From positions 1 to 64,000 of the IMG/VR virus record IMGVR_UViG_3300044691_000371: 64,000 bases of DNA, one strand, 5' to 3'. The position numbers were made by a program, and so were the translations under genes. This stretch comes from a virus. Shown piece after piece: positions 1 through 64,000 of this stretch (the first letter of the stretch is position 1; each line of letters begins with the position of its first letter). The notes beneath the pieces are model-generated. The model did no database searches. It was given only the letters and a program-made list of their open reading frames with translations, and had not been told where the DNA came from.

Positions 1-472
1 CACTATTAAAGTAAAAACCATTACTATTAGGATCTTGTACTTGAAATGTTGTTGGTGAACTACTTCCTAATAAATTAAAAGTAGTAGTAGTTCCCGCGGT
101 TATGTTTACAATCCTGCTTGTGTTTATAGTTCCATTAATATTATAAATATTATTACCAAATGTGACAATATTCCATGCGCTACCGCTCCATTGGTAATAA
201 GTAGTATTGGAGATGACATAGCAAATCATACCCGTTTCCAAGGTGGTTGAAAAACCACCGCCAGCGCTATTGGTTGAAAGACTATCCCTGCCTGCCGTTG
301 TTGTAACGATATGCCATCCACCGTTTAATAAATTGGCGTAACCTGTTATCGTATTATCGGCGGGATTGTTTTTAATTATTGGTGTAGCAATCTTTATACC
401 TACTGTTTGGGCTTGTAAGTTTACTTTTAAGCCAAAAAGTAAAATAAGCAATAATATTAATTTACTTTTCAT
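1..472 (-). CDS. Secreted-type appendage protein, N-terminal part (gene runs off the window)
   Basis: The ATG is at 472 and the frame stays open to base 1, so only the first 157 or so residues are visible. The N-terminus is a lysine followed by a leucine/isoleucine-rich stretch ending near LQAQT, a typical Sec signal peptide. The rest is rich in Gly, Thr, Asn and Ser, as in beta-structured tail appendage or adhesin proteins. It follows the neighbouring gene after a single base (TAA-G-ATG), so the two are probably co-translated. No family was recognised; a tail-fibre or host-surface role is inferred from position and composition. Confidence 0.6.
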   Translation of the reverse strand, partial: MKSKLILLLILLFGLKVNLQAQTVGIKIATPIIKNNPADNTITGYANLLNGGWHIVTTTAGRDSLSTNSAGGGFSTTLETGMICYVISNTTYYQWSGSAWNIVTFGNNIYNINGTINTSRIVNITAGTTTTFNLLGSSSPTTFQVQDPNSNGFYFNS

Positions 473-473
473 C

Positions 474-1352
474 TTAATTTGTAGTTATAGCGTAATTTGA
501 ACTTGTAGCGGCATTAAGGGTGTACACAAAGTAATTTTGAACGTATCCCGATGCATTCGTAACACTTACTGTTGTCTGATTAAAAGCACTTGTCACATTA
601 AAGCCATTCACGTCAAAAATATTATTGATAGCGCCCTCACTTGATGGGTAAGCGAAATACGGATAATTACTTCCGCTTGCTGTAATTACTAATCCGGTTT
701 GCGCTTTGCTTGCTGATAACGGATTACTGCCCCCGGCTACCGCTAAAATTATAGTTTGATTGGGTGTTGCTGACGCTGATCGTCCGTAATAAAATTCTGG
801 TAATCTATTATAAGTTGTGCTTGCGGTAGCTATTTTACTGTCTATAGTTGTAACCGTTTCTGTAAACGTTATCGAACCTGTTGCCGGAATTGTTACCGAC
901 TGTGTGCCGCTAATAGTCCCCGGTTGTGATGGTTGGCTACCGAACACATTTAAACTACCCGGATTGATAACTGCGCTGGCTATTGTTGCCGTAGCCGATT
1001 GCCTGCCGTAACTCCAATTTAATGTACCAGATGAACTTGAAGCTGATACTTCTAAGTTCACACCACCACTTAACGAGGCTGTAGGCGGTTGACTTTGATT
1101 AAATAATTGATATATTACACTTTGTGGCGATCCAGTCGTTATTACAAGCCCAATTGTTGGTATACTGGTCACTGTAAACCCATTTATAGTTGAACCACCT
1201 CCTAAATCTGAAAGTCTTACAACATCATTGGGGTTTACCGGTGTTGTTAGTACTTGAGTTTCTTTTTGAAAAATATAAGGTTGACTAATTATAACTTGAG
1301 CATCAACCTTAAAATAAACGATTGCTAATAGCAGAAATATTATTTTTTTCAC
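474..1352 (-). CDS. Signal-peptide appendage protein with DVVRLxDL motif
   Basis: The protein has 292 residues and begins MKKIIFLLLAIVYFKVDAQ, a clear signal peptide. Residues 40-52 contain NPNDVVRLSDL, a motif often seen where phage tail-fibre proteins join the tail. The same motif appears as YDVVRLNDI in the gene at 20343-21149. The remainder is Ser/Thr/Asn/Gly-rich and looks like beta-sandwich repeats. A tail fibre or adhesin-like decoration is likely. The Sec signal is odd for a virion protein and suggests export in the infected cell, unless the hydrophobic segment serves as a tail anchor. Function is inferred. Confidence 0.6.
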   Translation of the reverse strand: MKKIIFLLLAIVYFKVDAQVIISQPYIFQKETQVLTTPVNPNDVVRLSDLGGGSTINGFTVTSIPTIGLVITTGSPQSVIYQLFNQSQPPTASLSGGVNLEVSASSSSGTLNWSYGRQSATATIASAVINPGSLNVFGSQPSQPGTISGTQSVTIPATGSITFTETVTTIDSKIATASTTYNRLPEFYYGRSASATPNQTIILAVAGGSNPLSASKAQTGLVITASGSNYPYFAYPSSEGAINNIFDVNGFNVTSAFNQTTVSVTNASGYVQNYFVYTLNAATSSNYAITTN

Positions 1353-1398
1353 TTTTCACCCTCACTTTAATCGCAATAAAAATAATACAATTTTTCAA

Positions 1399-1776
1399 TT
1401 AAATAACAATTTCATTTCCTTGTGTATTTATACCTCCAATTTGACCAACCGAAACTGCTATTATTTGTAAAACTGAATTTATGGCATTCCCCGGCGTAGA
1501 TGTTCCTACATCTAAAAACCAATCTAATGTAGTTGTTCCGCCACTTAATACAACATTGAAAGTATCATTCAAATTATAAAAAGCGCCATTTATTTTTAAT
1601 GCTCCTGCTGGATTACTCATTGATAAAGTAATAACTTTAAAAGTAACACTTGCTGTTCCAGTTCCATTTACAACTGTATGCCATGATGCTGTTTGTCCAG
1701 TTGTAGCATATTGCGTATTACTGAAAAAAAATGTATAAATAGATGATGAAAGAGCTTGAAAATATCTTTTTATCAT
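1399..1776 (-). CDS. Small tail/appendage protein
   Basis: This 125-residue protein is rich in Thr, Ser, Gly and Asn with alternating hydrophobics, as in a small beta-sandwich. Its ATG overlaps the stop of the upstream gene (TAATG at 1776), showing translational coupling. No family was recognised. Its position at the end of the tail operon points to a fibre or baseplate accessory role. Confidence 0.55.
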   Translation of the reverse strand: MIKRYFQALSSSIYTFFFSNTQYATTGQTASWHTVVNGTGTASVTFKVITLSMSNPAGALKINGAFYNLNDTFNVVLSGGTTTLDWFLDVGTSTPGNAINSVLQIIAVSVGQIGGINTQGNEIVI

Positions 1777-2585
1777 TATGCTGTCTGACTTAATACATAT
1801 GAAACTTCTGGTAACCCTAATTCATTTATTCCTGCATAAATCATCGTTAATAAATTTGTATTATTTTGAGCGTTGCTTAACTGACCACTTTCTTTTAAAA
1901 TTGTTTGTCCTGCTCCTGCTGTAATTGTTAAGGTAATTCCTGATCCAAAAGTAAATTTTAATCTCTGAATAACGCCTGGCACCGCTCCTGCAAAATTAAA
2001 TGTTATCGTACAATTTGATGGTGCTGATGCAAAAAACACGGCTTGATCTTGTGTGAATGTTGCAACATATGATGTACCCATTGATGGAATTTGTACGTTA
2101 TGTAGTGCTGTTGCAGATTGCAATGCTGTGATTTCGGCTTGTTGAGACACAAGCGTAGCTAATAAAGTTTTATTATCAATGCGATATTGATTCATGTTTC
2201 CTGAAAATAACGGAGTATTTCCAGTTGGTGAACCTGATGTTGTAGCATAATTTACATCATAAATATCAGCAACTACAGCATCATTAAAAGTATATGGCAT
2301 TATACCTGTAATATTTGGGGTTAAATATTGTCCCTCATTAAAGTTTGAGGCTATATAATACCACGTTCCATTCAAATAAAAAAATCCTGGTGTATAAAAA
2401 TTTGGCGTTCCTGATGTGTAAACAAGCCCTCCAACTATTGCAAAGTCGGTTGTGCCTAATCCTGCACATGCTGTTATAGCGTCTAATATTTGCTGATTTG
2501 CTGCGGTTATATCCTGAATGTAAAGCGGATTATCTATTAATGCTCTACTTTGTCTTATGAAAGGAAATTGAATCAAACTTGCCAT
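1776..2585 (-). CDS. Tail fibre-like structural protein
   Basis: The protein has 269 residues. The N-terminal 40 or so (FPFIRQSRALIDNPLYIQDI) resemble a tail-attachment segment. The middle contains a short helical stretch near residues 135-160, a possible trimerising coiled coil. The C-terminal third is beta-rich (FNFAGAVPGVIQRLKFTFGS). This layout fits short phage fibres. It sits between baseplate and appendage genes and is coupled to the next gene. Assignment is by architecture only. Confidence 0.55.
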   Translation of the reverse strand: MASLIQFPFIRQSRALIDNPLYIQDITAANQQILDAITACAGLGTTDFAIVGGLVYTSGTPNFYTPGFFYLNGTWYYIASNFNEGQYLTPNITGIMPYTFNDAVVADIYDVNYATTSGSPTGNTPLFSGNMNQYRIDNKTLLATLVSQQAEITALQSATALHNVQIPSMGTSYVATFTQDQAVFFASAPSNCTITFNFAGAVPGVIQRLKFTFGSGITLTITAGAGQTILKESGQLSNAQNNTNLLTMIYAGINELGLPEVSYVLSQTA

Positions 2586-2607
2586 TTTATTTTTTTCTTA
2601 TACCCAT

Positions 2608-3114
2608 TTAGAACGTGATTATAGTGTAGGACAACCCTTCTAATGCCATTTGTGCAACTGTTGCCGTTAATTGTGATAAATTAGCCGAATATGGAACATG
2701 TATTACTGCATTTACAAAAAATTGTGGTTCATTAAAATTCCGTGCAAAAGCTATCGGTAATTCTCCAAAATTTCGTGCAAATAATATCGGTTGTTCATTA
2801 AAATTTCGTGCAACTGTTTGTCCGTTTCCTGCTTGTGTTATAAAAATACGGTTAAGTACATTATCATACAAATAATTCAAAACATTAGTCAATTGACCTA
2901 CTTGGAATTTACTATTTGCTATCAATCCATTTATTACCCGTTCTGCTTCGTATTGCTGTAATGGCCCTACTAAAGGCTGTAATAGGCATGCACAATATTT
3001 GTATAGCCAATTAACTTTACCGGCTGAATTAACGCTGTAATAAGCCCGTAAGGTTTCATAAAGGCATTTGCCTACATCCAAATGACGAAAACGTACAGTA
3101 GGGTTGTTTGCCAT
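2608..3114 (-). CDS. Baseplate/tail protein with ARNF repeats
   Basis: This 168-residue protein lies directly after the baseplate-J-like gene, where tailed phages usually encode a tail protein I or equivalent wedge-to-fibre connector. Residues about 100-132 carry three near-identical blocks of the form ARNFNE/ARNFGE/ARNFNE separated by short hydrophobic spacers, and the repeat is visible in the DNA at 2740-2815. The N-terminus is helical and contains a CACL segment. Structural role likely; exact family not recognised. Confidence 0.55.
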   Translation of the reverse strand: MANNPTVRFRHLDVGKCLYETLRAYYSVNSAGKVNWLYKYCACLLQPLVGPLQQYEAERVINGLIANSKFQVGQLTNVLNYLYDNVLNRIFITQAGNGQTVARNFNEQPILFARNFGELPIAFARNFNEPQFFVNAVIHVPYSANLSQLTATVAQMALEGLSYTIITF

Positions 3115-3118
3115 TTTA

Positions 3119-3913
3119 TTACGAAGTTACAGGATTGAAGACTACCCCTGTCAGTACAGCAGGGTCGTAATTAAAATAACCGCTTCCGAGTGCTACAAAA
3201 TCAGAAAAAGGAACGCTATCTAATGTTGTTCCATCTATAAAAAAGCTTCTCATTCCAGGCACGTTGGTTTGCATGTACTGTTCTAAATCTGTTACGTAAA
3301 ATTCCCCGTTCAATGCAAAAGTATTTTGAAACGTTGTCAAAGCGTTTAATACATTGCTTTGTAAAGTTGGTAAATCGAAACTTGAAAGATAAGTTGCTGT
3401 TGATGTGAAAAATAAAACGTTTCCCGGTACTGAAATTATATTTAATGGCAAATCAAGTATTTCAAAGTTCAACATGTAAGCCTGAAAAGCTGTCAATTGT
3501 GGTGCTGTCAAAGGCGCTAAACCTCCGCTTATTCCGGTCGTTGCAACTTTCAAAAAGAATCCTGATTGTTGAAATGCTGCCTGTGAAATTATCTGTTTTG
3601 TCGTGTCAATAACTGGGTAAATCAAGTTTAAATATGGTGCGCCTGTTACTGGATTTATTGCTTCGTTTATAACTAAGTTATCACCATACTGAAAAGCAAG
3701 TGCAACCCCTGTATAATAAAGTGCTTTTCCGTATCCTTGCTGTGAAATTAAAAGGTTTGTAATTATGCTTTCTGAATTGGCTATTTCGGCAATAACGTTA
3801 TCTAAAACCTGACCAATGGCAATGGCAATTTGTTCATCAATAGCGGTAACGCTTAGATTGGTGAACCCAAGTGCGGCCAAATTATTGTTGATTTGTTGTA
3901 TCGATGAAGCCAT
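3119..3913 (-). CDS. Baseplate J-like protein
   Basis: The protein has 264 residues. Its order resembles baseplate J family wedge proteins: a helical N-terminus, a segment around residues 130-175 with paired hydrophobic strands, and a C-terminal block (LQSNVLNALTTFQNTFALNG, then a YVTDLEQYM segment and a short domain). The gene follows the 126-residue gene with TAATG overlap at 3913, as the J gene usually follows gp25/W-like genes. The resemblance is by pattern only, so the family call is moderate. Confidence 0.5.
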   Translation of the reverse strand: MASSIQQINNNLAALGFTNLSVTAIDEQIAIAIGQVLDNVIAEIANSESIITNLLISQQGYGKALYYTGVALAFQYGDNLVINEAINPVTGAPYLNLIYPVIDTTKQIISQAAFQQSGFFLKVATTGISGGLAPLTAPQLTAFQAYMLNFEILDLPLNIISVPGNVLFFTSTATYLSSFDLPTLQSNVLNALTTFQNTFALNGEFYVTDLEQYMQTNVPGMRSFFIDGTTLDSVPFSDFVALGSGYFNYDPAVLTGVVFNPVTS

Positions 3914-4293
3914 TAGTTATAATTATTGATTACATCCATTCTTATGTTGACTATCCCTGAAAAGTTTCCGCTTGTCCATGTGAAATAAACCGTTCCTCCT
4001 GCTATAAAATATTGTTGTGCTGTGACTATAATAGTATTCGTTATTACAAGGTCGCTTAATATTTCCTGGCCATTTGGTGTAGTTCCTATCCGTAAAGTCG
4101 GTGCTGATGAGATATTCGTTATAGAAATAGTTGTTACCATAACATTTGCGCTTAAATCCTGTGAAAAGTTTTGGTTTGCATCTACATATTTAAACGGTGG
4201 GTTTATCGTTCCGTACAACTCGAAAAACATGCTGTTAAGCGCGTTACGAACGTTGAGTCCACTTTCTAAATTCGCTATGTATTGAAGTCCCAT
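3913..4293 (-). CDS. Baseplate-region structural protein
   Basis: This 126-residue protein is Thr/Ile/Asn-rich and mostly beta. It lies between the LysM-like tail protein and the baseplate-J-like protein and overlaps the latter by one base of start/stop. The position matches small baseplate wedge components, but no diagnostic motif was seen. Confidence 0.5.
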   Translation of the reverse strand: MGLQYIANLESGLNVRNALNSMFFELYGTINPPFKYVDANQNFSQDLSANVMVTTISITNISSAPTLRIGTTPNGQEILSDLVITNTIIVTAQQYFIAGGTVYFTWTSGNFSGIVNIRMDVINNYN

Positions 4294-4305
4294 CTATTTC
4301 CCTTT

Positions 4306-4980
4306 CTAATTATCAAGCCACCTGTCGGTATCGATCCATTGGCTTGGATCGTCCAGCCAGTAGCCATACCGCAATATCCATAAGTCTGCCCCGCTAAGTT
4401 GTTCAAAAATAGCATTTATTTGTTCATAAATATCCGCAATAGAAAAATTGTTAGCTGGATAGCTGTTTAAGGCTCTGAAATTGTTTAAGTTAAGGTTGGC
4501 TGATGATGGTATTGCAACCTTTTGACCTGCATATAAGGTCGGTGTCCAGTCATTAAAACTATTTGCGTCAAGTATGCTTCCCCAATTTTGAATATCACCT
4601 GTTGAGTTCATTACTACATCTCCAATTGTGGAAAGTGGCGTAACTATAAAATATGTATTTGTATCAATCGTTGGTAAACTTGCAATCGGTGTATCAACTG
4701 GAATGGCATTTTCTAATAGTAAAAATATTGCGTTTATCTGATCGTATATGTCCGGTATTGAATAGTTATTAGCAGGGTATTGAACTAAATCAGCAATGTT
4801 TCCAACGTTGGTATCAGTGCTTACTGGTATCTGTAAAACTTGGCCGTTGTAAAGTGTAGGTGTCCAGTCTGATAAAAAGTTGACGTTAAGGCAATCAGAC
4901 CAGTTTGTCGAGGTAATTAAACCGCAATTGTTGAGTACAAAATCCCCAAATGTTTCCCCAGCACGAATTTGATATTGCAC
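4306..4980 (-). CDS. Tail protein with two LysM-like repeats
   Basis: The 224-residue protein consists of two homologous halves. Each begins with a LysM-like segment (YQIRAGETFGDFVLN and YFIVTPLSTIGDVVMN), continues with a WTPTLYxGQ block ending in xIP, and ends with a YPANNxSIxDIYxQINAIF helix. The duplication is internal and clear. In contractile phages a small LysM protein commonly sits between tape measure and baseplate hub and helps baseplate assembly; that role is inferred here. It is not an endolysin, because no catalytic domain is present. Confidence 0.6.
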   Translation of the reverse strand: MQYQIRAGETFGDFVLNNCGLITSTNWSDCLNVNFLSDWTPTLYNGQVLQIPVSTDTNVGNIADLVQYPANNYSIPDIYDQINAIFLLLENAIPVDTPIASLPTIDTNTYFIVTPLSTIGDVVMNSTGDIQNWGSILDANSFNDWTPTLYAGQKVAIPSSANLNLNNFRALNSYPANNFSIADIYEQINAIFEQLSGADLWILRYGYWLDDPSQWIDTDRWLDN

Positions 4981-5020
4981 CCTTTATTTTTTTATTGCGT
5001 AAATATAAATAATTAACAAT

Positions 5021-5059
5021 AAAAAAAACAGATAACTAAACCTCGCGTTCTGTTATCTG
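5021..5059 (-). terminator. Intrinsic terminator
   Basis: On the minus strand CAGATAAC and GTTATCTG form an 8-bp stem, followed by eight Ts. It lies only about 12 bases after the predicted start site of the promoter at 5078-5109, so it either ends transcripts from the gene at 5126-5449 or acts as an attenuator. Confidence 0.65.
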
Positions 5060-5077
5060 CTAACCAATTATCTGATG

Positions 5078-5109
5078 TAAAGATAACTATTGTTTTCGTA
5101 TTTGCAAAC
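5078..5109 (-). promoter_or_regulatory. Phage-family promoter (GTTTG-N19-TATCTTTA)
   Basis: On the minus strand GTTTG (5109-5105) is 19 bases from TATCTTTA (5085-5078). The GTTTGCAAATAC block matches seven other promoters in the window. The last -7 base departs from the consensus G. Confidence 0.55.
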
Positions 5110-5125
5110 TTTATTTGAAAATAAT

Positions 5126-5449
5126 TTAAAAATATTCTACAGAGGCAGCGAAGTCGAATTGTATGTTTGGTGGATTAGTAACACGATTCCATGAAGCTTG
5201 GCCACCGTCCGCGCCTACCTGTTGCGCCCACCGATTAAGTTGAAAAGCTGCTTGTGCTTCATCTCCACCCTGCACCTGCGAATTAAATCCTATTCCGGCT
5301 GCTGGGTGTAGTATATTCATAGCTCTTGCTTCAAGTAAAATTGTCCCACACTGGGTGCTAATAATACTTTGTGAAGCTGTATTTTCAAAGTCCCCGTTTG
5401 GGGCAAAGATCATATCTCTTTTGATGGGGTCGAAGACTAAAAATGCCAT
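5126..5449 (-). CDS. Baseplate wedge-region protein, gp25-position
   Basis: The 107-residue protein begins MAFLVFDPIKRDMIFAPNGD and ends NIQFDFAASVEYF. Short proteins of this size beside the spike gene are usually gp25/W-like baseplate wedge proteins. The terminal beta-hairpin fits, but the canonical motif is not evident. Co-transcribed with the spike gene upstream. Confidence 0.45.
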   Translation of the reverse strand: MAFLVFDPIKRDMIFAPNGDFENTASQSIISTQCGTILLEARAMNILHPAAGIGFNSQVQGGDEAQAAFQLNRWAQQVGADGGQASWNRVTNPPNIQFDFAASVEYF

Positions 5450-5457
5450 ATTTTTAT

Positions 5458-6027
5458 TTATTGAGTTATTACCGTTGATTGGATGTCGCTTGCTTTTGTT
5501 ACTGGATTTATCATTCCTGTTTCCTGGCTTACTGTTGCTGCTGCTGTACCTGTACCTGATGATAAAGCAAGTATATGGGTATGGCCGTTATATTGCTGAA
5601 TTAAATTATTAACTAAGTTTTCAAGTGCATTTATTTTTGTTACCAATGGATTGACTAAAACTAAACCGCCATTATTTCCATCGTTAAATTGCGTATTTTT
5701 TGCTGAAATAAAAAGATTGTTAATTGGCTGAATATAATAATCGCTTACTTGGTCGAAGCTGTCTATCTGGGGTAGTCCGCGATGGTTATCCCGCCATTTT
5801 ACAAGGCAATGCGACCCTATTACTGGAATTTCAAAAATAGTCGCTTGTGAGCCTTTTAAAACGCTTGTGGTGACATTTGAATAAGTTACTTCATTGATAG
5901 TTATATCGACCGTAAAATCATTATTAACTGCGGTTACAATTCCATCTATTAATACAGTTGCCCTTAATTTATTTTCTACAAACTTGTTTAATGCTCTTAA
6001 AAAAGAAAATGAAGTCGTACTATCCAT
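5458..6027 (-). CDS. Baseplate spike protein, gpV-like
   Basis: About 190 residues if translation starts at the ATG at 6027; this is preferred over a start at 6105, which would lie within a terminator hairpin. Residues 15-90 form an OB-fold-like region (RATVLIDGIVTAV, then VLKGSQATIFEIPVIGSHCL and a KW pair). This is followed by a beta-repeat section and an NGHTH motif near residue 145, the pattern of metal-binding spike tips. It would form the membrane-piercing tip below the hub protein encoded upstream. Confidence 0.65.
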   Translation of the reverse strand: MDSTTSFSFLRALNKFVENKLRATVLIDGIVTAVNNDFTVDITINEVTYSNVTTSVLKGSQATIFEIPVIGSHCLVKWRDNHRGLPQIDSFDQVSDYYIQPINNLFISAKNTQFNDGNNGGLVLVNPLVTKINALENLVNNLIQQYNGHTHILALSSGTGTAAATVSQETGMINPVTKASDIQSTVITQ

Positions 6028-6052
6028 AGTTGTAAAAGTACAAGTTTTTAAA

Positions 6053-6082
6053 ATAAAAAAAGTCCTACATTTCTGTAAGACT
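6053..6082 (-). terminator. Intrinsic terminator after the DUF932 gene
   Basis: On the minus strand AGTCTTACA-GAAA-TGTAGGACT forms a 9-bp stem with one GU pair and a GNRA-type loop, followed by seven Ts. It ends the 6125-7051 transcript and lies upstream of the spike start codon. Confidence 0.75.
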
Positions 6083-6124
6083 AATTTACCCTGAAAACGT
6101 ATCAAGGTGAAACAAGGTTTCTTT

Positions 6125-7051
6125 TTAAACCAATTCCAAAATTGATGAAAGTGCTTTGTTATCTATTCCTAAAGCTGAACCGGTGTACTTACTTTCAATC
6201 CTGGCGTTTTCTTTTTTAGATATTGGCATTTTGTGGGTTGTGTAGTGCGTAACGCCTGAAAACAATCCCCAAAGTGTTTGGCCTTTGCTTTTCATTTCAG
6301 TTGAAATACTGCCTAACAATTCCTGTGAGCGGTTAAGTGCGTAACCTGAATATTTTTCTTTTGCTTCTGCAATTCCCAAATTCATATCAACCCCGGTCAC
6401 TTGGTTTACAATCATTCCGATGTTTGCCTTTTTAACGGATATTTCAGAAAGTGTAATGAACTTTTCAAAAAGGCTTTTTTCCTGTTCGATAATTCCGTTA
6501 ATACTCATTATTGATTGCTCAACTTTAGCGTGGATTGATTGTGTATGACGTGCGCTGTTTTTAAGTTCTTTTTGTGCGTATGCAAATGTGTTACGGCAGC
6601 AAATTGTGAAGTTTACGGCTCCCCATTTTAGTGATGTTGTGCCGTCATGTGAATTAATTCCGGTTACAAACCCTTCAACTGTAGTTCCGTTTTTGCCTAA
6701 ACCTTCTATTGTGTTTCCGGTTTTCAATTGTAAGTAAACTTTACCGCCGTCATTGAACTTGCCGCCTGAATGAAGTTCATAGCCTGTTTTTTCGCAAACT
6801 CTTAAAAGCAGTTCGCCTAATTGATAGTTTTGGAAAGGCTCATAACCGTCTTTACAGGTTGAAAATGTTGTTTGAGTATCATCTCTTACAATGCCGAAAA
6901 ATCCGGTTTCTTTTTGATTAGGTAATAACAAAGGCAGTTTTGATACTTTCCAGTTTAAACCGTAGGTATCTAACATTTCATTGATTAGACTTTCATCACT
7001 AAAGATGTTTGATAAAATTTGATCTGCGAAGTTTGTTTTTGAAGTTTCCAT
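6125..7051 (-). CDS. DUF932 phage/plasmid-like protein
   Basis: The 308-residue protein matches the DUF932 (phage/plasmid-like TIGR03299) pattern: a central VEGFVTGINSHDGTTSLKWG segment, then AVNFTICCRNTF, then a long helical C-terminus with LWGLFSGVTHYTTHK. The family is common in phages and plasmids and its biochemical role is unsettled. The gene has its own promoter at 7092-7123 and terminator at 6053-6082, so it is an independent, probably early, unit inserted among late tail genes. Confidence 0.75.
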   Translation of the reverse strand: METSKTNFADQILSNIFSDESLINEMLDTYGLNWKVSKLPLLLPNQKETGFFGIVRDDTQTTFSTCKDGYEPFQNYQLGELLLRVCEKTGYELHSGGKFNDGGKVYLQLKTGNTIEGLGKNGTTVEGFVTGINSHDGTTSLKWGAVNFTICCRNTFAYAQKELKNSARHTQSIHAKVEQSIMSINGIIEQEKSLFEKFITLSEISVKKANIGMIVNQVTGVDMNLGIAEAKEKYSGYALNRSQELLGSISTEMKSKGQTLWGLFSGVTHYTTHKMPISKKENARIESKYTGSALGIDNKALSSILELV

Positions 7052-7091
7052 TTTTGATACGTTTTAAATTTCTTTGTCTGAATTGACGATT

Positions 7092-7123
7092 CAAAGATAT
7101 AAATAGTTTTTACAAATACAAAC
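7092..7123 (-). promoter_or_regulatory. Phage-family promoter (GTTTG-N19-TATCTTTG)
   Basis: GTTTG (7123-7119) and TATCTTTG (7099-7092) lie 19 bases apart on the minus strand, a perfect Bacteroidetes-type pair. The leader contains CGTC-N6-GACA and AAAACGTATCAAAA just before the ATG, elements shared with the promoters at 25273 and 56573. Confidence 0.75.
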
Positions 7124-7148
7124 TTTATTTTAAAATAATTTATCAAAC

Positions 7149-7178
7149 AAAAAGCCTTTGATATAATCTCTGGCTTTT
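7149..7178 (+). other. Conserved hairpin in the leader of an HNH-AP2 gene
   Basis: AAAAGCC and GGCTTTT pair around a 15-base loop beginning TTTGATATAATC. The same loop occurs upstream of the paralogous gene at 26244, where the stem reads AAAATCC/GGATTTT. The compensatory change supports a real RNA structure. The T-run also lets it act as a terminator. Confidence 0.65.
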
Positions 7179-7212
7179 TTGTATTTTTATACCGACGAAA
7201 ATATAAAATACA

Positions 7213-7773
7213 ATGACAAATATAACAGAAAAACCTATCTATGTTAGCCGTGAAGAAAAAAATGGTGTTACACAAGAATTAGTTAAACAGCTTTTTGATT
7301 ATCGAGACGGTTTTTTATACTGGAAAGTATCACGAAGTAATGTTGTAAAAGTTGGCGATAGGTCAAGTTTTATAATGCAAGCATCAAAAAATTCTAAAAT
7401 ATATTATGGTACATCTATTAATAGTGTATTATACAGGTGCGCAAGAATTATATTCTTTTATCATCATGGATACTTTCCAAAATTTGTAGATCATATAAAC
7501 CGTAATACTTTAGATGATCGAATCGAAAATTTGAGAGCTGCTACATATGAAGAAAACATGAGAAACGTTACCCCTAAAAAAAATAAACCATCACAATATT
7601 TAGGCGTTTTTTTAGCAGAAGGTAAATATTGGGTAGCTCAAATACATGTTAATAGAAAAACAATAGGATTAGGATATTTTAAAACTCAAGAATTAGCGGC
7701 TTTAGCTTACAATCGTGCTGCGGTAAAATATTGGGGCGAATTTGCTAATTTGAATATAATACAACCTAAATAA
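7213..7773 (+). CDS. HNH homing endonuclease with AP2 DNA-binding domain
   Basis: The protein has 186 residues. Residues about 80-112 form an HNH_3 core (FYHHGYFPKFVDHINRN, then DDRIENLRAAT). Residues about 130-180 form an AP2/ERF-like DNA-binding domain (YLGVF, WVAQI, LGYFKTQELAALAYN). It is a free-standing homing endonuclease of the HNH-AP2 type. It is transcribed against all neighbours and abuts the hub gene end to end at 7773/7774, consistent with insertion. A paralog lies at 25684-26244. Confidence 0.85.
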   Translation: MTNITEKPIYVSREEKNGVTQELVKQLFDYRDGFLYWKVSRSNVVKVGDRSSFIMQASKNSKIYYGTSINSVLYRCARIIFFYHHGYFPKFVDHINRNTLDDRIENLRAATYEENMRNVTPKKNKPSQYLGVFLAEGKYWVAQIHVNRKTIGLGYFKTQELAALAYNRAAVKYWGEFANLNIIQPK

Positions 7774-8925
7774 TTAGGTTTGTACAATTCCACTGCTTTT
7801 AATTGTTTGGCCTTTTAAAAATGAATATTCTGGAACATTAAGCCATGCTACTTGAATTTCACGGTGAAAACCACGTTCCGACAATTCAAAAAATACCCCA
7901 ATAATATAATATTGACCGTTCTTTTCGGGGTAACGACGATCTAAATAATTGACTATGTAAAAAAGATCACATTGGGGATATAAAAGCAATTCTAACTTTC
8001 CATGATAACGATGCTGTTTTGCTTGTAACAAAGCTGCATTCGAAAGAATATCATAAGTATTGCCAACATTATTTACATTATAGAACCAACATTCCTGTTG
8101 TATGCCGGATGAATCTCCGACTTCTACATAGTTTCTCGTTCCATTAGTCGCTTCGAACCAACATTTTAATCTGATTTTTTGAAAAGATGCTAAATTGGTC
8201 TGTAACGAAGATTTTATAACATTCCTGCCAGTATCTAAATTTATTGCGCCGATTGTATTTGAAGCAATATTCACATATAACTGATTGCCAATGAAGCTAA
8301 TATTCAGTCCTAAATTTTTTTTGAAGTATTCGAGAATAGATGCAGGTGACATATTTATGAACGTCAAATTTACCAGCGTCATGTCCAAAGTCGGCAATAC
8401 TAATTCGGCATGTGGCGATGAAGTCCCAAATTTTGCGTTCTGTAAATCTATTTGAGTGTTAGCAAACGCGACTAATTGTTGTAAAAGGTCGGTAAATTGA
8501 ACTGATTTGTAATTAACTCCCGTCCCGCTGTTCTTAATTTTTGTGCCTGCCTTGTTGGTTGTGTGAACCTGTTTATCTCCAAAAATTCCTAAGTTGAAAA
8601 AGTAAATATAATCCAAGCACTTTATTGTTAATGGCATCCCAAGTATGAAATCAAAAACGTAACCTTGAAATATTTGTATTGGTGGATAACCTACGTAATT
8701 AGCTGTTATAGTTATAGGGCTGCCTTGTGGGAAAGTATCGGTTCTTATCGCGGTTAAATATACCTTAGTTGTGTTTGGATCGCTATAGCTGATGTATGAG
8801 TTCAACGGGACAATTATATCAGCCCTTGCACCTATGTTTTGAGCATCGTTAGACGTTTTAACCTCAACTACTGTAGTTAATAGCTGCCCGTTAATAACCA
8901 CTGAAAGCTGAGTGTCGAAATACAT
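7774..8925 (-). CDS. Baseplate hub protein, late control gene D-like
   Basis: The 383-residue protein resembles gpD/gp27-type hub proteins. It has an N-terminal beta domain with FQGYVFDFILGMPLTIKCLD, a middle domain with SPASILEYFKKNLGLN, and a C-terminal portion with RRYPEKNGQYYIIGV. Hub proteins of this kind connect the tail tube to the spike. It is encoded just upstream of the spike gene in transcription order, with the DUF932 and HNH genes wedged between. Assignment is from size, order and the recognisable C-terminal block. Confidence 0.65.
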   Translation of the reverse strand: MYFDTQLSVVINGQLLTTVVEVKTSNDAQNIGARADIIVPLNSYISYSDPNTTKVYLTAIRTDTFPQGSPITITANYVGYPPIQIFQGYVFDFILGMPLTIKCLDYIYFFNLGIFGDKQVHTTNKAGTKIKNSGTGVNYKSVQFTDLLQQLVAFANTQIDLQNAKFGTSSPHAELVLPTLDMTLVNLTFINMSPASILEYFKKNLGLNISFIGNQLYVNIASNTIGAINLDTGRNVIKSSLQTNLASFQKIRLKCWFEATNGTRNYVEVGDSSGIQQECWFYNVNNVGNTYDILSNAALLQAKQHRYHGKLELLLYPQCDLFYIVNYLDRRYPEKNGQYYIIGVFFELSERGFHREIQVAWLNVPEYSFLKGQTIKSSGIVQT

Positions 8926-8953
8926 ATTGGCTATAAATATAGCTATTAATCAA

Positions 8954-8981
8954 TAAAAAAAGCCCCTAATAAATTAGAGGC
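8954..8981 (-). terminator. Intrinsic terminator
   Basis: On the minus strand GCCTCTAAT and ATTAGGGGC form a 9-bp stem with one GU pair, followed by seven Ts. It ends the transcript of the 9025-10017 gene. Confidence 0.75.
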
Positions 8982-9024
8982 CGATTCCCGCATTAAACTT
9001 TTGCGAGAAAATATGCAGGTTTTT

Positions 9025-10017
9025 TTAAATATGGCAATCGTAAATGCTCAATAAAGTATCTTCCGGTAATTCATCAATCATTTTATTAAATTCTCCCGAC
9101 CATTCTTTTTGATCTTTTTCGTTTGAAACACAAGCCAACCAACCCATTTCGCCTTTCTCGTACCATTTTCTATCTCTTATAAAAGCAAATGTACTGATTG
9201 TATTATTATAGGCGTTTGTTAAATATTCTTCCCTTGTAATAATAAAATCATCGCAAGAATCAAACATATCAATTATTTTATCTTTTTGAGCTTTTGCCCA
9301 GGCAACTAAACGAGGTTGAGAAAAATAATACGGCCTCGATTTGTCATTGCCGTATCCCATTCTTTCACCGATAGACTTCCACGTTTCATTAACTGGCAAG
9401 TCTTTTAATATTATCATTGCCGTATCGTATTTTTTTGCTGCCTTATCTATGCTTTCATTTCTCATTAAATCAAAATCTATATATTTTTTCAATGATTGAT
9501 CGGCAGTTCCTTTTTTTGCTTCTTTGGTCATTAAGCCTGGTTCACCTCTTTGCCCTAAAACTTCAAGTCCATCTTTAAGTTTAAAAAATCCAGTACAACG
9601 ACCTCCTAATAAATACCAATCCCATTTTGAATTTGGATTTGTCCATGTGCCATATTTGCCCTCTTTTTCATCCCTCGATTTATAACCGCACCATTCTTTC
9701 ATATATTCATCAAAAGTTGAATAAAGTTCTTTTAGTAACATTTCTCTTTGCTCTAAATATTCGGGTACTTTATGAGTATCCGATCCGGTTCCTAAAGTTC
9801 CTTTAATTCTAAATTCATCATCCCATGTATTAAGTATTCTACCATCAGGCATAATTACCTTAGTTGTAGTATCTGTTTCATATTGTGATAAATATTCTTC
9901 TTCATCACTTTCAAAAACCATAAATTCATCAGGACAATCGCCCATGTTATTTTCCTGATAAGGTGCTAATTGTTTTTCTGGGTCATTCCCAATTACTAAT
10001 ACTGTAAAATGTGACAT
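9025..10017 (-). CDS. Conserved phage protein of the MSHFTVLVIG family, function unknown
   Basis: I start the gene at the ATG at 10017 (MSHFTVLVIGNDPEKQLAPY), giving 330 residues. An in-frame ATG at 10047 lies within 5-10 bases of the predicted transcription start and seems less likely. The MSHFTV..IG.....LAPY opening is shared by a widespread family in unrelated phages and bacteria whose role is unknown. The sequence is acidic near residues 30-45 and Trp-rich (WDWYLLGGRCTGFF). It has its own promoter and terminator, so it is an autonomous early-type unit in the tail region. Confidence 0.7.
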   Translation of the reverse strand: MSHFTVLVIGNDPEKQLAPYQENNMGDCPDEFMVFESDEEEYLSQYETDTTTKVIMPDGRILNTWDDEFRIKGTLGTGSDTHKVPEYLEQREMLLKELYSTFDEYMKEWCGYKSRDEKEGKYGTWTNPNSKWDWYLLGGRCTGFFKLKDGLEVLGQRGEPGLMTKEAKKGTADQSLKKYIDFDLMRNESIDKAAKKYDTAMIILKDLPVNETWKSIGERMGYGNDKSRPYYFSQPRLVAWAKAQKDKIIDMFDSCDDFIITREEYLTNAYNNTISTFAFIRDRKWYEKGEMGWLACVSNEKDQKEWSGEFNKMIDELPEDTLLSIYDCHI

Positions 10018-10035
10018 TTTGCAAAAGTTTTGATT

Positions 10036-10053
10036 TGTTAACGACATTGTTAA
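10036..10053. promoter_or_regulatory. Possible operator: GTTAAC-N6-GTTAAC
   Basis: Two palindromic GTTAAC hexamers are separated by six bases at the predicted transcription start of the 9025-10017 gene. The symmetry and position suit a repressor site. No regulator has been linked to it. Confidence 0.35.
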
Positions 10054-10058
10054 CGCTT

Positions 10059-10091
10059 CAAATGTATAATTATGTTTTTATTTTTGCAAAC
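10059..10091 (-). promoter_or_regulatory. Phage-family promoter (GTTTG-N20-TACATTTG)
   Basis: GTTTG (10091-10087) lies 20 bases upstream of TACATTTG (10066-10059) on the minus strand, with the AAAGTTTGCAAA block of the family. Confidence 0.75.
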
Positions 10092-10101
10092 TTTATTTTA
10101 A

Positions 10102-10761
10102 TTATATTATAATAGTCTGCCCAGGCTGATTTTCCACTACCTTTAGCTTAACAGGAATATTGAGACTTCCTCTTACTGTCGCCGGTTGTATATCCTGAAT
10201 GATTATCGATGATATTTTCAACCCGTTTAAGTAGGTGTTTTGGATGGTTTGAACTGTGTTTACTTCCCAAAGCGTCCACAAGTTATTTAAATTTATTTGC
10301 GGAAAGGGATTATTTATTGCAGGGTTGCCAATTCCTGGCTGTGTCCCGACTGGCCTTATAGTAAAATCAAAGGTTATTTCATACGGCTTTCTACTGATAT
10401 GTTCGAATACTGAAACCCCGTCTATGATATGACTTTCTGCTAAAATCTTTTTCCCATTTAAGGTAATTATCGTGTCTAAAGGTAGTTGAAACCCGTTTAA
10501 GGATTGGATAGTTTGCAATTGAAAACCGTTCGCGCCAGTTCCTTGTGTAGTTATCTGGCCTATAAAAATAAAGGATGGATTATTAGTTAAATCCCTTGGT
10601 ATCGGTACAAAATTAGCCGGTATCTGTGCAGGTGTTTGTCCATTATAGTCTATTGTTGTTGGCACTTGTGGGATAGGTGCAAGCGGTGGTTTCGGTGGTA
10701 TGGTTGTTCCTGCGTATTGTACGGTCGGGTCAACTAATGGTATTCCGTTTATTATTGGCAT
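10102..10761 (-). CDS. Tail/baseplate protein, DUF6046-like
   Basis: The 219-residue protein lies directly after the tape measure in transcription order. The N-terminus is Pro-rich (KPPLAPIPQVP). The body has a FEHISRKPYEITFDFTIRP segment and a C-terminal block of strands (GSLNIPVKLKVVE). The arrangement resembles DUF6046 proteins of Bacteroidetes phages, thought to be baseplate components; this is from memory of the pattern. A distal-tail or baseplate-initiator role is inferred. Confidence 0.5.
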   Translation of the reverse strand: MPIINGIPLVDPTVQYAGTTIPPKPPLAPIPQVPTTIDYNGQTPAQIPANFVPIPRDLTNNPSFIFIGQITTQGTGANGFQLQTIQSLNGFQLPLDTIITLNGKKILAESHIIDGVSVFEHISRKPYEITFDFTIRPVGTQPGIGNPAINNPFPQINLNNLWTLWEVNTVQTIQNTYLNGLKISSIIIQDIQPATVRGSLNIPVKLKVVENQPGQTIII

Positions 10762-10770
10762 AGCTTTAAA

Positions 10771-12585
10771 TTATTGAGAATTAGTGCTGTCACTAAAATT
10801 ATTCAACATTTCTGTCATCTTTTCTATTGCTTCATCGGCTTGTGATTTTGATTCTTTTACACCTACATTTTGTTGGAATGGCCCATGAAAATCTATTTTT
10901 ATAATTTTTGCAGAACCTAATCCTCCGCTTGCTCCTGAAAGATTAGATGTATGTGTTGCATCACCTGTAATTCCACTTCCTGGATTGCTATAGCTTAATG
11001 GTTTTATTCCTAATTTTTGCAGTTGCAATTGTTTAGTTTGTAAATCGTGAAGCGTTCTTGTATACCCGCCAATCGTTTTTTGGGTTTCATTTAAAGCCTC
11101 ATTAAGTTTATCGGATGTTTTATTTGCTGCTGATGTTGATGTATAATCCCCCCCGAAACCTCTCGATCCTAAATAATTTAATGATGCTTGTTTTGATGCT
11201 CTATCGTAATCCTGAACCGCCTGCTTTGTTTTAACTAATTGCGGTTGTAATTGTGTTGCTAACTTATCCTGAATTTCTTTTATTTGACTTGAAATATCAG
11301 CATATAAAGCACTTTTTTGACTTTTATCTAAACCGCTTAAATTTGAATAGGCAAGGTCAATTTTATTTTTTGATTCCTGCGATTCCGCAAAAGCATCGCT
11401 GATTTGTTTTATTCCGCTTAATTTTTCTACAGTATCATCTATTTCCTTATTCCATGTTATAAATTTTTCAATCAATAACCCAATGCCTACAACTAATGCG
11501 CCTATCCCAGTTGTTGTTAAAGCTGATCTAAATCCTTCAAATGCAAGCGTACTTCCGTCAGTCATAACAGTAAGTTCGCCCATTGATAAAGCTAAGATTC
11601 CATTTTTTACTGCGACCGCTTCTGTTATTAATGCTACTCCACCCATTACAGCTTTATACCCTATCCAAATTGGAAGTAATTTTATCGCAATAGCAACTAA
11701 GTCTTTTATATGCTCTATGAAAAATTGAATTACCTCTGAATTAAACCCGGTTTTTATAGCGTTAACTATCTTTGTAAATGCAGGTATTAATGATACTTCA
11801 ACCTTTGAAATTACTTCGCCTATTCTGAATTGAAGTTCTTCCCATTGTTTAGAGGCAACTTGTATTTTACCTGCATCTGTTAACGCGAATGCTTGTGCCT
11901 GTCCTCCAAATTCCGTGTTTAATTCCTTTAAAATTATTGCTTGTGCTGCTACTAAATTACCTTGTGCAACATAATTTTTGATACTATCTCTTTGTGTTTG
12001 TGAAAATTCAACCCCCATTCTTTGCAAACGGGTCATACCTTTTAACGGGTCATTTATAGCTTTACCGATCTGTAAGGCTGCATCTGTCATACTTTCTTTA
12101 AAGAACGTAGCGAAGTCGGCGACCGTTTTGGTCGTTTGTGTAAACGTTCCCCCACGTATGTCATGGAATGAAAGTAACATACCTTGCGCATCTAAAATTT
12201 CATCTCTTTTAGCTATAATTACTTTGCTTAATTCTTTGGCTTGGTTCTGGATATCTTCACTGCTAAATCCTGCTGCAAACTTTGTTGACTTTAGAACCGT
12301 ATCGACCCTTGTAACCGCCTTTTCAAGCCCTTCAAACGCTTCTTTTGATTTTTCGATAAACTCCCACCCTTCGAATAATGCAGTTATTCCTAAGCCAGAT
12401 AAAAGCAGTCCTTTGAGGTTTTTGAAGGTCTCCCCCATGCGTTCGCCCATTGCCTCAAAATGTTCTGAAACTTCTTTAGTCGTAACTTTTGCTTTTACGC
12501 CCATTGATTCCAAAGAGGCTTCAACCTCTTTCATTTTGGCAGATACCAAGTTGTTGGCGCTTATGGTGAATCCGTATTCTGGCAT
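10771..12585 (-). CDS. Tape measure protein
   Basis: The 604-residue protein follows the tail-assembly chaperone pair, the standard place for a tape measure. Residues 1-60 are coiled coil, 60-270 resemble the conserved tape-measure N-domain (LLSGLGITALFEGWEFIEK; KAINDPLKGMTRLQRMG), and two hydrophobic segments follow around 290-370. The C-terminal part is charged and coiled (480-604). It sets tail length and is ejected with the DNA. AAGGAG nine bases before the ATG is a rare clear Shine-Dalgarno match here. At 604 residues it implies a fairly short tail. Confidence 0.8.
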   Translation of the reverse strand: MPEYGFTISANNLVSAKMKEVEASLESMGVKAKVTTKEVSEHFEAMGERMGETFKNLKGLLLSGLGITALFEGWEFIEKSKEAFEGLEKAVTRVDTVLKSTKFAAGFSSEDIQNQAKELSKVIIAKRDEILDAQGMLLSFHDIRGGTFTQTTKTVADFATFFKESMTDAALQIGKAINDPLKGMTRLQRMGVEFSQTQRDSIKNYVAQGNLVAAQAIILKELNTEFGGQAQAFALTDAGKIQVASKQWEELQFRIGEVISKVEVSLIPAFTKIVNAIKTGFNSEVIQFFIEHIKDLVAIAIKLLPIWIGYKAVMGGVALITEAVAVKNGILALSMGELTVMTDGSTLAFEGFRSALTTTGIGALVVGIGLLIEKFITWNKEIDDTVEKLSGIKQISDAFAESQESKNKIDLAYSNLSGLDKSQKSALYADISSQIKEIQDKLATQLQPQLVKTKQAVQDYDRASKQASLNYLGSRGFGGDYTSTSAANKTSDKLNEALNETQKTIGGYTRTLHDLQTKQLQLQKLGIKPLSYSNPGSGITGDATHTSNLSGASGGLGSAKIIKIDFHGPFQQNVGVKESKSQADEAIEKMTEMLNNFSDSTNSQ

Positions 12586-12589
12586 ATCT

Positions 12590-12826
12590 TTACTCCTTCA
12601 TAAAAGGTGCTTGGAGCAACATTAAATGCTCTGTTAACATTATACTGTAATCTAAATATTCCTGACTAAACGGTGTTATGTCGTTTAGTATACTTTCCGG
12701 TAAAAAAAGGAAAGATCGGAACAATGTTTTCTTATAAAAAACAGCATCCCGATCTATTAATTCTTTTATTGCCTTTTTATGGTCTTCGTAATTGTTGGTT
12801 ATTTCGGAATTAAAACTGCAAAAAAA
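12590..12826 (-). CDS. Tail-assembly chaperone, -1 frameshift extension (T part)
   Basis: After a -1 shift at the T7 run (12820-12826), the frame continues for 76 codons to a TAA at 12592-12590, just before the tape measure start. The peptide is Lys/Asp/Phe-rich (NNYEDHKKAIKELIDRD ... EHLMLLQAPFMKE). It has no suitable early start codon, so it is expected only as the C-terminal part of a G-T fusion of about 199 residues. This is the usual arrangement upstream of tape measure genes in long-tailed phages. Confidence 0.75.
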   Translation of the reverse strand, partial: FFCSFNSEITNNYEDHKKAIKELIDRDAVFYKKTLFRSFLFLPESILNDITPFSQEYLDYSIMLTEHLMLLQAPFMKE

Positions 12827-13188
12827 GGGGATATTTTTTCATTCAAAAGCCACATTCCGAAGATTATAACTGCACCATTATCGTTTAAAAAGTTAATCTT
12901 ATCATTGCCGTTAAAGTTTTCATCAACAACTAAAAGCACGTCAATTGCTTTTTCTGTTATATCGATTAAAGCTTCATGGTCAAGTTGTAATTCGCCTTCG
13001 CCTTTTGATTTAAACACACTCATTAACAATGCCTGTAATTTGCGTTGTTCTTTGTCTGTCCTTGAAAACTCTTTGAATGTTGCGGTTTTTTTTACTTCTT
13101 TTTCGATGTGCATCCCCATTGTTCCGGCGGTTGTATCGAAATAGGCTGGGTCAATGAAAGAAATCTCTTTTTGATAAACTAATGACAT
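12799..13188 (-). CDS. Tail-assembly chaperone (G part)
   Basis: The 129-residue protein lies between the tail tube and the tape measure, the position of gpG-type chaperones that coat the tape measure during tail assembly. It contains an acidic/helical central region (EALIDITEKAIDVLLVVDEN). Near its end the sequence reads CCT TTT TTT GCA, a T-TTT-TTT slippery heptamer, and the -1 frame remains open to the tape measure. The short product would be the major form. Confidence 0.75.
   Translation of the reverse strand: MSLVYQKEISFIDPAYFDTTAGTMGMHIEKEVKKTATFKEFSRTDKEQRKLQALLMSVFKSKGEGELQLDHEALIDITEKAIDVLLVVDENFNGNDKINFLNDNGAVIIFGMWLLNEKISPFFAVLIPK
12820..12826 (-). promoter_or_regulatory. Programmed -1 frameshift site (T TTT TTT)
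   Basis: Seven Ts preceded by CCCC, in the X-XXY-YYZ phase of the G frame. Shifting back one base enters the open T frame. Confidence 0.7.
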
Positions 13189-13232
13189 AATTAAAATTTG
13201 GTGCTATTACCCTCACTTTTCACCCTCTTTTG

Positions 13233-13661
13233 TTAAACGCCTAAACCTATTGCAAGCCAATCTAAAGAAACTAAAGTCTCTTTATCTTTCGCTTTTATTG
13301 AACTTGAATCGCTGTTACAATTTACAAACTGATATGACTTAGCAAATCCACCTGTTAAGGCTGCTACGGCCAGTTGTGCGCCCCTTATTTGTATTGATGA
13401 ACTAAATCCACATACAGCAAGTAAAGCGTTTATTTCGCCTAATTGCAGCGATATTTTGCCGTCATATTTATTTTCGTTTGACTGGTTGCCTATCGGGTCT
13501 GCCTGACCTATTGCGTAAATTAATTCACCTGATGATGTATCGTTAAAATCAAAAGTTTGAACAGTTTTTAATGGTACTGCAACAATTCCCGTAGCTGTAG
13601 GTATTGTTATGAAAATACTACAGGTTGCTGAATTTATTACGAGTTGATTAAGATTTGCCAT
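13233..13661 (-). CDS. Tail tube protein
   Basis: The 142-residue protein has a beta-rich composition, follows the sheath gene after one base, and precedes the chaperone. That order (sheath, tube, chaperones, tape measure) is standard in myoviruses. Stretches such as VVPLKTVQTFDFNDTS-like strands and a final LVSLDWLAIGLGV suit a tube subunit. Assigned by size and order. Confidence 0.65.
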   Translation of the reverse strand: MANLNQLVINSATCSIFITIPTATGIVAVPLKTVQTFDFNDTSSGELIYAIGQADPIGNQSNENKYDGKISLQLGEINALLAVCGFSSSIQIRGAQLAVAALTGGFAKSYQFVNCNSDSSSIKAKDKETLVSLDWLAIGLGV

Positions 13662-13662
13662 T

Positions 13663-15051
13663 TTATACTGTTGTGCTAAATGTTACCGTACCTGTTACGT
13701 TTCCTAAAACTGTTGATCTGGTGATTGTCAAAGTGAAAAATACCGCGCCTGTTGCATTGTAAGTTGGCCCTGTTATTACTAACGTTGCCCCTACTATATC
13801 CCCGTTATTTACAAGAGGTACGATGTAGGTTTGATTAAAGGCATTCTGCTGCGTTGCAATCCACGTTGGTAGTAATTGTCCTGTCGATGGCAAAGAAGGC
13901 AATGTAGACCCCTTAAACTGCGTGAAAAAGGCTAATGCGTCTGCGCTCAATGCGTTTGCAACTCGATTGTATTCCTGGCTTGATTCTGCTAAGGCTATCG
14001 ATGTACAAGTTGCCCCGTCATTCCAGTAAAATCCACTTTGTTCAAACTGTGTGCAAAGGAACATGTATTGGCTATTTCCAAGCGTTGTAATCGTTCCGTT
14101 TTGACCTTGTGTTAATGCACCTACTGGTGTCCCACCTGTTACTGCATAACCTCCGTTTGATGTTGTAAATGATGTATGTCCGGCTACACTTGTGAATGTT
14201 TGTCCTGGCTGATAAGTTATACCGTTGTATGTAATCGGTGCAGCTATAACCGTGAAAACATATCCTATTGGTAAGTTTCCACCTGTTCCTGATATAACGT
14301 TTTCTCCAATAAGAACACCATTGGTCAAATATGCCGTTGGGGTTGTTACTGGGCCGTCTGCTACCGCTCCAAATCCATGCCCTACACTAATCCTTGCAAA
14401 ACGACCCAGTGCCAACCCTACACCTCCTACCCCGTTTGGTTGGGTTCCGGTGATACACAAACTTACTGACTGCGCGTTTTGATTCGTCATTGTCGGTAAT
14501 TGTGCAGGAGTTAAGTTAGGGTTCATATTATTACCGTCCAAAATGGCTGACCACTGGAAGTAATTTGTAAACATTGATAATTCTGCTGCTTGTATCGCTG
14601 CTAATGCTGTTAAAACATCAGGTTTAAACGATGTCGATACATTCGGTGTTTGAGGTACTAAATACGCAAAACCGATCATTTTAGCCCTGTTAGCTGGATT
14701 TGATGCGGATGTTGATTGTACTAAACTTGTAAACGTTGTTGACGTTACGTAGGTTGTATAGCCTTGTGTTGGTGCTGTTACCACTAACCAAAGTAACGCC
14801 CCGTCATTTAAACTACCATTGTAAAACTCATTTACGTGGCCGAAAATATAGGTGTTATTCGCTTCATCAAGTGCTTGGCTTATGCCTAATGCTAAACCAT
14901 CGGCTAAACTTGTAAGTAAATAAGCGGTATCAAGTGCTAAAGTGTTTCCGATAGCGTAACCGTGAATAAAAATCATCATTACGCCGTCTGATGAAGCCGG
15001 TATTCCTATTTGATTGTTATTAACGGAAATGTTTATATTGTGGCTTGCCAT
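13663..15051 (-). CDS. Contractile tail sheath protein
   Basis: The 462-residue protein opens with strands and SSDGVMMIFIHGYAIG, then a NNTYIFGHVNEFYNG region, and a central segment with GLALGRFARISVGHG and VAD typical of DUF2586/sheath proteins. The C-terminal third contains conserved-looking YNRVANALSADALAFFTQF and a final beta domain. It is paired with a tube-sized gene. This call is the main evidence that the phage is a myovirus. Confidence 0.75.
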   Translation of the reverse strand: MASHNINISVNNNQIGIPASSDGVMMIFIHGYAIGNTLALDTAYLLTSLADGLALGISQALDEANNTYIFGHVNEFYNGSLNDGALLWLVVTAPTQGYTTYVTSTTFTSLVQSTSASNPANRAKMIGFAYLVPQTPNVSTSFKPDVLTALAAIQAAELSMFTNYFQWSAILDGNNMNPNLTPAQLPTMTNQNAQSVSLCITGTQPNGVGGVGLALGRFARISVGHGFGAVADGPVTTPTAYLTNGVLIGENVISGTGGNLPIGYVFTVIAAPITYNGITYQPGQTFTSVAGHTSFTTSNGGYAVTGGTPVGALTQGQNGTITTLGNSQYMFLCTQFEQSGFYWNDGATCTSIALAESSQEYNRVANALSADALAFFTQFKGSTLPSLPSTGQLLPTWIATQQNAFNQTYIVPLVNNGDIVGATLVITGPTYNATGAVFFTLTITRSTVLGNVTGTVTFSTTV

Positions 15052-15054
15052 TTT

Positions 15055-15255
15055 TTAGCTTTTTGATGCTGCTTTGTTGAATCTTGAATAATCTATTTCG
15101 CCGGTTGGTTGATAAACGTCTGATGATTGATTTCGATTAATGCCTTTGACCTGTGTTTCATTTATTGCGGCTCTTTTTAAGTGAGCATTTAATAAATGAT
15201 TTTGGTTTTGGGCATTAATCTTTAATCTCTCTATTTCAGCTAAACTTTTAGGCAT
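15055..15255 (-). CDS. Small protein with a GEIDYSRFNK C-terminal tag
   Basis: The 66-residue, basic, helical protein ends in a segment (YQPTGEIDYSRFNKAASKS) nearly identical to the end of the neighbouring 138-residue protein, with which it overlaps by 8 bases. The shared tail may be a docking peptide for head or tail subunits. Location between capsid and sheath genes suggests a head-tail joining or assembly role; function unknown. Confidence 0.5.
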   Translation of the reverse strand: MPKSLAEIERLKINAQNQNHLLNAHLKRAAINETQVKGINRNQSSDVYQPTGEIDYSRFNKAASKS

Positions 15256-15664
15256 TCACTTTATTGAATTTGCTGTAGTCAATTTCACCTGCCGGTTCGT
15301 GAACATCTGCCCTGAAATCAGTTTCACTTTGGCGAATGTTTGTTACGCGTCCGCTTGTTTGATGTACTGATGATTCTTTTACAGCTTCTTCCTGCATTTT
15401 TGATTGCATAAGCATTTGTTTAGCTTGCTCAACCGTCTTTGGCATGTTCGCTTTACTTATTTTAACACGGTACGAGTTTTCTTCATGACCCCTGTTAAAT
15501 TGTTCTGCGTGGTTTTTGCTATGATCTTGCTTTTCTGGCTCCAAAGGATTGAATGTGTAAACCGGAAATATATCGCCGCTTCCATGCAACCAAACTTCTG
15601 GATAACCTGAATTTAAACAATCCCAAATGGTTTGCAAATTGCAGTCGTGAATTTTTAACTTCAT
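15248..15664 (-). CDS. Head-tail region protein with the same C-terminal tag
   Basis: The 138-residue protein begins MKLKIHDCNLQTIWDCLNSG and includes a charged central region (EPEKQDHSKNHAEQFNRG). It ends HEPAGEIDYSKFNK, matching the end of the downstream 66-residue protein. It is encoded directly after the capsid gene. No family was recognised. Confidence 0.5.
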   Translation of the reverse strand: MKLKIHDCNLQTIWDCLNSGYPEVWLHGSGDIFPVYTFNPLEPEKQDHSKNHAEQFNRGHEENSYRVKISKANMPKTVEQAKQMLMQSKMQEEAVKESSVHQTSGRVTNIRQSETDFRADVHEPAGEIDYSKFNKVNA

Positions 15665-15682
15665 TTTTCTTTATTTATTTGA

Positions 15683-18418
15683 TTAAGAAATTATTTCTGG
15701 ACCGTATGCTAAGATCGAAGTCCCGTCACCGTTAGTACGTAAAGGAGTGATACCCATACGAACATCTGCACTCATTTTGTAACCATATGCGGTTGGGTCT
15801 TGAATCATGAACACATCTAAGTTACCGATACCGATACCAACCTGTGATGGTATAAACCCTAAGTTTGCCGATGTTGCAACCGATGGAATGATACCGAAAG
15901 GCGACAATACTTGTGCTGTCTGTGGGTTAAACGCTAACACCCGTGAACGTTGAGTGAAACGTGTATGGGAAAATGCTAACTGATCTTTACCACTATCATC
16001 AACCCAACGAGTTAACAATGATTGGCTTTGGCCTGTTTGTTTTATCAGCGTGTTTGTGGTTGGATCGATAACCAAAATCGGTTTTTCGTTATCCAAATCA
16101 AAGTTTTGTTTGTTGTAAACCAATTCAGGTACTAAAACGTCATTCAAAGTTGGGTTGTTTAACGATCCCTGGAACAATGAGTTATAGTAGAATGAATATG
16201 GGTTATCAACGTTTCCGTTAAGTACAAACTGCTGGGCGGTTGTGTTACCTCCTGTTGGGTTCGGGCTTATACCTGTTGAATATGTAATCGATTTGTGGGG
16301 TACTGATGCGCCTAAAGTGTATAAAAGGAAATCATCAATGTAAGTACCCATTACTGCAAATGATTGCGCCCATCCTGTTGACATTTGATCGTAACGCAAT
16401 TGCGCCATTGTCAACGGTGTCCAAAGTATCGGCTGCATCCAGAACGGTGTTAAGTTAAGGGCAACCGCTGTATCTGTGTATGTGTAGTTAGCAGGGCTAA
16501 CTGGTTGCGTACCCATGTAAATTGTTGGGTTAGCCGCTATGTTTGCCCATATTAAACCGGTGTTATTTTCAGTCGTTTGCGCTCCAAAAATTGGAATATC
16601 GTTTTTCCAGCTTGTGGTTGGGAACAATTTGAATATCGCAAGGTCTAAGAAGTCCATTGCAAACAAATCCGGTGATGCTAAGAAGTTATCAGTTGCTGTA
16701 AGCGTCGATAATGTTTTAGTGCTTCCGTTTTGGAAATTCGTATAGTTGATGTTACCGCCTTGCAAACGTGATATAAGTGCGTCAACCGATTCCCCTGGTT
16801 CGCTTTGGCTATTTCTGCGGAACGATTTGTAGTTCTGCTCTGTAGCGTTCATTACAACACGGGTCTTATCAAATATCGCTTTGTACTTAGGCTCGTTACG
16901 TAAGGCTGAAAGATAAGCTCCTAATTCAACTGCTTCTGTACCCTCTGTATGGCTTTGTACCTTTGCAATCAATTTTTTACCTGAATCATCCGCTTTCAAT
17001 TGTGACATTGTTTTTGGATAACCACCGGTGAATGCGATACGGTTTGAAGGGTTTGGCTTTGCTGCAAGTTTCATTTTATCGGCTGCAACATCCGCTTTTA
17101 ATTCGTCCATTGTTTTGAGTTTAACTTTGCCAGCCGCCAGTTTCGAAGCTAATTCTTCTTTTTCTTTAACCTTTTTCTTAGCTGCTTTCATTTCGGCTGA
17201 ATCATCCATGTCGTCCATATCGGATTCAAGCTGTGAACACATTTCAACAGCGTCTTCAGCTTCTTTTTTAGCCTTTAAAAATTCCTCTTTGTCTTCATCA
17301 GAAGCATCTGCCTTTTCGGCTTTTTCTTTTGCTGCCAATGCTGATGCGGTTAAAGCTGAAGCGTTCATCATTGCGGTTTGCAGTTTTTCTTTAGCTTCCT
17401 GTTTAGCTTTCATCTTTCCAACGCTTTCTTCAAGCTTATTGAAAAGTGCTTTATCAGCTTCCCCGCTATTTTTTACATCATAAAGATTTTTTGCTGGTGG
17501 CGGGTTTAAGGTTGGAGTAGTATCGCCGTAAATAGAATTGTCGCCTGATAATGCAACAACTGCACTCTTAAACATATCTACGATTTGCGAACCTGATCCG
17601 GCTTTTTTCTTTTTGTCGTCTTCCTCTTTTGCTGCTTTAATCACATCTGGAAGTTCGGCGGCTGTTTTCTTTTCAGCGGCTAACTTGGCTGCCTCATCTT
17701 GTTCGGCTTTCAATTTGTCAGCACTTAGTTTATCAGCCTTGGTTTTGTCGGCTGCAAGTTTATCGGCGTTTTCCTTTTTCACTTTGTCTTCCGCGTCTTT
17801 AACCAATTTTTTTGCGGCCTCTAATTCCTGATCTTCCATTGTTTTTAGTTTGCTATTTAAGGTTGTTAACTCTTTTTCTAATGTTTTTAAACTTATCTCA
17901 TCGTAGCATTTTGCGTTTAAAAGTTCCGCGTTTGCTGTTAGATAACTTTGTTTTTGTACCGCATCCATGTTTGATGGAATTGTTACCATGCTTATTTCGT
18001 ATATTTCAAAAGTGGTTGCAACTGCTAAACCGTCTTTGTCTGTCCAAATTTCAGGGGTTTGATTTCCATCTTTATCCCTCGTCATTTTTCCAGTGGTTTT
18101 GAGTTCTTTAAACCCACCTATCGAACAAGCTTTCAAATATCCCGCTTCCCACAATTCGCTTGCTTGGCGGCTTTCTTCTGTGATTTTGTGAAAGACCGGA
18201 ACCCCTGTCCATTCACCATCGTTGAAGTCAATGTCGGTCATGTGACCCAATGGAAGCGATTCCCAATTATGCTGTGATAGAAGTACCGGATTTTTACTAT
18301 ATCTTCCGAAATCTAACACGTCATTTGGGATTCGAAACCCCTGATCGTTTGGGGTGTTTGTGCTAAAAACTATTCTCTTTCCCGACATTTCGGTATAAAA
18401 ATAAATTAAGCGTTTCAT
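15683..18418 (-). CDS. Fused prohead protease-scaffold-major capsid protein
   Basis: The 911-residue polyprotein has three parts. Residues 1-165 are an S78-like prohead protease, with LLSQHNW (His50) and LKACSIGGF (Ser99) as the likely catalytic pair and a closing FEIYEISMV strand. Residues about 165-480 are Lys/Glu/Ala-rich coiled coil, the scaffold. Residues about 490-911 are the HK97-fold capsid protein (LTPFWMQPILWTPLTMAQLRYDQ; GMGITPL-like end). The protease would cut itself and the scaffold away during maturation. An alternative start at the Met at residue 11 is possible. Fusions of protease and capsid occur in some phages, but all three in one gene is uncommon. Confidence 0.8.
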   Translation of the reverse strand: MKRLIYFYTEMSGKRIVFSTNTPNDQGFRIPNDVLDFGRYSKNPVLLSQHNWESLPLGHMTDIDFNDGEWTGVPVFHKITEESRQASELWEAGYLKACSIGGFKELKTTGKMTRDKDGNQTPEIWTDKDGLAVATTFEIYEISMVTIPSNMDAVQKQSYLTANAELLNAKCYDEISLKTLEKELTTLNSKLKTMEDQELEAAKKLVKDAEDKVKKENADKLAADKTKADKLSADKLKAEQDEAAKLAAEKKTAAELPDVIKAAKEEDDKKKKAGSGSQIVDMFKSAVVALSGDNSIYGDTTPTLNPPPAKNLYDVKNSGEADKALFNKLEESVGKMKAKQEAKEKLQTAMMNASALTASALAAKEKAEKADASDEDKEEFLKAKKEAEDAVEMCSQLESDMDDMDDSAEMKAAKKKVKEKEELASKLAAGKVKLKTMDELKADVAADKMKLAAKPNPSNRIAFTGGYPKTMSQLKADDSGKKLIAKVQSHTEGTEAVELGAYLSALRNEPKYKAIFDKTRVVMNATEQNYKSFRRNSQSEPGESVDALISRLQGGNINYTNFQNGSTKTLSTLTATDNFLASPDLFAMDFLDLAIFKLFPTTSWKNDIPIFGAQTTENNTGLIWANIAANPTIYMGTQPVSPANYTYTDTAVALNLTPFWMQPILWTPLTMAQLRYDQMSTGWAQSFAVMGTYIDDFLLYTLGASVPHKSITYSTGISPNPTGGNTTAQQFVLNGNVDNPYSFYYNSLFQGSLNNPTLNDVLVPELVYNKQNFDLDNEKPILVIDPTTNTLIKQTGQSQSLLTRWVDDSGKDQLAFSHTRFTQRSRVLAFNPQTAQVLSPFGIIPSVATSANLGFIPSQVGIGIGNLDVFMIQDPTAYGYKMSADVRMGITPLRTNGDGTSILAYGPEIIS

Positions 18419-18443
18419 ATATTAATTTTTATATAATTAACTA

Positions 18444-18451
18444 TATATTTG
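18444..18451 (+). promoter_or_regulatory. -7 promoter element of the plus-strand island
   Basis: TATATTTG matches TAnnTTTG exactly and lies 9 bases before the ATG of the XRE regulator. No clear -33 TTTG was found, so strength is uncertain. Confidence 0.45.
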
Positions 18452-18460
18452 AAATTAATT

Positions 18461-18676
18461 ATGAATGTTGAACCATACAGAAAAATGAGATCGCGAGAAT
18501 TAAGATTAATGCGTGTCGATTGTAAGATTACACAAGTTCAATTATCTGCTTTATCTGGATTAACACAGTCTACAATTAGTAAAATTGAAAGAGGTATTGT
18601 TTCATGGAGCATTGATAATGAAATCCTTTATTTTGAAACCTTAAAAAAATATATTGATGAAAAAAAAGATAATTGA
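18461..18676 (+). CDS. XRE/Cro-type helix-turn-helix regulator
   Basis: The protein has 71 residues from the ATG at 18461; a TTG four codons upstream overlaps the -7 element and is rejected. The Cro/C1 HTH is clear: LRLMRVDCKITQVQLSALSG, then LTQSTISKIERG. It heads a plus-strand island of small genes divergent from the capsid gene and may repress the island or the minus-strand promoters. Confidence 0.8.
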   Translation: MNVEPYRKMRSRELRLMRVDCKITQVQLSALSGLTQSTISKIERGIVSWSIDNEILYFETLKKYIDEKKDN

Positions 18677-18953
18677 CTTTTTAAATTGGATTACATTTAA
18701 AAAACCTATATTTTCAAATGAATTAGAGGCTATTAAAGATTTAAAGTCTTATTATAAGCCTTATGAAAAGATAAATATGTTACAAGGTCAATTCAGTAAT
18801 ACAATTATCAATTATGAAGTTGGGATGTCAAAGCCAAAAACAATTCATAGGTTTTTAGAGAAATTTGGTTATTTTAAAGAAGGCGATGTTTTTATTAAAA
18901 AGTTTTCTGTTTGTAAAAAGAAAAAGCCTATTAAAAAACCTACTAAATTTTAA
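18657..18953 (+). CDS. Small basic protein of unknown function
   Basis: About 98 residues, overlapping the end of the XRE gene by 20 bases, so probably coupled to it. Residues about 60-80 (PKTIHRFLEKFGYFKEGD) could be helix-turn-helix-like. The C-terminus is a lysine-rich tail. Nothing further recognised. Confidence 0.55.
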   Translation: MKKKIIDFLNWITFKKPIFSNELEAIKDLKSYYKPYEKINMLQGQFSNTIINYEVGMSKPKTIHRFLEKFGYFKEGDVFIKKFSVCKKKKPIKKPTKF

Positions 18954-18963
18954 TTAACTAACT

Positions 18964-19176
18964 ATGCAAAAAAGAATCACACACTATTTAATTTCTGTTT
19001 GTTATCTCAAAAACAATCTTGTTAATTTTTACAACTTCATCTTAGAAAAAGATGTTTACCCATCCAGGCGTTCAATTGAAGAATATATTGGAGGTTCTGT
19101 AACAGATTCAAGTAACATTACAGTTTTAGGAATTAGCCCTCAAAATATCGATCAATATGAACAATTCAATGCGTGA
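18964..19176 (+). CDS. Small hypothetical protein
   Basis: The 70-residue protein starts MQKRITHYLISVCYLKNN and overlaps the next gene by about 20 bases. No motif was recognised. Part of the plus-strand island. Confidence 0.5.
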   Translation: MQKRITHYLISVCYLKNNLVNFYNFILEKDVYPSRRSIEEYIGGSVTDSSNITVLGISPQNIDQYEQFNA

Positions 19177-19357
19177 AGAAATCAAAAAATGTAATCCGTG
19201 TCAATTCTATGGGTTCTTTTTTCGGGTTGAAGATTTATTCTCTGAAAAAGTAAATGACATTGAAAAAAAGCTTGATAAGGTTATGTATGAAAAAAATACA
19301 ATTGACATTCCTTATGAAGACTTAACTAATCAAAAATTTATTGAAAATGGAAAATAA
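19157..19357 (+). CDS. Small hypothetical protein
   Basis: The 66-residue, charged protein contains NPCQFYGFFFRVEDLFSEKV. It overlaps both neighbours, as expected for a compact phage operon. Function unknown. Confidence 0.5.
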   Translation: MNNSMREEIKKCNPCQFYGFFFRVEDLFSEKVNDIEKKLDKVMYEKNTIDIPYEDLTNQKFIENGK

Positions 19358-19613
19358 GATTAAACTTACATGTGTCGGTAATACTTCGCTACTATTCATT
19401 GAAAATGAAAATGGTGAAGTCAATATAACTAAGAATAATTATCAAGATATTGCGGTGTTATCATTAGAAAATATAATTGAATTGCATGATTTCTTAAATA
19501 CCTTTAAAATACTTCAAAATGGAAAATCAATAAGATATTGTAGAACATGCCCTAAATTGTGGAATGGTAAACCTTCTTATCTTTATCTTACAAAACCAAA
19601 ACGTATTGATTAA
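19347..19613 (+). CDS. Small hypothetical protein
   Basis: 88 residues from the ATG at 19347. A CRTCPKLW motif near the C-terminus has two Cys but is not a full zinc finger. The stop overlaps the next start (TAATG). Confidence 0.5.
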   Translation: MENKIKLTCVGNTSLLFIENENGEVNITKNNYQDIAVLSLENIIELHDFLNTFKILQNGKSIRYCRTCPKLWNGKPSYLYLTKPKRID

Positions 19614-19816
19614 TGTTCATTTTGCAACTAAACCCACAATTGAAAGTGAAAACTCCTTTAGGTTTCGGCTGGACTTTCTTTCTCATAGATTATGGACAGG
19701 ACACAAACCCGGTTTTTGTTGTTCGTCTTGACGTTGACGGTCAAGTTAAAAACTTTGATAGTAATTCAATTCAAATCGAAGGGAATCCTATGATTGGATT
19801 GCCATTTTTAAAATAA
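19613..19816 (+). CDS. Small beta-rich hypothetical protein
   Basis: The 67-residue protein resembles a small SH3-like barrel in spacing (VKTPLGFGWTFFLIDYGQD, then VFVVRLDVDGQVKNFDSNSI). Small barrels of this type are frequent phage accessory proteins. Function not known. Confidence 0.5.
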   Translation: MFILQLNPQLKVKTPLGFGWTFFLIDYGQDTNPVFVVRLDVDGQVKNFDSNSIQIEGNPMIGLPFLK

Positions 19817-19829
19817 CACTTTTATTTTT

Positions 19830-20171
19830 ATGGAATACAATACAATTATCCAAATATATGATAGGTTGGTAGACGTTTCTAATCAACTACATGATGAATG
19901 TGATTTAGATTGTACCGGCTTTGATCGTGCGCTATTTACGCTCCGTCATGCTCTTTTACAATATCAACCAATTAATCTTCACCTTTCAAATAAAAGTCTT
20001 ACACATCAATTAGAAATAGCTGAATCAAAGCTTAAAGAATGCTATTGTAAACGAGATGAAATTTTAAGAGTTAATAACGAACTTATTTCTGAAAATGAAA
20101 ATCTTAAATCTGAAATAAATTCTCTCCGTAAACTTTATCAAAAAGCTTCTGCAAACAAAATGTTAAAATAG
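19830..20171 (+). CDS. Coiled-coil hypothetical protein
   Basis: The 113-residue protein has an N-terminal helical region and a coiled coil over about residues 60-110 (LEIAESKLKECYCKRDEIL, then NNELISENENLKSEINSL). Function unknown; late gene of the plus-strand island. Confidence 0.5.
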   Translation: MEYNTIIQIYDRLVDVSNQLHDECDLDCTGFDRALFTLRHALLQYQPINLHLSNKSLTHQLEIAESKLKECYCKRDEILRVNNELISENENLKSEINSLRKLYQKASANKMLK

Positions 20172-20185
20172 TTTGTTGCTTTAAT

Positions 20186-20341
20186 ATGAATCATCAAACA
20201 CTTTCTTTAATATTTCTATTCTTTGCTATAGTATTATATTTTGTGATTGGCAGAACGCCGGAGCCAACGTTTTGGGTAATCGTTATATTAGATGCTGCTT
20301 TATGGTGTGCATTTGTTTATTTCGCTTTCTTAAATCATTAA
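20186..20341 (+). CDS. Small two-helix membrane protein
   Basis: This 51-residue protein starts MNHQTLSLIFLFFAIVLYFV. Two hydrophobic helices (5-22 and 30-48) flank a short polar turn GRTPEPT. The size and topology allow a holin-like or antiholin-like role, but no lysis genes are next to it. Confidence 0.5.
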   Translation: MNHQTLSLIFLFFAIVLYFVIGRTPEPTFWVIVILDAALWCAFVYFAFLNH

Positions 20342-20342
20342 T

Positions 20343-21149
20343 TTATAAGCCTCCATTGCCTTTTTTCTTATCTATGATTGTAGTTAAATCATATAAAATA
20401 GTTCCGCTTCCAGTTACTGTACTTGAAAATTGAATTGTGCTTCCAGCCTTTACTCTTATTAATGCTGTAGGAAAAGAATAATCATCTTTTATGTTATAAG
20501 TAGTTCCAAATGAATCTCCCATAACATAAAATGTTTTTGTTTTTGTCGCTGAATTTGTGTCAATCCATGTATATTGAACTATTATCGAATCATTACCGGT
20601 AATATTATCTATATTCAAATAAGCTCCTATTATAAATGTTCTATCTACTAAATCAGCGTTTAAATATGTTCCAGCATTGCTTAAACTTGTTGTTTCTCCC
20701 GGAAATGTTATCTCATTTGAAAGTAGTATGTCATTTAATCTTACAACATCATAAATATTAGTTGGTTGATTTAAAATTCGTAATGTATCTTGAATAAAAT
20801 TAGTTCTTAATGTTATTGGTACGCCAAATCCTCCACTTCCAGCAAATTTTGAAGTATCAAAAAAAGTAGTTAATGAATATGAAAATTGATGCATCGTTTC
20901 AGAATTAACTGGCTTTAAACTGCTATCTGATATTGAAATAGTAGGGACATTTAAAAAAAGACTATCAACTTGTGATTTTTGATACCAATAAACAAAACCA
21001 CGGTTACTACCCATGTCTGTTCTAAAATTGAATGTATCATTTGATCTTTGCAATGAATTTCCAACATTTTGCCATGATGCAATAACATATGCTCCCCATA
21101 TAATTCCAGGTAAACATAATAGTATTGGCAATAAATATTTCTTTTTCAT
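20343..21149 (-). CDS. Membrane-anchored or secreted appendage protein with DVVRLNDI motif
   Basis: The 268-residue protein begins with a lysine-led hydrophobic segment (MKKKYLLPILLCLPGIIWG), a signal peptide or anchor. NIYDVVRLNDI near residue 132 parallels NPNDVVRLSDL in the gene at 474-1352. The rest is beta-rich with many Ser/Thr/Asn. It overlaps the upstream 312-residue gene by four bases. A fibre or fibritin-like neck appendage is possible. Confidence 0.5.
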   Translation of the reverse strand: MKKKYLLPILLCLPGIIWGAYVIASWQNVGNSLQRSNDTFNFRTDMGSNRGFVYWYQKSQVDSLFLNVPTISISDSSLKPVNSETMHQFSYSLTTFFDTSKFAGSGGFGVPITLRTNFIQDTLRILNQPTNIYDVVRLNDILLSNEITFPGETTSLSNAGTYLNADLVDRTFIIGAYLNIDNITGNDSIIVQYTWIDTNSATKTKTFYVMGDSFGTTYNIKDDYSFPTALIRVKAGSTIQFSSTVTGSGTILYDLTTIIDKKKGNGGL

Positions 21150-22084
21150 GTTACCTTAATCAAAATATTTTGTGGATCATTTGAAGCAAAACCATAAAGC
21201 CTATTTGGACTAAATGTTTGATCGAATTGATCTGTGATTGAAACTTGATTTGATGAAGCATAAATAACGACTAATCCAATTGGTAATGTTAAAGGTAGAT
21301 ACCAACTGCCATTACTATCTTGTAGAAGATTAGTTTCATTGAAAGTAAATGTAATAGCCCCCCCGCTACCATTATTTGGCTGTGTAAACATAACTCCATT
21401 TGATATAATTGTGGTAAATATAATATCATCTTCGTTAAATTGCGTTACTTGGTCAAATGCGGTGCTATCGAAACCTATTTTAAACCCCATTATTAAACCG
21501 TCCTGATCTAAAGCGTCTGCGGCTGTTATTCCGGTTAATGTAAATTGAAACCCGTAGTTATTGAATATCGTAACCATCGCTTGCGTTAACCACGATGTGC
21601 CAACTACGTACCCATTATTTGTTGAAGTAAAATTTATTGCTTCGGCTACGCAAACAAAGAATGTTCCGGCTGTTAGTGGATTGCCGTCATAAACTATCGT
21701 TCCGTTTATGACTTGATATATTACCCCAATCTTTAGCGTGTCGCCTGGCATAGCTACGCCTTTCCCTAAAGCACCTAATGAAAAGTGTTGTCGTATTCTA
21801 TCAATAAAATTCAATAAGTCCGTAGAAAATCCTGATTGATCGTCACCATATGCGTCTGGCTCCCAATTGTATGAACCAAAATCCCATTTCCAATCGCATC
21901 TTGTAAGTCCACCTGGGTACTGCGTTGTATCTGGTGCAGCATCTAATCCTAAAAGTATAAAGTTTCCGTTATTGTCAGGAGTTTTCTTGGGCAAAAAATT
22001 AGTCTTTAATATCACTGTCGCGCCTGTACTACTTAACAAGGCTTGACATTCTTTTAAAACACTGTCTAAGATTTCTCCGATCAT
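21146..22084 (-). CDS. Structural protein of the head-tail region
   Basis: The 312-residue protein has a helical N-terminus (MIGEILDSVLKECQALL), then a long beta-rich body rich in Trp, Asn and Gly. The beginning resembles neck or tail-completion proteins. It is co-transcribed with the appendage gene downstream and morphogenesis genes upstream. No family recognised. Confidence 0.5.
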   Translation of the reverse strand: MIGEILDSVLKECQALLSSTGATVILKTNFLPKKTPDNNGNFILLGLDAAPDTTQYPGGLTRCDWKWDFGSYNWEPDAYGDDQSGFSTDLLNFIDRIRQHFSLGALGKGVAMPGDTLKIGVIYQVINGTIVYDGNPLTAGTFFVCVAEAINFTSTNNGYVVGTSWLTQAMVTIFNNYGFQFTLTGITAADALDQDGLIMGFKIGFDSTAFDQVTQFNEDDIIFTTIISNGVMFTQPNNGSGGAITFTFNETNLLQDSNGSWYLPLTLPIGLVVIYASSNQVSITDQFDQTFSPNRLYGFASNDPQNILIKVT

Positions 22085-22118
22085 TTAACAAATATAGTAT
22101 TCAAAACTATATTTTTAT

Positions 22119-22337
22119 TTATTTAAAATCGGCAATCTTTTTTAAGATAGTAATTGCCATATCCTTATCGATTTCTACAATAGGGCTTTTAGGATATAAT
22201 TCAAATGAAATGCTATTGTTACGGACTGTGAAATATAATATTTCTTCTTTTGCGTTTAAAGGCTTTTGCTCTTTGTAAATTGTTTTTACAACAACGCCGA
22301 ATTTATTTTTATATAATTTTGGTATTTCAATTTCCAT
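22119..22337 (-). CDS. Small hypothetical protein
   Basis: The 72-residue, mostly beta protein begins MEIEIPKLYKNKFGVVVKTI and ends with a helix. Its ATG overlaps the stop of the upstream 70-residue gene. Function unknown. Confidence 0.5.
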   Translation of the reverse strand: MEIEIPKLYKNKFGVVVKTIYKEQKPLNAKEEILYFTVRNNSISFELYPKSPIVEIDKDMAITILKKIADFK

Positions 22338-22549
22338 TATAACAAAGTTTTTTTAGGCGAATTACTATTTTCAATCAATGAACTTAACTTCCTTAATGCG
22401 TCCCATATCTTGCCTTGTTCATATAGGCTATTTATCCTGTCTCTATTGAATAAATTTATGAAGTCTGGATACTTACCTGTCTTAATTATTTCAGTTAATT
22501 CTTGGGCAGATAATGACTGTTTTAAATTAAATGAGTTGTGCTGATTCAT
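22337..22549 (-). CDS. Small helical hypothetical protein
   Basis: The 70-residue protein begins MNQHNSFNLKQSLSAQELTE. It looks helical and has no recognised motif. Coupled to the downstream gene. Confidence 0.45.
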   Translation of the reverse strand: MNQHNSFNLKQSLSAQELTEIIKTGKYPDFINLFNRDRINSLYEQGKIWDALRKLSSLIENSNSPKKTLL

Positions 22550-22559
22550 ATTAGTGTTT

Positions 22560-22904
22560 TTAAGGACATAAACTTATTTCGTAAATTTTAAATTCTTTTA
22601 TATTGCCGTTTTCATCACGATCAATAAAACCTCCTGGTTGTGCATTTACTATAAGTCCTTCTTTATGTAAAAGGTTTAAATATTTGCTTTCATCAGTTAG
22701 CTTATGAAAAATAGGCTTAAACATTAGTCCTTTGTGACTTAATTTTACTTCTGTTACTATTCCTATTGATATTTCTTTCCAATTATGATTAAGTAATAAA
22801 ACTGGATTTAAATTAAACTTTTTAAAGTTAAAAGCTGATGGAGATATTACATCAGAACTATCCCATTTTATTTTAGGCAATTCTATTTTAATCTTTTTTT
22901 TCAT
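22560..22904 (-). CDS. Catalytically altered paralog of the prohead protease domain
   Basis: This 114-residue protein aligns with residues 30-145 of the capsid polyprotein. PVLLLNHNW matches PVLLSQHNW, PIFHKLTDES matches PVFHKITEES, and FKIYEISL matches FEIYEISM. The His (40) is kept, but the Ser position within ACSIGGF is Gln here (NAQPGGF), with identical His-to-GGF spacing of 51. Without the nucleophile it should not cleave. It could regulate or occupy the true protease, or be decaying. It lies about 4 kb upstream of the capsid gene in transcription order. Confidence 0.7.
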   Translation of the reverse strand: MKKKIKIELPKIKWDSSDVISPSAFNFKKFNLNPVLLLNHNWKEISIGIVTEVKLSHKGLMFKPIFHKLTDESKYLNLLHKEGLIVNAQPGGFIDRDENGNIKEFKIYEISLCP

Positions 22905-22920
22905 AATTCAAAGTTAAATA

Positions 22921-23541
22921 TTATTTTGAAAATGCCTTCATTGCTTTTTTTGTTTCGAAATCTAATTTACGCTTAATTGCATTTATCATCTTTGGGTTAG
23001 CCCCCTGCGATTTAGTTGGTAAATATTGACGTTTCGGCATTGACCATGAATGTTCGGCAATTGTATTTTTTTGCGCGTAATTTGCTTTTTTTGCTGTGCT
23101 AAACTTCTTATTTTTGTCGAAATGTAAAACGGCTGTTCGTTCTTTTTGATGGATAGTACCACCTTCATTATGCACTTGGGCGTAAGGCACAATTCCCAAA
23201 TCAACCCCTATAAAAACATATCCGCTCGAAACAATAAATTTAATCGAATTAAAAAGGGCTAATGATTGTCTTAAAAGTGGCTTGCTTGCGCTGTAGACTG
23301 AACCTTTATAATTACTATTCCCCCCTTTTCCCCTATTAGCTGTATATGCTTTGTTTGTGGCGTTTTTTCGTTTAGGCCAAGGTGTAACTCCGTTACCTGA
23401 ATCATATCCCGAGAGTAGGAAATTTTGCTTTACAATTTTCACACTTTCTACCCCAATAATATCAGGTGTCTTTTTCATTAAAGCATCCATTGCAGCTCTT
23501 GATTTCTGGAAGTCACGAATTAGCGCGTCTAAACTTTGCAT
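22921..23541 (-). CDS. Virion morphogenesis / tail completion protein
   Basis: 206 residues from the ATG at 23541; a TTG two codons earlier is less likely. It resembles the phage virion morphogenesis family (gpG/gpS-like): a helical N-terminus, WPKRKNATN, then LLRQSLALFNSIKF and VGVDLGIVPYAQVHNEGGTI-type strands with the characteristic AxxHNEG. A QYLP motif follows near residue 175. These proteins terminate the tail tube or join the tail to the head. Confidence 0.75.
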   Translation of the reverse strand: MQSLDALIRDFQKSRAAMDALMKKTPDIIGVESVKIVKQNFLLSGYDSGNGVTPWPKRKNATNKAYTANRGKGGNSNYKGSVYSASKPLLRQSLALFNSIKFIVSSGYVFIGVDLGIVPYAQVHNEGGTIHQKERTAVLHFDKNKKFSTAKKANYAQKNTIAEHSWSMPKRQYLPTKSQGANPKMINAIKRKLDFETKKAMKAFSK

Positions 23542-23544
23542 TAA

Positions 23545-23552
23545 CAAATATA
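23545..23552 (-). promoter_or_regulatory. -7 element before the morphogenesis gene
   Basis: TATATTTG lies on the minus strand 4 bases before the ATG. It almost abuts a plus-strand TATATTTG at 23563, so the site may be divergent. No good -33 match. Confidence 0.35.
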
Positions 23553-23562
23553 ATTATTTTAC

Positions 23563-23642
23563 TATATTTGAACTGTGTGATTATTACTTAGGTTTTTTAT
23601 TTGAGCGGCTACTATTAGATAAAACTAAAGTAGCCGTTTTTT
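23563..23642 (+). ncRNA. Candidate short plus-strand RNA
   Basis: A TATATTTG element at 23563-23570 is followed, after about 35 bases, by an 8-bp hairpin (CGGCTACT/AGTAGCCG, 23606-23636) and six Ts. The predicted product is about 65 bases and antisense to no gene body. The -33 match (TTTG at 23535) is 24 bases away, longer than usual. Confidence 0.35.
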
Positions 23643-23886
23643 ATTTCTTCAAACTTTTATAATAGTTAAATCCCCTATTTAAGTAATAAGGAAAATTAAT
23701 CATAGGATGTATCATTTCGGCTGTAGCATTTTCAATATGTTTAGTCGTTAATTTTTTAGGTTCAATTACCGATACATTATGATCTATGCAATGAATTTTA
23801 ACTCTATTGTAATCTTCAATTGCTGTCATTTTCATTATTCCAAAATGACCTTTAAGTAATCCATGCATACTCATACTTTCATTCAA
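23641..23886 (-). CDS. Small hypothetical protein
   Basis: The 81-residue protein contains MIHPMINFPYYLNRGFNYY near its end. It overlaps the upstream gene by 8 bases. No family recognised. Confidence 0.5.
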   Translation of the reverse strand: MNESMSMHGLLKGHFGIMKMTAIEDYNRVKIHCIDHNVSVIEPKKLTTKHIENATAEMIHPMINFPYYLNRGFNYYKSLKK

Positions 23887-24079
23887 TTAAACTTTCTGGT
23901 CTATCAATATCAACGTTAAAATTTGAGTAGTCGTTTCCCTCTGCGTTTGAAATTCTCATTGGCCTTTTTGCTTTCCTCCAAAAGTCGTCACTCCATTCCT
24001 GTAAGATAACTTTTTCTTCATCTGTTATTAGTTCATCATTGTAGACCTTTAGAAGTATGTGGTTTTGTTGTGGTGTCAT
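23879..24079 (-). CDS. Small hypothetical protein
   Basis: The 66-residue protein begins MTPQQNHILLKVYNDELITD and contains WSDDFWRKAKRPMRI. Acidic and helical. Function unknown. Confidence 0.5.
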   Translation of the reverse strand: MTPQQNHILLKVYNDELITDEEKVILQEWSDDFWRKAKRPMRISNAEGNDYSNFNVDIDRPESLIE

Positions 24080-24081
24080 TT

Positions 24082-24209
24082 TTAATCGTTGCTATCAAAG
24101 ATATATTTTTCTGCTATCTCTAAAACAGTTCTTACTTTTTTAAGGTCAAATTGAAATCTTGTGGTAAAACGCTATCATCTTCGCCGGTTATTGTAACATA
24201 ATTTATCAT
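24082..24209 (-). CDS. Short gene with apparent -1 frameshift (A AAA AAG)
   Basis: The zero frame from the ATG at 24209 gives 25 residues and stops at 24132. Just before the stop the codons read TTA AAA AAG, the classical A-AAA-AAG slippery heptamer (24141-24135). The -1 frame continues for 17 codons (VRTVLEIAEKYIFDSND) to a TAA at 24082. Together they make a plausible 42-residue protein. This is either programmed frameshifting, a recent indel, or a sequencing error in an A run. Confidence 0.5.
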
Positions 24210-24214
24210 TTGTG

Positions 24215-24541
24215 CTATTTAAAAAGTGAATTAAATTCTTGAATTGTTTTAACTGTTCCATTCATACGCTTAACAATATCACCAGTTAGGCATATTGTGA
24301 GTTTATCGGCATCCTTCTTACTTATTTCAGCGAACATTGCTTCTTTTATAAAGAGATTTACAATGCTATTATTGCCTAAAACTGTTAAATCTGCGTATGC
24401 TTTTTGTAAAATCCAACCTCTGAACTTTGTTCTTATGTCAGATAGGTAAACTGAAAATTCATGATTTTTACCTATTTTAAATTTGAATGTAGGATTTGGT
24501 AAATCTTTTTTAGGGTCAAAATCCATTACTGTTACTTTCAT
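24215..24541 (-). CDS. Hypothetical protein
   Basis: The 108-residue protein begins MKVTVMDFDPKKDLPNPTFK and ends with a helix. Its ATG overlaps the TGA of the upstream 38-residue gene. No motif recognised. Confidence 0.5.
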   Translation of the reverse strand: MKVTVMDFDPKKDLPNPTFKFKIGKNHEFSVYLSDIRTKFRGWILQKAYADLTVLGNNSIVNLFIKEAMFAEISKKDADKLTICLTGDIVKRMNGTVKTIQEFNSLFK

Positions 24542-24654
24542 CTTTTTATTCTTTTTGTATATAAATATCCATTAAACTCTTTCCAATTCTTAAACAAGCT
24601 ACTTTTGAAAAAGTAGATGTATTTTTCACTGAAAATTATACGGTATTTATTCAT
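24538..24654 (-). CDS. Small basic, aromatic peptide
   Basis: A 38-residue reading frame (MNKYRIIFSEKYIYFFKSSL...) overlaps its neighbours as ATGA at the downstream start and by 8 bases upstream. It fills an otherwise empty gap with coupled spacing, so I accept it. Function unknown. Confidence 0.45.
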   Translation of the reverse strand: MNKYRIIFSEKYIYFFKSSLFKNWKEFNGYLYTKRIKR

Positions 24655-24949
24655 CTCTTAAACAGCTTGCATAACCTCTATTCGAACACATTGCCTCAAT
24701 AATATCATCCCTCAACCGTGCTTGATATTTTTCGGCTGTTTCGCCCTCACGTTGCTTTAAATCTTCGTTTCTTTCACTTGAAACAACGTGACTATTGAAC
24801 AATTGCAAGACGTAATTTGCACCAATCATGAAGCAATCGTGATCGCTCAATACTTTTCTTTCGTCGTATTGGTGCTTTTCATAAAAATCTCCTATCTGAT
24901 TTTCAGCATTTAGATAGGCGTTCTTTAGGAATTTTTGATTAGTTGTCAT
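24647..24949 (-). CDS. Hypothetical protein
   Basis: The 100-residue protein is helical and charged (NEDLKQREGETAEKYQARL). Coupled to the upstream gene at 24949. Function unknown. Confidence 0.5.
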   Translation of the reverse strand: MTTNQKFLKNAYLNAENQIGDFYEKHQYDERKVLSDHDCFMIGANYVLQLFNSHVVSSERNEDLKQREGETAEKYQARLRDDIIEAMCSNRGYASCLRDE

Positions 24950-25236
24950 TACGCGGCGATTTTAGATTTAATAAAAGTCATTTGATTTTTTGTGAACTTA
25001 TCGCCGAAAAGAAATTGTGCAAGTCCGTTTATACCGTGTTCTTTGCAAAACTTAATAGTATCTAAAACCCTACGTGTTACGGTAGCGGCTTCGCCCTCTA
25101 CATGAAAGGATACGAAGTCAGGGTCATTATCAATGATGTCATAAAGTGCTTGTGTATCGAAGTTGTTATCTATGATAACGTTTTCAGTATAGTTTTTGTA
25201 AGTGATAACTCCGATTTGTGATACTTGATTTTTCAT
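24949..25236 (-). CDS. Hypothetical protein
   Basis: 95 residues from the ATG at 25236. This start is chosen because the promoter at 25273-25304 places the RNA start near 25266 and AAAACGTATCAAAA lies just before the ATG. It begins MKNQVSQIGVITYKNYTENV; an acidic central part (DIIDNDPDFVSFHVEGEAA) is followed by helices. Function unknown. Confidence 0.6.
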   Translation of the reverse strand: MKNQVSQIGVITYKNYTENVIIDNNFDTQALYDIIDNDPDFVSFHVEGEAATVTRRVLDTIKFCKEHGINGLAQFLFGDKFTKNQMTFIKSKIAA

Positions 25237-25272
25237 TTTTTGATACGTTTTAGCTTGTCTTAATTGACATAT

Positions 25273-25304
25273 CAAATATACACATTGTTTTTGTATTTGC
25301 AAAC
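25273..25304 (-). promoter_or_regulatory. Phage-family promoter (GTTTG-N19-TATATTTG)
   Basis: GTTTG (25304-25300) lies 19 bases from TATATTTG (25280-25273) on the minus strand. The leader holds TGTC-N6-GACA and AAAACGTATCAAAA, both shared with other copies. Confidence 0.8.
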
Positions 25305-25321
25305 TTTATTTCAAAATAATT

Positions 25322-25687
25322 TCACAGAACAATAACCCCTACTCTGTACTTTGAAATATTTTCGGTTGCAAAGGCATTAGTTACCTCTCCGTTTAATGTG
25401 CTGACTACATAGCCGTCTCTAATATAGTTCCTGTAAACGTCTGTTTGCTTTTTGGGGTCTTTCCAGTACGACCAACACTCTTGAGGATGCATAATAGTAT
25501 CCGGTATTTTTTCGAAGTCTTTGAGGTTGTTTCGTACAGCGTGGAAACTTTTTGAGGTAAATTTTACGTTTGTTAGAAGTTTAGCACATTGAAATATTAT
25601 CGTGCCTTTTATGTCGCTGTGGTATTGGTGTTGCCAAATATGGTACTCTTCGATGAAGTGGTGAAGTTTGTTTTTATTTACGCTCAT
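25322..25687 (-). CDS. Hypothetical protein
   Basis: The 121-residue protein begins MSVNKNKLHHFIEEYHIWQH. It contains MHPQECWSYWKDPKKQTDVYR and a C-terminal hydrophobic strand. Separated from the MuF frame by an inserted HNH gene. Function unknown. Confidence 0.55.
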   Translation of the reverse strand: MSVNKNKLHHFIEEYHIWQHQYHSDIKGTIIFQCAKLLTNVKFTSKSFHAVRNNLKDFEKIPDTIMHPQECWSYWKDPKKQTDVYRNYIRDGYVVSTLNGEVTNAFATENISKYRVGVIVL

Positions 25688-26244
25688 GGTTTAATTATGT
25701 TTAATTTAGCAAACTCTTTATATAGTTTTAAAGCTTCTTTATTATATGCCAATGCAGCCTCTTTTTCGGTTTTGAAATATCCTATATGTTTGCCTAAAAT
25801 TGATGATTCCCATGTAGGATATTCCTTAGTTATAACAGTTCCATCTTTTAATATCCATTTTGTTTTTTTCTTATTTAAGTGAACTCCTTTATATTCAGAT
25901 GTTGTGTTTTTATTTGCATTTCTATTCCGATTATTTTCGCTCTTTGTTGCTGCTCTTAAATTTTCAATTCGGTCATTTAATGGATTTCTATCAATATGAT
26001 CTACAAACTCTGGCATGTATCCGTGATGATAAAGGAAAATCAATCGAGAAGTTAAATATCTTTTCCCATATATACTAACTCTGTATCTTTTAGCATTGTA
26101 ATAAACACATATACATCCAAGTCTTTTGCCTATTTTAACATATGGATTTATTTTTTTCTTCCAATATAAATATCCGTCTTTATATTCAGTATATTTAAGT
26201 AATACTTGTTGTGTTAATTGAGGTTTTTCTTTTAAATTTGTCAT
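25684..26244 (-). CDS. HNH homing endonuclease with AP2 domain (paralog)
   Basis: The 186-residue protein has the same length and order as the gene at 7213-7773. HNH core at about 72-104 (FLYHHGYMPEFVDHIDRN, then LNDRIENLRAAT), AP2 domain at about 115-184 (YKGVH, IGYFKTEKEAALAYNKEAL). Protein and 5' leader are both alike, so the two are copies of one mobile cassette. It lies between the MuF frame and a hypothetical gene. Confidence 0.85.
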   Translation of the reverse strand: MTNLKEKPQLTQQVLLKYTEYKDGYLYWKKKINPYVKIGKRLGCICVYYNAKRYRVSIYGKRYLTSRLIFLYHHGYMPEFVDHIDRNPLNDRIENLRAATKSENNRNRNANKNTTSEYKGVHLNKKKTKWILKDGTVITKEYPTWESSILGKHIGYFKTEKEAALAYNKEALKLYKEFAKLNIIKP

Positions 26245-26275
26245 ACTTTTTAAATGTTTTGCGACATAAAAGTAT

Positions 26276-26305
26276 GAAAATCCGGCGATTATATCAAAGG
26301 ATTTT
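26276..26305 (-). other. Conserved hairpin in the leader of the second HNH-AP2 gene
   Basis: On the minus strand AAAATCC and GGATTTT pair around a loop beginning TTTGATATAATC. Compared with 7149-7178 the innermost-but-two pair changes from G-C to T-A, keeping the stem. Confidence 0.65.
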
Positions 26306-26309
26306 TGTT

Positions 26310-27161
26310 TTAATCTATATTAAAAATATCTCCATTCGCTTCATTTGCACTCGATAAAGCCTGAAAATAGCTATGCCCTTGACGTGGTAAAATTCCCTGA
26401 TTTGCACTATTAAACCTGAATTGAGGGTCTACATGCTCTAATGATACTTTTGCTTCTTCGTTTGTTAAAACAGATTTCCCATTGTCTTCAAGGTACTGAT
26501 CGTCCACTTGTTCGCTTCCGCAATCGCAATTAAATCCATTTTTTGGGTGACAATCGTCCCCTTCTGGATCTCCTATTCGATAGATATTACCAACCAATTC
26601 AAGGTGTTCGATTCTCGGATTTGCTGAATTTGTTTCTAAATATATCCAATAAGGGTATAACTCTTTATTTTCACGATATGATATAAATTGTTGACCTGTT
26701 ATTGCTAATCCTATAGCCGTATCGTATTCTATACGAAGCCATGTTTCTTGAAATATATTTACTACTTCTTTACAATCTCTTTTATATTGGCTAAACCCCT
26801 TACGAACGCCGTCTTCATTGAACAACAATTCTTTCATCATTTTATTTTCAGCAACGCTCTTACTCGCTGAAAATTGGGTTGAGTTCAATAAATAACGCTC
26901 ATATAATGAGGTATCACGAAATAAGTCGAAATCTGATTTGATTTTAGTTTCGTCTTTCAGAATATCGAAAAAGGTATTTGCATATTCTTTGAAAGTAGGC
27001 AGGTATATCCCTGTGCCTCCATCAAATACGAATTTGGCTTCGTCATCTGATTTTTCTGAAAGCCTGTCAATTGTATGATCTATTTTGGCCTTTTGTTTCT
27101 TGGTCGGTTTCCTCGGTTTAGAATCAAGGTTGACGTATTCACTACCTAAAAAAATCAGTTT
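26310..27161 (-). CDS. Mu F-like head morphogenesis protein, read by -1 frameshift from the portal
   Basis: A 283-codon frame extends from the A9 run at the end of the portal gene to 26310. The C-terminal part has the Mu F/SPP1 gp7 pattern: NPRIEHLELVGNIYRIGDPE, then HPKNGFNCDCGSEQV (Cys/His cluster). There is no ATG, GTG or TTG in the first 270 bases; the first is a TTG at 26888, well inside the domain. The 5' part also reads as good protein (GGTGIYLPTFKEYANTFFD). So it is best read as a C-terminal extension of the portal, giving a fusion of about 759 residues. An ancestral fusion broken by an indel is the alternative. Confidence 0.7.
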   Translation of the reverse strand, partial: KLIFLGSEYVNLDSKPRKPTKKQKAKIDHTIDRLSEKSDDEAKFVFDGGTGIYLPTFKEYANTFFDILKDETKIKSDFDLFRDTSLYERYLLNSTQFSASKSVAENKMMKELLFNEDGVRKGFSQYKRDCKEVVNIFQETWLRIEYDTAIGLAITGQQFISYRENKELYPYWIYLETNSANPRIEHLELVGNIYRIGDPEGDDCHPKNGFNCDCGSEQVDDQYLEDNGKSVLTNEEAKVSLEHVDPQFRFNSANQGILPRQGHSYFQALSSANEANGDIFNID

Positions 27162-28588
27162 TTTTTTAAAGCCATCTGAAAAGTAGCATCCGGCTTTACC
27201 AATTTATCCTGCGTTGGTTGTGGCATTGGCTCAAAGAAATCGGGCATCATTCCGTTCTGCTCAAAAAACCCTGGAGTTAACCTGTAACCGTTAGCGTTAA
27301 GGGTCGCCCCCATTACTTGAATGTCAGCTATGGTTAACTGTTTTGGCCTGTAAGCAAACCACCATTTATCTGGATTAGGAATGTTTTTATAGAACTTTGC
27401 TATTTTTATTTTAAAGCCTTTTATGTTGTTTAAAGTCGCTAATATGTAAGGCATTAATTCGGCAACCCTATCATCCAGTGTACGTTCTTCGACCTCTCCT
27501 AAAGCTCTATTACCACCTTTACCGCTTGATTGAGTTAATGAACGACCGAAAACCATTTCCTGAATTTCGCCCTTTTGTTCTTGATTAAACTCTTGATAAA
27601 TTTTATGTAAACTTCCTGTCGCGCCTGTCTTTTCAAATTCTAATTCGATTGACTTTTGCATTTGCCCATCATTATCTAAAGTATATGGGTAAACTAATCC
27701 CTCTTTTGGATTAAGGTTTGAAGCTAATGCAACTGCATCATTTTTGTAATTATTCTTTGGTTGACCGTTTGCATCTAAACTTCCGTCATCTTGTGGGTAA
27801 CCGATTGTAAGGAATGGGAACGCTGTTCTCCGGCCTGCTGCAATCCAGTTGTTATTATTTTCGTTCATTTCCACATAGCTATAGGCTATAGCTTGCATCC
27901 ACCCTAAAAAGTCTTCGTAATTATCAGATGGTTGAACGAATAAAAGATTGTCGTTTTCTTCAAACAATGCCCCGTCATAAAAACTGAATGTATTGGCTTT
28001 TAACATCCTATTTATCGGGTCAATCTGCTGCATTGGGTATTTGTAGCATTCTTCATTCACTGGGTCAAAGTTCAAACCGCTGAATCCCCAGAAGTACGAA
28101 TAAAGAATTTCGCGCCTCATTTTTATTTGCCACTGCTTGCTGCAAAGTTCTTCTGAAAGGTCTGGTATTTCTTCTCCGTTTTCATCAACAATGTAGAATG
28201 GTACCCTGTCCATGGCTGCACCAAGCTTTAGAAACAACGATCTTACAAATGGTGACTTCTCATATACCCAACTTGTTAAAGTCGCGTATAATTGAGTATA
28301 ACCCATTTTAACGGCTTGGTCAGATGCTTCTCTCACGCGGGTTGTATCCCAAGCCACATAATATTGACTTGGGTAGACCCATGACCCTACATTTTGACCG
28401 CTTTGTTTTGGAATAAAGAAAGGGTTTACTATTGGCGAACCGCTTGCTGTTCGTGTTCCAGGCTGTACAGTACCAAAGCCACCCCCACCGGGTGCTTTAC
28501 CTGTTACACCAACGCCTGTAGTATTTCCAAATGGCCCGCTGAATGGCCCCTGATTTGCTAATTTTGATGGTCTTCCCCTCTTTGCCAT
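27155..28588 (-). CDS. Portal protein
   Basis: The 477-residue protein begins MAKRGRPSKLANQGPFSGPF and carries the DUF935/Mu gp29-type portal layout: a Trp-rich N-domain, YSYFWGFSGLNFDPV in the middle, and FGRSLTQSSGKGGNRALGEVEERTLDDRV, the conserved portal crown segment, near residues 345-375. It forms the dodecameric ring through which DNA passes. It lies downstream of the terminase and connector, as usual. The final codons are GCT TTA AAA AAA AAC TGA, a slippery A run (see the MuF entry). Confidence 0.8.
   Translation of the reverse strand: MAKRGRPSKLANQGPFSGPFGNTTGVGVTGKAPGGGGFGTVQPGTRTASGSPIVNPFFIPKQSGQNVGSWVYPSQYYVAWDTTRVREASDQAVKMGYTQLYATLTSWVYEKSPFVRSLFLKLGAAMDRVPFYIVDENGEEIPDLSEELCSKQWQIKMRREILYSYFWGFSGLNFDPVNEECYKYPMQQIDPINRMLKANTFSFYDGALFEENDNLLFVQPSDNYEDFLGWMQAIAYSYVEMNENNNNWIAAGRRTAFPFLTIGYPQDDGSLDANGQPKNNYKNDAVALASNLNPKEGLVYPYTLDNDGQMQKSIELEFEKTGATGSLHKIYQEFNQEQKGEIQEMVFGRSLTQSSGKGGNRALGEVEERTLDDRVAELMPYILATLNNIKGFKIKIAKFYKNIPNPDKWWFAYRPKQLTIADIQVMGATLNANGYRLTPGFFEQNGMMPDFFEPMPQPTQDKLVKPDATFQMALKKN
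27159..27167 (-). promoter_or_regulatory. Candidate -1 frameshift site (A AAA AAA in an A9 run)
   Basis: Nine As in portal phase TTA AAA AAA AAC end two codons before the portal TGA. A -1 slip enters the MuF frame. In that frame a TAA lies about 40 bases upstream, so the shift must occur close to this run. Confidence 0.6.
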
Positions 28589-28752
28589 TATGAATTATCC
28601 GCCTCGCTTTGCTCTTTGTAATCTTTTATTAATTCAATTAAAGCATCATTATGGAATATTATTTTAACCCCATCTTTTGTTTCAATTTGAAAATTTGAAC
28701 CAACTTTTGAAGTCGTTATATCTTCTTTTCTTATGATGATTATTAAGTCCAT
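28588..28752 (-). CDS. Small hypothetical protein
   Basis: A 54-residue frame (MDLIIIIRKEDITTSKVGSN...) has TAATG overlaps at both ends, with the portal start and with the upstream membrane protein stop. The beta-beta-helix pattern is reasonable. Function unknown. Confidence 0.55.
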   Translation of the reverse strand: MDLIIIIRKEDITTSKVGSNFQIETKDGVKIIFHNDALIELIKDYKEQSEADNS

Positions 28753-28937
28753 TAGTAAATATTATCTCTACGATCTTCCCTTAATTCAATACCACAAAAA
28801 TAATCACAACAGTCTTCAATCCAATAAAATGTATTTTTACCTGTAATTATATAAACTGGTATAAATAACGCTACTGATATTAAACATACTGGAATAAAAC
28901 CTAAAGCTGCTAAAACTCTTAATATTCGTATTTTCAT
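28752..28937 (-). CDS. Small membrane protein
   Basis: The 61-residue protein has a basic N-terminus and a transmembrane region over about residues 8-32 (LAALGFIPVCLISVALFIPV), then a Cys-containing tail. Coupled to neighbours. Function unknown. Confidence 0.55.
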   Translation of the reverse strand: MKIRILRVLAALGFIPVCLISVALFIPVYIITGKNTFYWIEDCCDYFCGIELREDRRDNIY

Positions 28938-28938
28938 T

Positions 28939-29379
28939 TTATCCTATCGTTCTAAAATTCATTGGTACTGTAAAAGCACTCGATTCAACTTTGCAGTTTG
29001 CCTCGTATAATGGCAGATTGAAAGTCCCGTTTTGGGTTCTCATTATAATATCATCTGCCCAAATGTAGTTGTCTTTCGTAACCTCACCTATCCCGGCCAT
29101 ATTGCCTAAAATGTCCCTTATTGCCAGTATTGCGGTTAATTTTACAACTAATTGTTGACGTGGGCCAGAAATCATATTGAACTCTCTTTGCACATCATAT
29201 TTAGTATAAAAATAGCCTATCATTTCTGAATAGGCATTATCCGCGCCTTGTTGTATCTTTTGGTTTGATACTTCCCACTGCTTAATTAGTGTTTGATAAC
29301 TGGCATATTGTGCAAGGTCATACCCCTGCAAGTATCCCAAATTAAGTGCATCGAATTGAGCGTTAGTTAAAGTTGCCAT
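28939..29379 (-). CDS. Head-tail connector, DUF1320/Mu gp36-like
   Basis: The 146-residue, mainly helical protein has YSEMIGYFYTKYDVQREF, LVVKLTAILAIRDIL and a Trp-Asp segment near 110, the pattern of DUF1320 (Mu gp36) connector proteins. It lies directly upstream of the portal in transcription order. Probable head completion protein. Confidence 0.7.
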   Translation of the reverse strand: MATLTNAQFDALNLGYLQGYDLAQYASYQTLIKQWEVSNQKIQQGADNAYSEMIGYFYTKYDVQREFNMISGPRQQLVVKLTAILAIRDILGNMAGIGEVTKDNYIWADDIIMRTQNGTFNLPLYEANCKVESSAFTVPMNFRTIG

Positions 29380-29510
29380 TAGTTCGCTGAAATTACTTTT
29401 GAAAATATCTTAAAAATGCCTTTAATGTTTCCATCGTACTCAATCCTATAATTGTTAAGTGCAATTCCTTTTATCCTTATCGGTTGATTTGATGGGGTTA
29501 ATTCTATCAT
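29379..29510 (-). CDS. Small hypothetical protein
   Basis: A 43-residue frame (MIELTPSNQPIRIKGIALNN...) ends in TAATG shared with the connector start and begins in TGATG shared with the upstream frame. The chained overlaps make it likely real. Function unknown. Confidence 0.5.
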   Translation of the reverse strand: MIELTPSNQPIRIKGIALNNYRIEYDGNIKGIFKIFSKVISAN

Positions 29511-29644
29511 CAATTTGCAATTATATTCGATTTATAACAAAAAACTTTTTTATTGAAACAGTAGTTGAAGTCAACAAATGCATGAAACCATGTAAAATTA
29601 AATTCATTGATGTTCATACACTTTTCCGCTCTCAATTCGATCAT
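29510..29644 (-). CDS. Small hypothetical protein
   Basis: A 44-residue frame (MIELRAEKCMNINEFNFTWF...) overlaps the next gene as TGATG. It shares the MIEL opening with it, perhaps by chance. Function unknown. Confidence 0.45.
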   Translation of the reverse strand: MIELRAEKCMNINEFNFTWFHAFVDFNYCFNKKVFCYKSNIIAN

Positions 29645-29710
29645 TTCAATAATACTTTTTTATTGCGCAATAAAAATAGGTAATATTAATTTAATTTTTC
29701 ATTTAAATAA

Positions 29711-29735
29711 AAAAGCCTCAATTATTAGAGGCTTT
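29711..29735 (-). terminator. Bidirectional-type terminator
   Basis: AAAGCCTC and GAGGCTTT pair around a 9-base AT-rich loop, flanked by T runs on both strands. It ends the 29761-30381 transcript on the minus strand. Confidence 0.65.
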
Positions 29736-29760
29736 TAATTTATTAAAATTCTGTTCGGTG

Positions 29761-30381
29761 TTATTTTATTTCTTTTGCTTCTTCAACCGCTAATTTAACA
29801 ATTTCACGGCTTTCAAATTCATTAATACCCATTAACATTTCATATATAGCAATTTTTATTTTGACATTATATCCTTTCGCTATCTCTAAAAATAATAATA
29901 AATGAACAAATGTGCTTTTTTGTCCTAAAGTATTTGAAATAACTTCACCGTATTTTTTCTTTAACTCATCAATAAAACATAAATTTTCACTTGTGTTTAA
30001 AGCTATAGGTATCGATGTTTTAAAATTTGAATTGACTTCATTCAAAAGTTTATTTATTGCATTTAACTCTATAAAATAATTTGATTTTATAACTTCAAAT
30101 GTTTTTCCTAATATTTTAAATTTATATGTCAAATTGTTTATTCCTATTGAATAATCAGCTATTAATTTCAAATCATTTTCAGTTAATATAAACCATTCGC
30201 CTGCAATATGAGATTTAAAAAAGCAATTATGAAGTATAGCTTCGCAATCCTTATCAATAATTAATAAAATTTTACAATCACCTTTAATTTGATCTATTTG
30301 TAAAAGTCTTTTATATGGATTTTTTGAACGCCCAATTTTAATTAATCCAGTTCTGTTGTTTTTAATTATGTATGTTTTCAT
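29761..30381 (-). CDS. T5orf172/GIY-YIG-like endonuclease
   Basis: The 206-residue protein has an N-terminal T5orf172 (Mug113) domain, a GIY-YIG relative, at residues 1-75: YIIKNNRTGLIKIGRSKNPYKRLLQI, then CFFKSHIAGEWFIL. The helical C-terminus may bind DNA. It is inserted between terminase and connector genes and closes with its own terminator, consistent with a mobile endonuclease. The gene at 59612-60277 has the same domain at its C-terminus. Confidence 0.7.
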   Translation of the reverse strand: MKTYIIKNNRTGLIKIGRSKNPYKRLLQIDQIKGDCKILLIIDKDCEAILHNCFFKSHIAGEWFILTENDLKLIADYSIGINNLTYKFKILGKTFEVIKSNYFIELNAINKLLNEVNSNFKTSIPIALNTSENLCFIDELKKKYGEVISNTLGQKSTFVHLLLFLEIAKGYNVKIKIAIYEMLMGINEFESREIVKLAVEEAKEIK

Positions 30382-30398
30382 TTTACTAAGTTTATTTA

Positions 30399-32840
30399 CT
30401 ATCCAAGTTTTGGTTTTACTCTTTGGGTTTTAGTTGTGCCTCCTGCTTGCGGTAATCCACGTCTGCGTTGTAGAAATTGCGTATATTCATCTTTCAATGC
30501 TGTTGTGATAAAGTAGCGGCTACAGTTATGTACTAAAATTCCATTTGCAAAAAATTCGTGTTCATCTTCAATTTCCAAATCGTAAACGTTTTTTACATTC
30601 TTTTGAGCATGTTTTTGTTGGGGCGTATTTATACACTGTAAATTCATTGTTGCAAATTGCGCATATTCTTTGTGTGTTTTCAAGTCCCAATTTCCGCCTG
30701 TATGCTGATTTGCAATTGTTAGAGCAAAAACGTTGTTCGATTGTTTTTTTTGTAAATTCCTTATTGCATACTTCGCAATTATATTGTCCATATGTAAGAT
30801 GTCCAAACCCGATATTTTTTGCATGTTGTTTACACCTTTCCCTCTCTGCTTCACTTCGTTCTCGTTTAGCTGCTGCTGGAATTGCTTTTTCGAGAAGATT
30901 TTTAAGCATTTTTGCTTTTTGTTCATCAGTCCATTCTTTACTATGGTCTGACATGTGCTGGCTTTTGGTTTTAAGCTCAAAATTGCTTGTTTCGTTATTT
31001 TCAGGATTGTGATCAATGTGGTGAACAACGTACCCTTTAGGTATTTCCCCGACTTCGCATTCGTATTTATAAACATGTAATCTTGTTTTTCTCCAATTTC
31101 CTTTACTGATTTTAACCCATCCTGAATAATATGGTTGGTCTCTTTTAGTTCCTGTGTACTTAATAAATCTAAATCCGTTATAGGTGATAATTTCTTTTCG
31201 CATACTAAATTATTTTCATCTAAAATACAAAAAGTACCGCAAACAATCAAATATATTTCTATAAAATCTTTTTCCTTAGTGTAAAATTTATGTTCTGGTG
31301 TGCATGTTACTTTAACATCACCTATTTGATATTCTTTAACCTGTCTATATCCATTATTCCAAACATTTAAAACTTTTTTATATCCATTTCTTGTCAAAAC
31401 ATTTTCACCTATTTTAATTTCATCAATTCTTTTATTTCCATTATCGGTCATTATAAAAGTTTCCCCGACAAAACAAGATAACATATGTCCGTACTTCTCA
31501 TAAGTTATACCTGTTTGTTTATCGGTTACTTTTTTAATAATGATTCCACCGTCTACATCTTCCGGCACCATTAAATAATCTTCAATCGATTTGTAACAAG
31601 TTTTATTTATAAAAATCTTCCATCCTAAATATTGCGTTTCTAAAATTTCGTTTATAAATGCCCCGCTTTGCGTTATACTTGGTGCTGACTTTCCAACTCT
31701 ATCAACAACTTTAAATCCTGCATTTTCTAAAACTCCTATGAATTTATCAAAAAATGATCTTCCATTATCATCTGTTGTTGATCTTGCGTTTGCAGATGGA
31801 TCGCCAAATACATTTATAATATCGTTATAATCTTCACGATCTAAATATTTAACTAATTCCATTGCTGCTTTTGCTGCTGTATTGTTTGGTGCAATACATG
31901 GTAATTCACCAATTTGTAATAATGCTTTCCCAACTTTATCAATCATCCAAAGTTGAACTGATACGTATGGGCTAACGTTATTGTCACAACTTACACAATA
32001 AGTAAATCCACGCTGTTTTAGCCCCGGTATTAAGTTAAAATCTATTGTGTGAAGGTTTGTATCAAAACATTTATAAAACGGATTTCCAGGCTTTCTAAAC
32101 CCCCAATTCCCAAGCGTAAACACATTGTAGTAATATGCGTTATTTTTTGATGTTCGATAACTCTCATATAATGCAATACGTTCGTCACTACAGTAAGGAT
32201 TATCTTTATACGTGCCATGGGTTGATCTTACCTTAAATTCTATTTTCCCTTTTGGTGTATCAATTTCGCGTACCCATTTAAAGTTTTTTTCTTCTGTATG
32301 TGAAAACCAATCCTGCCATAGCCAAAAATCAGTATAAGTAACGTCACATTCAGGATTAAAACTAAAATATGTTTTTACTTTTCCTTCGTTTGAACGCAAA
32401 GAGGTTAATATTACTATAAAATCATCCGCTGTTATCTGATTTGCTTCTTCTAACCATGCCCATGATGGATTCGCAAATGATTTTATTTTCTGAACGTCAT
32501 CTAATCCCCTGCCATAAAACGCCCCGCCATTGATACATTTAATTTCTAATGGTGAAGTTGTGAATTTAAAAAATTGTTGCAATCCCCAATTTTCAACTAC
32601 AATTTTAATCATCCCAACCATTGATTCAGAAACTGTATTATAGGTTTTCCTTATTAATAGCCCGCGAAATTTAGGATTAGACATACATTCGATTATGCCC
32701 ATTTGTGCTATCTGTCTCGTTTTGCCATTATCCCTGCCTCCCCAGAGGAAGTCAATATCAAAAACTTCTGGGTCATCGATTAAATGGTGGTAACATGGAA
32801 GGAACTTATCGCGACTGACTGTTATGTTTATTTCTGACAT
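30399..32840 (-). CDS. Terminase large subunit containing an intein
   Basis: The 813-residue precursor has a terminase ATPase (Walker A GGRDNGKT at 34-41; WLEEANQ Walker B region near 130) and an RNase H-like nuclease (NVFGDPSANARS near residue 345). An intein of 317 residues (456-772) interrupts the conserved HMLS-CSRYF segment near the nuclease end; removal would give about 496 residues, normal for the family. Splice residues are Cys1, terminal HN and Cys+1. It packages DNA with the portal encoded below. An HNH gene is nested in another frame of the intein. Confidence 0.85.
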   Translation of the reverse strand: MSEINITVSRDKFLPCYHHLIDDPEVFDIDFLWGGRDNGKTRQIAQMGIIECMSNPKFRGLLIRKTYNTVSESMVGMIKIVVENWGLQQFFKFTTSPLEIKCINGGAFYGRGLDDVQKIKSFANPSWAWLEEANQITADDFIVILTSLRSNEGKVKTYFSFNPECDVTYTDFWLWQDWFSHTEEKNFKWVREIDTPKGKIEFKVRSTHGTYKDNPYCSDERIALYESYRTSKNNAYYYNVFTLGNWGFRKPGNPFYKCFDTNLHTIDFNLIPGLKQRGFTYCVSCDNNVSPYVSVQLWMIDKVGKALLQIGELPCIAPNNTAAKAAMELVKYLDREDYNDIINVFGDPSANARSTTDDNGRSFFDKFIGVLENAGFKVVDRVGKSAPSITQSGAFINEILETQYLGWKIFINKTCYKSIEDYLMVPEDVDGGIIIKKVTDKQTGITYEKYGHMLSCFVGETFIMTDNGNKRIDEIKIGENVLTRNGYKKVLNVWNNGYRQVKEYQIGDVKVTCTPEHKFYTKEKDFIEIYLIVCGTFCILDENNLVCEKKLSPITDLDLLSTQELKETNHIIQDGLKSVKEIGEKQDYMFINTNAKSGKYLKGTLFTTLITILKITKQAILSLKPKASTCQTIVKNGLMNKKQKCLKIFSKKQFQQQLNENEVKQRGKGVNNMQKISGLDILHMDNIIAKYAIRNLQKKQSNNVFALTIANQHTGGNWDLKTHKEYAQFATMNLQCINTPQQKHAQKNVKNVYDLEIEDEHEFFANGILVHNCSRYFITTALKDEYTQFLQRRRGLPQAGGTTKTQRVKPKLG
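30525..31475 (-). other. Intein in the terminase, with block A, B, F and G motifs
   Basis: The element runs from Cys1 at 31475 to Asn317 at 30525. Block A is CFVGETFIMTDNG, block B is VKVTCTPEHKFYT, block F is VYDLEIEDEHEFFANG, and block G is ILVHN followed by Cys. All needed splicing residues are present. The in-frame middle (residues 91-290) has no LAGLIDADG or HNH motif and reads as low-quality protein, because the real endonuclease lies in the other frame (30568-31203). Confidence 0.85.
30568..31203 (-). CDS. HNH homing endonuclease nested out of frame inside the intein
   Basis: The 211-residue protein has an HNH core at about 50-90 (GYVVHHIDHNPENN, then NFELKTKSQHMSDH). Two C-terminal zinc-finger modules follow (CEVCNKEF...FCSNNC and CAICNNEF...TCSKEC). 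It starts at an ATG 272 bases into the intein and ends overlapping block F codons, all in a frame different from the intein. About 200 codons are therefore open in both frames. The clean HNH and four CxxC pairs show that this frame is selected. It probably mobilises the intein DNA. Confidence 0.8.
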   Translation of the reverse strand: MRKEIITYNGFRFIKYTGTKRDQPYYSGWVKISKGNWRKTRLHVYKYECEVGEIPKGYVVHHIDHNPENNETSNFELKTKSQHMSDHSKEWTDEQKAKMLKNLLEKAIPAAAKRERSEAERERCKQHAKNIGFGHLTYGQYNCEVCNKEFTKKTIEQRFCSNNCKSAYRRKLGLENTQRICAICNNEFTVYKYAPTKTCSKECKKRLRFGN

Positions 32841-32854
32841 AGAAAATCAAAAAT

Positions 32855-32888
32855 ACAAAAAAAGGCAATCATTATTATTGACTGCCTT
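32855..32888 (-). terminator. Terminator after the Ro60 gene
   Basis: On the minus strand AAGGCA and TGCCTT form the stem around a loop, followed by seven Ts. Its sequence resembles the terminator at 34391-34429 on the other side of the gene. Confidence 0.7.
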
Positions 32889-32912
32889 AAAAACTGGTTT
32901 TAGTTTGAACGA

Positions 32913-34364
32913 TTAGAACGTTACCGCCTTTATTTCGTTGATTAACGCTTGTTTGTCGGTCTCTAACATCGCCATGGTTTGGAATATTTTGTCGCTGAAA
33001 CCGGCTAAACAAAATACTTTACTTTCAGGAAATTGCATTGTGCCTAATCCAGCAAGATCAAACGAATATATGAATGGATTTGCGCCAAATTTTTTATTGT
33101 ACTCTGATAATGGCACTTTAGGTGAATAGTAACCAATCCATCCTTGCATATCGCTAAAGATTAAAACACGTTCATATTTTTTATTAGCGTTTTTAAATAT
33201 GGAATGAAAGTTCGTTCCGTGTCCAACTTTGTTTTGACGTGTAAAATTAGCTGCGAAATCCATTGAATGTTGCGATAACTGATAATGAATGTAACGTGCA
33301 AAGTCTCCAAATTCCATTATATCAGCATTAATTGCCTTTGCTAAAACTATCCCAAACAAAGCCCCTAATTCCGATTTTTTCATGTGCTTTGAGTTTGAAA
33401 CTAAGCTATCCATCGACCCGGAATTGTCAACTGCAACTAATGTATTGCCGTCAAAGTTCAGCGTTTTAATGTTATTACAGCTTATATCGACCGCCTCACT
33501 TAATGCCTGTGTTATTTGACGTGCTTCTTTAGTGCCCAATGCTGAAAACTGTTTGTAAGCTATCAAATATTGAAACGGAAATATCAGCGACTTTTTAATG
33601 AACGATTCGCTTGTCAATGATGCCAATGCCTCTGTTAAAACTTCCGGTGCTTGTGTCATGATGTTTGACAGGTTACGAAGCAAAGCCAAATAACCTATTT
33701 TCTTTTCACGTACAAGGTTAATCCAAACTTCTTTTTTGGCGTTCTCAACATTATCACTTTGCCCCGCTGCTGTTAAACCTGATTCCCACGTATCAACTGA
33801 TTTCAGCGTACCGTTTACTAATGCCTTAATTGCTTCGGCGTTTTTTTCAACTGGTGTAGGGTGAACGATATTAACAACGTCAACAAGTTTTATTGCGTTC
33901 TTTTCGCCGCGGTATTTTGCCAGCTGGTATCCATCAAACTTTTCAAACGCCAATGCAAAGCCGCCTTTCATAGCGTTGGTTACTTTCCCGTTGTTGGCTT
34001 TGTGGTACGACAAAATTTCTGTCATATCATCCGGCCTGTAAATAACTGCATTGTAAAAAGCCTTTGCCCAATCATAGCCGCCGACCTGTATAGCTAATTC
34101 AGATGCAGCAACGTGGCTGATCGAACGCATACCGTATTTTGTACGTGCGTAAACGGCGGCTTGTGCAACGAATTTAGGATTGCATTGAGTAATTAAAGTT
34201 TTCAATCTCGTTAATGTATCGTTTGATTTTTCGTAAAATCCATCGCTTACAAATGAAGTAAGCAATATTGATACTAACTCTAATTCGGCAGATTGCTTGT
34301 GTGATTGCCCACCTGCTTTGTTTTCTACAAGTGCTGTAGATTCTGTTTTTGTGTTAAACTTCAT
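32913..34364 (-). CDS. Ro60/TROVE RNA-binding ring protein (Rsr-like)
   Basis: The 483-residue protein has a TROVE module over about residues 15-300 (helical HEAT-like repeats, e.g. CNPKFVAQAAVYARTKYGMR, LRNLSNIMTQAPEVL). A von Willebrand A domain follows over about 303-480, with a full MIDAS: VDNSGSMDS, GHGTNFHS and FSDMQGW. Length and order match bacterial Ro60 (Rsr), a ring that binds Y RNAs and misfolded RNA ends and works with exonucleases in RNA quality control. The four RNA units immediately upstream are its likely partners. Terminators on both sides make it a separate unit. Confidence 0.9.
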   Translation of the reverse strand: MKFNTKTESTALVENKAGGQSHKQSAELELVSILLTSFVSDGFYEKSNDTLTRLKTLITQCNPKFVAQAAVYARTKYGMRSISHVAASELAIQVGGYDWAKAFYNAVIYRPDDMTEILSYHKANNGKVTNAMKGGFALAFEKFDGYQLAKYRGEKNAIKLVDVVNIVHPTPVEKNAEAIKALVNGTLKSVDTWESGLTAAGQSDNVENAKKEVWINLVREKKIGYLALLRNLSNIMTQAPEVLTEALASLTSESFIKKSLIFPFQYLIAYKQFSALGTKEARQITQALSEAVDISCNNIKTLNFDGNTLVAVDNSGSMDSLVSNSKHMKKSELGALFGIVLAKAINADIMEFGDFARYIHYQLSQHSMDFAANFTRQNKVGHGTNFHSIFKNANKKYERVLIFSDMQGWIGYYSPKVPLSEYNKKFGANPFIYSFDLAGLGTMQFPESKVFCLAGFSDKIFQTMAMLETDKQALINEIKAVTF

Positions 34365-34390
34365 GATTATTTGATTTTAAAATTTGTTTA

Positions 34391-34429
34391 AAATAAAAAA
34401 GGCAGTCACTTTTTAGATGTACTGCCTTT
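34391..34429 (-). terminator. Terminator ending the Y-RNA-like array
   Basis: On the minus strand AAAGGCAGT and ACTGCCTTT form a perfect 9-bp stem followed by six Ts. It lies between the last RNA unit and the Ro60 ATG (34364), leaving only about 25 bases for any separate Ro60 promoter. Ro60 may therefore depend on read-through. Confidence 0.8.
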
Positions 34430-34436
34430 AAATGTT

Positions 34437-34520
34437 ATTGACAAAGAAAATTCAAGAGGGTTTACTGGGTTTCCCCACGAGTTAGAAAGTCGATGTAGCC
34501 CACTTATAACTATTGTCAAT
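34437..34520 (-). ncRNA. Y-RNA-like unit D
   Basis: The 84-base unit is closed by ATTGACAA (34520-34513) and TTGTCAAT (34444-34437), 8 perfect pairs. It contains TAGTTA after the 5' strand, a TGGG/CCCA inner helix, and CTACATCG, the variant of the shared UACUUCG motif. A GAAA-loop hairpin TGGG-GAAA-CCCA competes with the inner helix. Confidence 0.65.
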
Positions 34521-34523
34521 GTC

Positions 34524-34599
34524 ATTCAGGAGAAAATTGCGGCACGGTATTTTTTTGCATTTTCGAAGCGAAGTAACCGTATTGCTAACTACCTGAAAT
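34524..34599 (-). ncRNA. Y-RNA-like unit C
   Basis: The 76-base unit is closed by ATTTCAGG (34599-34592) and CCTGAAT (34530-34524). TAGTTA follows the 5' strand. The inner helix TACGGT/ACCGTG (34581-34576 with 34548-34543) encloses TACTTCG at its 5' side and a run of As at its 3' side, the same order as in units A and B. No tRNA-like domain. Confidence 0.7.
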
Positions 34600-34603
34600 A
34601 TTT

Positions 34604-34744
34604 ATTGTTGGAGAAAGGCTAAAAGAGTATTTTTTCTGTCCTGGGTACTACCACTATACTATACCCGAATTAATCGGATAAGAAGATTCGAACTCCTGTC
34701 ACAGGTTTGGTATCGAAGTAACTCTAATTATAACTACCAACAAT
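34604..34744 (-). ncRNA. Y-RNA-like unit B with permuted tRNA-like domain
   Basis: The 141-base unit is closed by ATTGTTGG (34744-34737) and CCAACAAT (34611-34604). The inner helix AGAGT/ACTCT encloses TACTTCG at one side and AAAAAAT at the other. Between them is a tRNA-like fold in the order CCTG, T arm (AGGAG-TTCGAAT-CTTCT), TATCCGA, loop TTAAT, TCGGGTA, TA, D arm (GTAT-AGTGGTA-GTAC), CAGG. The acceptor stem is capped by a loop and the anticodon position is open. That is the arrangement known from bacterial Y RNAs. Confidence 0.85.
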
Positions 34745-34747
34745 GAT

Positions 34748-34820
34748 TCTGTAAGGGAAAGTTTTGATCGCGTGTTTTTTCATTTACATCGAAGTAACGC
34801 ATTCAATAGCCACTTACAAA
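34748..34820 (-). ncRNA. Y-RNA-like unit A
   Basis: The 73-base unit is closed by TTTGTAAG (34820-34813) and CTTACAGA (34755-34748), 8 pairs with one GU. TGGCTA follows the 5' strand. The inner helix TGCGT/ACGCG (34801-34797 with 34773-34769) encloses TACTTCG and a run of As, as in B and C. It is the first unit after the promoter. Confidence 0.7.
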
Positions 34821-34860
34821 TTTTTATATCTTATCAAAGAACTATGCCCTAAATCGTTTT

Positions 34861-34893
34861 CAAATATAAAAACTTTTATCATTACAAAACAAA
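34861..34893 (-). promoter_or_regulatory. Promoter of the Y-RNA-like array
   Basis: On the minus strand TATATTTG (34868-34861) is preceded by TTTG at 34893-34890 (21 bases) or 34888-34885 (16 bases). The RNA start would be near 34854, about 35 bases before unit A. Confidence 0.7.
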
Positions 34894-34923
34894 TTTATTT
34901 TAAAATATTTTTACTTTTGTTTA

Positions 34924-35493
34924 ATGAATGAGCAAAAGCTATTAATCAATATCTTAATCAGAACAAGTAATAGACCTTTATCCTTTGCAAAATGTTTGCA
35001 ATCAGTGGTAGATCAGGATTATCCTAATATTCGAATAATTATTGGAATAGACAATCAAGGGGCTTTACGTTACATTCCAAAAGGATTAGAAGTTTACCCT
35101 GTAAGTGCTGATAAATCGGTAAAATATTTTTATGATCTGTATATTCCACAACTATTGCAATATGTAGAAGACGGTTACGTGCTAATTTTAGATGATGATG
35201 ATCGGCTTAATCCAAATGTGTTATCTAAATTGCAATTAGAAGGCCCAGGATTAATCGTTCAACTTCAAAGACAAAATACTATCGTTCCAAAAGATTTATT
35301 CTTTAAACGCGGTGGAATTGGCTTTCCTTGCCTTATCTTCCATCATTCATTGAAAAACGAATATCCTATTCATGGTGAAGGTGCAGGAGATTACTATTTT
35401 ATAAAATCCGCCTTATCAGATTTTCCGTTTCCATTTTTCCCTATCATTGTTGTTTATAGCCCATCTAAAGGCAATGGTAAATGTAATGGTTAA
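34924..35493 (+). CDS. GT-A glycosyltransferase
   Basis: The 189-residue, GT2-like protein opens INILIRTSNRPLSFAKCLQSV, a standard GT-A start, and has a metal-binding LILDDDDRLNP near residue 93. The C-terminal half is short compared with full GT2 enzymes. It is the only plus-strand gene of the sugar cluster and runs tail to tail into a minus-strand gene. A TACTTTTG element sits just before its ATG. Substrate unknown. Confidence 0.7.
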   Translation: MNEQKLLINILIRTSNRPLSFAKCLQSVVDQDYPNIRIIIGIDNQGALRYIPKGLEVYPVSADKSVKYFYDLYIPQLLQYVEDGYVLILDDDDRLNPNVLSKLQLEGPGLIVQLQRQNTIVPKDLFFKRGGIGFPCLIFHHSLKNEYPIHGEGAGDYYFIKSALSDFPFPFFPIIVVYSPSKGNGKCNG

Positions 35494-35666
35494 AATAATT
35501 CTTTAATATTTTCCTTCAACCGTTTTTTATCTTCTAGTTTCAAAGATGTTTCGTCAATTGAGTTTAATAAATTAACTGCTTTTTGAAACTTCTTATTGAA
35601 TTGTTCAGCCTTATAACTTTTATAAGATGGCTGTATTTTATATGAATATCCTTCGTCTAACATCAT
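35490..35666 (-). CDS. Small helical hypothetical protein
   Basis: A 58-residue frame (MMLDEGYSYKIQPSYKSYKA...) begins in TAATG shared with the upstream gene and ends overlapping the converging plus-strand gene by four bases. Charged and coiled-coil-like. Function unknown. Confidence 0.55.
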   Translation of the reverse strand: MMLDEGYSYKIQPSYKSYKAEQFNKKFQKAVNLLNSIDETSLKLEDKKRLKENIKELF

Positions 35667-35998
35667 TAAATCTTTTTCATTATTGATAAATCAAGGTGCC
35701 AATCTGAATATATTGAAAGTGTGTAAGTAATTCGATTGTGAGGTTTTTCTTCTGGGTTCCTAAAATGATGATCTTTCCAAACTGTTTCTCCTATACAATC
35801 AGAAATTGCTCTTACTAATTCTAATTCGGAACAGGCGTTTTCAACCCACGCAACTGCGATTATATCCATGTCGTTTGCCATACTTCCATGCAAGGCTAAT
35901 GTCCATCCTAAATCTAAAGCTACATTTCTGAATTTGGGCCAAAGAACTGTGTAAAATACTGCTTTGCCATTATGCGTGACTTCTGATCTTTCTTTCAT
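35666..35998 (-). CDS. Conserved phage protein with nucleotidyltransferase-like LHGSMANDMD
   Basis: The 110-residue protein has LGWTLALHGSMANDMDIIAVAW at about 30-52, a GS...DxD pattern reminiscent of the nucleotidyltransferase fold. Proteins of this size and motif are widespread in phages and uncharacterised. It overlaps the glycosyltransferase gene upstream by four bases. Enzymatic activity is not claimed. Confidence 0.55.
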   Translation of the reverse strand: MKERSEVTHNGKAVFYTVLWPKFRNVALDLGWTLALHGSMANDMDIIAVAWVENACSELELVRAISDCIGETVWKDHHFRNPEEKPHNRITYTLSIYSDWHLDLSIMKKI

Positions 35999-36621
35999 AA
36001 AGTCTTTTCAATTTCTAACCATGCTAATTTATCCTGTGCGATTATCTCCTGAAAATTCTTTAGTTTTTGGCAAGTCTGTGAGCCATTATGCCAGTGTTGT
36101 GCTATTAAATTAGCTTTAACAATTGTTCTATAACCGGCTTTTCTTATTTTTGTGTATGCCCATAAATCTCCGAACCACACGAGAATACTTTCTGGAATTG
36201 GGTAAACTAACTTTGCCATTTCTTTATTTAATTGGATGAAGACGCCAGGAGTTCCATTAAAAACTATTTCGTCCTGTTTATGCGTACCGTCACTTGGGAT
36301 TGCACTTATGTTATCTTCCAAATGTTTGCTCCATCCTGCCGTCATAATAAGATCGCTATTCATTATAATTAGTTGATCATAGTGGCTTTTCAAAAAGTAA
36401 TCTATTATTTGATTCCAAGCCGCATTTACGTAGATGTTACGCTCATTCTGAATTACCTTGACGTTTGGATATTCAAACCACATTTGCTTTATAGCTTGCT
36501 TTACATCTATTTCAGAACCGTTGTCAATTATTAACAGGTCAGTCTCTTGTATAACTGATTTGAAGGCTTTTAAACAGGTTTCACCGTTATACAAAACCGG
36601 AATTCCGCAAAGTATTTTCAT
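35995..36621 (-). CDS. GT2-type glycosyltransferase
   Basis: The 208-residue protein begins MKILCGIPVLYNGETCLKAF, continues DLLIIDNGS, NVKVIQNERNIYVNAAWN and LIIMNSDLIMTAGW (the DxD-like site), and has WFGDLWAYTKIRKAGY later. This is a typical small GT-A enzyme. It belongs to a phage sugar cluster; it could decorate virion proteins, modified DNA or host surface polymer. Confidence 0.75.
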   Translation of the reverse strand: MKILCGIPVLYNGETCLKAFKSVIQETDLLIIDNGSEIDVKQAIKQMWFEYPNVKVIQNERNIYVNAAWNQIIDYFLKSHYDQLIIMNSDLIMTAGWSKHLEDNISAIPSDGTHKQDEIVFNGTPGVFIQLNKEMAKLVYPIPESILVWFGDLWAYTKIRKAGYRTIVKANLIAQHWHNGSQTCQKLKNFQEIIAQDKLAWLEIEKTL

Positions 36622-36818
36622 GATTGTGATTTAATATTGGGAAACATTGTTGATAATACATGTAATTGGTGCTTTTCACATATCCAAACTAATGTATTAC
36701 CAAATTGAAATATTTTGCCACCCTTTCTACATCCTTCATAATCACACATATGTCCTATTGCATAAATTGGTTCTCCGTCTTCATTTTTTACGGGTTCTTT
36801 CATTTCATTTACTGACAT
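36618..36818 (-). CDS. Small zinc-binding protein
   Basis: The 66-residue protein has HMCDYEGCRKGG and, 20 residues on, WICEKHQLH, a C2HC-like set of ligands. It overlaps both neighbours. Role unknown. Confidence 0.6.
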   Translation of the reverse strand: MSVNEMKEPVKNEDGEPIYAIGHMCDYEGCRKGGKIFQFGNTLVWICEKHQLHVLSTMFPNIKSQS

Positions 36819-36979
36819 TCTATTTCATCCATTAAAACTTTAACCATTTCACAAGCCCTTTTATGAATATATTCGAGTTCGTTCTTTTCGGCAAAAAACA
36901 TAAGCCGTACAAACCCCATAAACCGTTGCTTTAATTCGTGTCGGTCTTTGCTGATATAAATTACATCCGGTGGTTCCAT
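36809..36979 (-). CDS. Small hypothetical protein
   Basis: A 56-residue, helical frame (MEPPDVIYISKDRHELKQRF...) overlaps the zinc-binding gene start by about 10 bases. Reasonable composition and tight packing. Function unknown. Confidence 0.5.
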   Translation of the reverse strand: MEPPDVIYISKDRHELKQRFMGFVRLMFFAEKNELEYIHKRACEMVKVLMDEIECQ

Positions 36980-36981
36980 GT

Positions 36982-37326
36982 TTAATAACTTGGTTTATGT
37001 GCGTATTCTCTTTCGGCTATTTGTGGTTCACTTTTTTTAGCTTCATCCCATGCGTATTTTGGCATGTCTGCAATATCTGGTTTTGATTTAACCGAACTCA
37101 TTTTTAAGTTTGCCGCGTTGTCGGTATCGGGTGTTTTGTTGTAGTATTGATCGTAAATATTTTTCAAATCTATTTCCAATTGAGCGATTTGTTTTTCAGT
37201 GCTAATCCTGTTTGAAAAGTTATCGCTTAATCCTTCGATTAGTTTTTATCTTTCGTGGTTAAGCCGTCTTACAAATTCTTTCTTTTCCTGAATTGCGTTT
37301 TCGATTACATTGATTAATTCTTGCAT
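36982..37326 (-). pseudogene. Coiled-coil protein gene with an in-frame TAA
   Basis: From the ATG at 37326 the frame encodes 26 residues (MQELINVIENAIQEKKEFVR...) and meets TAA at 37248-37246. The same frame then continues for 87 codons (KLIEGLSDNFSNRISTEKQI...) to a stop at 36982. Both halves share one helical, charged character, so one gene seems to be interrupted. Readthrough, re-initiation at the TTG at 37179, or decay are all possible. Confidence 0.55.
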
Positions 37327-37338
37327 GGTTGTTTTTGA

Positions 37339-37713
37339 TTAATTATTTTGAATTGTATGTGATGAAAATCCGTCTCCTGCGCTTTCTGCATCTAATGCCT
37401 TTTCTAACTTTTCTGTAAAGTCAATTAGTGGCATTAAAACATATCCGGTCGTTTCTGTTATGCACTGCAATAAGTTCAAACTATCAGTTGTTTTCTTTTG
37501 CCATGCTTTTTTGTCGCCGTTATAATCAGCTAATTTTGATTTAAACCTAATTTCATCTCCTGTTTGAATTATGCACGAATACGATGGATTAAGCTTATTT
37601 AAAAACTCACTATATCCCGGCGTATGAAGCACAACCATTGCACCTATGTCATGCTTTGCAAGGATAGCTTTTATTTCTTCCATTGCGGTTTTTAATTTTG
37701 GGCTGTATTGCAT
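37339..37713 (-). CDS. Hypothetical protein
   Basis: The 124-residue protein begins MQYSPKLKTAMEEIKAILAK and contains GAMVVLHTPGYSEFLNKLNP and FTEKLEKALDAESAG. It resembles small uncharacterised phage proteins. The ATG follows TTTAATCACACAAA, a recurring leader motif. Function unknown. Confidence 0.5.
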   Translation of the reverse strand: MQYSPKLKTAMEEIKAILAKHDIGAMVVLHTPGYSEFLNKLNPSYSCIIQTGDEIRFKSKLADYNGDKKAWQKKTTDSLNLLQCITETTGYVLMPLIDFTEKLEKALDAESAGDGFSSHTIQNN

Positions 37714-37722
37714 TTTGTGTGA

Positions 37723-38226
37723 TTAAATATGTTCATTAATAAATTTATCAATATCAGGACTTAAAAGCAAGTGAACATTTCGCGTTATTCTTTCGTCATC
37801 CCAATCCCACCACGCTATCTCTAAAAGGCTATTTATCTGCTCTGTGTTGAATCTTTTTCTTTTTACAACATTTGCCCCGACTACAATAGAATAAGGCTCT
37901 ACATCCTTTGAAATAAAGCTCATTGCCCCTATTACCGCCCCGTGTCCTATGTTTACCCCGGTTGCTATGTAACTTCTCATTCCGATTGTTACATCTGACC
38001 CAATTATTATATCACCTCTCATTTGATTATACCCTGCATCAATATGTGAAGCACTTGGCCAAAGGTTTTTAAACGGGTATGTAGTAACTAAATAAGGGTC
38101 ATGTGATTGACCGCCATCAAAAACGTTCGCTTCGGCTATGCTTGTAAAATTTCCAATGATAACGTTATTTCCGTTACCGTATTGGTGAACCTCTCCATAG
38201 GTGTATTTGCCTTTAGTTACTGCCAT
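37723..38226 (-). CDS. Hexapeptide-repeat acyltransferase
   Basis: The 167-residue protein has left-handed beta-helix repeats (NNVIIGNFTSIAE, DIIIGSDVTIGMRSYIATG, NIGHGAVIGAMSFISKDV) and a C-terminal helix pair with AWWDWDDERI, as in CatB/Vat-type acetyltransferases and sugar O-acetyltransferases. HDPYLVTTYPF holds the likely active-site His. It probably acetylates a sugar made by the neighbouring glycosyltransferases. Confidence 0.75.
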   Translation of the reverse strand: MAVTKGKYTYGEVHQYGNGNNVIIGNFTSIAEANVFDGGQSHDPYLVTTYPFKNLWPSASHIDAGYNQMRGDIIIGSDVTIGMRSYIATGVNIGHGAVIGAMSFISKDVEPYSIVVGANVVKRKRFNTEQINSLLEIAWWDWDDERITRNVHLLLSPDIDKFINEHI

Positions 38227-38908
38227 TGTTTTTCAGAATGGTTAACCCGTTATTTTCTTGCGTTTCGTAAAACAATGTCCAGTTCGGATTATCTCTTAAA
38301 AAGTTTTCAATTGCAGGATATAATCCTTCCGGCCCATTCATAAAATCAGCTACACCTGGATACCACGGCTCCGACTTCCATCGATAGGCGTATTCGGCTG
38401 TGTCATGCCATAAAATGTATTTATTTACTTTATGAGCGTGTAGTTTTAATTCTGCTGTAGCCTGATTAAATGAATGGTAGCTATCAACGAGTAACATATC
38501 TGTTTGTTCAATATCGGCCTCTAAACAGTTTTGAGTTATAAATTGAAAATTTTGTCCAGCTTCTAAACACAATTGTTCAACCTCGTCAACATCATCCCAA
38601 CGACCTATATCGTAGCTAACAACTCGCTTTGGTTTCGCTGCAAGTAATGCGTATGTGCTTGTTGGTCGCCTTACTCCAAATTCAGTGCAATGATCGCAAA
38701 GTTGGGCAATCTCAAATATTTTTGGTAGTAACAAATTTATATCGCTTTCTTCGTTGCATTTTTCGAGATACTTTTTCATTATCTCGCTAATCTCTGGTTT
38801 TTGTGGTTGTTCTTTCGGTTGCTCCGCTTTTTCAGTAGTTGCATTTTTTGCAACAACTGCCTTTTCAATCTTTGTTTCGGTCTGTACTTTCTTTGGTCTA
38901 CCTGCCAT
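38213..38908 (-). CDS. SAM-dependent methyltransferase-like protein
   Basis: The 231-residue protein has a Lys/Glu/Pro-rich, possibly disordered N-terminus (1-45) followed by a Rossmann methyltransferase-like domain: CTEFGVRRPTSTYALLAAKPKRVVSYDIG (split motif I), then TDMLLVDSYHSFNQATAEL and KYILWHDTAEY, as in the Methyltransf_24 group. The Gly-rich loop is weak (EFGVRR), so activity is uncertain. It lies in the sugar cluster, where such enzymes methylate glycans. Confidence 0.6.
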   Translation of the reverse strand: MAGRPKKVQTETKIEKAVVAKNATTEKAEQPKEQPQKPEISEIMKKYLEKCNEESDINLLLPKIFEIAQLCDHCTEFGVRRPTSTYALLAAKPKRVVSYDIGRWDDVDEVEQLCLEAGQNFQFITQNCLEADIEQTDMLLVDSYHSFNQATAELKLHAHKVNKYILWHDTAEYAYRWKSEPWYPGVADFMNGPEGLYPAIENFLRDNPNWTLFYETQENNGLTILKNNGSN

Positions 38909-38935
38909 TTTATTTTATTTTTTAGTGTGTGATTA

Positions 38936-39157
38936 TTATCCTACTTCAAATCCTTTATCCCATGCTTTTGTTAGGGTCAAATCGTTCATTTTATGTGTTT
39001 CAATAGGGCTTAAAACTATATCACCATCTCCCCGTTCAATGTTAACTGAATTGATTGATAGGTAATCATCTGTTGATTCTGTATAAGCCCACATAAAGAC
39101 TTCGCTTTCCTTGTTTGGCACTTGATTAAGCAACTCTATAAGAGTTTTAACGGTCAT
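38936..39157 (-). CDS. Small hypothetical protein
   Basis: The 73-residue protein opens with MTVKTLIELLNQVPNKESEV, a pattern shared by many small phage proteins, and ends WDKGFEVG. Function unknown. Confidence 0.5.
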   Translation of the reverse strand: MTVKTLIELLNQVPNKESEVFMWAYTESTDDYLSINSVNIERGDGDIVLSPIETHKMNDLTLTKAWDKGFEVG

Positions 39158-39447
39158 TACTCTAAATATTTAATGTTTGTGTATGTAAATTCATAATATG
39201 AATCATTATCGCCTTCGCCTTGATACCATTCACCTGAAATATCTACTAATATCCAGCTCCCATTATTGACAGCAATAAATTGATCGTAGTTATTATCGAA
39301 TAAATCTTTTTGAAGTTCTTCAATTAAGTTTGTGTTTAAAACGCCTTCATAAATATGATGAAATCCATTTAACAAAGGCTGAATCATATCATCTTCGTCT
39401 TTTTCAATCCATATTTCAGCTTGAAACTTACAATCGAATTTATTCAT
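39157..39447 (-). CDS. Hypothetical acidic protein
   Basis: The 96-residue protein is acidic and aromatic, with beta strands at both ends and a helix in the middle (NLIEELQKDLFDNNYDQF). It has its own promoter at 39468-39500. Function unknown. Confidence 0.5.
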   Translation of the reverse strand: MNKFDCKFQAEIWIEKDEDDMIQPLLNGFHHIYEGVLNTNLIEELQKDLFDNNYDQFIAVNNGSWILVDISGEWYQGEGDNDSYYEFTYTNIKYLE

Positions 39448-39467
39448 TTAGCTTCTTATTTGAATTT

Positions 39468-39500
39468 CAAAGGTAAACAAAAAGTTTTTGTATTTGCAAA
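39468..39500 (-). promoter_or_regulatory. Phage-family promoter (TTTG-N21-TACCTTTG)
   Basis: TTTG (39500-39497) and TACCTTTG (39475-39468) on the minus strand, with the GCAAATACAAAAAC block shared by other copies. Confidence 0.65.
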
Positions 39501-39505
39501 TTAAT

Positions 39506-40060
39506 TTAAAGGTATTGCGTTCTGATAGCGTTACATTCAGATGGTGTAAGCCAAACATCTATGGCGTGAAACCCTATCGTTTGAAGCTGAAAAACGGCCT
39601 CTACGCTGAACTTACTGCAAACTTCTCGTGGTGCTAAGTTCATTCCAAATTCGTGCATGACATTGCAAATATGATGATCTTCGTTTAACGTTCCGTTCCA
39701 GGTTCCTTTGTCAATTATCTGCATCATTGCTTTTGGATTACGTATTGATAGTCCTCCGTTTCCTCCGTGTTCCTGCCATGCCCATGGCGCACCGCAATAG
39801 TCCCACTCTAAAAAGTCCTCTATCCCTGTTCTAAGCAATCCTGAATCGTGTTGGAATATAAGTACTCTCTCCGATAAAATATTTCGCCACAGACGCTTAG
39901 AAAGCATTAAGCGGTTATAATCACCTATTGAATTGATTGGCTCGTTTTTGATGTGATAGATTTCACAGTCTTTCGGCAAATACTTTTCGTGATTTTCGAT
40001 TATTTGTGTTAATCCTGGTATCTCGCGATTTTCAATAATTAATGCCGAAAAACTTTGCAT
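39506..40060 (-). CDS. DUF5672-like glycosyltransferase
   Basis: The 184-residue protein has RVLIFQHDSGLL, FLEWDYCGAPWAW, GGNGGLSIRNPKAM and LNEDHHICNVM, the sequence of motifs seen in DUF5672 (glycosyltransferase-like) proteins. It is part of the sugar cluster. Acceptor unknown. Confidence 0.7.
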   Translation of the reverse strand: MQSFSALIIENREIPGLTQIIENHEKYLPKDCEIYHIKNEPINSIGDYNRLMLSKRLWRNILSERVLIFQHDSGLLRTGIEDFLEWDYCGAPWAWQEHGGNGGLSIRNPKAMMQIIDKGTWNGTLNEDHHICNVMHEFGMNLAPREVCSKFSVEAVFQLQTIGFHAIDVWLTPSECNAIRTQYL

Positions 40061-40062
40061 AG

Positions 40063-40818
40063 TTAAAATATTACATCTTTTGGATAATTGAAATGTTGGC
40101 GAAGTATTTCTGGTAGTTGTGTTTTGTCAAAATCGGTTGCTTGTGGCCATAAATTATGCGAAACGAGGTGAAGACCAAGCGGTATTTCCATGCCAGGTTG
40201 CCAGCGTTCATATACGTCTGTTAACCAATTAGGACGAATTTCTGACTTATGGCCGTGAATTAATAGCTTGTAACGCATTATTTCCATTCTTTGAGCGCAT
40301 CCAAAATGATAAACAGTTCCATCTACAACGTCCCATCCTTCGCAATCCCTATTATGTAAATTATGAAACCTTATAGGAGTAAATGAATCGTAGCAGGCAT
40401 GATTAAATGATTTCCAAAAATTGATATATCTGGAAAACCCTATATTTCTTTTAGTTGATTGCCAACACTGTTCAATCTGTTCGTCAATATCACCGAAAAC
40501 TTCATCCGCATCGAAAACTAAAATTCCGTCATATTTACCGTCTTCTGCTATCTTGAATATTTTCCCTCTATGAACACCCTCTTGTCCTGCATCAACATTC
40601 ACCCACTTTACTTTATTTGATGCGCTATAAGCTATATTCATTAAATCGCTTTCGCTTTCTGGGCAACTTATATTCGTTCCATGTCCGTGGCTTGGTTTTG
40701 ATGTATAAAGCACTATTATTTCTTCGCAATATCTTGCCGCTGATCTTATCGCACAGTCCAAATATTCCCCACCATAATGTAAAATTAATTCGCCGAGGAC
40801 ACGTTTATTATTTTCCAT
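40063..40818 (-). CDS. GT2-type glycosyltransferase
   Basis: The 251-residue protein has an N-terminal GT-A pattern (LGELILHYGGEYLDCAIRSA, EEIIVLYTS) and ILVFDADEVFGDIDE with the DxD metal site near residue 105. The C-terminal part has several His and Trp residues. Coupled to the 108-residue gene upstream. Confidence 0.7.
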   Translation of the reverse strand: MENNKRVLGELILHYGGEYLDCAIRSAARYCEEIIVLYTSKPSHGHGTNISCPESESDLMNIAYSASNKVKWVNVDAGQEGVHRGKIFKIAEDGKYDGILVFDADEVFGDIDEQIEQCWQSTKRNIGFSRYINFWKSFNHACYDSFTPIRFHNLHNRDCEGWDVVDGTVYHFGCAQRMEIMRYKLLIHGHKSEIRPNWLTDVYERWQPGMEIPLGLHLVSHNLWPQATDFDKTQLPEILRQHFNYPKDVIF

Positions 40819-41144
40819 TACAAATTATATTCTAAAAAATCAATTGCTGTTTGTGCTGAAACGCGCCATGCATTAGCTTGTTTTTCGGTTAATTCGTTAG
40901 TGAAAAACTGATCTGATTTAGGCAAGTCTTCACCTTTAAATGATTTACTCCCAACCGCTACACAATAATCATCATACATTTTGCGGGCCAATTGTTCTTT
41001 TTTGCTTAATGTGCTTGGCATATTATAAAATTTAATATTTGTTTCTTGTGGTTTTATTTCACCGGCGTACAATTCAGTTACATAAGTCCCATTAGTTTCG
41101 ATGGCTAATTGCTTGAATATGATTGCTTCTTTTTTAGTTTCCAT
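40818..41144 (-). CDS. Hypothetical protein of the sugar cluster
   Basis: The 108-residue protein contains LSKKEQLARKMYDDYCVAVG and ends in WRVSAQTAIDFLEYNL. It overlaps its neighbours. No function recognised. Confidence 0.5.
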   Translation of the reverse strand: METKKEAIIFKQLAIETNGTYVTELYAGEIKPQETNIKFYNMPSTLSKKEQLARKMYDDYCVAVGSKSFKGEDLPKSDQFFTNELTEKQANAWRVSAQTAIDFLEYNL

Positions 41145-42069
41145 TGTATTTGTTATAAAGATTCAAAATTTCTTCGCCCATTTTTTCAAATGAAAATTTT
41201 TCTTGTGCTAATTTATGTCCTAAAAATGCAATTTGTTTTCGTTCATTTTCATGTTGTAGGTAATAGTTAATTTTGTTTTTTAAATCATTTAAATCATCAA
41301 AAACATCTAAATGAGTCCCTATTTCAAAATCTTTTTCAATTCCTTTATATCTATGGCTTAAAACCATTATTCCTACTCCAATCATGCGAAATAATCTATC
41401 GCTACTGTATCTATCACTATCAAAATGACTTAAATTGATTCCTATTTTTGCACCTCTGTAAACTGCTGCTTCGCCTCTTTGATCGCTCATGAATTGTCCT
41501 CCGTCTGGTTGACCGCTTCCAAATGCTTTAAACCTTTCGCTATAGGTTCGCTTTAATTCCTTTACCATTTCACGCCTTAAACCTGACAATGGAAATTGAC
41601 TAAATGTATTACCGAAAAAAACTATCTCCGCTAAACTATTTACCGGCCCAATATTGCTATAAATATCTGGACTTATGCCAATTTGAAGAAAATCTGCATC
41701 ATATCCACATTTCCGCATAATGTCAACATCTTCGGTATTGCTAAATGTAGATAAATCAAATCCCCATTTAGCGTAATTAAAATAACATTCCGGTAGGATA
41801 TTTCTCTTATCTCCGCTCCACCCAATTACATATCCACCATTATCTTTTAAAGCTTTAATAGCTTCTGGACTAATCCCTTCTGATTGGATTTGCACCCAAA
41901 TCAAATCCGGATTATACGTATTAGCAACATTAATTATTTGAAAATTCAAATCCAGTGATTGAGATGCTATTTCTCTGTATTCCCAACCTTGTGATTCAAA
42001 TGCTTTCTTTAATCCTAATCCATGATGATCTGGAATGCAACTCATTCCTATATGTAATGCTTTTTTCAT
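41134..42069 (-). CDS. GT-B-type glycosyltransferase
   Basis: The 311-residue protein has LIWVQIQSEGISPEAIKAL and YVIGWSGD in the N-domain. The C-domain has IVFFGNTF, RGAKIGINLSHF, SSDRLFRMIGVG and FSFEKMGEEILNLY, typical of the Glyco_trans_1_2 group of GT-B enzymes. It belongs to the sugar cluster. The upstream GIY-YIG gene overlaps it by four bases. Confidence 0.75.
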   Translation of the reverse strand: MKKALHIGMSCIPDHHGLGLKKAFESQGWEYREIASQSLDLNFQIINVANTYNPDLIWVQIQSEGISPEAIKALKDNGGYVIGWSGDKRNILPECYFNYAKWGFDLSTFSNTEDVDIMRKCGYDADFLQIGISPDIYSNIGPVNSLAEIVFFGNTFSQFPLSGLRREMVKELKRTYSERFKAFGSGQPDGGQFMSDQRGEAAVYRGAKIGINLSHFDSDRYSSDRLFRMIGVGIMVLSHRYKGIEKDFEIGTHLDVFDDLNDLKNKINYYLQHENERKQIAFLGHKLAQEKFSFEKMGEEILNLYNKYNGN

Positions 42070-42833
42070 GCGTAAATTAAAGATGTATAATTTTTATTTT
42101 GACCTCCTAATTGTGCTCTTAAAGCTGAATAGGTTATATCTTTTTTAAATGTATAACTTTCATAAGCGTCTTTTAAGCTATCGTAATAAATGCCATTTTC
42201 AAGATTAATAATCATCTTTTTTAGATGATTTCCTATTTTATGTTTGCACTCTTCTGGCATTATTTTACCAATGTTGCCTTTGCTTATTTTGCTTTTTGTT
42301 TCTTGCGAATGCTTTCTGCCTAACATATAAGTATTACCATTATTTCTAATCAATAATGCTTTTCTTGCTTCATCTGAAAAAACATGTCCCCTTTTACCAT
42401 TGCTTATATTTAATCTCGATTCTTCTGACATTTTATGTCCAGTTTTTGATTGGCTTATTTTTAAACTTGTTTCTTTAGAAACAATTTTTCCTTTATGAGC
42501 TTTGCCTATTTTTTCTCTTGTTTCTTTTGAAGGGCTTCCATTTGCTCCGCCTTCTTGCAAATTTAATCCATGATCTGTATTGAATGTTTTATAAAATGCT
42601 ATCCAATAAATCTCACGTTCGTTTAGTTTTTCTTTACTGCATTCTTCAATGATTTCAAAAATGTGATTATCTGGCCCATATTTTAATAAAGAATTATAAA
42701 TTCTAGATTGACTTTTGCATCTTAATTTAAGATAATCTGAAAATCTTCCAATAATATTAAATGCTTGACCAATATAGATATTCCCGTTTGGACTTGTAAT
42801 CTTGTAAATGCCACAAATTTTCTTTCTTGCCAT
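42066..42833 (-). CDS. GIY-YIG homing endonuclease with NUMOD3 repeats
   Basis: I prefer the ATG at 42833 (MARKKICGIYKITSPNGNIY; 255 residues) to one at 42851. The GIY-YIG domain spans 1-95 (CGIYKI, NIYIGQAFNIIGRF, EREIYWI). Four or so NUMOD3 motifs follow (SKETREKIGKAHKG, SKETSLKISQSKTG, SEESRLNISNGKRG, SQETKSKISKGNIG). A helix-turn-helix-like C-terminus follows. It is a seg-type free-standing homing endonuclease inserted among glycosyltransferase genes. Confidence 0.85.
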   Translation of the reverse strand: MARKKICGIYKITSPNGNIYIGQAFNIIGRFSDYLKLRCKSQSRIYNSLLKYGPDNHIFEIIEECSKEKLNEREIYWIAFYKTFNTDHGLNLQEGGANGSPSKETREKIGKAHKGKIVSKETSLKISQSKTGHKMSEESRLNISNGKRGHVFSDEARKALLIRNNGNTYMLGRKHSQETKSKISKGNIGKIMPEECKHKIGNHLKKMIINLENGIYYDSLKDAYESYTFKKDITYSALRAQLGGQNKNYTSLIYA

Positions 42834-42835
42834 AA

Positions 42836-42900
42836 CAAAATACCCGATCAATACAAAGGCAGTCCAGTCGCACGAAAGTGCTAAGGCAATGTATCAACCG
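42836..42900 (-). other. Structured leader of the GIY-YIG gene
   Basis: On the minus strand TTGATACA pairs with TGTATTGA (two GU pairs) around an inner hairpin GCAC-TTTC-GTGC. The element ends just before the chosen ATG. It may control translation or mark the insertion boundary. Confidence 0.45.
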
Positions 42901-43059
42901 GGATATTTTTAGTTTTTTCATAACTGAACTGCGATACTAAATTAAAGTTTTTATATTAAATAGCAAATATTTGTTTTGATACGTTTTTTAATCACTTCAA
43001 AACAACTTCTTATTGTTATTGAATTTATACCTTCAAAAATTATCGTTCGTTATATCGCT

Positions 43060-43233
43060 TTAAAATGCGTTAAATAGTGAAAGGCATTTAAACGCTATGT
43101 AAATACCTAAAATTATAAATGTTAGTACTGAGGCTTTTGATTTTCGTTCGTAAACAACTTCAAATATCCCATCTAAATAAGCAAATGCAAAAAACATTAA
43201 AATCAATTTTAATATTTCAATTTCTATTCTCAT
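43060..43233 (-). CDS. Small two-helix membrane protein
   Basis: A 57-residue frame (MRIEIEILKLILMFFAFAYL...) has hydrophobic helices at about 8-22 and 35-50 separated by a charged linker (EVVYERKSKAS). The ATG overlaps the end of the upstream gene. Could be a holin-type or inner-membrane accessory protein; function unknown. The stretch 42901-43059 downstream holds no gene I can support. Confidence 0.55.
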   Translation of the reverse strand: MRIEIEILKLILMFFAFAYLDGIFEVVYERKSKASVLTFIILGIYIAFKCLSLFNAF

Positions 43234-43486
43234 TTTCTTGTCTTTGAGCTATCCCTAATCTGATTAAAAGACCATCAGCGTAATCAACTGCACAATTTAT
43301 GTCATCTTCCATCGGCCTTTCTGATTTTCCGTTTGCAATTAACGTATTTAAAAACTGTGTTGACAAATTCAATCTCATTTGCGCGATGTTTGCCTGTAAT
43401 TGCTGATTGATTTGATCTTGTGTTGGCTTTGCTTGTGTTGGCCGTCTGTCTGCAAACTGGCTTGCATTAGGTAATTTATTACTCAT
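43217..43486 (-). CDS. Small hypothetical protein
   Basis: The 89-residue protein has a Gln/Asn/Pro-rich N-terminus and a helical C-terminus (MRLNLSTQFLNTLIANG). Function unknown. Confidence 0.5.
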   Translation of the reverse strand: MSNKLPNASQFADRRPTQAKPTQDQINQQLQANIAQMRLNLSTQFLNTLIANGKSERPMEDDINCAVDYADGLLIRLGIAQRQENENRN

Positions 43487-43495
43487 ATTGTTGTT

Positions 43496-43660
43496 TTATT
43501 TGATTTCTTCCCAAATTGTTAAATCATCTTCTGATGTTGGCTTTGGATTAGCTATTAACTTAAATTTTGTTTTACACCTCTTACACCAAGCTTTTGTAGG
43601 TAATGAAGTTGCATTAAACCTCAAATCATGTGTGAATAGTCTACAAATTATATTTTTCAT
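43496..43660 (-). CDS. Small basic zinc-ribbon-like protein
   Basis: A 54-residue frame (MKNIICRLFTHDLRFNATSL...) has a single WCKRC knuckle after a Cys near residue 6, so zinc binding is possible. It overlaps the start region of the upstream gene by four bases. Function unknown. Confidence 0.5.
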   Translation of the reverse strand: MKNIICRLFTHDLRFNATSLPTKAWCKRCKTKFKLIANPKPTSEDDLTIWEEIK

Positions 43661-44265
43661 AATGCTATCGGTGGTAAAAAATGATATGGCCGTTGTATTC
43701 TTACACTCCCATCATAGCTTTTCTCCCCGGCGTGTAAATGATAACTTTTTATTGTCAATGATGGATTTGATATTTGGTATCCAACATTCATTAATTCCCA
43801 ATTCTGGCGATTATCACATCCTGGGATGCCGAGCCAATGATCTGTGAACTTTGGTATTCTTATTTTTCCTTTGAATAGCCAGCTATCCGTACAATCCTTT
43901 CGGCCAACAAATGTAATTGGCCCATTTTTACTTACATCATATCGCGTTAATGCCCAACATTCATTCTCTTTTGGAAACATTGTCAATTCGTCAAAGTAAA
44001 TATCTGAATTTGAAACACAATTTATATCTGCATCCCCTGTAATGTTATTTATCGCATTAAAGAAAGTTCTGAATGTCGGCCTTACGGTTACAGGCAACAA
44101 AACTATATTCGTTAATTCTTTAGGAATAAATGTTATGTTTTCCGATTGCTCACCCAAAACAAATATCGTATCAAAAACATTTGAGTTTCTTTTTAAACAC
44201 TCAACCAGTTCGTTTACTCGCTGAATGTTCTTTTCAGGATATAGGGATATGTAAAGATTTATCAT
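43657..44265 (-). CDS. Glycosyltransferase-like protein
   Basis: The 202-residue protein opens MINLYISLYPEKNIQRVNEL, has INCVSNSDIYFDE (DxD-like) near residue 85 and a WLGIPGCDNRQNW segment later. This pattern occurs in phage and bacterial putative glycosyltransferases of unknown acceptor. Part of the sugar cluster. Confidence 0.6.
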   Translation of the reverse strand: MINLYISLYPEKNIQRVNELVECLKRNSNVFDTIFVLGEQSENITFIPKELTNIVLLPVTVRPTFRTFFNAINNITGDADINCVSNSDIYFDELTMFPKENECWALTRYDVSKNGPITFVGRKDCTDSWLFKGKIRIPKFTDHWLGIPGCDNRQNWELMNVGYQISNPSLTIKSYHLHAGEKSYDGSVRIQRPYHFLPPIAL

Positions 44266-44266
44266 T

Positions 44267-44527
44267 TCAATAATATTTCTCTTTAAATTCCTTTAATTCA
44301 TCAAATGCTTTTCCGAAATCGTAATTGGGATTCATTATATTATTTAAAGGCTTTTTTAGCTCTTTAAGTATTTTAATGAGTTGGCGTTCATTTTCTGACA
44401 TACAAGAAATAACTAAATCATAATTTGGACTCTCAATAACATCGTCTATTTTTGCCCAATTCAATCCAAACCCCTTTTTACTAAACTTTTTATATTGAGA
44501 TTTAAATATTTGATCTTTTGTTTTCAT
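44267..44527 (-). CDS. Small hypothetical protein
   Basis: The 86-residue, Lys/Glu-rich helical protein starts MKTKDQIFKSQYKKFSKKGF. Function unknown. Confidence 0.5.
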   Translation of the reverse strand: MKTKDQIFKSQYKKFSKKGFGLNWAKIDDVIESPNYDLVISCMSENERQLIKILKELKKPLNNIMNPNYDFGKAFDELKEFKEKYY

Positions 44528-44649
44528 GAAAGTAGTTCTATTGTATCCCCCAAATCATCTACATTAATAATTTCATCCCCTTCAAAATCGCACACTATTG
44601 CGTTTGGGTCGCAATCTTCTAAAATGTCTATTAACTGTTCAACGGTCAT
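44524..44649 (-). CDS. Small acidic protein
   Basis: A 41-residue frame (MTVEQLIDILEDCDPNAIVC...) has the widespread LIDxLxxxxPDAxV-like opening of small phage proteins. It overlaps the next start as ATGA. Function unknown. Confidence 0.55.
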   Translation of the reverse strand: MTVEQLIDILEDCDPNAIVCDFEGDEIINVDDLGDTIELLS

Positions 44650-44786
44650 TTTATTTCTTTTAAAATAGGTTCAACAAATCCAGCCCAAACTAATTCAAAT
44701 TCCTTTTTACATTTATCACATTTGAAATCTAAATTCTCCAATTCTATTAAAAACAATTGACAATGTGGGCATACTGGTTTTGTCAT
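44646..44786 (-). CDS. Small zinc-ribbon protein
   Basis: A 46-residue frame with VCPHC and KCDKC spaced about 17 residues apart forms a complete four-Cys zinc ribbon. Overlaps both neighbours by four bases. Role unknown. Confidence 0.6.
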   Translation of the reverse strand: MTKPVCPHCQLFLIELENLDFKCDKCKKEFELVWAGFVEPILKEIK

Positions 44787-45103
44787 TCTATTCGAATATT
44801 AATTGTTTGTTTCCCTTCAATTTCGATATCTTGGCGTGGTGCCCCGTATCTTGAATCCATTAAAACTTTATAAGCTTGTGAATCTGATTCCCTCGCTGCT
44901 CTTATTTGGGCTAACGTTATCAAATCTTCTTGAGATAACATTTCTTCAACTCCGCTTAATGGATTCTTTGCCTTTATTTCAACGTCAAGCCACTTTTTAG
45001 CTATCGTTGCCCTGTTCTTTACTCCTGCTGGTCTTCCATTTTTTTCCGGTTGGTTTTCAGGTGTAAATACTTTTCCTACTTTATTACCCTTTTGAAATGG
45101 CAT
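44783..45103 (-). CDS. DUF5681-like protein, candidate terminase small subunit
   Basis: The 106-residue protein begins MPFQKGNKVGKVFTPENQPE, followed by KNGRPAGVKNR, the KGxxxxxNGRPxGxxNR start common to DUF5681 and some small terminase proteins. A helical region follows (DLITLAQIRAARESDSQAY). Terminase small subunit is plausible because none is evident next to the large subunit, but the distance of 12 kb is unusual. Confidence 0.5.
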   Translation of the reverse strand: MPFQKGNKVGKVFTPENQPEKNGRPAGVKNRATIAKKWLDVEIKAKNPLSGVEEMLSQEDLITLAQIRAARESDSQAYKVLMDSRYGAPRQDIEIEGKQTINIRIE

Positions 45104-45131
45104 GTCGTTACTGTGTCGTTTTGTGTAGCTT

Positions 45132-45160
45132 CAAAGTTAGTATTTAAATATGCAAACTTG
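45132..45160 (-). promoter_or_regulatory. Promoter-like element (ATTG-N21-TAACTTTG)
   Basis: TAACTTTG (45139-45132) on the minus strand upstream of the 44783-45103 gene. The -33 element is a weak ATTG 21 bases away. Weaker than the main family. Confidence 0.4.
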
Positions 45161-45182
45161 CAATTTTATTTTTGTTTTACTT

Positions 45183-45320
45183 TTATCGTTTCCTTTGTTG
45201 AAGGCATTCAATTCTATGAATTTTGTCTACTTGTTTAATAAATCTGATATAGGTTGATCTAAATAAAATTCTTATTGTACCTATCGGTATATTATGTGAA
45301 TATGCTGAATGTTTTTGCAT
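45183..45320 (-). CDS. Possible small basic protein
   Basis: A 45-residue frame (MQKHSAYSHNIPIGTIRILF...) ends in a basic tail. It fills the gap between two genes, but composition alone does not prove it. Confidence 0.35.
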   Translation of the reverse strand: MQKHSAYSHNIPIGTIRILFRSTYIRFIKQVDKIHRIECLQQRKR

Positions 45321-45321
45321 T

Positions 45322-45591
45322 TTAAGTTGCTATCGCTTTTAATATTTGATTGTGATGGGTTCTGTATCTTGCATTTGCTTTTCTTAATTCTTGATGCTGC
45401 CATCTATCTTCGCCTGTAAGTATCTTTAAAGCTATTGTTACGTTGTATTCTTCAACTGAATACCTGCTTCTACAATACCTCCATTCAGGCCCATAAACTA
45501 TATTTGTTTTGGTGTCTATCATCTCTGAATAGCCGTGAACGTTTGTGAATTTAAAACGCTTTCTGAATTTTTTAAGCAATTTAGTTTTCAT
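45322..45591 (-). CDS. Small basic hypothetical protein
   Basis: The 89-residue protein is rich in Arg/Lys/His/Tyr (MKTKLLKKFRKRFKFTNVHG...). Nucleic acid binding is possible. Function unknown. Confidence 0.5.
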   Translation of the reverse strand: MKTKLLKKFRKRFKFTNVHGYSEMIDTKTNIVYGPEWRYCRSRYSVEEYNVTIALKILTGEDRWQHQELRKANARYRTHHNQILKAIAT

Positions 45592-45603
45592 TTGTTTAAT
45601 TAG

Positions 45604-45801
45604 TTAGTCTTCCCACGCATATAATTCGTCAAACTCTTTTTCATCCATTTTTGTGTACTCAATCCCTGTAACCTCTTTTCGCGGTATTTCAAGTGATTTC
45701 AATATCCCTTTTATTTCGCCCTCTTGTTTATACTGTTCGGGCGTTAATATCAATGTATTATAATTTAAAAAGGTTATTTTGATTACATCTATTTGATTCA
45801 T
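45604..45801 (-). CDS. Small hypothetical protein
   Basis: The 65-residue protein starts MNQIDVIKITFLNYNTLILT and ends acidic. Function unknown. Confidence 0.5.
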   Translation of the reverse strand: MNQIDVIKITFLNYNTLILTPEQYKQEGEIKGILKSLEIPRKEVTGIEYTKMDEKEFDELYAWED

Positions 45802-45836
45802 AAGCTATTAAATATATATTTCGCCTTTTAGCTTTT

Positions 45837-46427
45837 TTAAAGTTTAACCCTTTTGTTAGTTGGCATCCATGTTCTTGTGCTATGGTTTTTAAGGAACTTA
45901 TTAAATTCGTTTTCCTTTGCCTGTAATTCTTTATCGTAATCCCAATTTTCGCTTAATTTGTCTTGAAAAAGTTCTGAAATATTTATTTCGCCGAAGCTCG
46001 TTTCTTCACATAAAACTAATCTTAATTGATCGATAGTTATCCAATTATTAGAATTTTCAATATCGCTATTTAAATCTTCTAAATAATCTTCAATTTCGTC
46101 TTGGCTAAAAAAGTATTTATCATCGCTATCGTATAGATGAAGGCAAGCTTTACCGTCCCATTCAACTAATTTAAGCTTTTCGAAATTTTCAGCGTCTTTC
46201 TTATTTTGGCAATCGAAACAATATTTTTGATATGTATAATCTTTCTCAAATTCAATTCCGCAATCAATACAGTCTGCGTGTGTAGCTAATTGATCTTTAC
46301 TTATCCTATCAGCCCAATATGTTATCCCATTAGCTGTAAACGTGTTTTGTTCGCGTTTTTCTTTACCTTCAATAATATCTTTTAGATTTACTTTAGGATT
46401 TGGTTCTTTCAATTGTGAATTTTTCAT
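45837..46427 (-). CDS. Zinc-finger protein of unknown function
   Basis: The 196-residue protein has CIDCGIEFEKDYTYQKYCFDC near residues 56-76, a four-Cys zinc finger. A highly acidic region follows (SQDEIEDYLEDLNSDIENS) and a helical C-terminus. It is encoded next to the ParB-domain gene. Function unknown. Confidence 0.55.
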   Translation of the reverse strand: MKNSQLKEPNPKVNLKDIIEGKEKREQNTFTANGITYWADRISKDQLATHADCIDCGIEFEKDYTYQKYCFDCQNKKDAENFEKLKLVEWDGKACLHLYDSDDKYFFSQDEIEDYLEDLNSDIENSNNWITIDQLRLVLCEETSFGEINISELFQDKLSENWDYDKELQAKENEFNKFLKNHSTRTWMPTNKRVKL

Positions 46428-46431
46428 CTTC

Positions 46432-46983
46432 TTATTCTTTCGGTTTCTTTTTTCCTAACCAACAATTAAACCCCTCTTTTTTAAGTCTTTCGTATAAAAC
46501 TTCTTGGCTTGCAAGGCTATCAAATTCAACTGTTAACAAAATATGTTTCGGATTTGTGGCCTCAAAATTTACGCTTGTTGTTGCCTTTTCTGGTTCAGTT
46601 TCCCATAATCCAAATAACGATATATCGCCCCAATTTTCATTGAGTTGCGTCCAATCCCAATCACCACTATTAACATTATCGCGGATGGAGTACTCTTTTA
46701 GCTTCTCTACTGTCGTTTCGGGTGGCAATACAAAGCATAACACCTCTTTATATTTTAAGTCCTTATACAGCCCCAGACGTTGGTTACCAGCTATCACAAC
46801 ATAGTTATCTTCAAAAGGATAAACTAATAAGCATTTCCATTCGGCTATCTCCGGGCTTTCTACAATTGATTTTCGTAATGCATCTTTTGCGCCGCTCGTT
46901 ATCTTGCGTGGGTTTTTAGGCAATCCAGATATCTGCCCATTATTACCCTTTAGCTTAGATATTTTTATTAATTGTTGCTGCAT
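46432..46983 (-). CDS. ParB/Srx-fold (ParB N-terminal) domain protein
   Basis: About 183 residues from the ATG at 46983; an upstream start at 47001 is possible. KISKLKGNNGQISGLPKNPRKI followed by YVVIAGNQRLGLYKDL is the ParB N-terminal domain with its GNQR (GxxR) motif. In phages such domains often accompany DNA methylases and modification enzymes, and a CPPYY methyltransferase is encoded 7 kb upstream in transcription order. Plasmid-type partition is unlikely, as no ParA was seen. Confidence 0.7.
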   Translation of the reverse strand: MQQQLIKISKLKGNNGQISGLPKNPRKITSGAKDALRKSIVESPEIAEWKCLLVYPFEDNYVVIAGNQRLGLYKDLKYKEVLCFVLPPETTVEKLKEYSIRDNVNSGDWDWTQLNENWGDISLFGLWETEPEKATTSVNFEATNPKHILLTVEFDSLASQEVLYERLKKEGFNCWLGKKKPKE

Positions 46984-46984
46984 C

Positions 46985-47215
46985 TTAATTATAATTTTCA
47001 ATTTTGTTTAAAGGCTTAATTAAAAGCTTATGACGCTCTTTTTTGCCTTGTTTCATGAACTGATATTCGATTGAACCAACACAATAGGCAACCGAAGCAA
47101 ATAAGGTTGTAATTACAAATAACTCTCCTAAATCGGCCTGTTTTCCTATCGCTAAAACTGTAAACATTATCAGCAATGTTTTGCCAATGTACTTTATCGT
47201 AAAAATTATTTTCAT
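46985..47215 (-). CDS. Small membrane protein
   Basis: The 76-residue protein has two hydrophobic helices at about 8-28 and 30-50, then a charged C-terminus (QFMKQGKKERHKLL). Holin-like topology is possible; see the neighbouring membrane proteins. Confidence 0.5.
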   Translation of the reverse strand: MKIIFTIKYIGKTLLIMFTVLAIGKQADLGELFVITTLFASVAYCVGSIEYQFMKQGKKERHKLLIKPLNKIENYN

Positions 47216-47234
47216 TGCTTCAATAGTTTAATTG

Positions 47235-47501
47235 TTAGTTTTTACTTGCTGTTTTTGCTTTGGCCGGTTTAGCCTTTAATTTATTTTCAAAAATGATAGC
47301 TGATTGTTGGTAAATGCTGTCTAATTTATCGCGAAGTATTCCGTCAATATGCAGTTGGTGAAGATTTTGTTGGATAATCAATGAGTTTCGGTAAATGGTT
47401 TTTACCTCATTGGAATCAAATTTAATTGAATCGCGCTTAACCTGGGCTGTTACTGTGAATGTTAAAAGCAGGATAGTAAGTAATAGGATTGTTTTTTTCA
47501 T
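47235..47501 (-). CDS. Small periplasmic protein with signal peptide
   Basis: The 88-residue protein begins MKKTILLLTILLLTFTVTAQ, a signal peptide ending at a Gln as is common in Bacteroidetes. The rest is a single charged helix with an Ala/Lys-rich end. An outer-spanin-like role could be considered, but no lipobox is seen. Confidence 0.55.
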   Translation of the reverse strand: MKKTILLLTILLLTFTVTAQVKRDSIKFDSNEVKTIYRNSLIIQQNLHQLHIDGILRDKLDSIYQQSAIIFENKLKAKPAKAKTASKN

Positions 47502-47502
47502 A

Positions 47503-47940
47503 TTAATAATCGTTTATTTTTATTGTTTTACCTTCTTTTATTAATATACAGGGTTGCACTTCTTTGCCATTTATGGTATAAAATCCATCGATCAAGCTGA
47601 ATGAACCCCACGACGACTGCCAATACGGCGGCGTCATTTTAATAATATCTTTCTTTACTATTGTGATTTTCTTTCGCCAATCCCAATTTGAAGCCTCAAT
47701 ATAAGTTCTCTTTAAACCCTTGCATAGGTGTTTTTTATGACTGCCGATTTCAATCCATACAGAACAATTACATGTTTCTGTAACTATTTTATAAGATGTA
47801 CTGTCTTTGCCATCAAGTGAATAATACTTGGTAGTTGTATCTCGCCATTTTTCATACCCGCAGTATCTCCAATGTTGTTTTTGCCCAAAACAGCATATTG
47901 CCAATATCAGTAAAATGGTTGTTAATATGATTTTTTTCAT
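47503..47940 (-). CDS. Exported protein, possible lipoprotein
   Basis: 145 residues from the ATG at 47940 (MKKIILTTILLILAICCFGQ). The hydrophobic segment ends in ICCFGQ, so either of two Cys could be lipidated. Several further Cys and Trp residues follow (WRYCGYEKWRD, ETCNCSVWIE). An in-frame upstream Met at 47976 would hide the signal peptide and is rejected. Confidence 0.55.
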   Translation of the reverse strand: MKKIILTTILLILAICCFGQKQHWRYCGYEKWRDTTTKYYSLDGKDSTSYKIVTETCNCSVWIEIGSHKKHLCKGLKRTYIEASNWDWRKKITIVKKDIIKMTPPYWQSSWGSFSLIDGFYTINGKEVQPCILIKEGKTIKINDY

Positions 47941-47942
47941 GT

Positions 47943-48035
47943 TTAAAAGATTAAGTAAATCAATAAATAAAGGCAAATAGTTAATAAGCTACCAACTATA
48001 ATAGTTGAGGCCGCACATGTGTAGGGATGTTCCAT
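47943..48035 (-). CDS. Membrane mini-protein
   Basis: A 30-residue frame with a single transmembrane helix (STIIVGSLLTICLYLLIYLI). It overlaps its neighbours in a run of tiny membrane-protein frames. Accepted with caution. Confidence 0.4.
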   Translation of the reverse strand: MEHPYTCAASTIIVGSLLTICLYLLIYLIF

Positions 48036-48039
48036 ATCG

Positions 48040-48123
48040 TTAATAATTATGCGTTATCTGCTTATAAATCGCAATTACTACCAGGGTTATAGCCGCCAGT
48101 ATTAAAAAGTATTTTGGCTTCAT
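48040..48123 (-). CDS. Membrane mini-protein
   Basis: A 27-residue frame (MKPKYFLILAAITLVVIAIY...) with one transmembrane helix. Its ATG forms TAATG with the stop of the upstream gene, supporting translation. Confidence 0.45.
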   Translation of the reverse strand: MKPKYFLILAAITLVVIAIYKQITHNY

Positions 48124-48314
48124 TATTTTAATAGATCAATTCCAAAAATCATTTTATCTGGTACATGAAACATTTCTTTCCAGCTTAAAACAACGTCCTT
48201 TTTGTCAGTTTTCTCCTCAATTATCCAGGCAGGTATCCAACTTTTAAAATAAAGCTTTGCGCTTATTCCTGTTGATGTTACCTTGATAACGATCTTTTGC
48301 TGTGGTGTTTTCAC
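48123..48314 (-). CDS. Small hypothetical protein
   Basis: The 63-residue protein begins MKTPQQKIVIKVTSTGISAK and contains WIPAWIIEEKTDKKD. Function unknown. Confidence 0.5.
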   Translation of the reverse strand: MKTPQQKIVIKVTSTGISAKLYFKSWIPAWIIEEKTDKKDVVLSWKEMFHVPDKMIFGIDLLK

Positions 48315-48316
48315 TT

Positions 48317-48451
48317 TTAATATTTATCAAAGTGGATAACTCCGAAATGAGCCATAGTAATTAGTGTAATAATAATTATTATCATGCCAATGATAAATAC
48401 CCTTATTTGGGTCTTGTTGTCTGCGTTTTGTAATTTGTTAATTGTTTTCAT
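48317..48451 (-). CDS. Membrane mini-protein
   Basis: A 44-residue frame (MKTINKLQNADNKTQIRVFI...) with one strongly hydrophobic helix (IGMIIIIITLITM). First gene after the promoter at 48554-48587. Confidence 0.5.
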   Translation of the reverse strand: MKTINKLQNADNKTQIRVFIIGMIIIIITLITMAHFGVIHFDKY

Positions 48452-48487
48452 GATGTAATATTTTAAAATTGTTGTTTGCTTTTAGAA

Positions 48488-48532
48488 ATAGTACGCTGCA
48501 CTTGCTTTTTATTGCCGGACTTCCGCGTACTA
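48488..48532 (-). other. Long hairpin in the 5' leader
   Basis: TAGTACGC and GCGTACTA form a perfect 8-bp inverted repeat around 28 bases that include GGAAGTCCGG. It lies between the promoter at 48554 and the first gene at 48451, so it would be a structured leader. Confidence 0.45.
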
Positions 48533-48553
48533 TCTTTTATTCTTTGTTTTACG

Positions 48554-48585
48554 AATCAAATGTATAAATAGTTTTCGTAATTGCA
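48554..48585 (-). promoter_or_regulatory. Phage-family promoter (GTTTG-N19-TACATTTG)
   Basis: GTTTG and TACATTTG lie 19 bases apart on the minus strand, with the AAAATAAAGTTTGCAA block. It drives the run of small membrane-protein genes. Confidence 0.75.
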
Positions 48586-48589
48586 AACT

Positions 48590-48760
48590 TTATTTTAAAA
48601 TATTATGATTTTTTATTTCCAGATGGAATAATGTTTCGTTTTCACTGAAATTTTGAAGTTTTTTATTTTCACCTGAAAATAGAAAATGATAGGTATTACT
48701 GAATTTAAAGGGGTCTTCCCAATCAAGTTTTAACTTGCTATCAATATATTCGTTGCTCAA
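48590..48760 (-). CDS. Small hypothetical protein (TTG start)
   Basis: A 56-residue frame starts at a TTG overlapping the TGA of the upstream gene (TTGA). It reads well (SNEYIDSKLKLDWEDPFKFS...). No ATG is available. Function unknown. Confidence 0.45.
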   Translation of the reverse strand: MSNEYIDSKLKLDWEDPFKFSNTYHFLFSGENKKLQNFSENETLFHLEIKNHNILK

Positions 48761-48912
48761 AATCCTAACTCCTTTTCATCGATAAATTCAGTGATGATAT
48801 ATCCTTTGTCTGAATCGTTAGCTATAATTAAGTTATTAGAATAGCCTTTTTTTTCGATATTTATTAAGTCTTGCTCCTGAATATCTTCAACGTTTAATTT
48901 AGGTTCTTCCAT
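48757..48912 (-). CDS. Small acidic protein
   Basis: A 51-residue frame (MEEPKLNVEDIQEQDLINIE...). It overlaps the next gene as described there. Function unknown. Confidence 0.5.
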   Translation of the reverse strand: MEEPKLNVEDIQEQDLINIEKKGYSNNLIIANDSDKGYIITEFIDEKELGF

Positions 48913-48914
48913 AA

Positions 48915-49136
48915 TTAATTAAATATAAAAACTTCTTTATTCTGCTGCTTAAACTCTCTTTCGCGTATTCCTGATGCTAATTTTAAATAAACCTGCTTAT
49001 TATCTATTGTCGATGTAAAATATATTTCCTAGGCAATATCTTCAATCTCAAAACATTTTTCAATTGGCTTAGTAGGTTTGTGTTTAATCCTTTTGCCGTC
49101 TTGATATTGGATTAGTCTATTTCTGTGATCTTTCAT
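48915..49136 (-). pseudogene. Short gene with an in-frame TAG
   Basis: From the ATG at 49136 the frame gives 35 residues (MKDHRNRLIQYQDGKRIKHK...) and meets TAG at 49031-49029. It then continues in the same frame for 37 codons (EIYFTSTIDNKQVYLKLASG...) to TAA at 48915. The whole reads as one 73-residue gene. Interruption by mutation or readthrough are both possible. Confidence 0.5.
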
Positions 49137-49139
49137 AGC

Positions 49140-49421
49140 TTATTTGTGTGCTTCAATAAATTGGTCAAGTTTAAACTTTTTAGGATTCCAAAGTACGTTT
49201 TTATAAATGTACATGCAATCATTTAATGCAGTTGTCATGCAATATGATAAGTCTAAAACCGGCTTTTGTCTCTTTACGCTTTCTTCCCAATTTAGACATG
49301 CTACAAGTTTTTCACCTTTGTATTCTACCCAATTCATTGAAGGGCAATCATCTGGTAACCAATGTGGCGGTTTCCAATTTTCAAAGTTAAGATCAAAATT
49401 TTCTATCTCTTTATTTGTCAT
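49140..49421 (-). CDS. Hypothetical protein
   Basis: The 93-residue, Trp-rich protein contains NWKPPHWLPDDCPSMNWVEY. Function unknown. It overlaps the upstream gene by 11 bases. Confidence 0.5.
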   Translation of the reverse strand: MTNKEIENFDLNFENWKPPHWLPDDCPSMNWVEYKGEKLVACLNWEESVKRQKPVLDLSYCMTTALNDCMYIYKNVLWNPKKFKLDQFIEAHK

Positions 49422-49653
49422 CTTGAGGGTGTTTATTTAAACCTGCTGCTTCCATTGCTCTATAAAGTTCAATTATTGCTTTTCTAACACGTTCATGTTT
49501 ATTTGTATTTCCTCCGCTCATAGCAAATCTACAGGCAAGTTTTTTAAACTTTGGTTGACTTTCCATAAGGATAATATACGGATCGCTATTACCGCCCCAT
49601 TCCATCCAAAAATGACAATCAGTTATATCGCAATCATCTGTTAGTAATGCCAT
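49411..49653 (-). CDS. Hypothetical protein
   Basis: The 80-residue protein has an N-terminal Cys/His cluster (DDCDITDCHFWMEWGG) and a helical C-terminus (KHERVRKAIIELYRAMEAAG). Function unknown. Confidence 0.5.
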   Translation of the reverse strand: MALLTDDCDITDCHFWMEWGGNSDPYIILMESQPKFKKLACRFAMSGGNTNKHERVRKAIIELYRAMEAAGLNKHPQDDK

Positions 49654-49654
49654 T

Positions 49655-50251
49655 TTATTTCCAAGTTAAGTTTAAATATGAATATGCTTTAATTAATTCC
49701 TTATCGGTTAAAAACTCTTTTATCTTCTCAAAGCGATTTAAAGCGATTTGATACACTTTCATTTTTGACCGTGTATTTGCATCTGAATCATATTTATCAT
49801 GGCACTGGCAGCCTCCTAAGAATCCTGCACCCATAAATAAGATATTATCTTCATTCATTGCTATCGATTTGAAATTGCATTTTTCAAGAATATGGGCGCA
49901 GCAGCTTCTCTTCGCAAACTTATTAAATGCTTGTAATGGTTGTCCGCAGTTTTCGCAATTATAAGGCATTCTTAAAGCTATTCGGCTATAAAATTCATCC
50001 AGTTTTTGCTTATCAGTCTTTTCTTTTTCGGTTAAAACTTTAGGCTTACTTGTGATAGTTGAACGTCCCTTATTTACCTGTTTTAAAGCTTCACGTTCAA
50101 TCCAAACAAATTCGTCACCTTTAGTTACATCTCTTGTTTTTTGATAGCATACAAACACACAATCGCCGTTCTGATCGAGTTCTACCCAGACAGGTATTCC
50201 ATTTGCTGAAAGCTCTGTTCCACGTTTATATTTGGTTACTTGTGTTATCAC
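49655..50251 (-). CDS. Zinc-binding protein, NinG/HNH-like
   Basis: The 198-residue protein has CENCGQPL and, after a basic stretch, SCCAHILEKCNFKS and GCQCHDKYD, a Cys/His distribution like NinG-type recombination proteins or degenerate HNH folds. The C-terminus is helical. Recombination or DNA repair is a guess from the metal-site layout. Confidence 0.45.
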   Translation of the reverse strand: MITQVTKYKRGTELSANGIPVWVELDQNGDCVFVCYQKTRDVTKGDEFVWIEREALKQVNKGRSTITSKPKVLTEKEKTDKQKLDEFYSRIALRMPYNCENCGQPLQAFNKFAKRSCCAHILEKCNFKSIAMNEDNILFMGAGFLGGCQCHDKYDSDANTRSKMKVYQIALNRFEKIKEFLTDKELIKAYSYLNLTWK

Positions 50252-50424
50252 CTTGTTAACTTTTTTATAAAATCCTTAATTAAATCGCCGTTAATGAATG
50301 ATTTGCTACCTCCTGCATAATCTTCATCAAAAATCTCATTTGCGTGAAGTTTATCTTTATAATTTTTTATATCTTTTTCAAGCATCAATAAAGCATCTTC
50401 ATATCTTACTCTTTGGTTTTTCAT
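50248..50424 (-). CDS. Small hypothetical protein
   Basis: A 58-residue, helical frame (MKNQRVRYEDALLMLEKDIK...), overlapping the neighbours by four bases each. Function unknown. Confidence 0.55.
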   Translation of the reverse strand: MKNQRVRYEDALLMLEKDIKNYKDKLHANEIFDEDYAGGSKSFINGDLIKDFIKKLTR

Positions 50425-50615
50425 ACCTTGTAAACTATTCCTTTCTGGTCAAGTATCCAGCTTTCTATTTCCGCTTGCTTTGTGGCTGGATTGTACCCAA
50501 AAAATGTAGTTTCAGGCACATAAAAAGTTCCTTGATCTTTAATGTGTAAAACCCTTGAATTACCGTACTTTACAGGCTTTTCAAGTAATGTTATCTTAGC
50601 TTTATTGCTCATCAA
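50421..50615 (-). CDS. Small hypothetical protein
   Basis: The 64-residue, beta-rich protein contains TFYVPETTFFGYNPATKQAE. Overlaps both neighbours by four bases. Function unknown. Confidence 0.5.
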   Translation of the reverse strand: MMSNKAKITLLEKPVKYGNSRVLHIKDQGTFYVPETTFFGYNPATKQAEIESWILDQKGIVYKV

Positions 50616-50791
50616 TATCTCCCTTTATAATTAACTGAATCGCCGTATTTAGCTACTAAAATCCCTCTGTTAGCATTCTGGTCGATGCAAACCGGCGTTC
50701 CAAACTTTGCCCAGGCTTCCCAATATTTTGCTTTCTTTTTTGGGTGAAGTTGCTTAAAGGCTATCTTCTCTGTCTGATTGTATGTTTTCAT
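50612..50791 (-). CDS. Small basic protein
   Basis: A 59-residue frame (MKTYNQTEKIAFKQLHPKKK...) followed by AKYWEAWAKFGTPVCIDQNA. Overlaps TGATG with the downstream gene. Function unknown. Confidence 0.55.
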   Translation of the reverse strand: MKTYNQTEKIAFKQLHPKKKAKYWEAWAKFGTPVCIDQNANRGILVAKYGDSVNYKGRY

Positions 50792-50897
50792 CGTTCATCC
50801 AGTTTGGCTCGCTGTTATCAAAATATGATTTATTAAAACCTTTGCGAATCTGATTCACAAAAAGTATAAGTAAAATGAGTAAGGCTAAATTTATCAT
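50754..50897 (-). CDS. Small membrane protein
   Basis: A 47-residue frame (MINLALLILLILFVNQIRKG...) with one N-terminal transmembrane helix and an acidic tail. It overlaps the TAGT gene stop by four bases. Confidence 0.5.
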   Translation of the reverse strand: MINLALLILLILFVNQIRKGFNKSYFDNSEPNWMNDENIQSDREDSL

Positions 50898-51751
50898 GGT
50901 TTTTTATGTTTTTCGTTAATTATCATTGGGGTTGTGTTTACCCATTTTATTGAATGATGTATTCGAGGATGATTGCTGTTCATCATTGATACCTTTACCC
51001 CGGACGGATGCATCATAACAGTTGTAAACGCTTTACAGTATGTTCCAAATCTTAAATACATATCCGTAATGCCTGATTTGTTTGATTGTGTTGCGGTTTG
51101 ATTTAAGGCAACAAAGCAGATATTTAAAAACATATCGCCCCGGCTACCTAATGTTATATAAGTGTTCACATCTTCGTTCATTGCACCGATAAAATTAAAC
51201 GGCCTTTCAGTTGAGCAAAAAAATGAGTTCATACACTTTCTTTTCGGAAATCTGTATAGTTGTTTCCCGTTATCAAATCCGCCTATGAAGTCTCCGTTTT
51301 GAGCAAATGCAATAGATAAAAAGTTGTTTTGTTTGTAATAATCTAACAGTAACTTAAACATTTTATCTAAGTTTTTTATGATAAAAAGGCTATTATTTGT
51401 TTCGACTAATTTATATCTAAAGTCGGTATAGTCGTCGTCTAATTGAACAAAATAAGTAATTCCTAATTCTTTAGCTATTTCAAAACATGCATTTCGTGCG
51501 TGTGTTATAGTTCGGAGTTCATCGAAATTATTTCCTTCGTCAACTTTATCAGCATGATATTTTTTATCGAAAATCTTTACATTTTCAATCCCAAAACTTT
51601 TTATGTATTCATCGACTTTTTTATCTTCATTGTCAACTATGAAAAATATTCTGCCTGTATAACCGCATTTTTTTAAAGTAGGTAAGGTCTTAATATTATG
51701 TGGCCTCCCGTGTGTTAAAATGAAAACTGCAAAGTCGTTATTCTGCTCCAT
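50894..51751 (-). CDS. TAGT-like glycosyltransferase (DNA hypermodification)
   Basis: 285 residues from the ATG at 51751. The opening FAVFILTHGRPHNIKTLPTL, then GRIFFIVDNEDKKVDEYIKS, FDKKYHADKVDEGNN, HARNACFEIAKELG and YFVQLDDDYTDF follow the motif order of TET/JBP-associated glycosyltransferases, which are linked to modified bases in phage DNA. LDDD is the metal site. Neighbours encode a CPPYY DNA methyltransferase and a DUF5131-like protein, supporting base modification. I recognise the family by pattern only; no TET/JBP oxygenase is in the window. Confidence 0.65.
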   Translation of the reverse strand: MEQNNDFAVFILTHGRPHNIKTLPTLKKCGYTGRIFFIVDNEDKKVDEYIKSFGIENVKIFDKKYHADKVDEGNNFDELRTITHARNACFEIAKELGITYFVQLDDDYTDFRYKLVETNNSLFIIKNLDKMFKLLLDYYKQNNFLSIAFAQNGDFIGGFDNGKQLYRFPKRKCMNSFFCSTERPFNFIGAMNEDVNTYITLGSRGDMFLNICFVALNQTATQSNKSGITDMYLRFGTYCKAFTTVMMHPSGVKVSMMNSNHPRIHHSIKWVNTTPMIINEKHKKP

Positions 51752-52139
51752 ATTCTTCCATGTATTGCGACTTAATATCATCACACAATCTTATATATCC
51801 GTATTCGATTGCCTTATTAAAATCAATTATTACAAGTGCTGAACGTTCCATTAAGTGTTGCATTTCTTTACTTGAATGAGCGTAATAATCAGCAATCTTT
51901 TCGTAGTGAAAAACGTTATGCCTTTTTGCCGCTTCTATCAAAAATGTTTTTTCATCTTCGCTAACATTTGAAGTCTGAATTTCCCTGATTATACGCTTTG
52001 TTTTGCTATCTTCTAAAAGTTCTAAAAGATGTGGCTTTACGTTTTTAGGTTCGTAAATCGGTGCTTCAATCTTTGATGAATACTTTTTATCTTCTTCTTT
52101 TTCAAGATGATCGTTACCGAATAAATTAACTTGCTTCAT
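51738..52139 (-). CDS. Conserved phage protein of the modification cluster
   Basis: About 133 residues from the ATG at 52139. Contains VKPHLLELLEDSKTKRIIRE, DEKTFLIEAAKRHNVFHYE and YYAHSSKEMQHLMERSALVI, a block I associate with uncharacterised phage proteins encoded near methylases. It overlaps the TAGT start. An earlier start at 52199 is possible. Function unknown. Confidence 0.55.
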   Translation of the reverse strand: MKQVNLFGNDHLEKEEDKKYSSKIEAPIYEPKNVKPHLLELLEDSKTKRIIREIQTSNVSEDEKTFLIEAAKRHNVFHYEKIADYYAHSSKEMQHLMERSALVIIDFNKAIEYGYIRLCDDIKSQYMEEYGAE

Positions 52140-52143
52140 ATTT

Positions 52144-52416
52144 TTATTTAACATATATCGTACTGAACGGCCACGATTCTGTTTTGCCATCTCTTTCAAC
52201 TATCACAGAACTTGCTGAATATTTCCCTATGCCAGTTATATCCATTTTAACCTCACCTATTGTCCATGATTTTAAAGTTGCTTCGATCAAAGGTGTGCGG
52301 TAATTTCTTTCGCAATAAACTTGCATCCCATCAAATAGTTCACCGCCATTATGATGAAATATAGCTAATGATTTGAGGTTTTTTCTATCTGGAAAGGTTA
52401 CTTCTTGGTATTCCAT
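52144..52416 (-). CDS. Hypothetical protein
   Basis: The 90-residue, beta-rich protein contains VYCERNYRTPLIEATLKSWT. First gene after the promoter at 52448-52480. Function unknown. Confidence 0.5.
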   Translation of the reverse strand: MEYQEVTFPDRKNLKSLAIFHHNGGELFDGMQVYCERNYRTPLIEATLKSWTIGEVKMDITGIGKYSASSVIVERDGKTESWPFSTIYVK

Positions 52417-52447
52417 TTTCTTTAATTTTTAGTTCTGTAAATGTATA

Positions 52448-52480
52448 GTTTAGTTTTTGTATTTACAAACTATTTAATAT
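52448..52480 (-). promoter_or_regulatory. Phage-family promoter (GTTTG-N20-TACATTTA)
   Basis: On the minus strand GTTTG lies 20 bases from TACATTTA, with the AAATACAAAAACTA block. The last -7 base is A rather than G. Drives the 52416 gene and probably the TAGT gene. Confidence 0.55.
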
Positions 52481-52486
52481 AATTAT

Positions 52487-52840
52487 TTATGCAACTTGTA
52501 GGTTTTTTTCTTTTTTAAGTTTGTTGATTAGTCCTAAAACTCTTTTTTGATCTGTTTCGTCAAGTTGCAAAACGGCATGTATTATTTCTTCGAGCTTATC
52601 AACTTCGTCGTCTGGCGTTTTTAAATCAACTCCTATTCGTTTCAAATCTACTGCTATGAAATTAATATATTTTGTGACAATGTTACAAGCTTCTGTAGTT
52701 TTTGTCTGTTTGCTTTTTTCTCCTTTTATTCCTAACTCAAATAATTCACTTAACCCAAATGCGTACTCTGAAAATATCTTTCCTGATATATAGGCTCCAG
52801 CACAGTAATGAAACCTTTCCATAAGTTTTTCGTAGTCCAT
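52487..52840 (-). CDS. Hypothetical protein
   Basis: The 117-residue helical protein begins MDYEKLMERFHYCAGAYISG. Its ATG lies directly after the stop of the DUF5131-like gene. Function unknown. Confidence 0.5.
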   Translation of the reverse strand: MDYEKLMERFHYCAGAYISGKIFSEYAFGLSELFELGIKGEKSKQTKTTEACNIVTKYINFIAVDLKRIGVDLKTPDDEVDKLEEIIHAVLQLDETDQKRVLGLINKLKKEKNLQVA

Positions 52841-53674
52841 TTATTTCTTTTTGAATAAGTCTAACTGCTTTATAATTCCAGGTTTATCAGGATATAATTG
52901 TTTTTCAGGTTTGATATTTAAGCCACACATTTCTTGGCATGTTGAACATTTTCCAAAATATGTTTTAGGATTAAATTTACTCATTAAAGTGTTTTTACCT
53001 AAAAACTTTGACTTTTTTACGTTAATTATTCCGTTTGTAACAAGTTCATTATGTGGATTAACTCTTAAAACCGTGTCTAACGTAGCTTCGTTTTTAAACA
53101 GTTCTGATTGAACTTTAGCTAACTTATGGCCTATTTCATTATCCATATTAAAATCAGCTGATACAACCCTTAAAACTGACTTACAATAGCTTTTAATCCT
53201 ATTATATTGCTCAATGCTATTTTTCAATAATTCCGGCTTATCAAGTGCTGAAACACTTGTGTTGATACAAACGTTTATTGTACTTAAAAACTGTAAATGT
53301 TCATCAGTTAAGTTGGTCCAGTGCTTTGTTATTATTACAATTTCCTTGTTTGCGTGACAAATTATTTTACAAATATTAATCGTATGCTCCCAGTTTTCTG
53401 ATGGGTCGCCACTACATCCTATCCTAACAAAATCAAGTTTTATTTTACTTATTTGCTGTATAACCTGTCTTTCGTGCCTTTTATTGTCGAAATATCTTAA
53501 TACTGTTTTGCTGAAATCGTACCCGTATAATTTAGCTGATTTTGCTGCGTAACAGTCATTATAACAGCCACCTTTTTCATTTGACATTCCACTTTCACAA
53601 CCAATTGTAGTGTCTAAGCAGTAAACGCCACGGTCATTTTTAGATAAGGCTATTCGACTTGAATAAAGTTTCAT
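52841..53674 (-). CDS. DUF5131/radical-SAM-like cysteine protein
   Basis: The 277-residue protein has TTIGCESGMSNEKGGCYNDC at about 22-41 followed by YAAKSA, matching the GC...GCxxCYA start of DUF5131 (phage Gp37/Gp68) proteins, relatives of radical SAM enzymes. VRIGCSGDPSENW and IVIITKHW follow as in a TIM-barrel. A second cluster CSTCQEMC lies near residue 245. It overlaps the methyltransferase stop by four bases. Likely part of the DNA-modification set; reaction unknown. Confidence 0.6.
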   Translation of the reverse strand: MKLYSSRIALSKNDRGVYCLDTTIGCESGMSNEKGGCYNDCYAAKSAKLYGYDFSKTVLRYFDNKRHERQVIQQISKIKLDFVRIGCSGDPSENWEHTINICKIICHANKEIVIITKHWTNLTDEHLQFLSTINVCINTSVSALDKPELLKNSIEQYNRIKSYCKSVLRVVSADFNMDNEIGHKLAKVQSELFKNEATLDTVLRVNPHNELVTNGIINVKKSKFLGKNTLMSKFNPKTYFGKCSTCQEMCGLNIKPEKQLYPDKPGIIKQLDLFKKK

Positions 53675-55113
53675 AACCTGCCTATTGATGGGTACGACTC
53701 TTTAATTTTAGTCATATCACCTTTATAGGCAACGATTATTTTTTGTTCCTGCTTTGGAAATTTGCGATAATGAAGTGTTTTTTTAGCGTGTGATAATCTG
53801 GTAAATGCCCCCTCAACGTAAACAATTTTATTGTAAACAAATAGCCCGTTGTTTTTAAAAAACAATTCGTGTTCTGATTCGCAACAATAATAAGCCCCAT
53901 CTTTATCGCGGCTATCTCCTGTCATTATAACAAAAAAACAATTATCGTTTAATACCTCAATTGCTTTTTTATAACCGGCAAATAAAGTATCTCTAAACTC
54001 TTCGTAAGTAGGGATTGAATTTAATTCCCCTATGGGCGGTTTGCCGTCATAGTCTAAATATTCCTCAACTTTATAGTAAGGGGGGCATGAAAAAACAAGA
54101 TCGTATTTTTTGTCTGGTTTAAAGGTTGAGCTATCCGATTTAAACCATTTTACATTTTCAAAATCCTGGCATAACGCATTGTTAGCATCGCATTGGTTTT
54201 GCCTTATTTCTGATGAAAGATATTCATATCCGTTTGCTCCGGTAACGAAACCCATTTGAACACCACCGCCAAATGGATTATAAACACTTGTGCCGTTAGT
54301 TGGCATAAAGAAGCGTAATATAACCTCACAGGCAACTGGGTCAAGTACGGAGGCGTTGCCGTTAAACGATTTGCCTTTGTTGTGCTGTACGTTGCCATCT
54401 TCATCAATTGTATGATTGGCTAAAACAACGTTTGACATACCATTTTTACCCTGCCAACATCCATCCCGTGAAGCAAACTTTGGATTTTCAATATTATATT
54501 TTGCCCCGGCTGCTTCTATTTTTTCGTTCCATTCTTTTTTCATTTTCAACCAATCGCCTTTAGTCGAGTTCCATACATTTGTCATTGTTGCATGGGCTAA
54601 CCTTTTCATTCTTACTTGTTCTAATTGGCCGTAAACCATGTAAGAATAACCGCTTAAATTGAGATACTCTTTAAACCCGATGGCAGCAAATACTTTTGGA
54701 TTTTCGAGGTCATGTTTTTGACTTACGGTCATAATCATAGGATAGCCAAAGGTATTTTGCTTTATGATTTCGCCGACCATATCGCTATAAATCGCTTTGT
54801 ATTTTTTGTTTAAATCCATAGCCGATTGAAGCAAGCAAAACTCTTTTGCTTCGTGGTTGATCTGATATGTGAAAAACCCTGAAAAAGCATCATTCAACTT
54901 AAAAATAATAGCTGAATGTATCTGCATGTTTTTACGAGCAGCCCGGTAAGCAACCCCGTCCTCAACTGCTAATTTAGCAACCTGTTCTTCATACCCTGAA
55001 CCTATGACAGATTCTACATTTATAAATTCAATTTTATCGGCGAACATTATCGTTTGCTTTTTATTTATAGGCTCAATAATTATTTCGTCTTCGAAAATTA
55101 GTTGTTGTTTCAT
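53671..55113 (-). CDS. DNA amino-methyltransferase with CPPYY motif
   Basis: The 480-residue protein has a class I fold: NPFGGG at 279-284 (motif I), EIRQNQCDAN (motif II region) and FSCPPYYKVEEY at 342-353 (motif IV), in N6-adenine/N4-cytosine DNA-methyltransferase style. Residues about 30-160 look like a GNAT-type acyltransferase-like domain. CPPYY rather than DPPY occurs in phage base-modification clusters. The window shows no cognate restriction gene, so self-protection or a step in hypermodification is likely. Confidence 0.7.
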   Translation of the reverse strand: MKQQLIFEDEIIIEPINKKQTIMFADKIEFINVESVIGSGYEEQVAKLAVEDGVAYRAARKNMQIHSAIIFKLNDAFSGFFTYQINHEAKEFCLLQSAMDLNKKYKAIYSDMVGEIIKQNTFGYPMIMTVSQKHDLENPKVFAAIGFKEYLNLSGYSYMVYGQLEQVRMKRLAHATMTNVWNSTKGDWLKMKKEWNEKIEAAGAKYNIENPKFASRDGCWQGKNGMSNVVLANHTIDEDGNVQHNKGKSFNGNASVLDPVACEVILRFFMPTNGTSVYNPFGGGVQMGFVTGANGYEYLSSEIRQNQCDANNALCQDFENVKWFKSDSSTFKPDKKYDLVFSCPPYYKVEEYLDYDGKPPIGELNSIPTYEEFRDTLFAGYKKAIEVLNDNCFFVIMTGDSRDKDGAYYCCESEHELFFKNNGLFVYNKIVYVEGAFTRLSHAKKTLHYRKFPKQEQKIIVAYKGDMTKIKESYPSIGRL

Positions 55114-55156
55114 TTATTATGATTTGTTTTTTATTTTATGTTTGGTAAAATGTGTC

Positions 55157-55810
55157 TTAACTTTTGAGCAGTTTATTTTGTTCATGAAGTCCCTCTAATC
55201 CCAAAACATTTATCTTGTGTTGGATAGCGTTTTCGATTTCGCTTTTTGCTTCGTTAACTACTATATCCATTGTTTCTTGAAAACATTTAGCGAAAAAAGG
55301 AATGTTACTTGCTACTTCCTGGGTTAACCATTCAACTGTGAAATTAAGTTCTTGTTGATCGGCTTTTGAAAGTGTTTTTTTAGCTGATAAATCTTTTACA
55401 CGCGCTTGCTTTACTTTTAAAGTTTTAGCAAATTCACGCATTCTGTCATCAAATTTACGGTGTATAAATTCCTTTCTGCTTTCTTGCTCTGGCAAATGTT
55501 CAACCATTTTTCTATCAAAAGCCTCAATAGTGCATGGAATGCCATCGCCCCTATTCATTGAGGTTATCATTTCAGCGAATTGATTCGAACTCATTCTTAT
55601 TTGAATAATCGGAGTATGATTTGAAGCAAAATACCTATCACAAGATAAATCTCTCTGTATTTCAGATTGATAAACTTTCATTTGGATATAATTATCCTGT
55701 TTCAGTTCACTGCCGTAAAAGTTTGTTCCTGTAGAATTTATACGGCTAAATCCAATTTGCCCAAAAGATGGGTGTTTATGCCTTTCATCTTCGTTCTGAT
55801 CTAAACTCAT
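55157..55810 (-). CDS. Conserved phage protein, function unknown
   Basis: The 217-residue protein has HPSFGQIGFSRINSTGTNFYG and IRMSSNQFAEMITSMNRGDG, then a long charged coiled coil. I know this HPS-G-I-FSR pattern from many unrelated phages, uncharacterised. It leads into the modification cluster. Confidence 0.6.
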   Translation of the reverse strand: MSLDQNEDERHKHPSFGQIGFSRINSTGTNFYGSELKQDNYIQMKVYQSEIQRDLSCDRYFASNHTPIIQIRMSSNQFAEMITSMNRGDGIPCTIEAFDRKMVEHLPEQESRKEFIHRKFDDRMREFAKTLKVKQARVKDLSAKKTLSKADQQELNFTVEWLTQEVASNIPFFAKCFQETMDIVVNEAKSEIENAIQHKINVLGLEGLHEQNKLLKS

Positions 55811-55846
55811 TTTGTGTGTATTTAAAGGTAATTTACTTTTTTTATT

Positions 55847-56023
55847 TTACAAGTTAACTAACAAAAACTTGATTAGTAGCTTCTTTTGTTTTTCGTCAAG
55901 AAATATTTCATCGGTCAAGTCATCGACTTTAACCTTGATATGCAATCCATCGTAAATAGAGTTCTTAATGGTTATTGTGCTATTTTCTTCGCACACTATA
56001 TTAAATTCGTCGTGTATGTTCAT
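55847..56023 (-). CDS. Small hypothetical protein
   Basis: A 58-residue frame (MNIHDEFNIVCEENSTITIK...) followed by YDGLHIKVKVDDL. Reasonable beta-rich composition. Function unknown. Confidence 0.5.
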   Translation of the reverse strand: MNIHDEFNIVCEENSTITIKNSIYDGLHIKVKVDDLTDEIFLDEKQKKLLIKFLLVNL

Positions 56024-56044
56024 GATTTTGCTTTTTGTATTTGA

Positions 56045-56331
56045 TATAACGCTTGCTGAATTTAAATAGCTTATTTTTTTGTGGACGTAACCGGTAACGA
56101 TCCGGCGATCTCCATCTGGACTGGGATCAGCAGCCTCTTTACGCCCTTTAAAATAAGCATCCGTTCTGATCGCCGTCCCGGATGCTCAACCTAAACCTAT
56201 CACAATGACCGAATAGAACTTCGATCTACTGCTAAAAGCCAAATCCTTTTGAGAGTTTGGCTTGCGTAGACGGGTTTACGCATTTTTTCCGGTATTAGCA
56301 GACCGTGAACTATCTCACGGAACACGGTGGG
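56045..56331 (-). other. GC-richer structured non-coding stretch
   Basis: No convincing gene was found in these 287 bases, although short frames exist. The minus strand holds five hairpins in a row: CCGTGA/TCACGG, GCGTA/TACGC, GCCAAA/TTTGGC, AGCATCC/GGATGCT, and an 8-bp helix GGGCGTAA/TTACGTCC (56150-56087) enclosing GATCCC/GGAGATC and CCGG/CCGG hairpins. Base content is visibly richer in G and C than its surroundings. A structured RNA or the remains of an imported gene are both possible. Confidence 0.45.
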
Positions 56332-56550
56332 TTAATTTACTACCGTAGCATCTTCAAAATGAAGTATGCCAGCAATCCAAATTTTAGCGGGTGTTTTAAG
56401 AATGTCGGAATTATCAGCAAAAATAACTTTATAGCCTTTTTCGTAGCCTAATTCATCGGTTTTAATTACCTGTATGTTTTGACCTATATAAAGGTTAGAC
56501 CAGGCATGAACATTTTTGCTTCTTTTGATTGTTACTGTTAGAGTGTTCAT
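56332..56550 (-). CDS. Small beta-rich hypothetical protein
   Basis: The 72-residue protein begins MNTLTVTIKRSKNVHAWSNL and could be a small barrel (YIGQNIQVIKTDE, GYKVIFADNSD). Own promoter at 56573-56616. Function unknown. Confidence 0.5.
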   Translation of the reverse strand: MNTLTVTIKRSKNVHAWSNLYIGQNIQVIKTDELGYEKGYKVIFADNSDILKTPAKIWIAGILHFEDATVVN

Positions 56551-56580
56551 TTTGAGATAGTTTAAAATTACTTTGTCGAT

Positions 56581-56612
56581 ATTGACAGAACAAATATAAC
56601 TATTGTTTTTGT
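56581..56612 (-). promoter_or_regulatory. Phage-family promoter (GTTTG-N19-TATATTTG)
   Basis: GTTTG and TATATTTG lie 19 bases apart on the minus strand, preceded by AAAATAAA. The leader contains TGTC-N6-GACA as in the 25273 and 7092 copies. Confidence 0.8.
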
Positions 56613-56654
56613 ATTTGCAAACTTTATTTTACTTTTTTGAAATTATTTTTTAAA

Positions 56655-56690
56655 ATAAAAATGCCTTACATTTCTATAAGGCATTTTCGA
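56655..56690 (-). terminator. Terminator
   Basis: ATGCCTTA and TAAGGCAT form an 8-bp stem followed by T-rich sequence on the minus strand. It ends the 56749-57096 transcript. Confidence 0.65.
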
Positions 56691-56748
56691 GGTGAGTAAT
56701 CGTTCCGTGCTTCGTCTTTTTTGCGTCTATCGTAGAGGGTTGTTTTTA

Positions 56749-57096
56749 TCAAGCTGCAATAAGCTTTTTATAGCTATTTTTTAAAGTTTCTAAATGACCT
56801 ATGCGGGTATCTATCTTTTTACAGGCGTAGTTAACAAGTTCTTTAAATACATAATCCCTATTTACATGCTTATTACAAAGTGCAAAAAATACTTTTCCAT
56901 CATCGTAAATAACTAATTTTTTTCTGTAAGGTGTATTTAAATAGTAGGACTTATTAAGGGTGATAATTTCATTCGAAAGTTCGATTTTGATTTGGTTTTT
57001 ATCCTCAAAAGGAAATCTGTTCCCAATCTCGTACGAAATTTCAGGTAAACCGGTTTTGCCCGTTTTTAAACTGTATGAAATGTTTTTCCCGATCAC
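56749..57096 (-). CDS. Hypothetical protein (GTG start)
   Basis: 115 residues from a GTG at 57096; no in-frame ATG is nearby. Beta-rich with VIYDDGKVFFALCNKHVNRD and a basic helical C-terminus. Own promoter and terminator. Function unknown. Confidence 0.5.
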   Translation of the reverse strand: MIGKNISYSLKTGKTGLPEISYEIGNRFPFEDKNQIKIELSNEIITLNKSYYLNTPYRKKLVIYDDGKVFFALCNKHVNRDYVFKELVNYACKKIDTRIGHLETLKNSYKKLIAA

Positions 57097-57116
57097 AATT
57101 AATTAAATTCATTGTA

Positions 57117-57145
57117 CAAATATACTAAGTATTTTTAAAATCAAA
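57117..57145 (-). promoter_or_regulatory. Promoter (TTTG-N17-TATATTTG)
   Basis: TTTG (57145-57142) and TATATTTG (57124-57117) on the minus strand, 17 bases apart. It lacks the extended GCAAATAC block of the main family. Confidence 0.6.
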
Positions 57146-57161
57146 AACTATACCAATTTTA

Positions 57162-57362
57162 TTAGATTAATTGAGCGTGGATAATAATAGCTGGCAAAAT
57201 AGGTGTAACGTCAATAATTACTTTCATAACCGTAGCCTTTAAACCTTTGTGGTAAATCGTGGTGTTTAATTCAGGTGTGAAGCTCAACTTAGTGTTTATT
57301 GGATTAGCCTGGTTGGTTATTTGACCTTCTTTGTTTTGGATGAATATGATTGTTGGATGCAT
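57162..57362 (-). CDS. Small hypothetical protein
   Basis: The 66-residue beta-rich protein contains TIYHKGLKATVMKVIIDV. Function unknown. Confidence 0.5.
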   Translation of the reverse strand: MHPTIIFIQNKEGQITNQANPINTKLSFTPELNTTIYHKGLKATVMKVIIDVTPILPAIIIHAQLI

Positions 57363-57364
57363 TA

Positions 57365-57580
57365 TTAAAAAGGATTTATTCTTTTAAAATATTTGTAATC
57401 ATTGGTTATTTCGAAATCATAATGATTCTGATTGATATATTCTTTACAAATGTCTGTAAATAATTGAGGGTCACGTTTTCCAGTTAATTCAATTTCAATC
57501 GCGTTACCAGGTTTCATTCGTGCGAAACATTCAAACCAATAATCTAATTGTTCCTGAAAGTTTTTAAAAGTTGTTTGCAT
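57365..57580 (-). CDS. Small hypothetical protein
   Basis: 71 residues from the ATG at 57580 (MQTTFKNFQEQLDYWFECFA...). A start at 57622 would overlap the upstream gene more deeply. Function unknown. Confidence 0.5.
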   Translation of the reverse strand: MQTTFKNFQEQLDYWFECFARMKPGNAIEIELTGKRDPQLFTDICKEYINQNHYDFEITNDYKYFKRINPF

Positions 57581-57959
57581 CTGATATATTTTTAAGTTGT
57601 TTTTTAAAATCTGAATTTTCAACTCTTAATAATTGTATTATAGTGACTAATTCCCTATTGAATAGCTTTAAGGATTGGTTATAATACATTATTTGGTTTA
57701 ATTGGGTATTTATACCTAAAAGTGTGATAAGTCGTTGCTTAGAGGCTGTAACTCTTGCAGATGGCTTGCTTTTTTCAAATTTTATTATCTGTTCTAACAT
57801 TTCTAACAAATAATGATTTTGTTCATTTAAAAGCTTTGTCGGTTTTAATGTATCTTGAATTTCGCTTTCAAGTAATCCTAATTCAAGGTTTTTAATATCA
57901 AAACCGTCTTCTAATTTTTCAATTTTTTCCTGTAATTCTTTAAAATACTCTTTTGCCAT
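57564..57959 (-). CDS. Coiled-coil hypothetical protein
   Basis: The 131-residue protein is helical throughout (KELQEKIEKLEDGFDIKNLE...; FNRELVTIIQLLRVENSDFK). It sits next to the helicase-like gene and may be a replication accessory. Function unknown. Confidence 0.5.
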   Translation of the reverse strand: MAKEYFKELQEKIEKLEDGFDIKNLELGLLESEIQDTLKPTKLLNEQNHYLLEMLEQIIKFEKSKPSARVTASKQRLITLLGINTQLNQIMYYNQSLKLFNRELVTIIQLLRVENSDFKKQLKNISDANNF

Positions 57960-57963
57960 AACT

Positions 57964-58911
57964 TTAAAATAAATCTGTTTCTAAAACTTTAAATCCTTTT
58001 TCATGCTCAAATGCATAATAGTCAAATGGTGCATCAACTTCGTAATATCTGTTTTTTTTCCAATCAAAAAATAGTGTACACATACCTTTATTTGCAACTC
58101 CTTTTGGCTTTGCCTTATCTATAAAAATTTGTACTTCATGTGATTGATATTGTGAACCGCTTTCGCCTACTAAATTAGCCGGTGGTCTCCAAAGTGTTAT
58201 CCATGTCATTGCCTTTCTAAATAAAGCCTGCCCACCTGCTGCCTGACGTGGTAATGGTTTTGGGTAATAAGTAATATTATCTTTTGTAACAGGTATTGAA
58301 CTTGCTGGATGTATTGATAAGAAAAAATGTTTATTTTCTTTTTTACAGCTACGGCGCAAATAACTCATTAAGTTTTCAATATATAAATCCTGGCGTGAAC
58401 CGAATTTTGACATATCGTGTTCTAATTCATTATATGGCTCACCTACAATAATATTAATTTTCTTTTTATTTTCTTTTTCCCATTTTTTAGAATAGTCAAA
58501 AAGATTTTCTATTGAATACGCTCTATCATCTGTATCAACAAAAACAAAGTATTCAGTAAGCCATGCAATCACATCGTAAAATTCTTTATCGGCTAAGGCA
58601 AAGTTTGAATTTTTTAACATTTGTTTCCCGCTGTATTTATGCACTAATTCAGAAACTACCTCTTCAGCCGATCCTGTTTCAGGTGAACAAATTAAACTTC
58701 TTTGTCCATATTTTTTTGCCTGATTCAAAACCATTTCAAAAATAAATTCTGATTTTCCATGGGTTGGCTCTGAATAAACAATTGTGAATGTGCCTAACTT
58801 GATTGAATATAAGCTATCAAGGTTTTTAAAGCCTGTATTTTGGCCCCTTATTATCCCTTCATTTCGCAATTTTTCAATTGCTGGCATCATATCAAGTATA
58901 GTTTTTATCAT
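57964..58911 (-). CDS. DnaB-like RecA-fold ATPase (replicative helicase candidate)
   Basis: The 315-residue protein has TGFKNLDSL, then LGTFTIVYSEPTHGKSEFIF, a Walker A variant in a DnaB C-terminal-like frame, SLICSPETGSAEEV, and FFLSIHPASSIPV as a likely sensor region. A DnaB N-terminal domain is missing. It overlaps the initiator stop by one base, the usual initiator-helicase pairing. Probably the phage helicase or loader. Confidence 0.7.
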   Translation of the reverse strand: MIKTILDMMPAIEKLRNEGIIRGQNTGFKNLDSLYSIKLGTFTIVYSEPTHGKSEFIFEMVLNQAKKYGQRSLICSPETGSAEEVVSELVHKYSGKQMLKNSNFALADKEFYDVIAWLTEYFVFVDTDDRAYSIENLFDYSKKWEKENKKKINIIVGEPYNELEHDMSKFGSRQDLYIENLMSYLRRSCKKENKHFFLSIHPASSIPVTKDNITYYPKPLPRQAAGGQALFRKAMTWITLWRPPANLVGESGSQYQSHEVQIFIDKAKPKGVANKGMCTLFFDWKKNRYYEVDAPFDYYAFEHEKGFKVLETDLF

Positions 58912-59612
58912 TAGTTACTAACGTTTGAAAAATCCAACTTATAATTATTTTGCTGCTTAAAATCTGTTTTCTTATCCCCTTTATTCCAATTAGATAATCT
59001 TAATGATAAATCCCATGTTTTTTCAAATTCAAATCTCATTTTAGTTTTTGATTGATTAGGCTCAGTCCAATATTTGAAAAAATCATTGAGTAAATCTTTA
59101 TTATATTTTGAAAGAAAAGGAGAAAGGGCATTTTTAAATGCCTCTCTACGATCTTTAATATCTATTTTATTTACTTTATTATTCTTTATAGTATTGCGTT
59201 CGCTTTCTTTTGGTAATGCGAACGCATTTTTATCGTGTGCGTTCGCATTTTTATTTTGTTCATTCGCATGTTTTTCCCATCTAAATATAGCCGATTCTTT
59301 AGCCTTTATTGATTTTGCATTACGTTTATTTAATCTATCATTTATACTATCAGACCAGAAATATTTCCCATCATTTTTAAATAAATCAAAATCATTTATC
59401 AATGATAAAATACAACCTTCTGTTGTTCGTAATGCAAATGCATAATTATCACATTCTGAAAGTAAAAGCTTGCCACCCTGTTCATAAATTATTTCTATTA
59501 AATCCCAAAAAACACTTTTACCTTCATGCCCTAATTTCATTAGGACTTTTTGCAATTTAGGATCATTCCTTGCACCAAAATCATGGCTGAAATAAAAAGA
59601 TTCTTTAGCCAT
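58911..59612 (-). CDS. Replication initiator, DUF4373/Lin1244-like
   Basis: The 233-residue protein opens with YFSHDFGARNDPKLQKVLMK, then GKSVFWDLIEIIYEQGG, the start typical of DUF4373 (Lin1244/Lin1753) replisome-organiser proteins with winged helices. A low-complexity Asn/Ala/Lys linker (NEQNKNANAHDKNAFALPKE) is encoded by repeats that look like iterons. The C-terminal domain may contact the helicase. It resembles lambda O-type organisation. Confidence 0.7.
   Translation of the reverse strand: MAKESFYFSHDFGARNDPKLQKVLMKLGHEGKSVFWDLIEIIYEQGGKLLLSECDNYAFALRTTEGCILSLINDFDLFKNDGKYFWSDSINDRLNKRNAKSIKAKESAIFRWEKHANEQNKNANAHDKNAFALPKESERNTIKNNKVNKIDIKDRREAFKNALSPFLSKYNKDLLNDFFKYWTEPNQSKTKMRFEFEKTWDLSLRLSNWNKGDKKTDFKQQNNYKLDFSNVSN
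59194..59268. repeat. Iteron-like repeats, candidate replication origin
   Basis: Four copies of TGCGTTCGCA or close variants occur at 59194-59203, 59217-59226 (as TGCGAACGCA), 59238-59247 and 59261-59268, with ATTTTTAT following two of them. They lie inside the initiator gene, as origins do in lambda-like phages. Confidence 0.55.
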
Positions 59613-60277
59613 TATGCAGATATGGGGAATAATGTAAAAGGCTTTTCTAATAATTGATGTTCATTATTAATAAGCAATTCAAATTCTTTTATTATAAGTT
59701 CACTTTTTTTAAACCATTCTCCATTAATCCTTAATGAATTAAATTTAACATGTAAATCCTTTTCTAAAGTACCGAAAGGGTCTTTTATTTTATAAATGAT
59801 TTTACATTTATATGGATTGTGAGTTTGAATACTTTTAAGCCTCGATGATGGATTATTACTAAATCCTATTTTATAAATATCACCGGCTTCTATCAGATAA
59901 ATATAAGTTTGTTTTAATATTTTATTTTTTGTTTTTTTATTTGTTTTATCTGTAAATAATTTAAAATCTTCAATATTTTCTAATCTATAAAATGATTTTG
60001 TTAATGTTTTATCTTTAAAACATTTATTAGTTTTTACTATTATTTTAGGTAATCTGAAAAAATCTGAATCATTATTATTTTCTATTAAAATTTCAGTTAT
60101 TAAATAAGGATAATGCTTTTTTTCAGATAAAATATTATCTCCATCTTTGTATTTAAAGATATAATCTCCTACCTTAAAACCGAGTTTAATTAAATGATTT
60201 TGATATAATAATATCAAATCTTCGTATAGGCAATTTATTTTATCTATACAAATTGAATCAATTTCTTTGATTGTCAT
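59612..60277 (-). CDS. Protein with C-terminal T5orf172/GIY-YIG-like domain
   Basis: The 221-residue protein has an unrecognised Lys/Asn/Ile-rich N-terminal half (1-120). A T5orf172 domain follows at about 125-200 (YIYLIEAGDIYKIGFSNNPS, SRLKSIQTHNPYKC, FNSLRINGEWFKKSEL). Likely an endonuclease or DNA-binding protein. It overlaps the initiator start. Confidence 0.65.
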   Translation of the reverse strand: MTIKEIDSICIDKINCLYEDLILLYQNHLIKLGFKVGDYIFKYKDGDNILSEKKHYPYLITEILIENNNDSDFFRLPKIIVKTNKCFKDKTLTKSFYRLENIEDFKLFTDKTNKKTKNKILKQTYIYLIEAGDIYKIGFSNNPSSRLKSIQTHNPYKCKIIYKIKDPFGTLEKDLHVKFNSLRINGEWFKKSELIIKEFELLINNEHQLLEKPFTLFPISA

Positions 60278-60328
60278 AGTGTGATTAATTTGGTCAATGT
60301 AACAATATATAAAGCCGACAAAACCGGG

Positions 60329-60499
60329 TTAGTCTAATAAAATTAAAACGCCGCCCATTATTTCAACTGTATTTACTTTTTTTGATTTAACAAGATCGTT
60401 TACACGTTGTCGAATTAAATTATTTCTACGGGCATATTCAGCCTGAGTAATAAGTTTTGTTCTATCGACTTTTAAAGGAGGTAATTGTGAATTTTCCAT
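60329..60499 (-). CDS. Small helix-turn-helix-like protein
   Basis: A 56-residue frame (MENSQLPPLKVDRTKLITQA...) contains LITQAEYARRNNLIRQRVND, resembling excisionase/MerR-type winged helices. The promoter -7 element at 60505-60512 is right before the ATG. May regulate the replication genes. Confidence 0.55.
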   Translation of the reverse strand: MENSQLPPLKVDRTKLITQAEYARRNNLIRQRVNDLVKSKKVNTVEIMGGVLILLD

Positions 60500-60504
60500 T
60501 GCTT

Positions 60505-60536
60505 CAAATATATGTTACATTGTCCGAATAAACAAT
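60505..60536 (-). promoter_or_regulatory. Promoter (ATTG-N20-TATATTTG)
   Basis: TATATTTG (60512-60505) on the minus strand, with ATTG 20 bases upstream. The predicted start is at or near the ATG, suggesting a leaderless message. Confidence 0.55.
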
Positions 60537-60539
60537 ATT

Positions 60540-60641
60540 TTATTTCATAAAATTTCGATTATTCTTTTTAATTCTTTTCACAACTGGTTTCGAGCAGTCA
60601 ATTTTTATTATTTGGAATGTTGTTTGGTTGCAGTAACTCAT
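60540..60641 (-). CDS. Possible small basic protein
   Basis: A 33-residue frame (MSYCNQTTFQIIKIDCSKPV...) with a basic tail. Coding is uncertain because it overlaps the promoter of the next gene. Confidence 0.3.
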   Translation of the reverse strand: MSYCNQTTFQIIKIDCSKPVVKRIKKNNRNFMK

Positions 60642-60650
60642 TTTTTTTGT

Positions 60651-61295
60651 TTAATCTAAATGAAGTGTTTTAATGAACTGATTTAATATTCTATTTCCGC
60701 TTTCATCTAAATGCGGATGCAATGCTCTACTTAATTCAAATATTCTGTTTTGTAAATTTGTAGTTTTGAAATAGTATTTACTAAGCAATGTTGAGGTTTT
60801 ATCGTTTTTTAATTTATGTAAAAAAGGTGCTTTTTTTGTTTCAATTACTTCGTTCCCATCAATATAAAGTAAACCGGCGTAAAATGGCATTTCATCTATT
60901 TTTAATAGATCTTTGGGGCAAGCGTAGTAAAATTTATTGGGTAAACATTTGCAAATATTCTTAAAATAAATAGACGAACTATCCCCTAATCCAAAATTAT
61001 ATGTTTCAGGATTGTAAATCCCACCATTGCGAATATAGGGCCTAAATGGATATTTTTCTAAAATGTATTCTTTTTTGTGATTTGTAAATAAATGATGTTT
61101 ATCTGTTTTTTTAAAATCAGCTAAAAAATCAGAACGACTTATTTTAACCTCAACTTCTACAGCATAATTACTCGTGGAAACGGCAAAAAAATCACATTCC
61201 CAATTATACATGTAAGCATTAAATAACTTATAGTCGTAATTATGAAAGTGCCGCCTTACTGCCTTTAATATGTCAATACTTTTAATTTCTGACAT
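60651..61295 (-). CDS. PD-(D/E)XK nuclease-like protein (MmcB-like)
   Basis: The 214-residue protein has WECDFFAVSTSNYAVEVEVK followed by ISRSDFLADFKKTDKH, with the D-x(n)-ExK set of a PD-(D/E)XK nuclease as in MmcB-like repair proteins. CPKDLL and LLYID follow. Probably nicks or trims DNA in replication or repair; it might also be a defence or anti-host nuclease. Confidence 0.65.
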   Translation of the reverse strand: MSEIKSIDILKAVRRHFHNYDYKLFNAYMYNWECDFFAVSTSNYAVEVEVKISRSDFLADFKKTDKHHLFTNHKKEYILEKYPFRPYIRNGGIYNPETYNFGLGDSSSIYFKNICKCLPNKFYYACPKDLLKIDEMPFYAGLLYIDGNEVIETKKAPFLHKLKNDKTSTLLSKYYFKTTNLQNRIFELSRALHPHLDESGNRILNQFIKTLHLD

Positions 61296-61296
61296 A

Positions 61297-61884
61297 TTAT
61301 TGAGTTACTTTTTGCTTGCTGTAAAGTTTAGTTAATAGTTCGTCTGCCCATTGAAGTGCTAAATCAGTTCCTTCGCTGCTGTTGTGTAGATTACCTGTAG
61401 GTGCGTTCTGAATTAATCCTTGCATTGCTAACCCGGCTAAATAAAGCCTGTCTTTGTGCCTTTGATCTTCTTTTTCAAAAAGGTTTGTTTCTTTCAAAGG
61501 CATTTTAAACCCATTAGGCGAACGATCTTGTTTGACAGCCTTCAGGTATTCAAGTATTTCGTTCTGCTGTTCTAAAGCCTTAGTGAAGCCATCTAAAGGT
61601 AAGTTTGGTTGCACTGTCTTTTTGCTTCGCTCTAAGATGTAATTCAACACTGTCAATATTAAGTTTTTATCGACCTGGAATGAAAGCCAATGCCACTTTT
61701 TATCTGTTTCAAGGTCAATTATTTTTAGATCGATTAATGCTTTTTTGATATACTTATTGATCTGAAATTCTTTTATCAGTTCATCGATTGTTAGTTCGCA
61801 TCCGTCCGAATTTGTAATAAGTGACTTTAAAAAGTCCTCGTATTTGTCAAGTACTTTCAGCAAAGGTTTTTTCTCGCGTGTCAT
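61297..61884 (-). CDS. Hypothetical protein
   Basis: The 195-residue, mainly helical protein begins MTREKKPLLKVLDKYEDFLK. The N-terminal part may be a winged helix (ELTIDELIKEFQINKYIKKA). It follows AATCACACAC just before the ATG, a recurring leader. Function unknown. Confidence 0.5.
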   Translation of the reverse strand: MTREKKPLLKVLDKYEDFLKSLITNSDGCELTIDELIKEFQINKYIKKALIDLKIIDLETDKKWHWLSFQVDKNLILTVLNYILERSKKTVQPNLPLDGFTKALEQQNEILEYLKAVKQDRSPNGFKMPLKETNLFEKEDQRHKDRLYLAGLAMQGLIQNAPTGNLHNSSEGTDLALQWADELLTKLYSKQKVTQ

Positions 61885-61902
61885 GTGTGTGATTATTTTA
61901 AA

Positions 61903-62073
61903 TTATTTTATTCGCTTTAATGGCCTTATAGTTTCCTTTATTTGACCTGCTTTTTTCAATATCAAATAATCACTGCAAACTATCATTCCATTTATCTTGT
62001 AGATATTATTTGATCTGCAAATTAGGCAAACTTCTTTTAGTTGAGTAAATAAATGATTGGTCATCGATTCCAT
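61903..62073 (-). CDS. Small protein with CxxC pair
   Basis: A 56-residue frame (MESMTNHLFTQLKEVCLICR...) with one CLIC pair and one later Cys. Starts in TAATG. Function unknown. Confidence 0.5.
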   Translation of the reverse strand: MESMTNHLFTQLKEVCLICRSNNIYKINGMIVCSDYLILKKAGQIKETIRPLKRIK

Positions 62074-62216
62074 TATTCAGCCTCTCTTTTACAATAATGA
62101 CATATTTGATATTCAAAATCTATTTCATCGTATTCTCTACCACAATGAGGGCAAAATTGGTATCCTTCTTCGTCAAAGTCATCAAAGGATGGGTCTTCTG
62201 GTTGATTATTTTTCAT
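62073..62216 (-). CDS. Small zinc-ribbon protein
   Basis: A 47-residue, acidic frame with FCPHCG and ICHYCKR, a full four-ligand ribbon. Coupled to the next gene by TAATG. Function unknown. Confidence 0.6.
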   Translation of the reverse strand: MKNNQPEDPSFDDFDEEGYQFCPHCGREYDEIDFEYQICHYCKREAE

Positions 62217-62220
62217 AATT

Positions 62221-62697
62221 TTAAAATGCTAATGCTCGTGGTTTAATAAAAGGCTTTATCTGCCATAGGAACGATTCCTTATCCTTAAATGCAAATGATA
62301 TACCGCCTGCTGCTTTAATGTCCTTAATGCGTTTTATTTGTTCATCTGATAGTTCATCTTTCCCGCTTTTTACCTCAAGTTCGGTATGAATCCCGTCATT
62401 TCTAAAACCACTTATATCAAGAATAGTATTTTTTATATTATTCTTTTTATAATTGATATTAACTTCTTCATATTTTATAACTAATGGCTTTCCGGTCGCG
62501 TCAAATGCATTAATTACTATTGGCTTTCGTGTAATCCTTTGAGATGGAAAATTGTTGCTCCTATGGCATATAAATCCGTTTGCATTTAAATAATCAATGC
62601 ATTCAGAAGTCAAATCGGCTGTAACTTTTTTGCTCTTTCTAAGCTTTTCGTTTCGGCTTAATTGCTTTGGTGTTTTAAATAGAGTTGACTGTTCCAT
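62221..62697 (-). CDS. VRR-NUC-like nuclease
   Basis: The 158-residue protein has NTILDISGFRNDGIHTELEV followed by KSGKDELSDEQIKRIKDIKA and SFAFKD, matching the D-ExK catalytic pattern of VRR-NUC/Holliday-junction-resolvase-like nucleases common in phages. Likely resolves replication or recombination intermediates before packaging. Confidence 0.7.
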   Translation of the reverse strand: MEQSTLFKTPKQLSRNEKLRKSKKVTADLTSECIDYLNANGFICHRSNNFPSQRITRKPIVINAFDATGKPLVIKYEEVNINYKKNNIKNTILDISGFRNDGIHTELEVKSGKDELSDEQIKRIKDIKAAGGISFAFKDKESFLWQIKPFIKPRALAF

Positions 62698-62928
62698 TCA
62701 TTTTAATTGCTTTAAAAGTTCTTCTATTCCTCTACCTGCTTTAATAGATTTCCCATTGAAATATCCTGTAAACGGATAGATAGTATTTTTTTTGCCTTTG
62801 AAATTGAAAACTATCTTTTTATCAGTCGTTTCTAAAATATCAACGTCCGTCAAGGTTGTTAATCGTTCATGGGCATAAGCCATTCTTTTTGGCTCTAATT
62901 CTTTCTGCCTTTCAATATTTAATCGCAT
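62698..62928 (-). CDS. Small hypothetical protein
   Basis: The 76-residue protein begins MRLNIERQKELEPKRMAYAH and ends YFNGKSIKAGRGIEELLKQL. Beta-hairpin in the middle. Function unknown. Confidence 0.5.
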   Translation of the reverse strand: MRLNIERQKELEPKRMAYAHERLTTLTDVDILETTDKKIVFNFKGKKNTIYPFTGYFNGKSIKAGRGIEELLKQLK

Positions 62929-62929
62929 G

Positions 62930-63193
62930 TTAATTTACTTTTAAAAATCTATTTGTCATGTTATCAATAGTCGCAAAAAGCTTGATTTCTTCTGATTGTA
63001 AATATTCGTTATAATCAGCTTCTAAATCATTTTGATAATCTCTTTGCATTTGTTCATAATGCTTTTTTTCTTCTTCTCTATGGAAATTATCAATAGCATC
63101 GTAAACATTCATTTGATAGGTTATTTCAGCACATTCAATAGGATTGAAACAATCGCGTCCTATTATTCCTCCGCATGATGGGCATGTTCTCAT
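62930..63193 (-). CDS. Small protein with N-terminal CxxC
   Basis: The 87-residue protein has TCPSCGGIIGRDCFNPIECA at its start, a four-Cys cluster, and a coiled, charged remainder. Function unknown. Confidence 0.55.
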   Translation of the reverse strand: MRTCPSCGGIIGRDCFNPIECAEITYQMNVYDAIDNFHREEEKKHYEQMQRDYQNDLEADYNEYLQSEEIKLFATIDNMTNRFLKVN

Positions 63194-63495
63194 TATCCGT
63201 AAATCTCCTTTATACGTTTTATGATTACTTCTAAATGATGCTTACTTCCTGGTCCTCGTCCGTTTTTAGCCATATCATTAAAGCATTTGTATTCTAAAAA
63301 CATTGATTGTAATTCTGCAAGATCAGGCGGTATAACTTTTTCACGTTCTTTCTGAATAGCCCCTTCAACATACCTGTTTGTTATCATTAAGAAGTTATCG
63401 CAAAGCTTTTCATTAAGAACGTCTTTTAATCCTTCGCAAGCGCCTGAAAACTTTTCGTAATCTGAAAGTTCTTCATAGTCTTTAGTTTTTTTCAT
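63193..63495 (-). CDS. Hypothetical protein
   Basis: The 100-residue helical protein contains NGRGPGSKHHLEVIIKRIKE near its end. Overlaps both neighbours. Function unknown. Confidence 0.5.
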   Translation of the reverse strand: MKKTKDYEELSDYEKFSGACEGLKDVLNEKLCDNFLMITNRYVEGAIQKEREKVIPPDLAELQSMFLEYKCFNDMAKNGRGPGSKHHLEVIIKRIKEIYG

Positions 63496-63932
63496 TTGAA
63501 AAGGTCATTAAAAATATTAAATCCGTTACCTCTAAAATATTTACAAACTGAACTTAATAGCCTGTCTTTAGGTTCTCCATTTCCACATTTCCAACGGCTA
63601 TATTCGTCGTAAGTGTCCATTATGATTGTGCCTTTAAACCTTACATCAAAAAGAACTGAATACATATAGTCTTTCCCAAAATAGATAGGAAACGTTTTAA
63701 AGGTCATTTTTGCGTACGTTTCGCTATCGATCAAAATATTTTCATCGCTTTCCATGTCCCGGTAGATTTCCAGTACAAACAAATTTGCTTCCGTATCTTT
63801 TTCGCCGATCATTTGAATAAGCCAATTTTTAGCTAATTCATTGTCTTCTAAACTTTCGGAATAGTAAAGTTCTTTTATCTTTTTGAAACTATTAGCTTTC
63901 GCTTGGTCGGTTGTCTTTTCGGCTAATTCCAT
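63492..63932 (-). CDS. Hypothetical protein
   Basis: The 146-residue protein is helical and acidic at its start (MELAEKTTDQAKANSFKKIK...). Its second half has aromatic strands (FPIYFGKDYMYSVLFDVRFK). Function unknown. Confidence 0.5.
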   Translation of the reverse strand: MELAEKTTDQAKANSFKKIKELYYSESLEDNELAKNWLIQMIGEKDTEANLFVLEIYRDMESDENILIDSETYAKMTFKTFPIYFGKDYMYSVLFDVRFKGTIIMDTYDEYSRWKCGNGEPKDRLLSSVCKYFRGNGFNIFNDLFK

Positions 63933-63937
63933 AAAGT

Positions 63938-64000
63938 TTAACTGTTAAATAAGTGCATAAAATCAGGATGCGGTATTGGCCTGTGTTTCGGGTAAACAAT
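63938..64000 (-). CDS. C-terminal end of a gene running off the window
   Basis: The last 20 codons of a gene (IVYPKHRPIPHPDFMHLFNS) end at TAA 63940-63938, six bases before the next start. Its identity cannot be judged. Confidence 0.4.
   Translation of the reverse strand: MVYPKHRPIPHPDFMHLFNS

What the first reader, a model, noticed from the sequence alone, without database searches (positions are those of the whole stretch)
26310..28588. Portal-MuF fusion by -1 frameshift at an A9 run
The portal ends TTA AAA AAA AAC TGA. The -1 frame from this point is open for 283 codons and encodes a Mu F-like domain, with no ATG, GTG or TTG in the first 270 bases. A stop in that frame about 40 bases upstream limits the slip to the A9 region. 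Portal-MuF fusions exist in some phages; making a minority fusion by frameshifting would let a few portal subunits carry MuF into the capsid.
Basis: partly seen in the sequence, partly recalled or inferred. Interest (0 to 1): 0.8.

Follow-up and report, generated by a model that had tools for sequence, protein, structure and literature searches.

The report
Hidden portal–MuF fusion via frameshift
In this phage and at least 22 relatives, a run of about ten As at the end of the portal gene lets some products shift frame by one base and carry an extra internal head domain (MuF), a conserved switch overlooked in public annotations and likely to set how many portal subunits carry the extra domain.

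Summary
The portal gene ends in nine As followed at once by UGA. The -1 frame continues without a usable start as a MuF protein. In 23 lineages of related IMG/VR contigs (median portal identity 48%), all carry A9-A12 at this spot (A10 in 17) and MuF is in the -1 frame in 22. In the 64 kb window it is the only A or T homopolymer of nine or more, where shuffles expect about 18. The startless part of MuF is under purifying selection in the -1 frame, so it is translated. Two cultured Winoviridae phages (Peternella_1, fF4) share the arrangement, unannotated. A sister set (Elizabethkingia phage TCUEAP3, Bacteroides Hankyphage p00 group, fecal phages) has U UUU UUC at the same joint. Where portal and MuF are one continuous frame, the slippery site is still there and a slip would give portal alone. 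Best reading: a programmed slip giving two products, portal and a portal-MuF fusion, often ending in a PBECR2 RNase-like domain. At the A-run this is RNA polymerase slippage or -1 ribosomal slippage, undecided. No experiment has been done.

The parts
27155..28588 (-). portal protein (Mu gp29-like), zero-frame product, 477 aa
   Evidence: Portal_Mu PF06074 E 1.7e-14; 41-70% identical in nine related lineages
27159..27167 (-). A9 slippery run (holds A AAA AAA at 27167-27161; A AAA AAC spans 27164-27158), 0.3 codon before the UGA stop
   Evidence: only run of nine or more A or T in the window; A9-A12 at this place in 23 of 23 lineages
27155..27157 (-). zero-frame stop UGA directly after the slip site (TTT TTT TAG follows as a second in-frame stop)
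   Evidence: sequence
26313..27203 (-). -1 frame open region encoding MuF; after a slip it reads KKKLIFLGSEYVNL...; fusion of about 759 aa
   Evidence: Phage_Mu_F PF04233 30.7 bits, cutoff 29.6; no ATG/GTG/TTG before 26888; startless part under purifying selection
25322..25687 (-). separate ORF homologous to the C-terminal PBECR2-like nuclease domain that is fused to MuF in L002, L020, L042 and others
   Evidence: weak PBECR2 hit E 0.01 here; PBECR2 above cutoff in L020, L042, L055; resembles the L002 MuF C-terminus
25684..26244 (-). HNH_3 homing-endonuclease-like ORF inserted between MuF and the PBECR2-like ORF
   Evidence: PF13392 E 3.9e-15; absent from L009, where the PBECR2-like ORF follows MuF directly

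Best explanation
The 3' end of the portal gene is a programmed recoding site that makes two proteins from one gene pair. Most products end at the stop just after the A-run and are ordinary portal subunits. A minority gain one A in the mRNA (RNA polymerase slippage on A9-A12), or are shifted back one base by the ribosome on A AAA AA(A/C/G). These continue in the -1 frame into MuF, giving a portal-MuF fusion that in many relatives ends in a PBECR2 RNase-like domain. The fusion co-assembles with plain portal subunits, so that only one or a few of the twelve positions bring MuF (and its cargo) into the head. Shown here: the architecture, its deep conservation, translation of the startless MuF segment as judged by selection, and a second slippery class at the same joint in sister phages. 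Inferred: that the fusion is made, its ratio, its place in the capsid, and the copy-number role. Between mechanisms at the A-run I lean slightly to transcriptional slippage: run length (10) is conserved while its codon phase varies, there is no conserved downstream structure or SD-like stimulator, and one lineage has MuF in the +1 frame. In the U UUU UUC class a ribosomal -1 slip is likely, because T6 is short for polymerase slippage.
For: Run and frame: 23 lineages (<90% identical portals, pairwise 35-82%), A-run in 23/23, MuF in -1 frame in 22/23; no A run of 9 or more in 32,517 nt of portal bodies. Runs of 9 or more A or T: 23 at junctions versus 7 elsewhere in 285 kb of these loci. The first two lysine codons of the run are always AAA although AAA is 68% of Lys codons in these portals, P about 2e-8 treating lineages as independent. 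In L014 and L048 the -1 frame opens only at the run itself, so the shift cannot be upstream. The startless -1 segment is under purifying selection: pooled pS 0.78, pN 0.28; window-L002 dN/dS 0.08, L042-L046 0.04. A GxEYxxL motif, invariant in ten aligned lineages, sits just after the slip. Cultured phages: Peternella_1 A10 and fF4 A9 with MuF in -1; TCUEAP3 T TTT TTC with the first MuF start 92 codons after the portal stop. The base before TTT TTC is T in every one of nine lineages although the preceding codon varies (CCT, TGT, CGT, AAT, GGT, AGT, GCT); chance given FF there about 1e-15, treating lineages as independent. In continuous fusions (L006, L069, L063) the joint still holds an in-phase slippery site, and a -1 slip there would stop after 24, 30 or 5 codons.
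Against: No RNA, protein or reporter data. No conserved downstream RNA structure (mean z -0.57) and an SD-like stimulator in only 1 of 23, which is unusual for efficient bacterial ribosomal frameshifting. Some relatives have clearly separate genes (lotta8-2, FPSV-S1, D3112, HS6), so a fusion is not needed everywhere. In the Hankyphage group most members also have an ATG/GTG at the portal stop that could start MuF. The lineages are related, so the probabilities quoted are not from independent trials.
Confidence: 0.87

Rival explanations
1. MuF is a separate protein started by a non-AUG codon (CUG/AUU/AUA/AUC) just after the A-run, with the A-rich run acting as a Bacteroidota-type initiation region coupled to portal termination.
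For: In many lineages the codon after the run in the MuF frame is AUU, AUC or AUA, and in the window CUG overlaps the UGA stop. Bacteroidota rely little on Shine-Dalgarno sites (own knowledge).
Against: Several lineages have other codons there (L014, L048, L016, L025). The U UUU UUC class has no A-run but the same frame relation. The run's length and in-phase heptamer would be unexplained. Sister phages have the two as one continuous protein.
Confidence: 0.05
2. MuF starts at a downstream in-frame ATG/GTG/TTG (TTG 26888 or ATG 26840) and is a free protein; the run is incidental.
For: Such codons exist 77-93 codons downstream in about half of the lineages; MuF genes elsewhere have their own starts.
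Against: The codons before that start are conserved with pN far below pS. The start position wanders from 5 to 93 codons after the run among lineages. Starting there would cut the first helix (87-113) of the predicted MuF domain.
Confidence: 0.03
3. Phase variation: replication slippage of the A-run in the population switches between fused (in-frame) and unfused genomes.
For: A9-A12 tracts are typical contingency tracts (own knowledge); the run length varies among lineages from 9 to 12.
Against: None of 23 lineages is in the fused frame (chance 9e-5 if frames were equal) and 22 are in -1 (5e-10). The seven contigs of the L033 cluster all have A10. The T6 class is too short for frequent replication slippage.
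Confidence: 0.03
4. Sequencing or assembly error in a homopolymer, or a broken gene.
For: Homopolymers are error-prone and the records are metagenomic.
Against: Same offset in 22 lineages from many samples and in cultured phage genomes; both sides evolve under purifying selection.
Confidence: 0.02

Closest known systems
Continuous portal-MuF fusions (Microbacterium clusters EA3/EA5/EA8/EB, PMC7302621; portal-MuF-PBECR fusions noted in PMC5512222; Porphyromonas phages, L006)
   Same: the same two domains in the same order in one polypeptide, in some cases with PBECR
   Different: there the DNA frame is continuous; here the fusion needs a slip, so it would be a minority product. The continuous Porphyromonas ORF keeps the slippery heptamer at the joint
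Phage structural-gene frameshifts (lambda G/GT tail chaperones; T3, A2 and PSA capsid or tail extensions; PMC5009743)
   Same: a C-terminally extended minority form of a virion or assembly protein made by recoding near the stop
   Different: not described for the portal gene in the papers held ('portal' does not occur in the held part of the PMC5009743 review). At the A-run no conserved downstream structure was found
Bacterial programmed transcriptional slippage on A/T runs (Thermus dnaX, Shigella spa13/mxiE, IS elements; PMC5009743, PMC5574713)
   Same: A/T run of nine or more, run length conserved rather than codon phase, stop close by; in the continuous relatives the polarity is as in dnaX
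   Different: gene and product are new; mRNA heterogeneity has not been shown here
SPP1 gp7 / MuF polymorphic toxins (PMC6316719, PMC5576092, PMC11699363)
   Same: MuF goes to the portal in low copy (1-2 per capsid in SPP1) and carries variable C-terminal effector domains
   Different: SPP1 gp7 is a free protein that binds the portal; here attachment would be covalent and the dose set by slip efficiency (about 8-17% would give 1-2 of 12, an inference)

Membership tests
Portal_Mu (PF06074) | profile match above gathering score | tested here: met
   54.3 bits against 23.9
Phage_Mu_F (PF04233) | profile match above gathering score | tested here: met
   30.7 against 29.6; up to 59.5 in relatives
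Programmed -1 ribosomal frameshift cassette | X XXY YYZ heptamer in the zero-frame phase before the stop, downstream ORF in -1 | tested here: met
   A AAA AAN in phase in all 23 A-run lineages (MuF in -1 in 22); T TTT TTC in phase in the T class
Programmed -1 ribosomal frameshift cassette | conserved stimulators (downstream structure, internal SD); often but not always present | tested here: not met
   mean z -0.57; SD-like in 1 of 23. Simple local folding only; pseudoknots were not tested
Programmed -1 ribosomal frameshift cassette | fusion product detected | not testable with these tools
   needs mass spectrometry or a reporter
Programmed transcriptional slippage site | A or T run of at least 9, kept by selection | tested here: met
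   A9-A12 in 23/23; such runs rare elsewhere
Programmed transcriptional slippage site | mRNAs with inserted or deleted A | not testable with these tools
   no RNA reads available
MuF polymorphic toxin / PBECR2 (PF18810) | toxin or nuclease domain at the MuF C-terminus | tested here: inconclusive
   met in L020 (41.4 bits), L042 (37.1), L055 (28.5; cutoff 27.1). In the window the domain is a separate ORF with a sub-threshold hit of 16.5 bits; no immunity gene was sought

The most novel reading that the evidence does not exclude
A widespread, previously unannotated dosage switch in phages of Bacteroidota. Slippage at the portal stop (polymerase slippage on A10, or ribosomal slippage on U UUU UUC) sets how many of the twelve portal subunits carry a MuF-RNase cargo into the capsid for injection. 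Evolution has flipped the polarity, as in dnaX, so that in continuous-fusion phages the slip instead makes plain portal; both products are kept either way.
Probability: 0.45. Interest if true: 0.85.

Novelty: new variant of a known kind. Interest (0 to 1): 0.77.

Why it matters
The portal is a unique twelve-fold ring and its composition is normally thought uniform. If true, these phages build mixed rings in which a slip ratio fixes the dose of an internal, possibly injected, effector. This gives a testable answer to how low copy number of MuF proteins is set. It also corrects annotation of cultured phages (Peternella_1, fF4, TCUEAP3 and likely the Hankyphage p00 group), whose MuF N-termini are currently missing or misplaced. 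It offers a natural set in which the same recoding function appears to use polymerase-type and ribosome-type slippery sites and both polarities.

Tried and rejected
Scans of 84,980 bacterial and archaeal genomes with the portal alignments found no relative, so no host is assigned. Single-protein MuF search found no confirmed relative; alignment queries were needed. Downstream RNA structure and SD-like stimulators: none conserved. Rfam on the window: nothing. AlphaFold of portal poor (pLDDT 56) and of MuF moderate (70); Foldseek against PDB gave no meaningful match for MuF, so the geometry of the fusion could not be modelled. BS-TP1 (L068) has MuF in -1 but the script found no A- or T-class slippery site (a possible A AAT TTT by eye); left undecided. 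Ten paper searches found continuous portal-MuF fusions but no report of a frameshift-made one in the library held; absence there is not proof.

Full report
WHAT IS THERE. On the minus strand of an 84,826-base IMG/VR virus record the portal gene (28588..27155, 477 aa, Portal_Mu) ends TTA AAA AAA AAC TGA. The -1 frame is open from 27203 to 26313. It encodes a Phage_Mu_F domain, with no ATG/GTG/TTG until TTG 26888 and ATG 26840. The numbers in the finding check out. The A9 run is the only A or T run of nine or more in 64 kb, although dinucleotide shuffles would give about 18.

HOMOLOGS KEEP IT. The first relative found (L002, 69% identical portal) has A11 and a third (L009) A10, both again with MuF in -1. 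A 3-nt difference between the window and these two just after the run leaves the offset unchanged. Wider searches gave 23 lineages at a 90% portal identity cut, pairwise 35-82% identical. Every one has A9-A12 (A10 in 17) ending within five codons of the portal stop; MuF is in -1 in 22. There is no other A run of nine or more in 32.5 kb of portal bodies, and only seven A or T runs that long elsewhere in 285 kb of these loci. The first two Lys codons are always AAA, against 68% expected. In L014 and L048 the -1 frame opens exactly at the run, so no upstream slip is possible.

IT IS TRANSLATED. The MuF segment before any usable start is 43-87 codons in the pairs compared. It evolves with pN well below pS (pooled 0.28 against 0.78; dN/dS 0.04-0.22 where dS is not saturated). 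A GxEYxxL motif lies a few residues after the slip, invariant in ten aligned lineages. The first in-frame start wanders from 5 to 93 codons after the run among lineages. In the predicted model of the window's MuF (moderate confidence), a start at TTG 26888 or ATG 26840 would cut into helix 87-113.

SISTER PHAGES. In cultured Winoviridae, Peternella_1 (CCT AAA AAA AAA AGT ... TAA) and fF4 (GTA AAA AAA AAT CCC AAC CCG TAG) have MuF in -1 and are annotated as two genes with GTG starts. A second class has T TTT TTC in phase at the same joint: three fecal phages one codon before the stop, Elizabethkingia phage TCUEAP3 (first MuF start 92 codons after the portal stop), and the Bacteroides Hankyphage p00 group. 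In nine lineages of this class the base before TTT TTC is T whatever the preceding amino acid. In a p00-like genome TTT is only about 5% of portal Phe codons, so the heptamer looks selected. In phages where portal and MuF are one continuous ORF (Porphyromonas phages 853 aa, L069, L063) the joint still carries such a site: T TTT TTC in L006, L075 and L069, A10 in L063. A -1 slip there would end after 24, 30 or 5 codons and give portal alone. The dual output thus seems to be what is conserved, with the polarity free to flip, as known for dnaX (PMC5009743). Clearly separate genes with their own ATG and no long run are found in lotta8-2, FPSV-S1, D3112 and HS6.

HOW IT MOST LIKELY WORKS. Shown: architecture, conservation, coding selection. 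Inferred: a minority portal-MuF fusion. Two slip mechanisms fit the A-run. For polymerase slippage: single-A insertions in A/T runs rise exponentially with length and the RNA:DNA hybrid is 9 bp (PMC5574713); bacterial slippage is known on runs of nine (PMC5009743). Here the length centres on ten while its codon phase varies, no conserved stimulator is seen, and one lineage (L031/L032) has MuF in +1, which polymerase slippage can serve and a -1 ribosome slip cannot. For ribosomal slippage: an in-phase A AAA AAN is always present, and the sister class uses U UUU UUC, a heptamer proposed for the SPP1 tail chaperones (PMC6316719). I put the A-run at about 55:45 for polymerase and the T class as ribosomal; this split is judgement.

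CARGO. In many relatives the fusion runs on into a PBECR2 RNase-like domain (above cutoff in L020, L042, L055), or a GNAT-like domain (L012, weak). In the window and L009 the PBECR2-like part is a separate ORF, in the window displaced by an HNH gene. SPP1 gp7 is drawn to the procapsid interior by the portal in few copies (PMC6316719; one to two per capsid, PMC5576092), and MuF toxins are proposed to be delivered to the host. A slip of 8-17% would load one or two of twelve subunits; this number is my inference.

NOVELTY. Portal-MuF fusions (PMC7302621; PMC5512222) and phage structural frameshifts (PMC5009743) are both known; making the former by the latter was not found in the literature held. 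I file it as a new variant of a known kind.

Noticed in passing
window 30399..32840 (-) and 30568..31203 (-): The terminase large subunit holds an intein-like insert (Intein_splicing E 3e-5, Hint_2) at GHMLSC; an HNH_3 ORF (E 1e-12) lies inside the insert in another reading frame, as if the endonuclease were overprinted on the intein. The L002 terminase has no insert.
   Followed up: partly
L012:6737-9436, L014:6108-8477, L016:3667-5667, L046:2685-4655: Four relatives carry an intein-like insert in the MuF domain itself, at the conserved NC(x)C site (Hint/Intein_splicing hits in L012 and L014), i.e. inside a gene reached only by the frame slip.
   Followed up: partly
L031:1222-2550 and L032 (identical): The one lineage with A10 but MuF in the +1 frame, apparently because of one base fewer after the run; both contigs agree.
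   Followed up: partly
window 32913..34364 (-); also in L002: Ro60-like TROVE plus vWA gene (TROVE E 1e-16) next to the terminase.
   Followed up: no
window 25684..26244 (-): HNH_3 homing-endonuclease-like gene sits exactly between MuF and its PBECR2-like partner, overlapping the latter's ATG by 4 bases.
   Followed up: partly
window 29761..30381 (-): GIY-YIG / T5orf172-like ORF downstream of the intein-bearing terminase.
   Followed up: no
L068 (Bacteroides phage BS-TP1) around 3289: Portal and MuF in the -1 relation with a possible A AAT TTT site; MuF is annotated from 3430 although the frame is open from 3289.
   Followed up: partly

What the first reader, a model, noticed from the sequence alone, without database searches (positions are those of the whole stretch)
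32913..34893. Phage-borne Ro60 with an array of four Y-RNA-like RNAs
A full-length Ro60 ortholog (TROVE ring plus VWA with intact MIDAS) lies directly downstream of a 384-base non-coding stretch (34437-34820). The stretch resolves into four tandem units, each with its own 7-8 bp closing helix. Bacterial Rsr genes usually have one or two Y RNAs; a four-unit array in a phage of this type is, as far as I know, undescribed. The system could recruit host exonucleases, steer structured RNA decay during infection, or protect phage RNAs.
Basis: partly seen in the sequence, partly recalled or inferred. Interest (0 to 1): 0.95.

Follow-up and report, generated by a model that had tools for sequence, protein, structure and literature searches.

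The report
Phage Ro60 with four Y RNAs
A virus of Bacteroidota-type bacteria carries a gene for the RNA-handling ring protein Ro60 together with a row of four small partner (Y) RNAs; virus-borne Ro60/Y RNA pairs were already known, but such rows, with mostly stripped-down RNAs and a ribosomal-RNA-type start signal, are a little-described variant.

Summary
ORF 32913-34364(-) is a full Ro60/Rsr: TROVE and vWA domains, intact MIDAS, and a predicted fold whose best PDB hits are a Thermus phage Ro60, animal Ro60 and D. radiodurans Rsr. A covariance model built only from other phages and metagenome genomes finds three units at 34525-34597, 34750-34818 and 34439-34518 (-) with E = 4e-13 to 7e-9; the next-best hit in the window is E = 0.85. 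The fourth unit (34604-34744) carries a permuted tRNA-like domain, found by a second window-blind model (E = 1.5e-7). The helices covary strongly across phages. A DNA-only motif scan of IMG/VR gave 23 stretches, 19 in records that also encode TROVE, so Ro60-partner Y RNAs is the best reading. The array has a Bacteroidota-type promoter, a boxA element matching Bacteroidota 16S rRNA leaders, and an intrinsic terminator before rsr.

The novelty was overstated. Phage Ro60 and phage Y RNAs are known, and arrays of three to five occur in many relatives. Only one of the four units has the tRNA-mimic effector domain. Less expected are the boxA leader, the three minimal units, and a conserved module absent from Rfam. 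Binding, expression and PNPase tethering are untested.

The parts
32913..34364 (-). Ro60/Rsr gene, 483 aa (TROVE ring plus vWA with MIDAS)
   Evidence: Pfam TROVE 1e-16; PHROG 850 1.3e-38; AlphaFold and Foldseek hits to phage phiLo Ro60, animal Ro60, D. radiodurans Rsr; MIDAS residues invariant
34437..34520 (-). Y-RNA-like unit U1 (minimal module with its own apical hairpin; CUACAUC variant of the motif)
   Evidence: R1 E=6.9e-9 at 34439-34518; 8-bp closing helix
34525..34597 (-). Y-RNA-like unit U2 (minimal module, UUACUUC)
   Evidence: R1 E=3.6e-13; 6-bp closing helix
34604..34744 (-). Y-RNA-like unit U3, the only one with a tRNA-like domain
   Evidence: 8-bp closing helix; R1 matches its 5' half only (E=1); contains the R2 hit
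34645..34698 (-). Permuted tRNA-like domain inside U3: T-arm (AGGAG-UUCGAAU-CUUCU), 7-bp acceptor-like stem closed by a loop, D-arm (GUAU-AGUGGUA-GUAC)
   Evidence: R2, built without the window, E=1.5e-7; R2 also hits the Rfam YrlA domains of bacterial Y RNAs
34749..34819 (-). Y-RNA-like unit U4 (minimal module, UUACUUC), first in the transcript
   Evidence: R1 E=1.1e-11 at 34750-34818
34828..34843 (-). boxA-like element AGTTCTTTGATAAGAT, starting 24 nt 5' of U4
   Evidence: Position; shares GTTCTTTGATAAGAT with two Bacteroidota 16S leaders; GTTCTTTGA occurs once in both strands of the window; 6 of 32 arrays have one, 0.28 hits expected
34861..34893 (-). Bacteroidota-type promoter TTTG-N21-TATATTTG
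   Evidence: Pattern match 40 nt 5' of the array; 7 of 32 arrays have one, 0.31 hits expected
34395..34429 (-). Intrinsic terminator between array and rsr (AAAGGCAGT...ACTGCCTTT plus T-run)
   Evidence: 0 of 300 shuffles as good; also in L001, L002, L004, L005, L006, L009, L016
32862..32888 (-). Intrinsic terminator after rsr
   Evidence: Pattern scan

Best explanation
This is a phage-encoded Ro60 ribonucleoprotein locus. A host-type promoter starts a roughly 450-nt untranslated transcript with an rRNA-type boxA, so that host Nus factors keep RNA polymerase processive through a structured, untranslated row of four Y RNAs; transcription ends at an intrinsic terminator, with rsr made from read-through or a weak promoter. 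The units are probably separated by nucleases at the 4-6 nt linkers. Each unit binds a Ro60 ring through its paired ends and internal loop. U3 also carries a tRNA mimic that would tether Ro60 to an effector, most likely host PNPase as in the Deinococcus RYPER complex. U1, U2 and U4 lack that domain and would stabilise Ro60 and gate its RNA-binding surface without recruiting the effector, so the array would set the ratio of decay-competent to merely gated Ro60. Shown here: gene identity, RNA modules, tRNA-like domain, covariation, genetic linkage, terminator. Supported by motif and position only: promoter, boxA. Inferred: binding, processing, PNPase tethering, gating role. (Identity as Ro60 with Y RNAs alone: about 0.93; the whole mechanism: the confidence given.)
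For: Window-blind models find U1, U2, U4 and the U3 domain. Covariation: 13 of 14 pairs of the module change on both sides, 95.9% paired against 63.6% in shuffles, 0 of 500; 11 of 17 pairs of the tRNA-like domain. The RNA motif alone predicts Ro60: 19 of 23 IMG/VR stretches lie in records with TROVE, and all 16 with the gene inside the fetched stretch have it on the same strand. The tRNA-like domain model also hits bacterial YrlA RNAs. Terminator conserved in eight phages. boxA and promoter enriched just 5' of arrays. Literature: Y RNA tethers Rsr to PNPase through the tRNA-like domain (PMC8394870); boxA serves long non-coding RNAs and CRISPR arrays (PMC7862264).
Against: No expression or binding data. 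No Rfam Y RNA model matches the window. The 5' internal-loop sequence of known YrlA (GCGAAUGC) is replaced here (UAGUUAUAA or similar). Some Ro60-bearing relatives show no recognisable unit (L027, L018). boxA is found in only 6 of 32 arrays. No PNPase or RtcB family was among the proteins scanned in the record, so the effector must come from the host, which is unknown.
Confidence: 0.6

Rival explanations
1. The array is a decoy: the tRNA mimic (and the small units, by titrating Ro60) soaks up host tRNA-cleaving defence nucleases or other tRNA-acting enzymes, sparing phage translation; Ro60 mainly stabilises the decoy.
For: U3 keeps T-, D- and acceptor-like arms. A competitive-inhibitor role of the YrlA tRNA-like domain against an anticodon nuclease was proposed in PMC7790460. 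A strong promoter and boxA would give high RNA levels.
Against: Only one of four units has the mimic, and it lacks an anticodon arm, the usual target. The rest of the module is linked to Ro60 (19 of 23).
Confidence: 0.17
2. The four units are a cis-acting leader of rsr: Ro60 binding to its own 5' RNA controls read-through of the terminator, as autoregulation.
For: Units sit 5' of rsr with an intrinsic terminator between.
Against: In crAss001, cr106_1, Pseudomonas, Rhizobium and several IMG/VR loci the units lie downstream of the gene. Each unit closes on its own and spacing to the gene varies. Four covarying modules and a tRNA mimic are more than a leader needs.
Confidence: 0.1
3. The units are decayed tRNA genes or a phage tRNA cluster, with chance hairpins.
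For: Phage tRNA genes often sit near such loci (L008, L038), and U3 has tRNA arms.
Against: ARAGORN finds no tRNA. The arms are in permuted order with compensatory changes. Three units share no tRNA features but share a covarying module.
Confidence: 0.02

Closest known systems
Bacterial Y RNAs of the YrlA type (Rfam RF02553) with Rsr
   Same: Encoded beside rsr; ends pair into a two-helix stem with an internal loop; permuted tRNA-like domain (T-arm, looped acceptor, D-arm) in U3, found by a model that also hits YrlA
   Different: No RF02553 match; internal-loop and apical motifs differ (UAGUGA / UUACUUC / UUUUCU against GCGAAUGC / ACUACAU / ACUUGUC); three of four units lack the tRNA-like domain
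RYPER (Ro60-Y RNA-PNPase) of Deinococcus radiodurans
   Same: Same protein fold (2nvo) and the same kind of RNA; likely way of working
   Different: PNPase partnership untested; phage setting; four RNAs in one array
Phage Ro60 genes: Thermus phage phiLo (PDB 9l5y), crAss001 TROVE, Listeria phage CKA15 Rsr with abundant ncRNAs
   Same: Phage-borne Ro60; in CKA15 with nearby abundant ncRNAs, in crAss001 with early expression
   Different: About 26-28% protein identity to phiLo and crAss001; the four-unit order with boxA is particular to this group
boxA-led untranslated transcripts (rRNA operons; CRISPR arrays)
   Same: boxA at the 5' end of a long structured untranslated RNA; sequence shared with Bacteroidota 16S leaders
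   Different: Nus-factor action not shown for Y RNAs

Membership tests
Ro60/Rsr (TROVE) protein | TROVE HEAT-repeat ring domain | tested here: met
   Pfam PF05731 61.6 bits against cut-off 23; Foldseek to Ro60 structures E down to 3e-17
Ro60/Rsr (TROVE) protein | vWA domain with MIDAS (DxSxS, T, D) | tested here: met
   D313, S315, S317, T384, D405 invariant in the alignment; Pfam vWA_Ro60 matches below its cut-off
Ro60/Rsr (TROVE) protein | Binds Y RNA and misfolded RNA | not testable with these tools
   needs protein and RNA
Bacterial/phage Y RNA (Ro60-associated ncRNA) | Encoded next to a Ro60 gene | tested here: met
   Array ends about 72 nt 5' of the rsr start codon; 19 of 23 motif-found stretches are in records with TROVE
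Bacterial/phage Y RNA (Ro60-associated ncRNA) | Stem formed by the paired 5' and 3' ends | tested here: met
   Covarying closing helix and helix 2; four closing helices in the window
Bacterial/phage Y RNA (Ro60-associated ncRNA) | At least one RNA per locus with a tRNA-like domain (T, acceptor, D arms) | tested here: met
   U3, E=1.5e-7; covariation
Bacterial/phage Y RNA (Ro60-associated ncRNA) | Expressed and bound by Ro60 | not testable with these tools
   no RNA or binding data
Rfam RF02553 YrlA | Score above the family's gathering threshold | tested here: not met
   No match in the window even at E<=10; so not filed as YrlA proper
RYPER complex | Y RNA tethers PNPase to Ro60 | not testable with these tools
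   only the tRNA-like domain needed for it is present
boxA antitermination site | Sequence of the host phylum's rRNA boxA, 5' of an untranslated RNA, sense strand | tested here: met
   15 nt shared with L043 and L045 16S leaders; starts 24 nt 5' of U4
boxA antitermination site | NusB/S10 binding and Rho resistance | not testable with these tools
   biochemical

The most novel reading that the evidence does not exclude
The UAGUGA/UUACUUC/UUUUCU module is the general Ro60 handle of a large phage RNA family not in Rfam, spread over Bacteroidota phages including crAss001 and found beside TROVE in other phages and bacteria. Phages string several copies, most without any effector domain and some with effector domains other than the tRNA mimic, behind an rRNA-type antitermination signal to flood the cell with Ro60 partners of set stoichiometry.
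Probability: 0.45. Interest if true: 0.68.

Novelty: new variant of a known kind. Interest (0 to 1): 0.52.

Why it matters
It gives a sharply defined, testable phage Ro60 system: four RNAs of two classes with known borders, a promoter, a candidate antiterminator and a terminator. It can show what Y RNAs without an effector domain do, since effector-bearing and bare units sit in one transcript. The covarying module gives a search model for Y RNAs that Rfam misses, including in crAss-like phages where the TROVE protein is reported to be an early gene. If boxA works here, phages borrow the ribosomal RNA processivity machinery for their own non-coding RNAs.

Tried and rejected
Rfam scan of the window: nothing relevant. 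ARAGORN: no tRNA, which rejects an ordinary tRNA cluster. Folding energies of single units and of the whole array are mostly not significant against shuffles, so they were not used as evidence. The + strand was rejected: T-loop, D-loop and model hits are on the - strand, and TROVE is on the same strand as the motif in all 16 loci where both are seen. First MAFFT alignments were out of register at the 3' end and were replaced. A 16S search in the genomes of L026-L029 found none, so other Bacteroidota genomes were used. The roughly 200-nt domain in L005/L006/L009/L016 has no Rfam match and was left. Key papers (Chen 2014; Sim and Wolin 2018; Sim 2020) are not held; statements about them beyond what held papers say rest on memory.

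Full report
What the window is. The window is bases 1-64000 of an 84,826-base IMG/VR virus record. It encodes a terminase with an intein, a portal, a tape measure protein and, in the rest of the record, endolysins and a YqaJ recombinase. A Bacteroidota-type promoter, Bacteroidota-type boxA and Bacteroidota MAG relatives suggest a Bacteroidota host; this is inference.

The protein. ORF 32913-34364(-) is 483 aa. Pfam TROVE matches at 1e-16 and PHROG 850 (RNA-binding protein) at 1.3e-38. Fourteen IMG/VR relatives at 47-88% identity were found, 93 phage records in INPHARED, 41 plasmids and five genome contigs, four of them labelled as Bacteroidota MAGs. The MIDAS residues D313, S315, S317, T384 and D405 are invariant. 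The AlphaFold model (pLDDT 82, pTM 0.79) matches the TROVE/Ro60 structures of Thermus phage phiLo, animal Ro60 and D. radiodurans Rsr. Ro60 identity is secure.

The RNA units. Reading the - strand 5' of the gene gives four modules in the order U4-U3-U2-U1. Each has the form closing helix / UAGUNA-like strand / helix 2 / UUACUUC or a variant / variable middle / helix 2' / nnUUUUCU / closing helix'. The same module appears next to Ro60 in L001-L014 and beside TROVE in csAssE-Sib, cr106_1, crAss001, a Microcystis phage and others. I aligned seven minimal units from six other loci, leaving out the window and its nearest relative: 13 of 14 pairs have changes on both sides, 95.9% of cells are paired against 63.6% in shuffles, and slid controls give 35-50%. 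The pairs were chosen by eye from these sequences, which favours them, but the number of two-sided changes is far above the controls. The model R1 built from this alignment hits the window, both strands, filters off, at 34525-34597 (3.6e-13), 34750-34818 (1.1e-11) and 34439-34518 (6.9e-9), all minus; the next is 0.85. In the whole record there is nothing else. E-values are rough because calibration was short.

The fourth unit. U3 has the 8-bp closing helix and the motif, but about 75 bases are inserted in the middle, so R1 sees only its 5' half. The insert holds a T-arm, an acceptor-like stem closed by a loop and a D-arm: a circularly permuted tRNA mimic without an anticodon arm, like the domain described for YrlA (PMC8394870). 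A second model, R2, from seven such domains in relatives (covariation in 11 of 17 pairs) hits 34645-34698(-) at 1.5e-7, next 0.68. R2 also hits the positions where Rfam YrlA matches loci L033, L034, L035, L037 and L038. So U3 is structurally a YrlA-like Y RNA, although the Rfam model misses it.

Linkage to Ro60. A DNA-only pattern built from the module, with no protein information, was scanned over IMG/VR: 23 stretches. Sixteen have a TROVE gene in the fetched stretch, every one on the same strand as the motif; three more have it elsewhere in the record. The four exceptions are two 9-kb fragments, one 57-kb record and one hit without an R1 match, probably chance. A few stretches are near-identical copies of the same phage (L052/L057/L069; L059/L060/L066; L053/L070), so the independent number is smaller. 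Several hold arrays of three to five units (L055, L059, L061, L064, L073). Bacterial Rhizobium and Novosphingobium plasmids have three or four YrlA matches in a row. Multi-unit arrays are therefore common, not peculiar to this phage.

Transcription signals. A TTTG-N21-TATATTTG promoter lies 40 nt 5' of U4; this is the Bacteroidota consensus (established knowledge; one search located papers that print TAnnTTTG, not read in detail). Just downstream is AGTTCTTTGATAAGAT (34843-34828). GTTCTTTGATAAGAT is found 85 nt 5' of the 16S gene in two Bacteroidota genomes, and GTTCTTT[GA]A lies within 200 nt of the 16S start in seven of twelve loci fetched. It matches the published boxA consensus GYTCTTTAANA except for one base (PMC5725501). 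Over 32 arrays, six have a boxA-like site in the 200 nt upstream where 0.28 hits are expected, all 13-26 nt from the first unit, and seven have the promoter where 0.31 are expected. The arrays of L001, L002, L004 and L011 belong to the same phage group, so these are not six independent events, and in L002, L004 and L011 a small ORF overlaps the site. An intrinsic terminator lies between U1 and rsr (0 of 300 shuffles) and is kept in seven relatives. The array is thus most likely a transcription unit of its own.

Mechanism. From established knowledge of Ro60 RNPs: Y RNA ends bind the Ro60 ring, the tRNA-like domain tethers PNPase (RYPER), and Y RNA binding gates access of other RNAs. Mapped onto the window, U3 is the tether and U1, U2 and U4 are gates or stabilisers. 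That the minimal units lack the tRNA-like domain is shown; what they do is inferred. Timing is unknown; in crAss001 a TROVE protein is an early gene (PMC10136315), and in Listeria phage CKA15 abundant ncRNAs near an Rsr gene were suggested to be Y RNAs (PMC12282133).

Known or new. Phage Ro60 with Y RNAs is known. From memory, Chen et al. 2014 reported likely Y RNAs near Ro60 in more than 250 bacterial and phage species, at least one per species with a tRNA-like domain; the paper is not held, but PMC12282133 confirms the mycobacteriophage part. The window fits that rule, with one tRNA-like unit in four. What I could not find described in the papers searched: the phage module as a covarying family, the 3:1 make-up, and the boxA leader. 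I rate it a new variant of a known kind.

Noticed in passing
30399-32840(-) with 30568-31203(-): Terminase large subunit holds an intein; inside the intein region a 211-aa HNH endonuclease ORF (Pfam HNH_3, 1e-12) runs in a different frame, so about 630 bases may code twice. The nearest relative L001 has the terminase without the intein.
   Followed up: partly
L005 4668-4940, L006, L009, L016: In these records the second Y unit carries a different domain of about 200 nt with conserved AGUUUCGGGAGAAUUCU, no Rfam match: possibly another effector domain on a Y RNA.
   Followed up: partly
L021 4496-5100 (crAss001), L020 4455-4720 (cr106_1): Several UUACUUC modules lie downstream of the TROVE gene; some appear inserted between the D-arm and T-arm of a tRNA in normal order, unlike the permuted YrlA layout. 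Not annotated as RNA genes in the record.
   Followed up: partly
L036, downstream of the rsr gene (Pseudomonas sp. Leaf58 plasmid): Four short Y-like units with GAAUGC / CUACAU motifs and no tRNA-like domain follow the rsr gene.
   Followed up: no
L002, L004, L011 just 5' of the array: A small ORF (RRFxxFIEQxWxDRL..., ribbon-helix-helix-like by eye) ends across the boxA and into the first Y unit.
   Followed up: no
50894-51784(-), 53671-55113(-), 34924-42069: DNA-modification and sugar genes: TET-associated glycosyltransferase, DNA methyltransferase-like protein, several glycosyltransferases and an acyltransferase beside the Ro60 locus: the phage may carry glycosylated DNA.
   Followed up: no
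L027, L018: Ro60 genes without a recognisable module within 3 kb: either another Y RNA type or loss.
   Followed up: no
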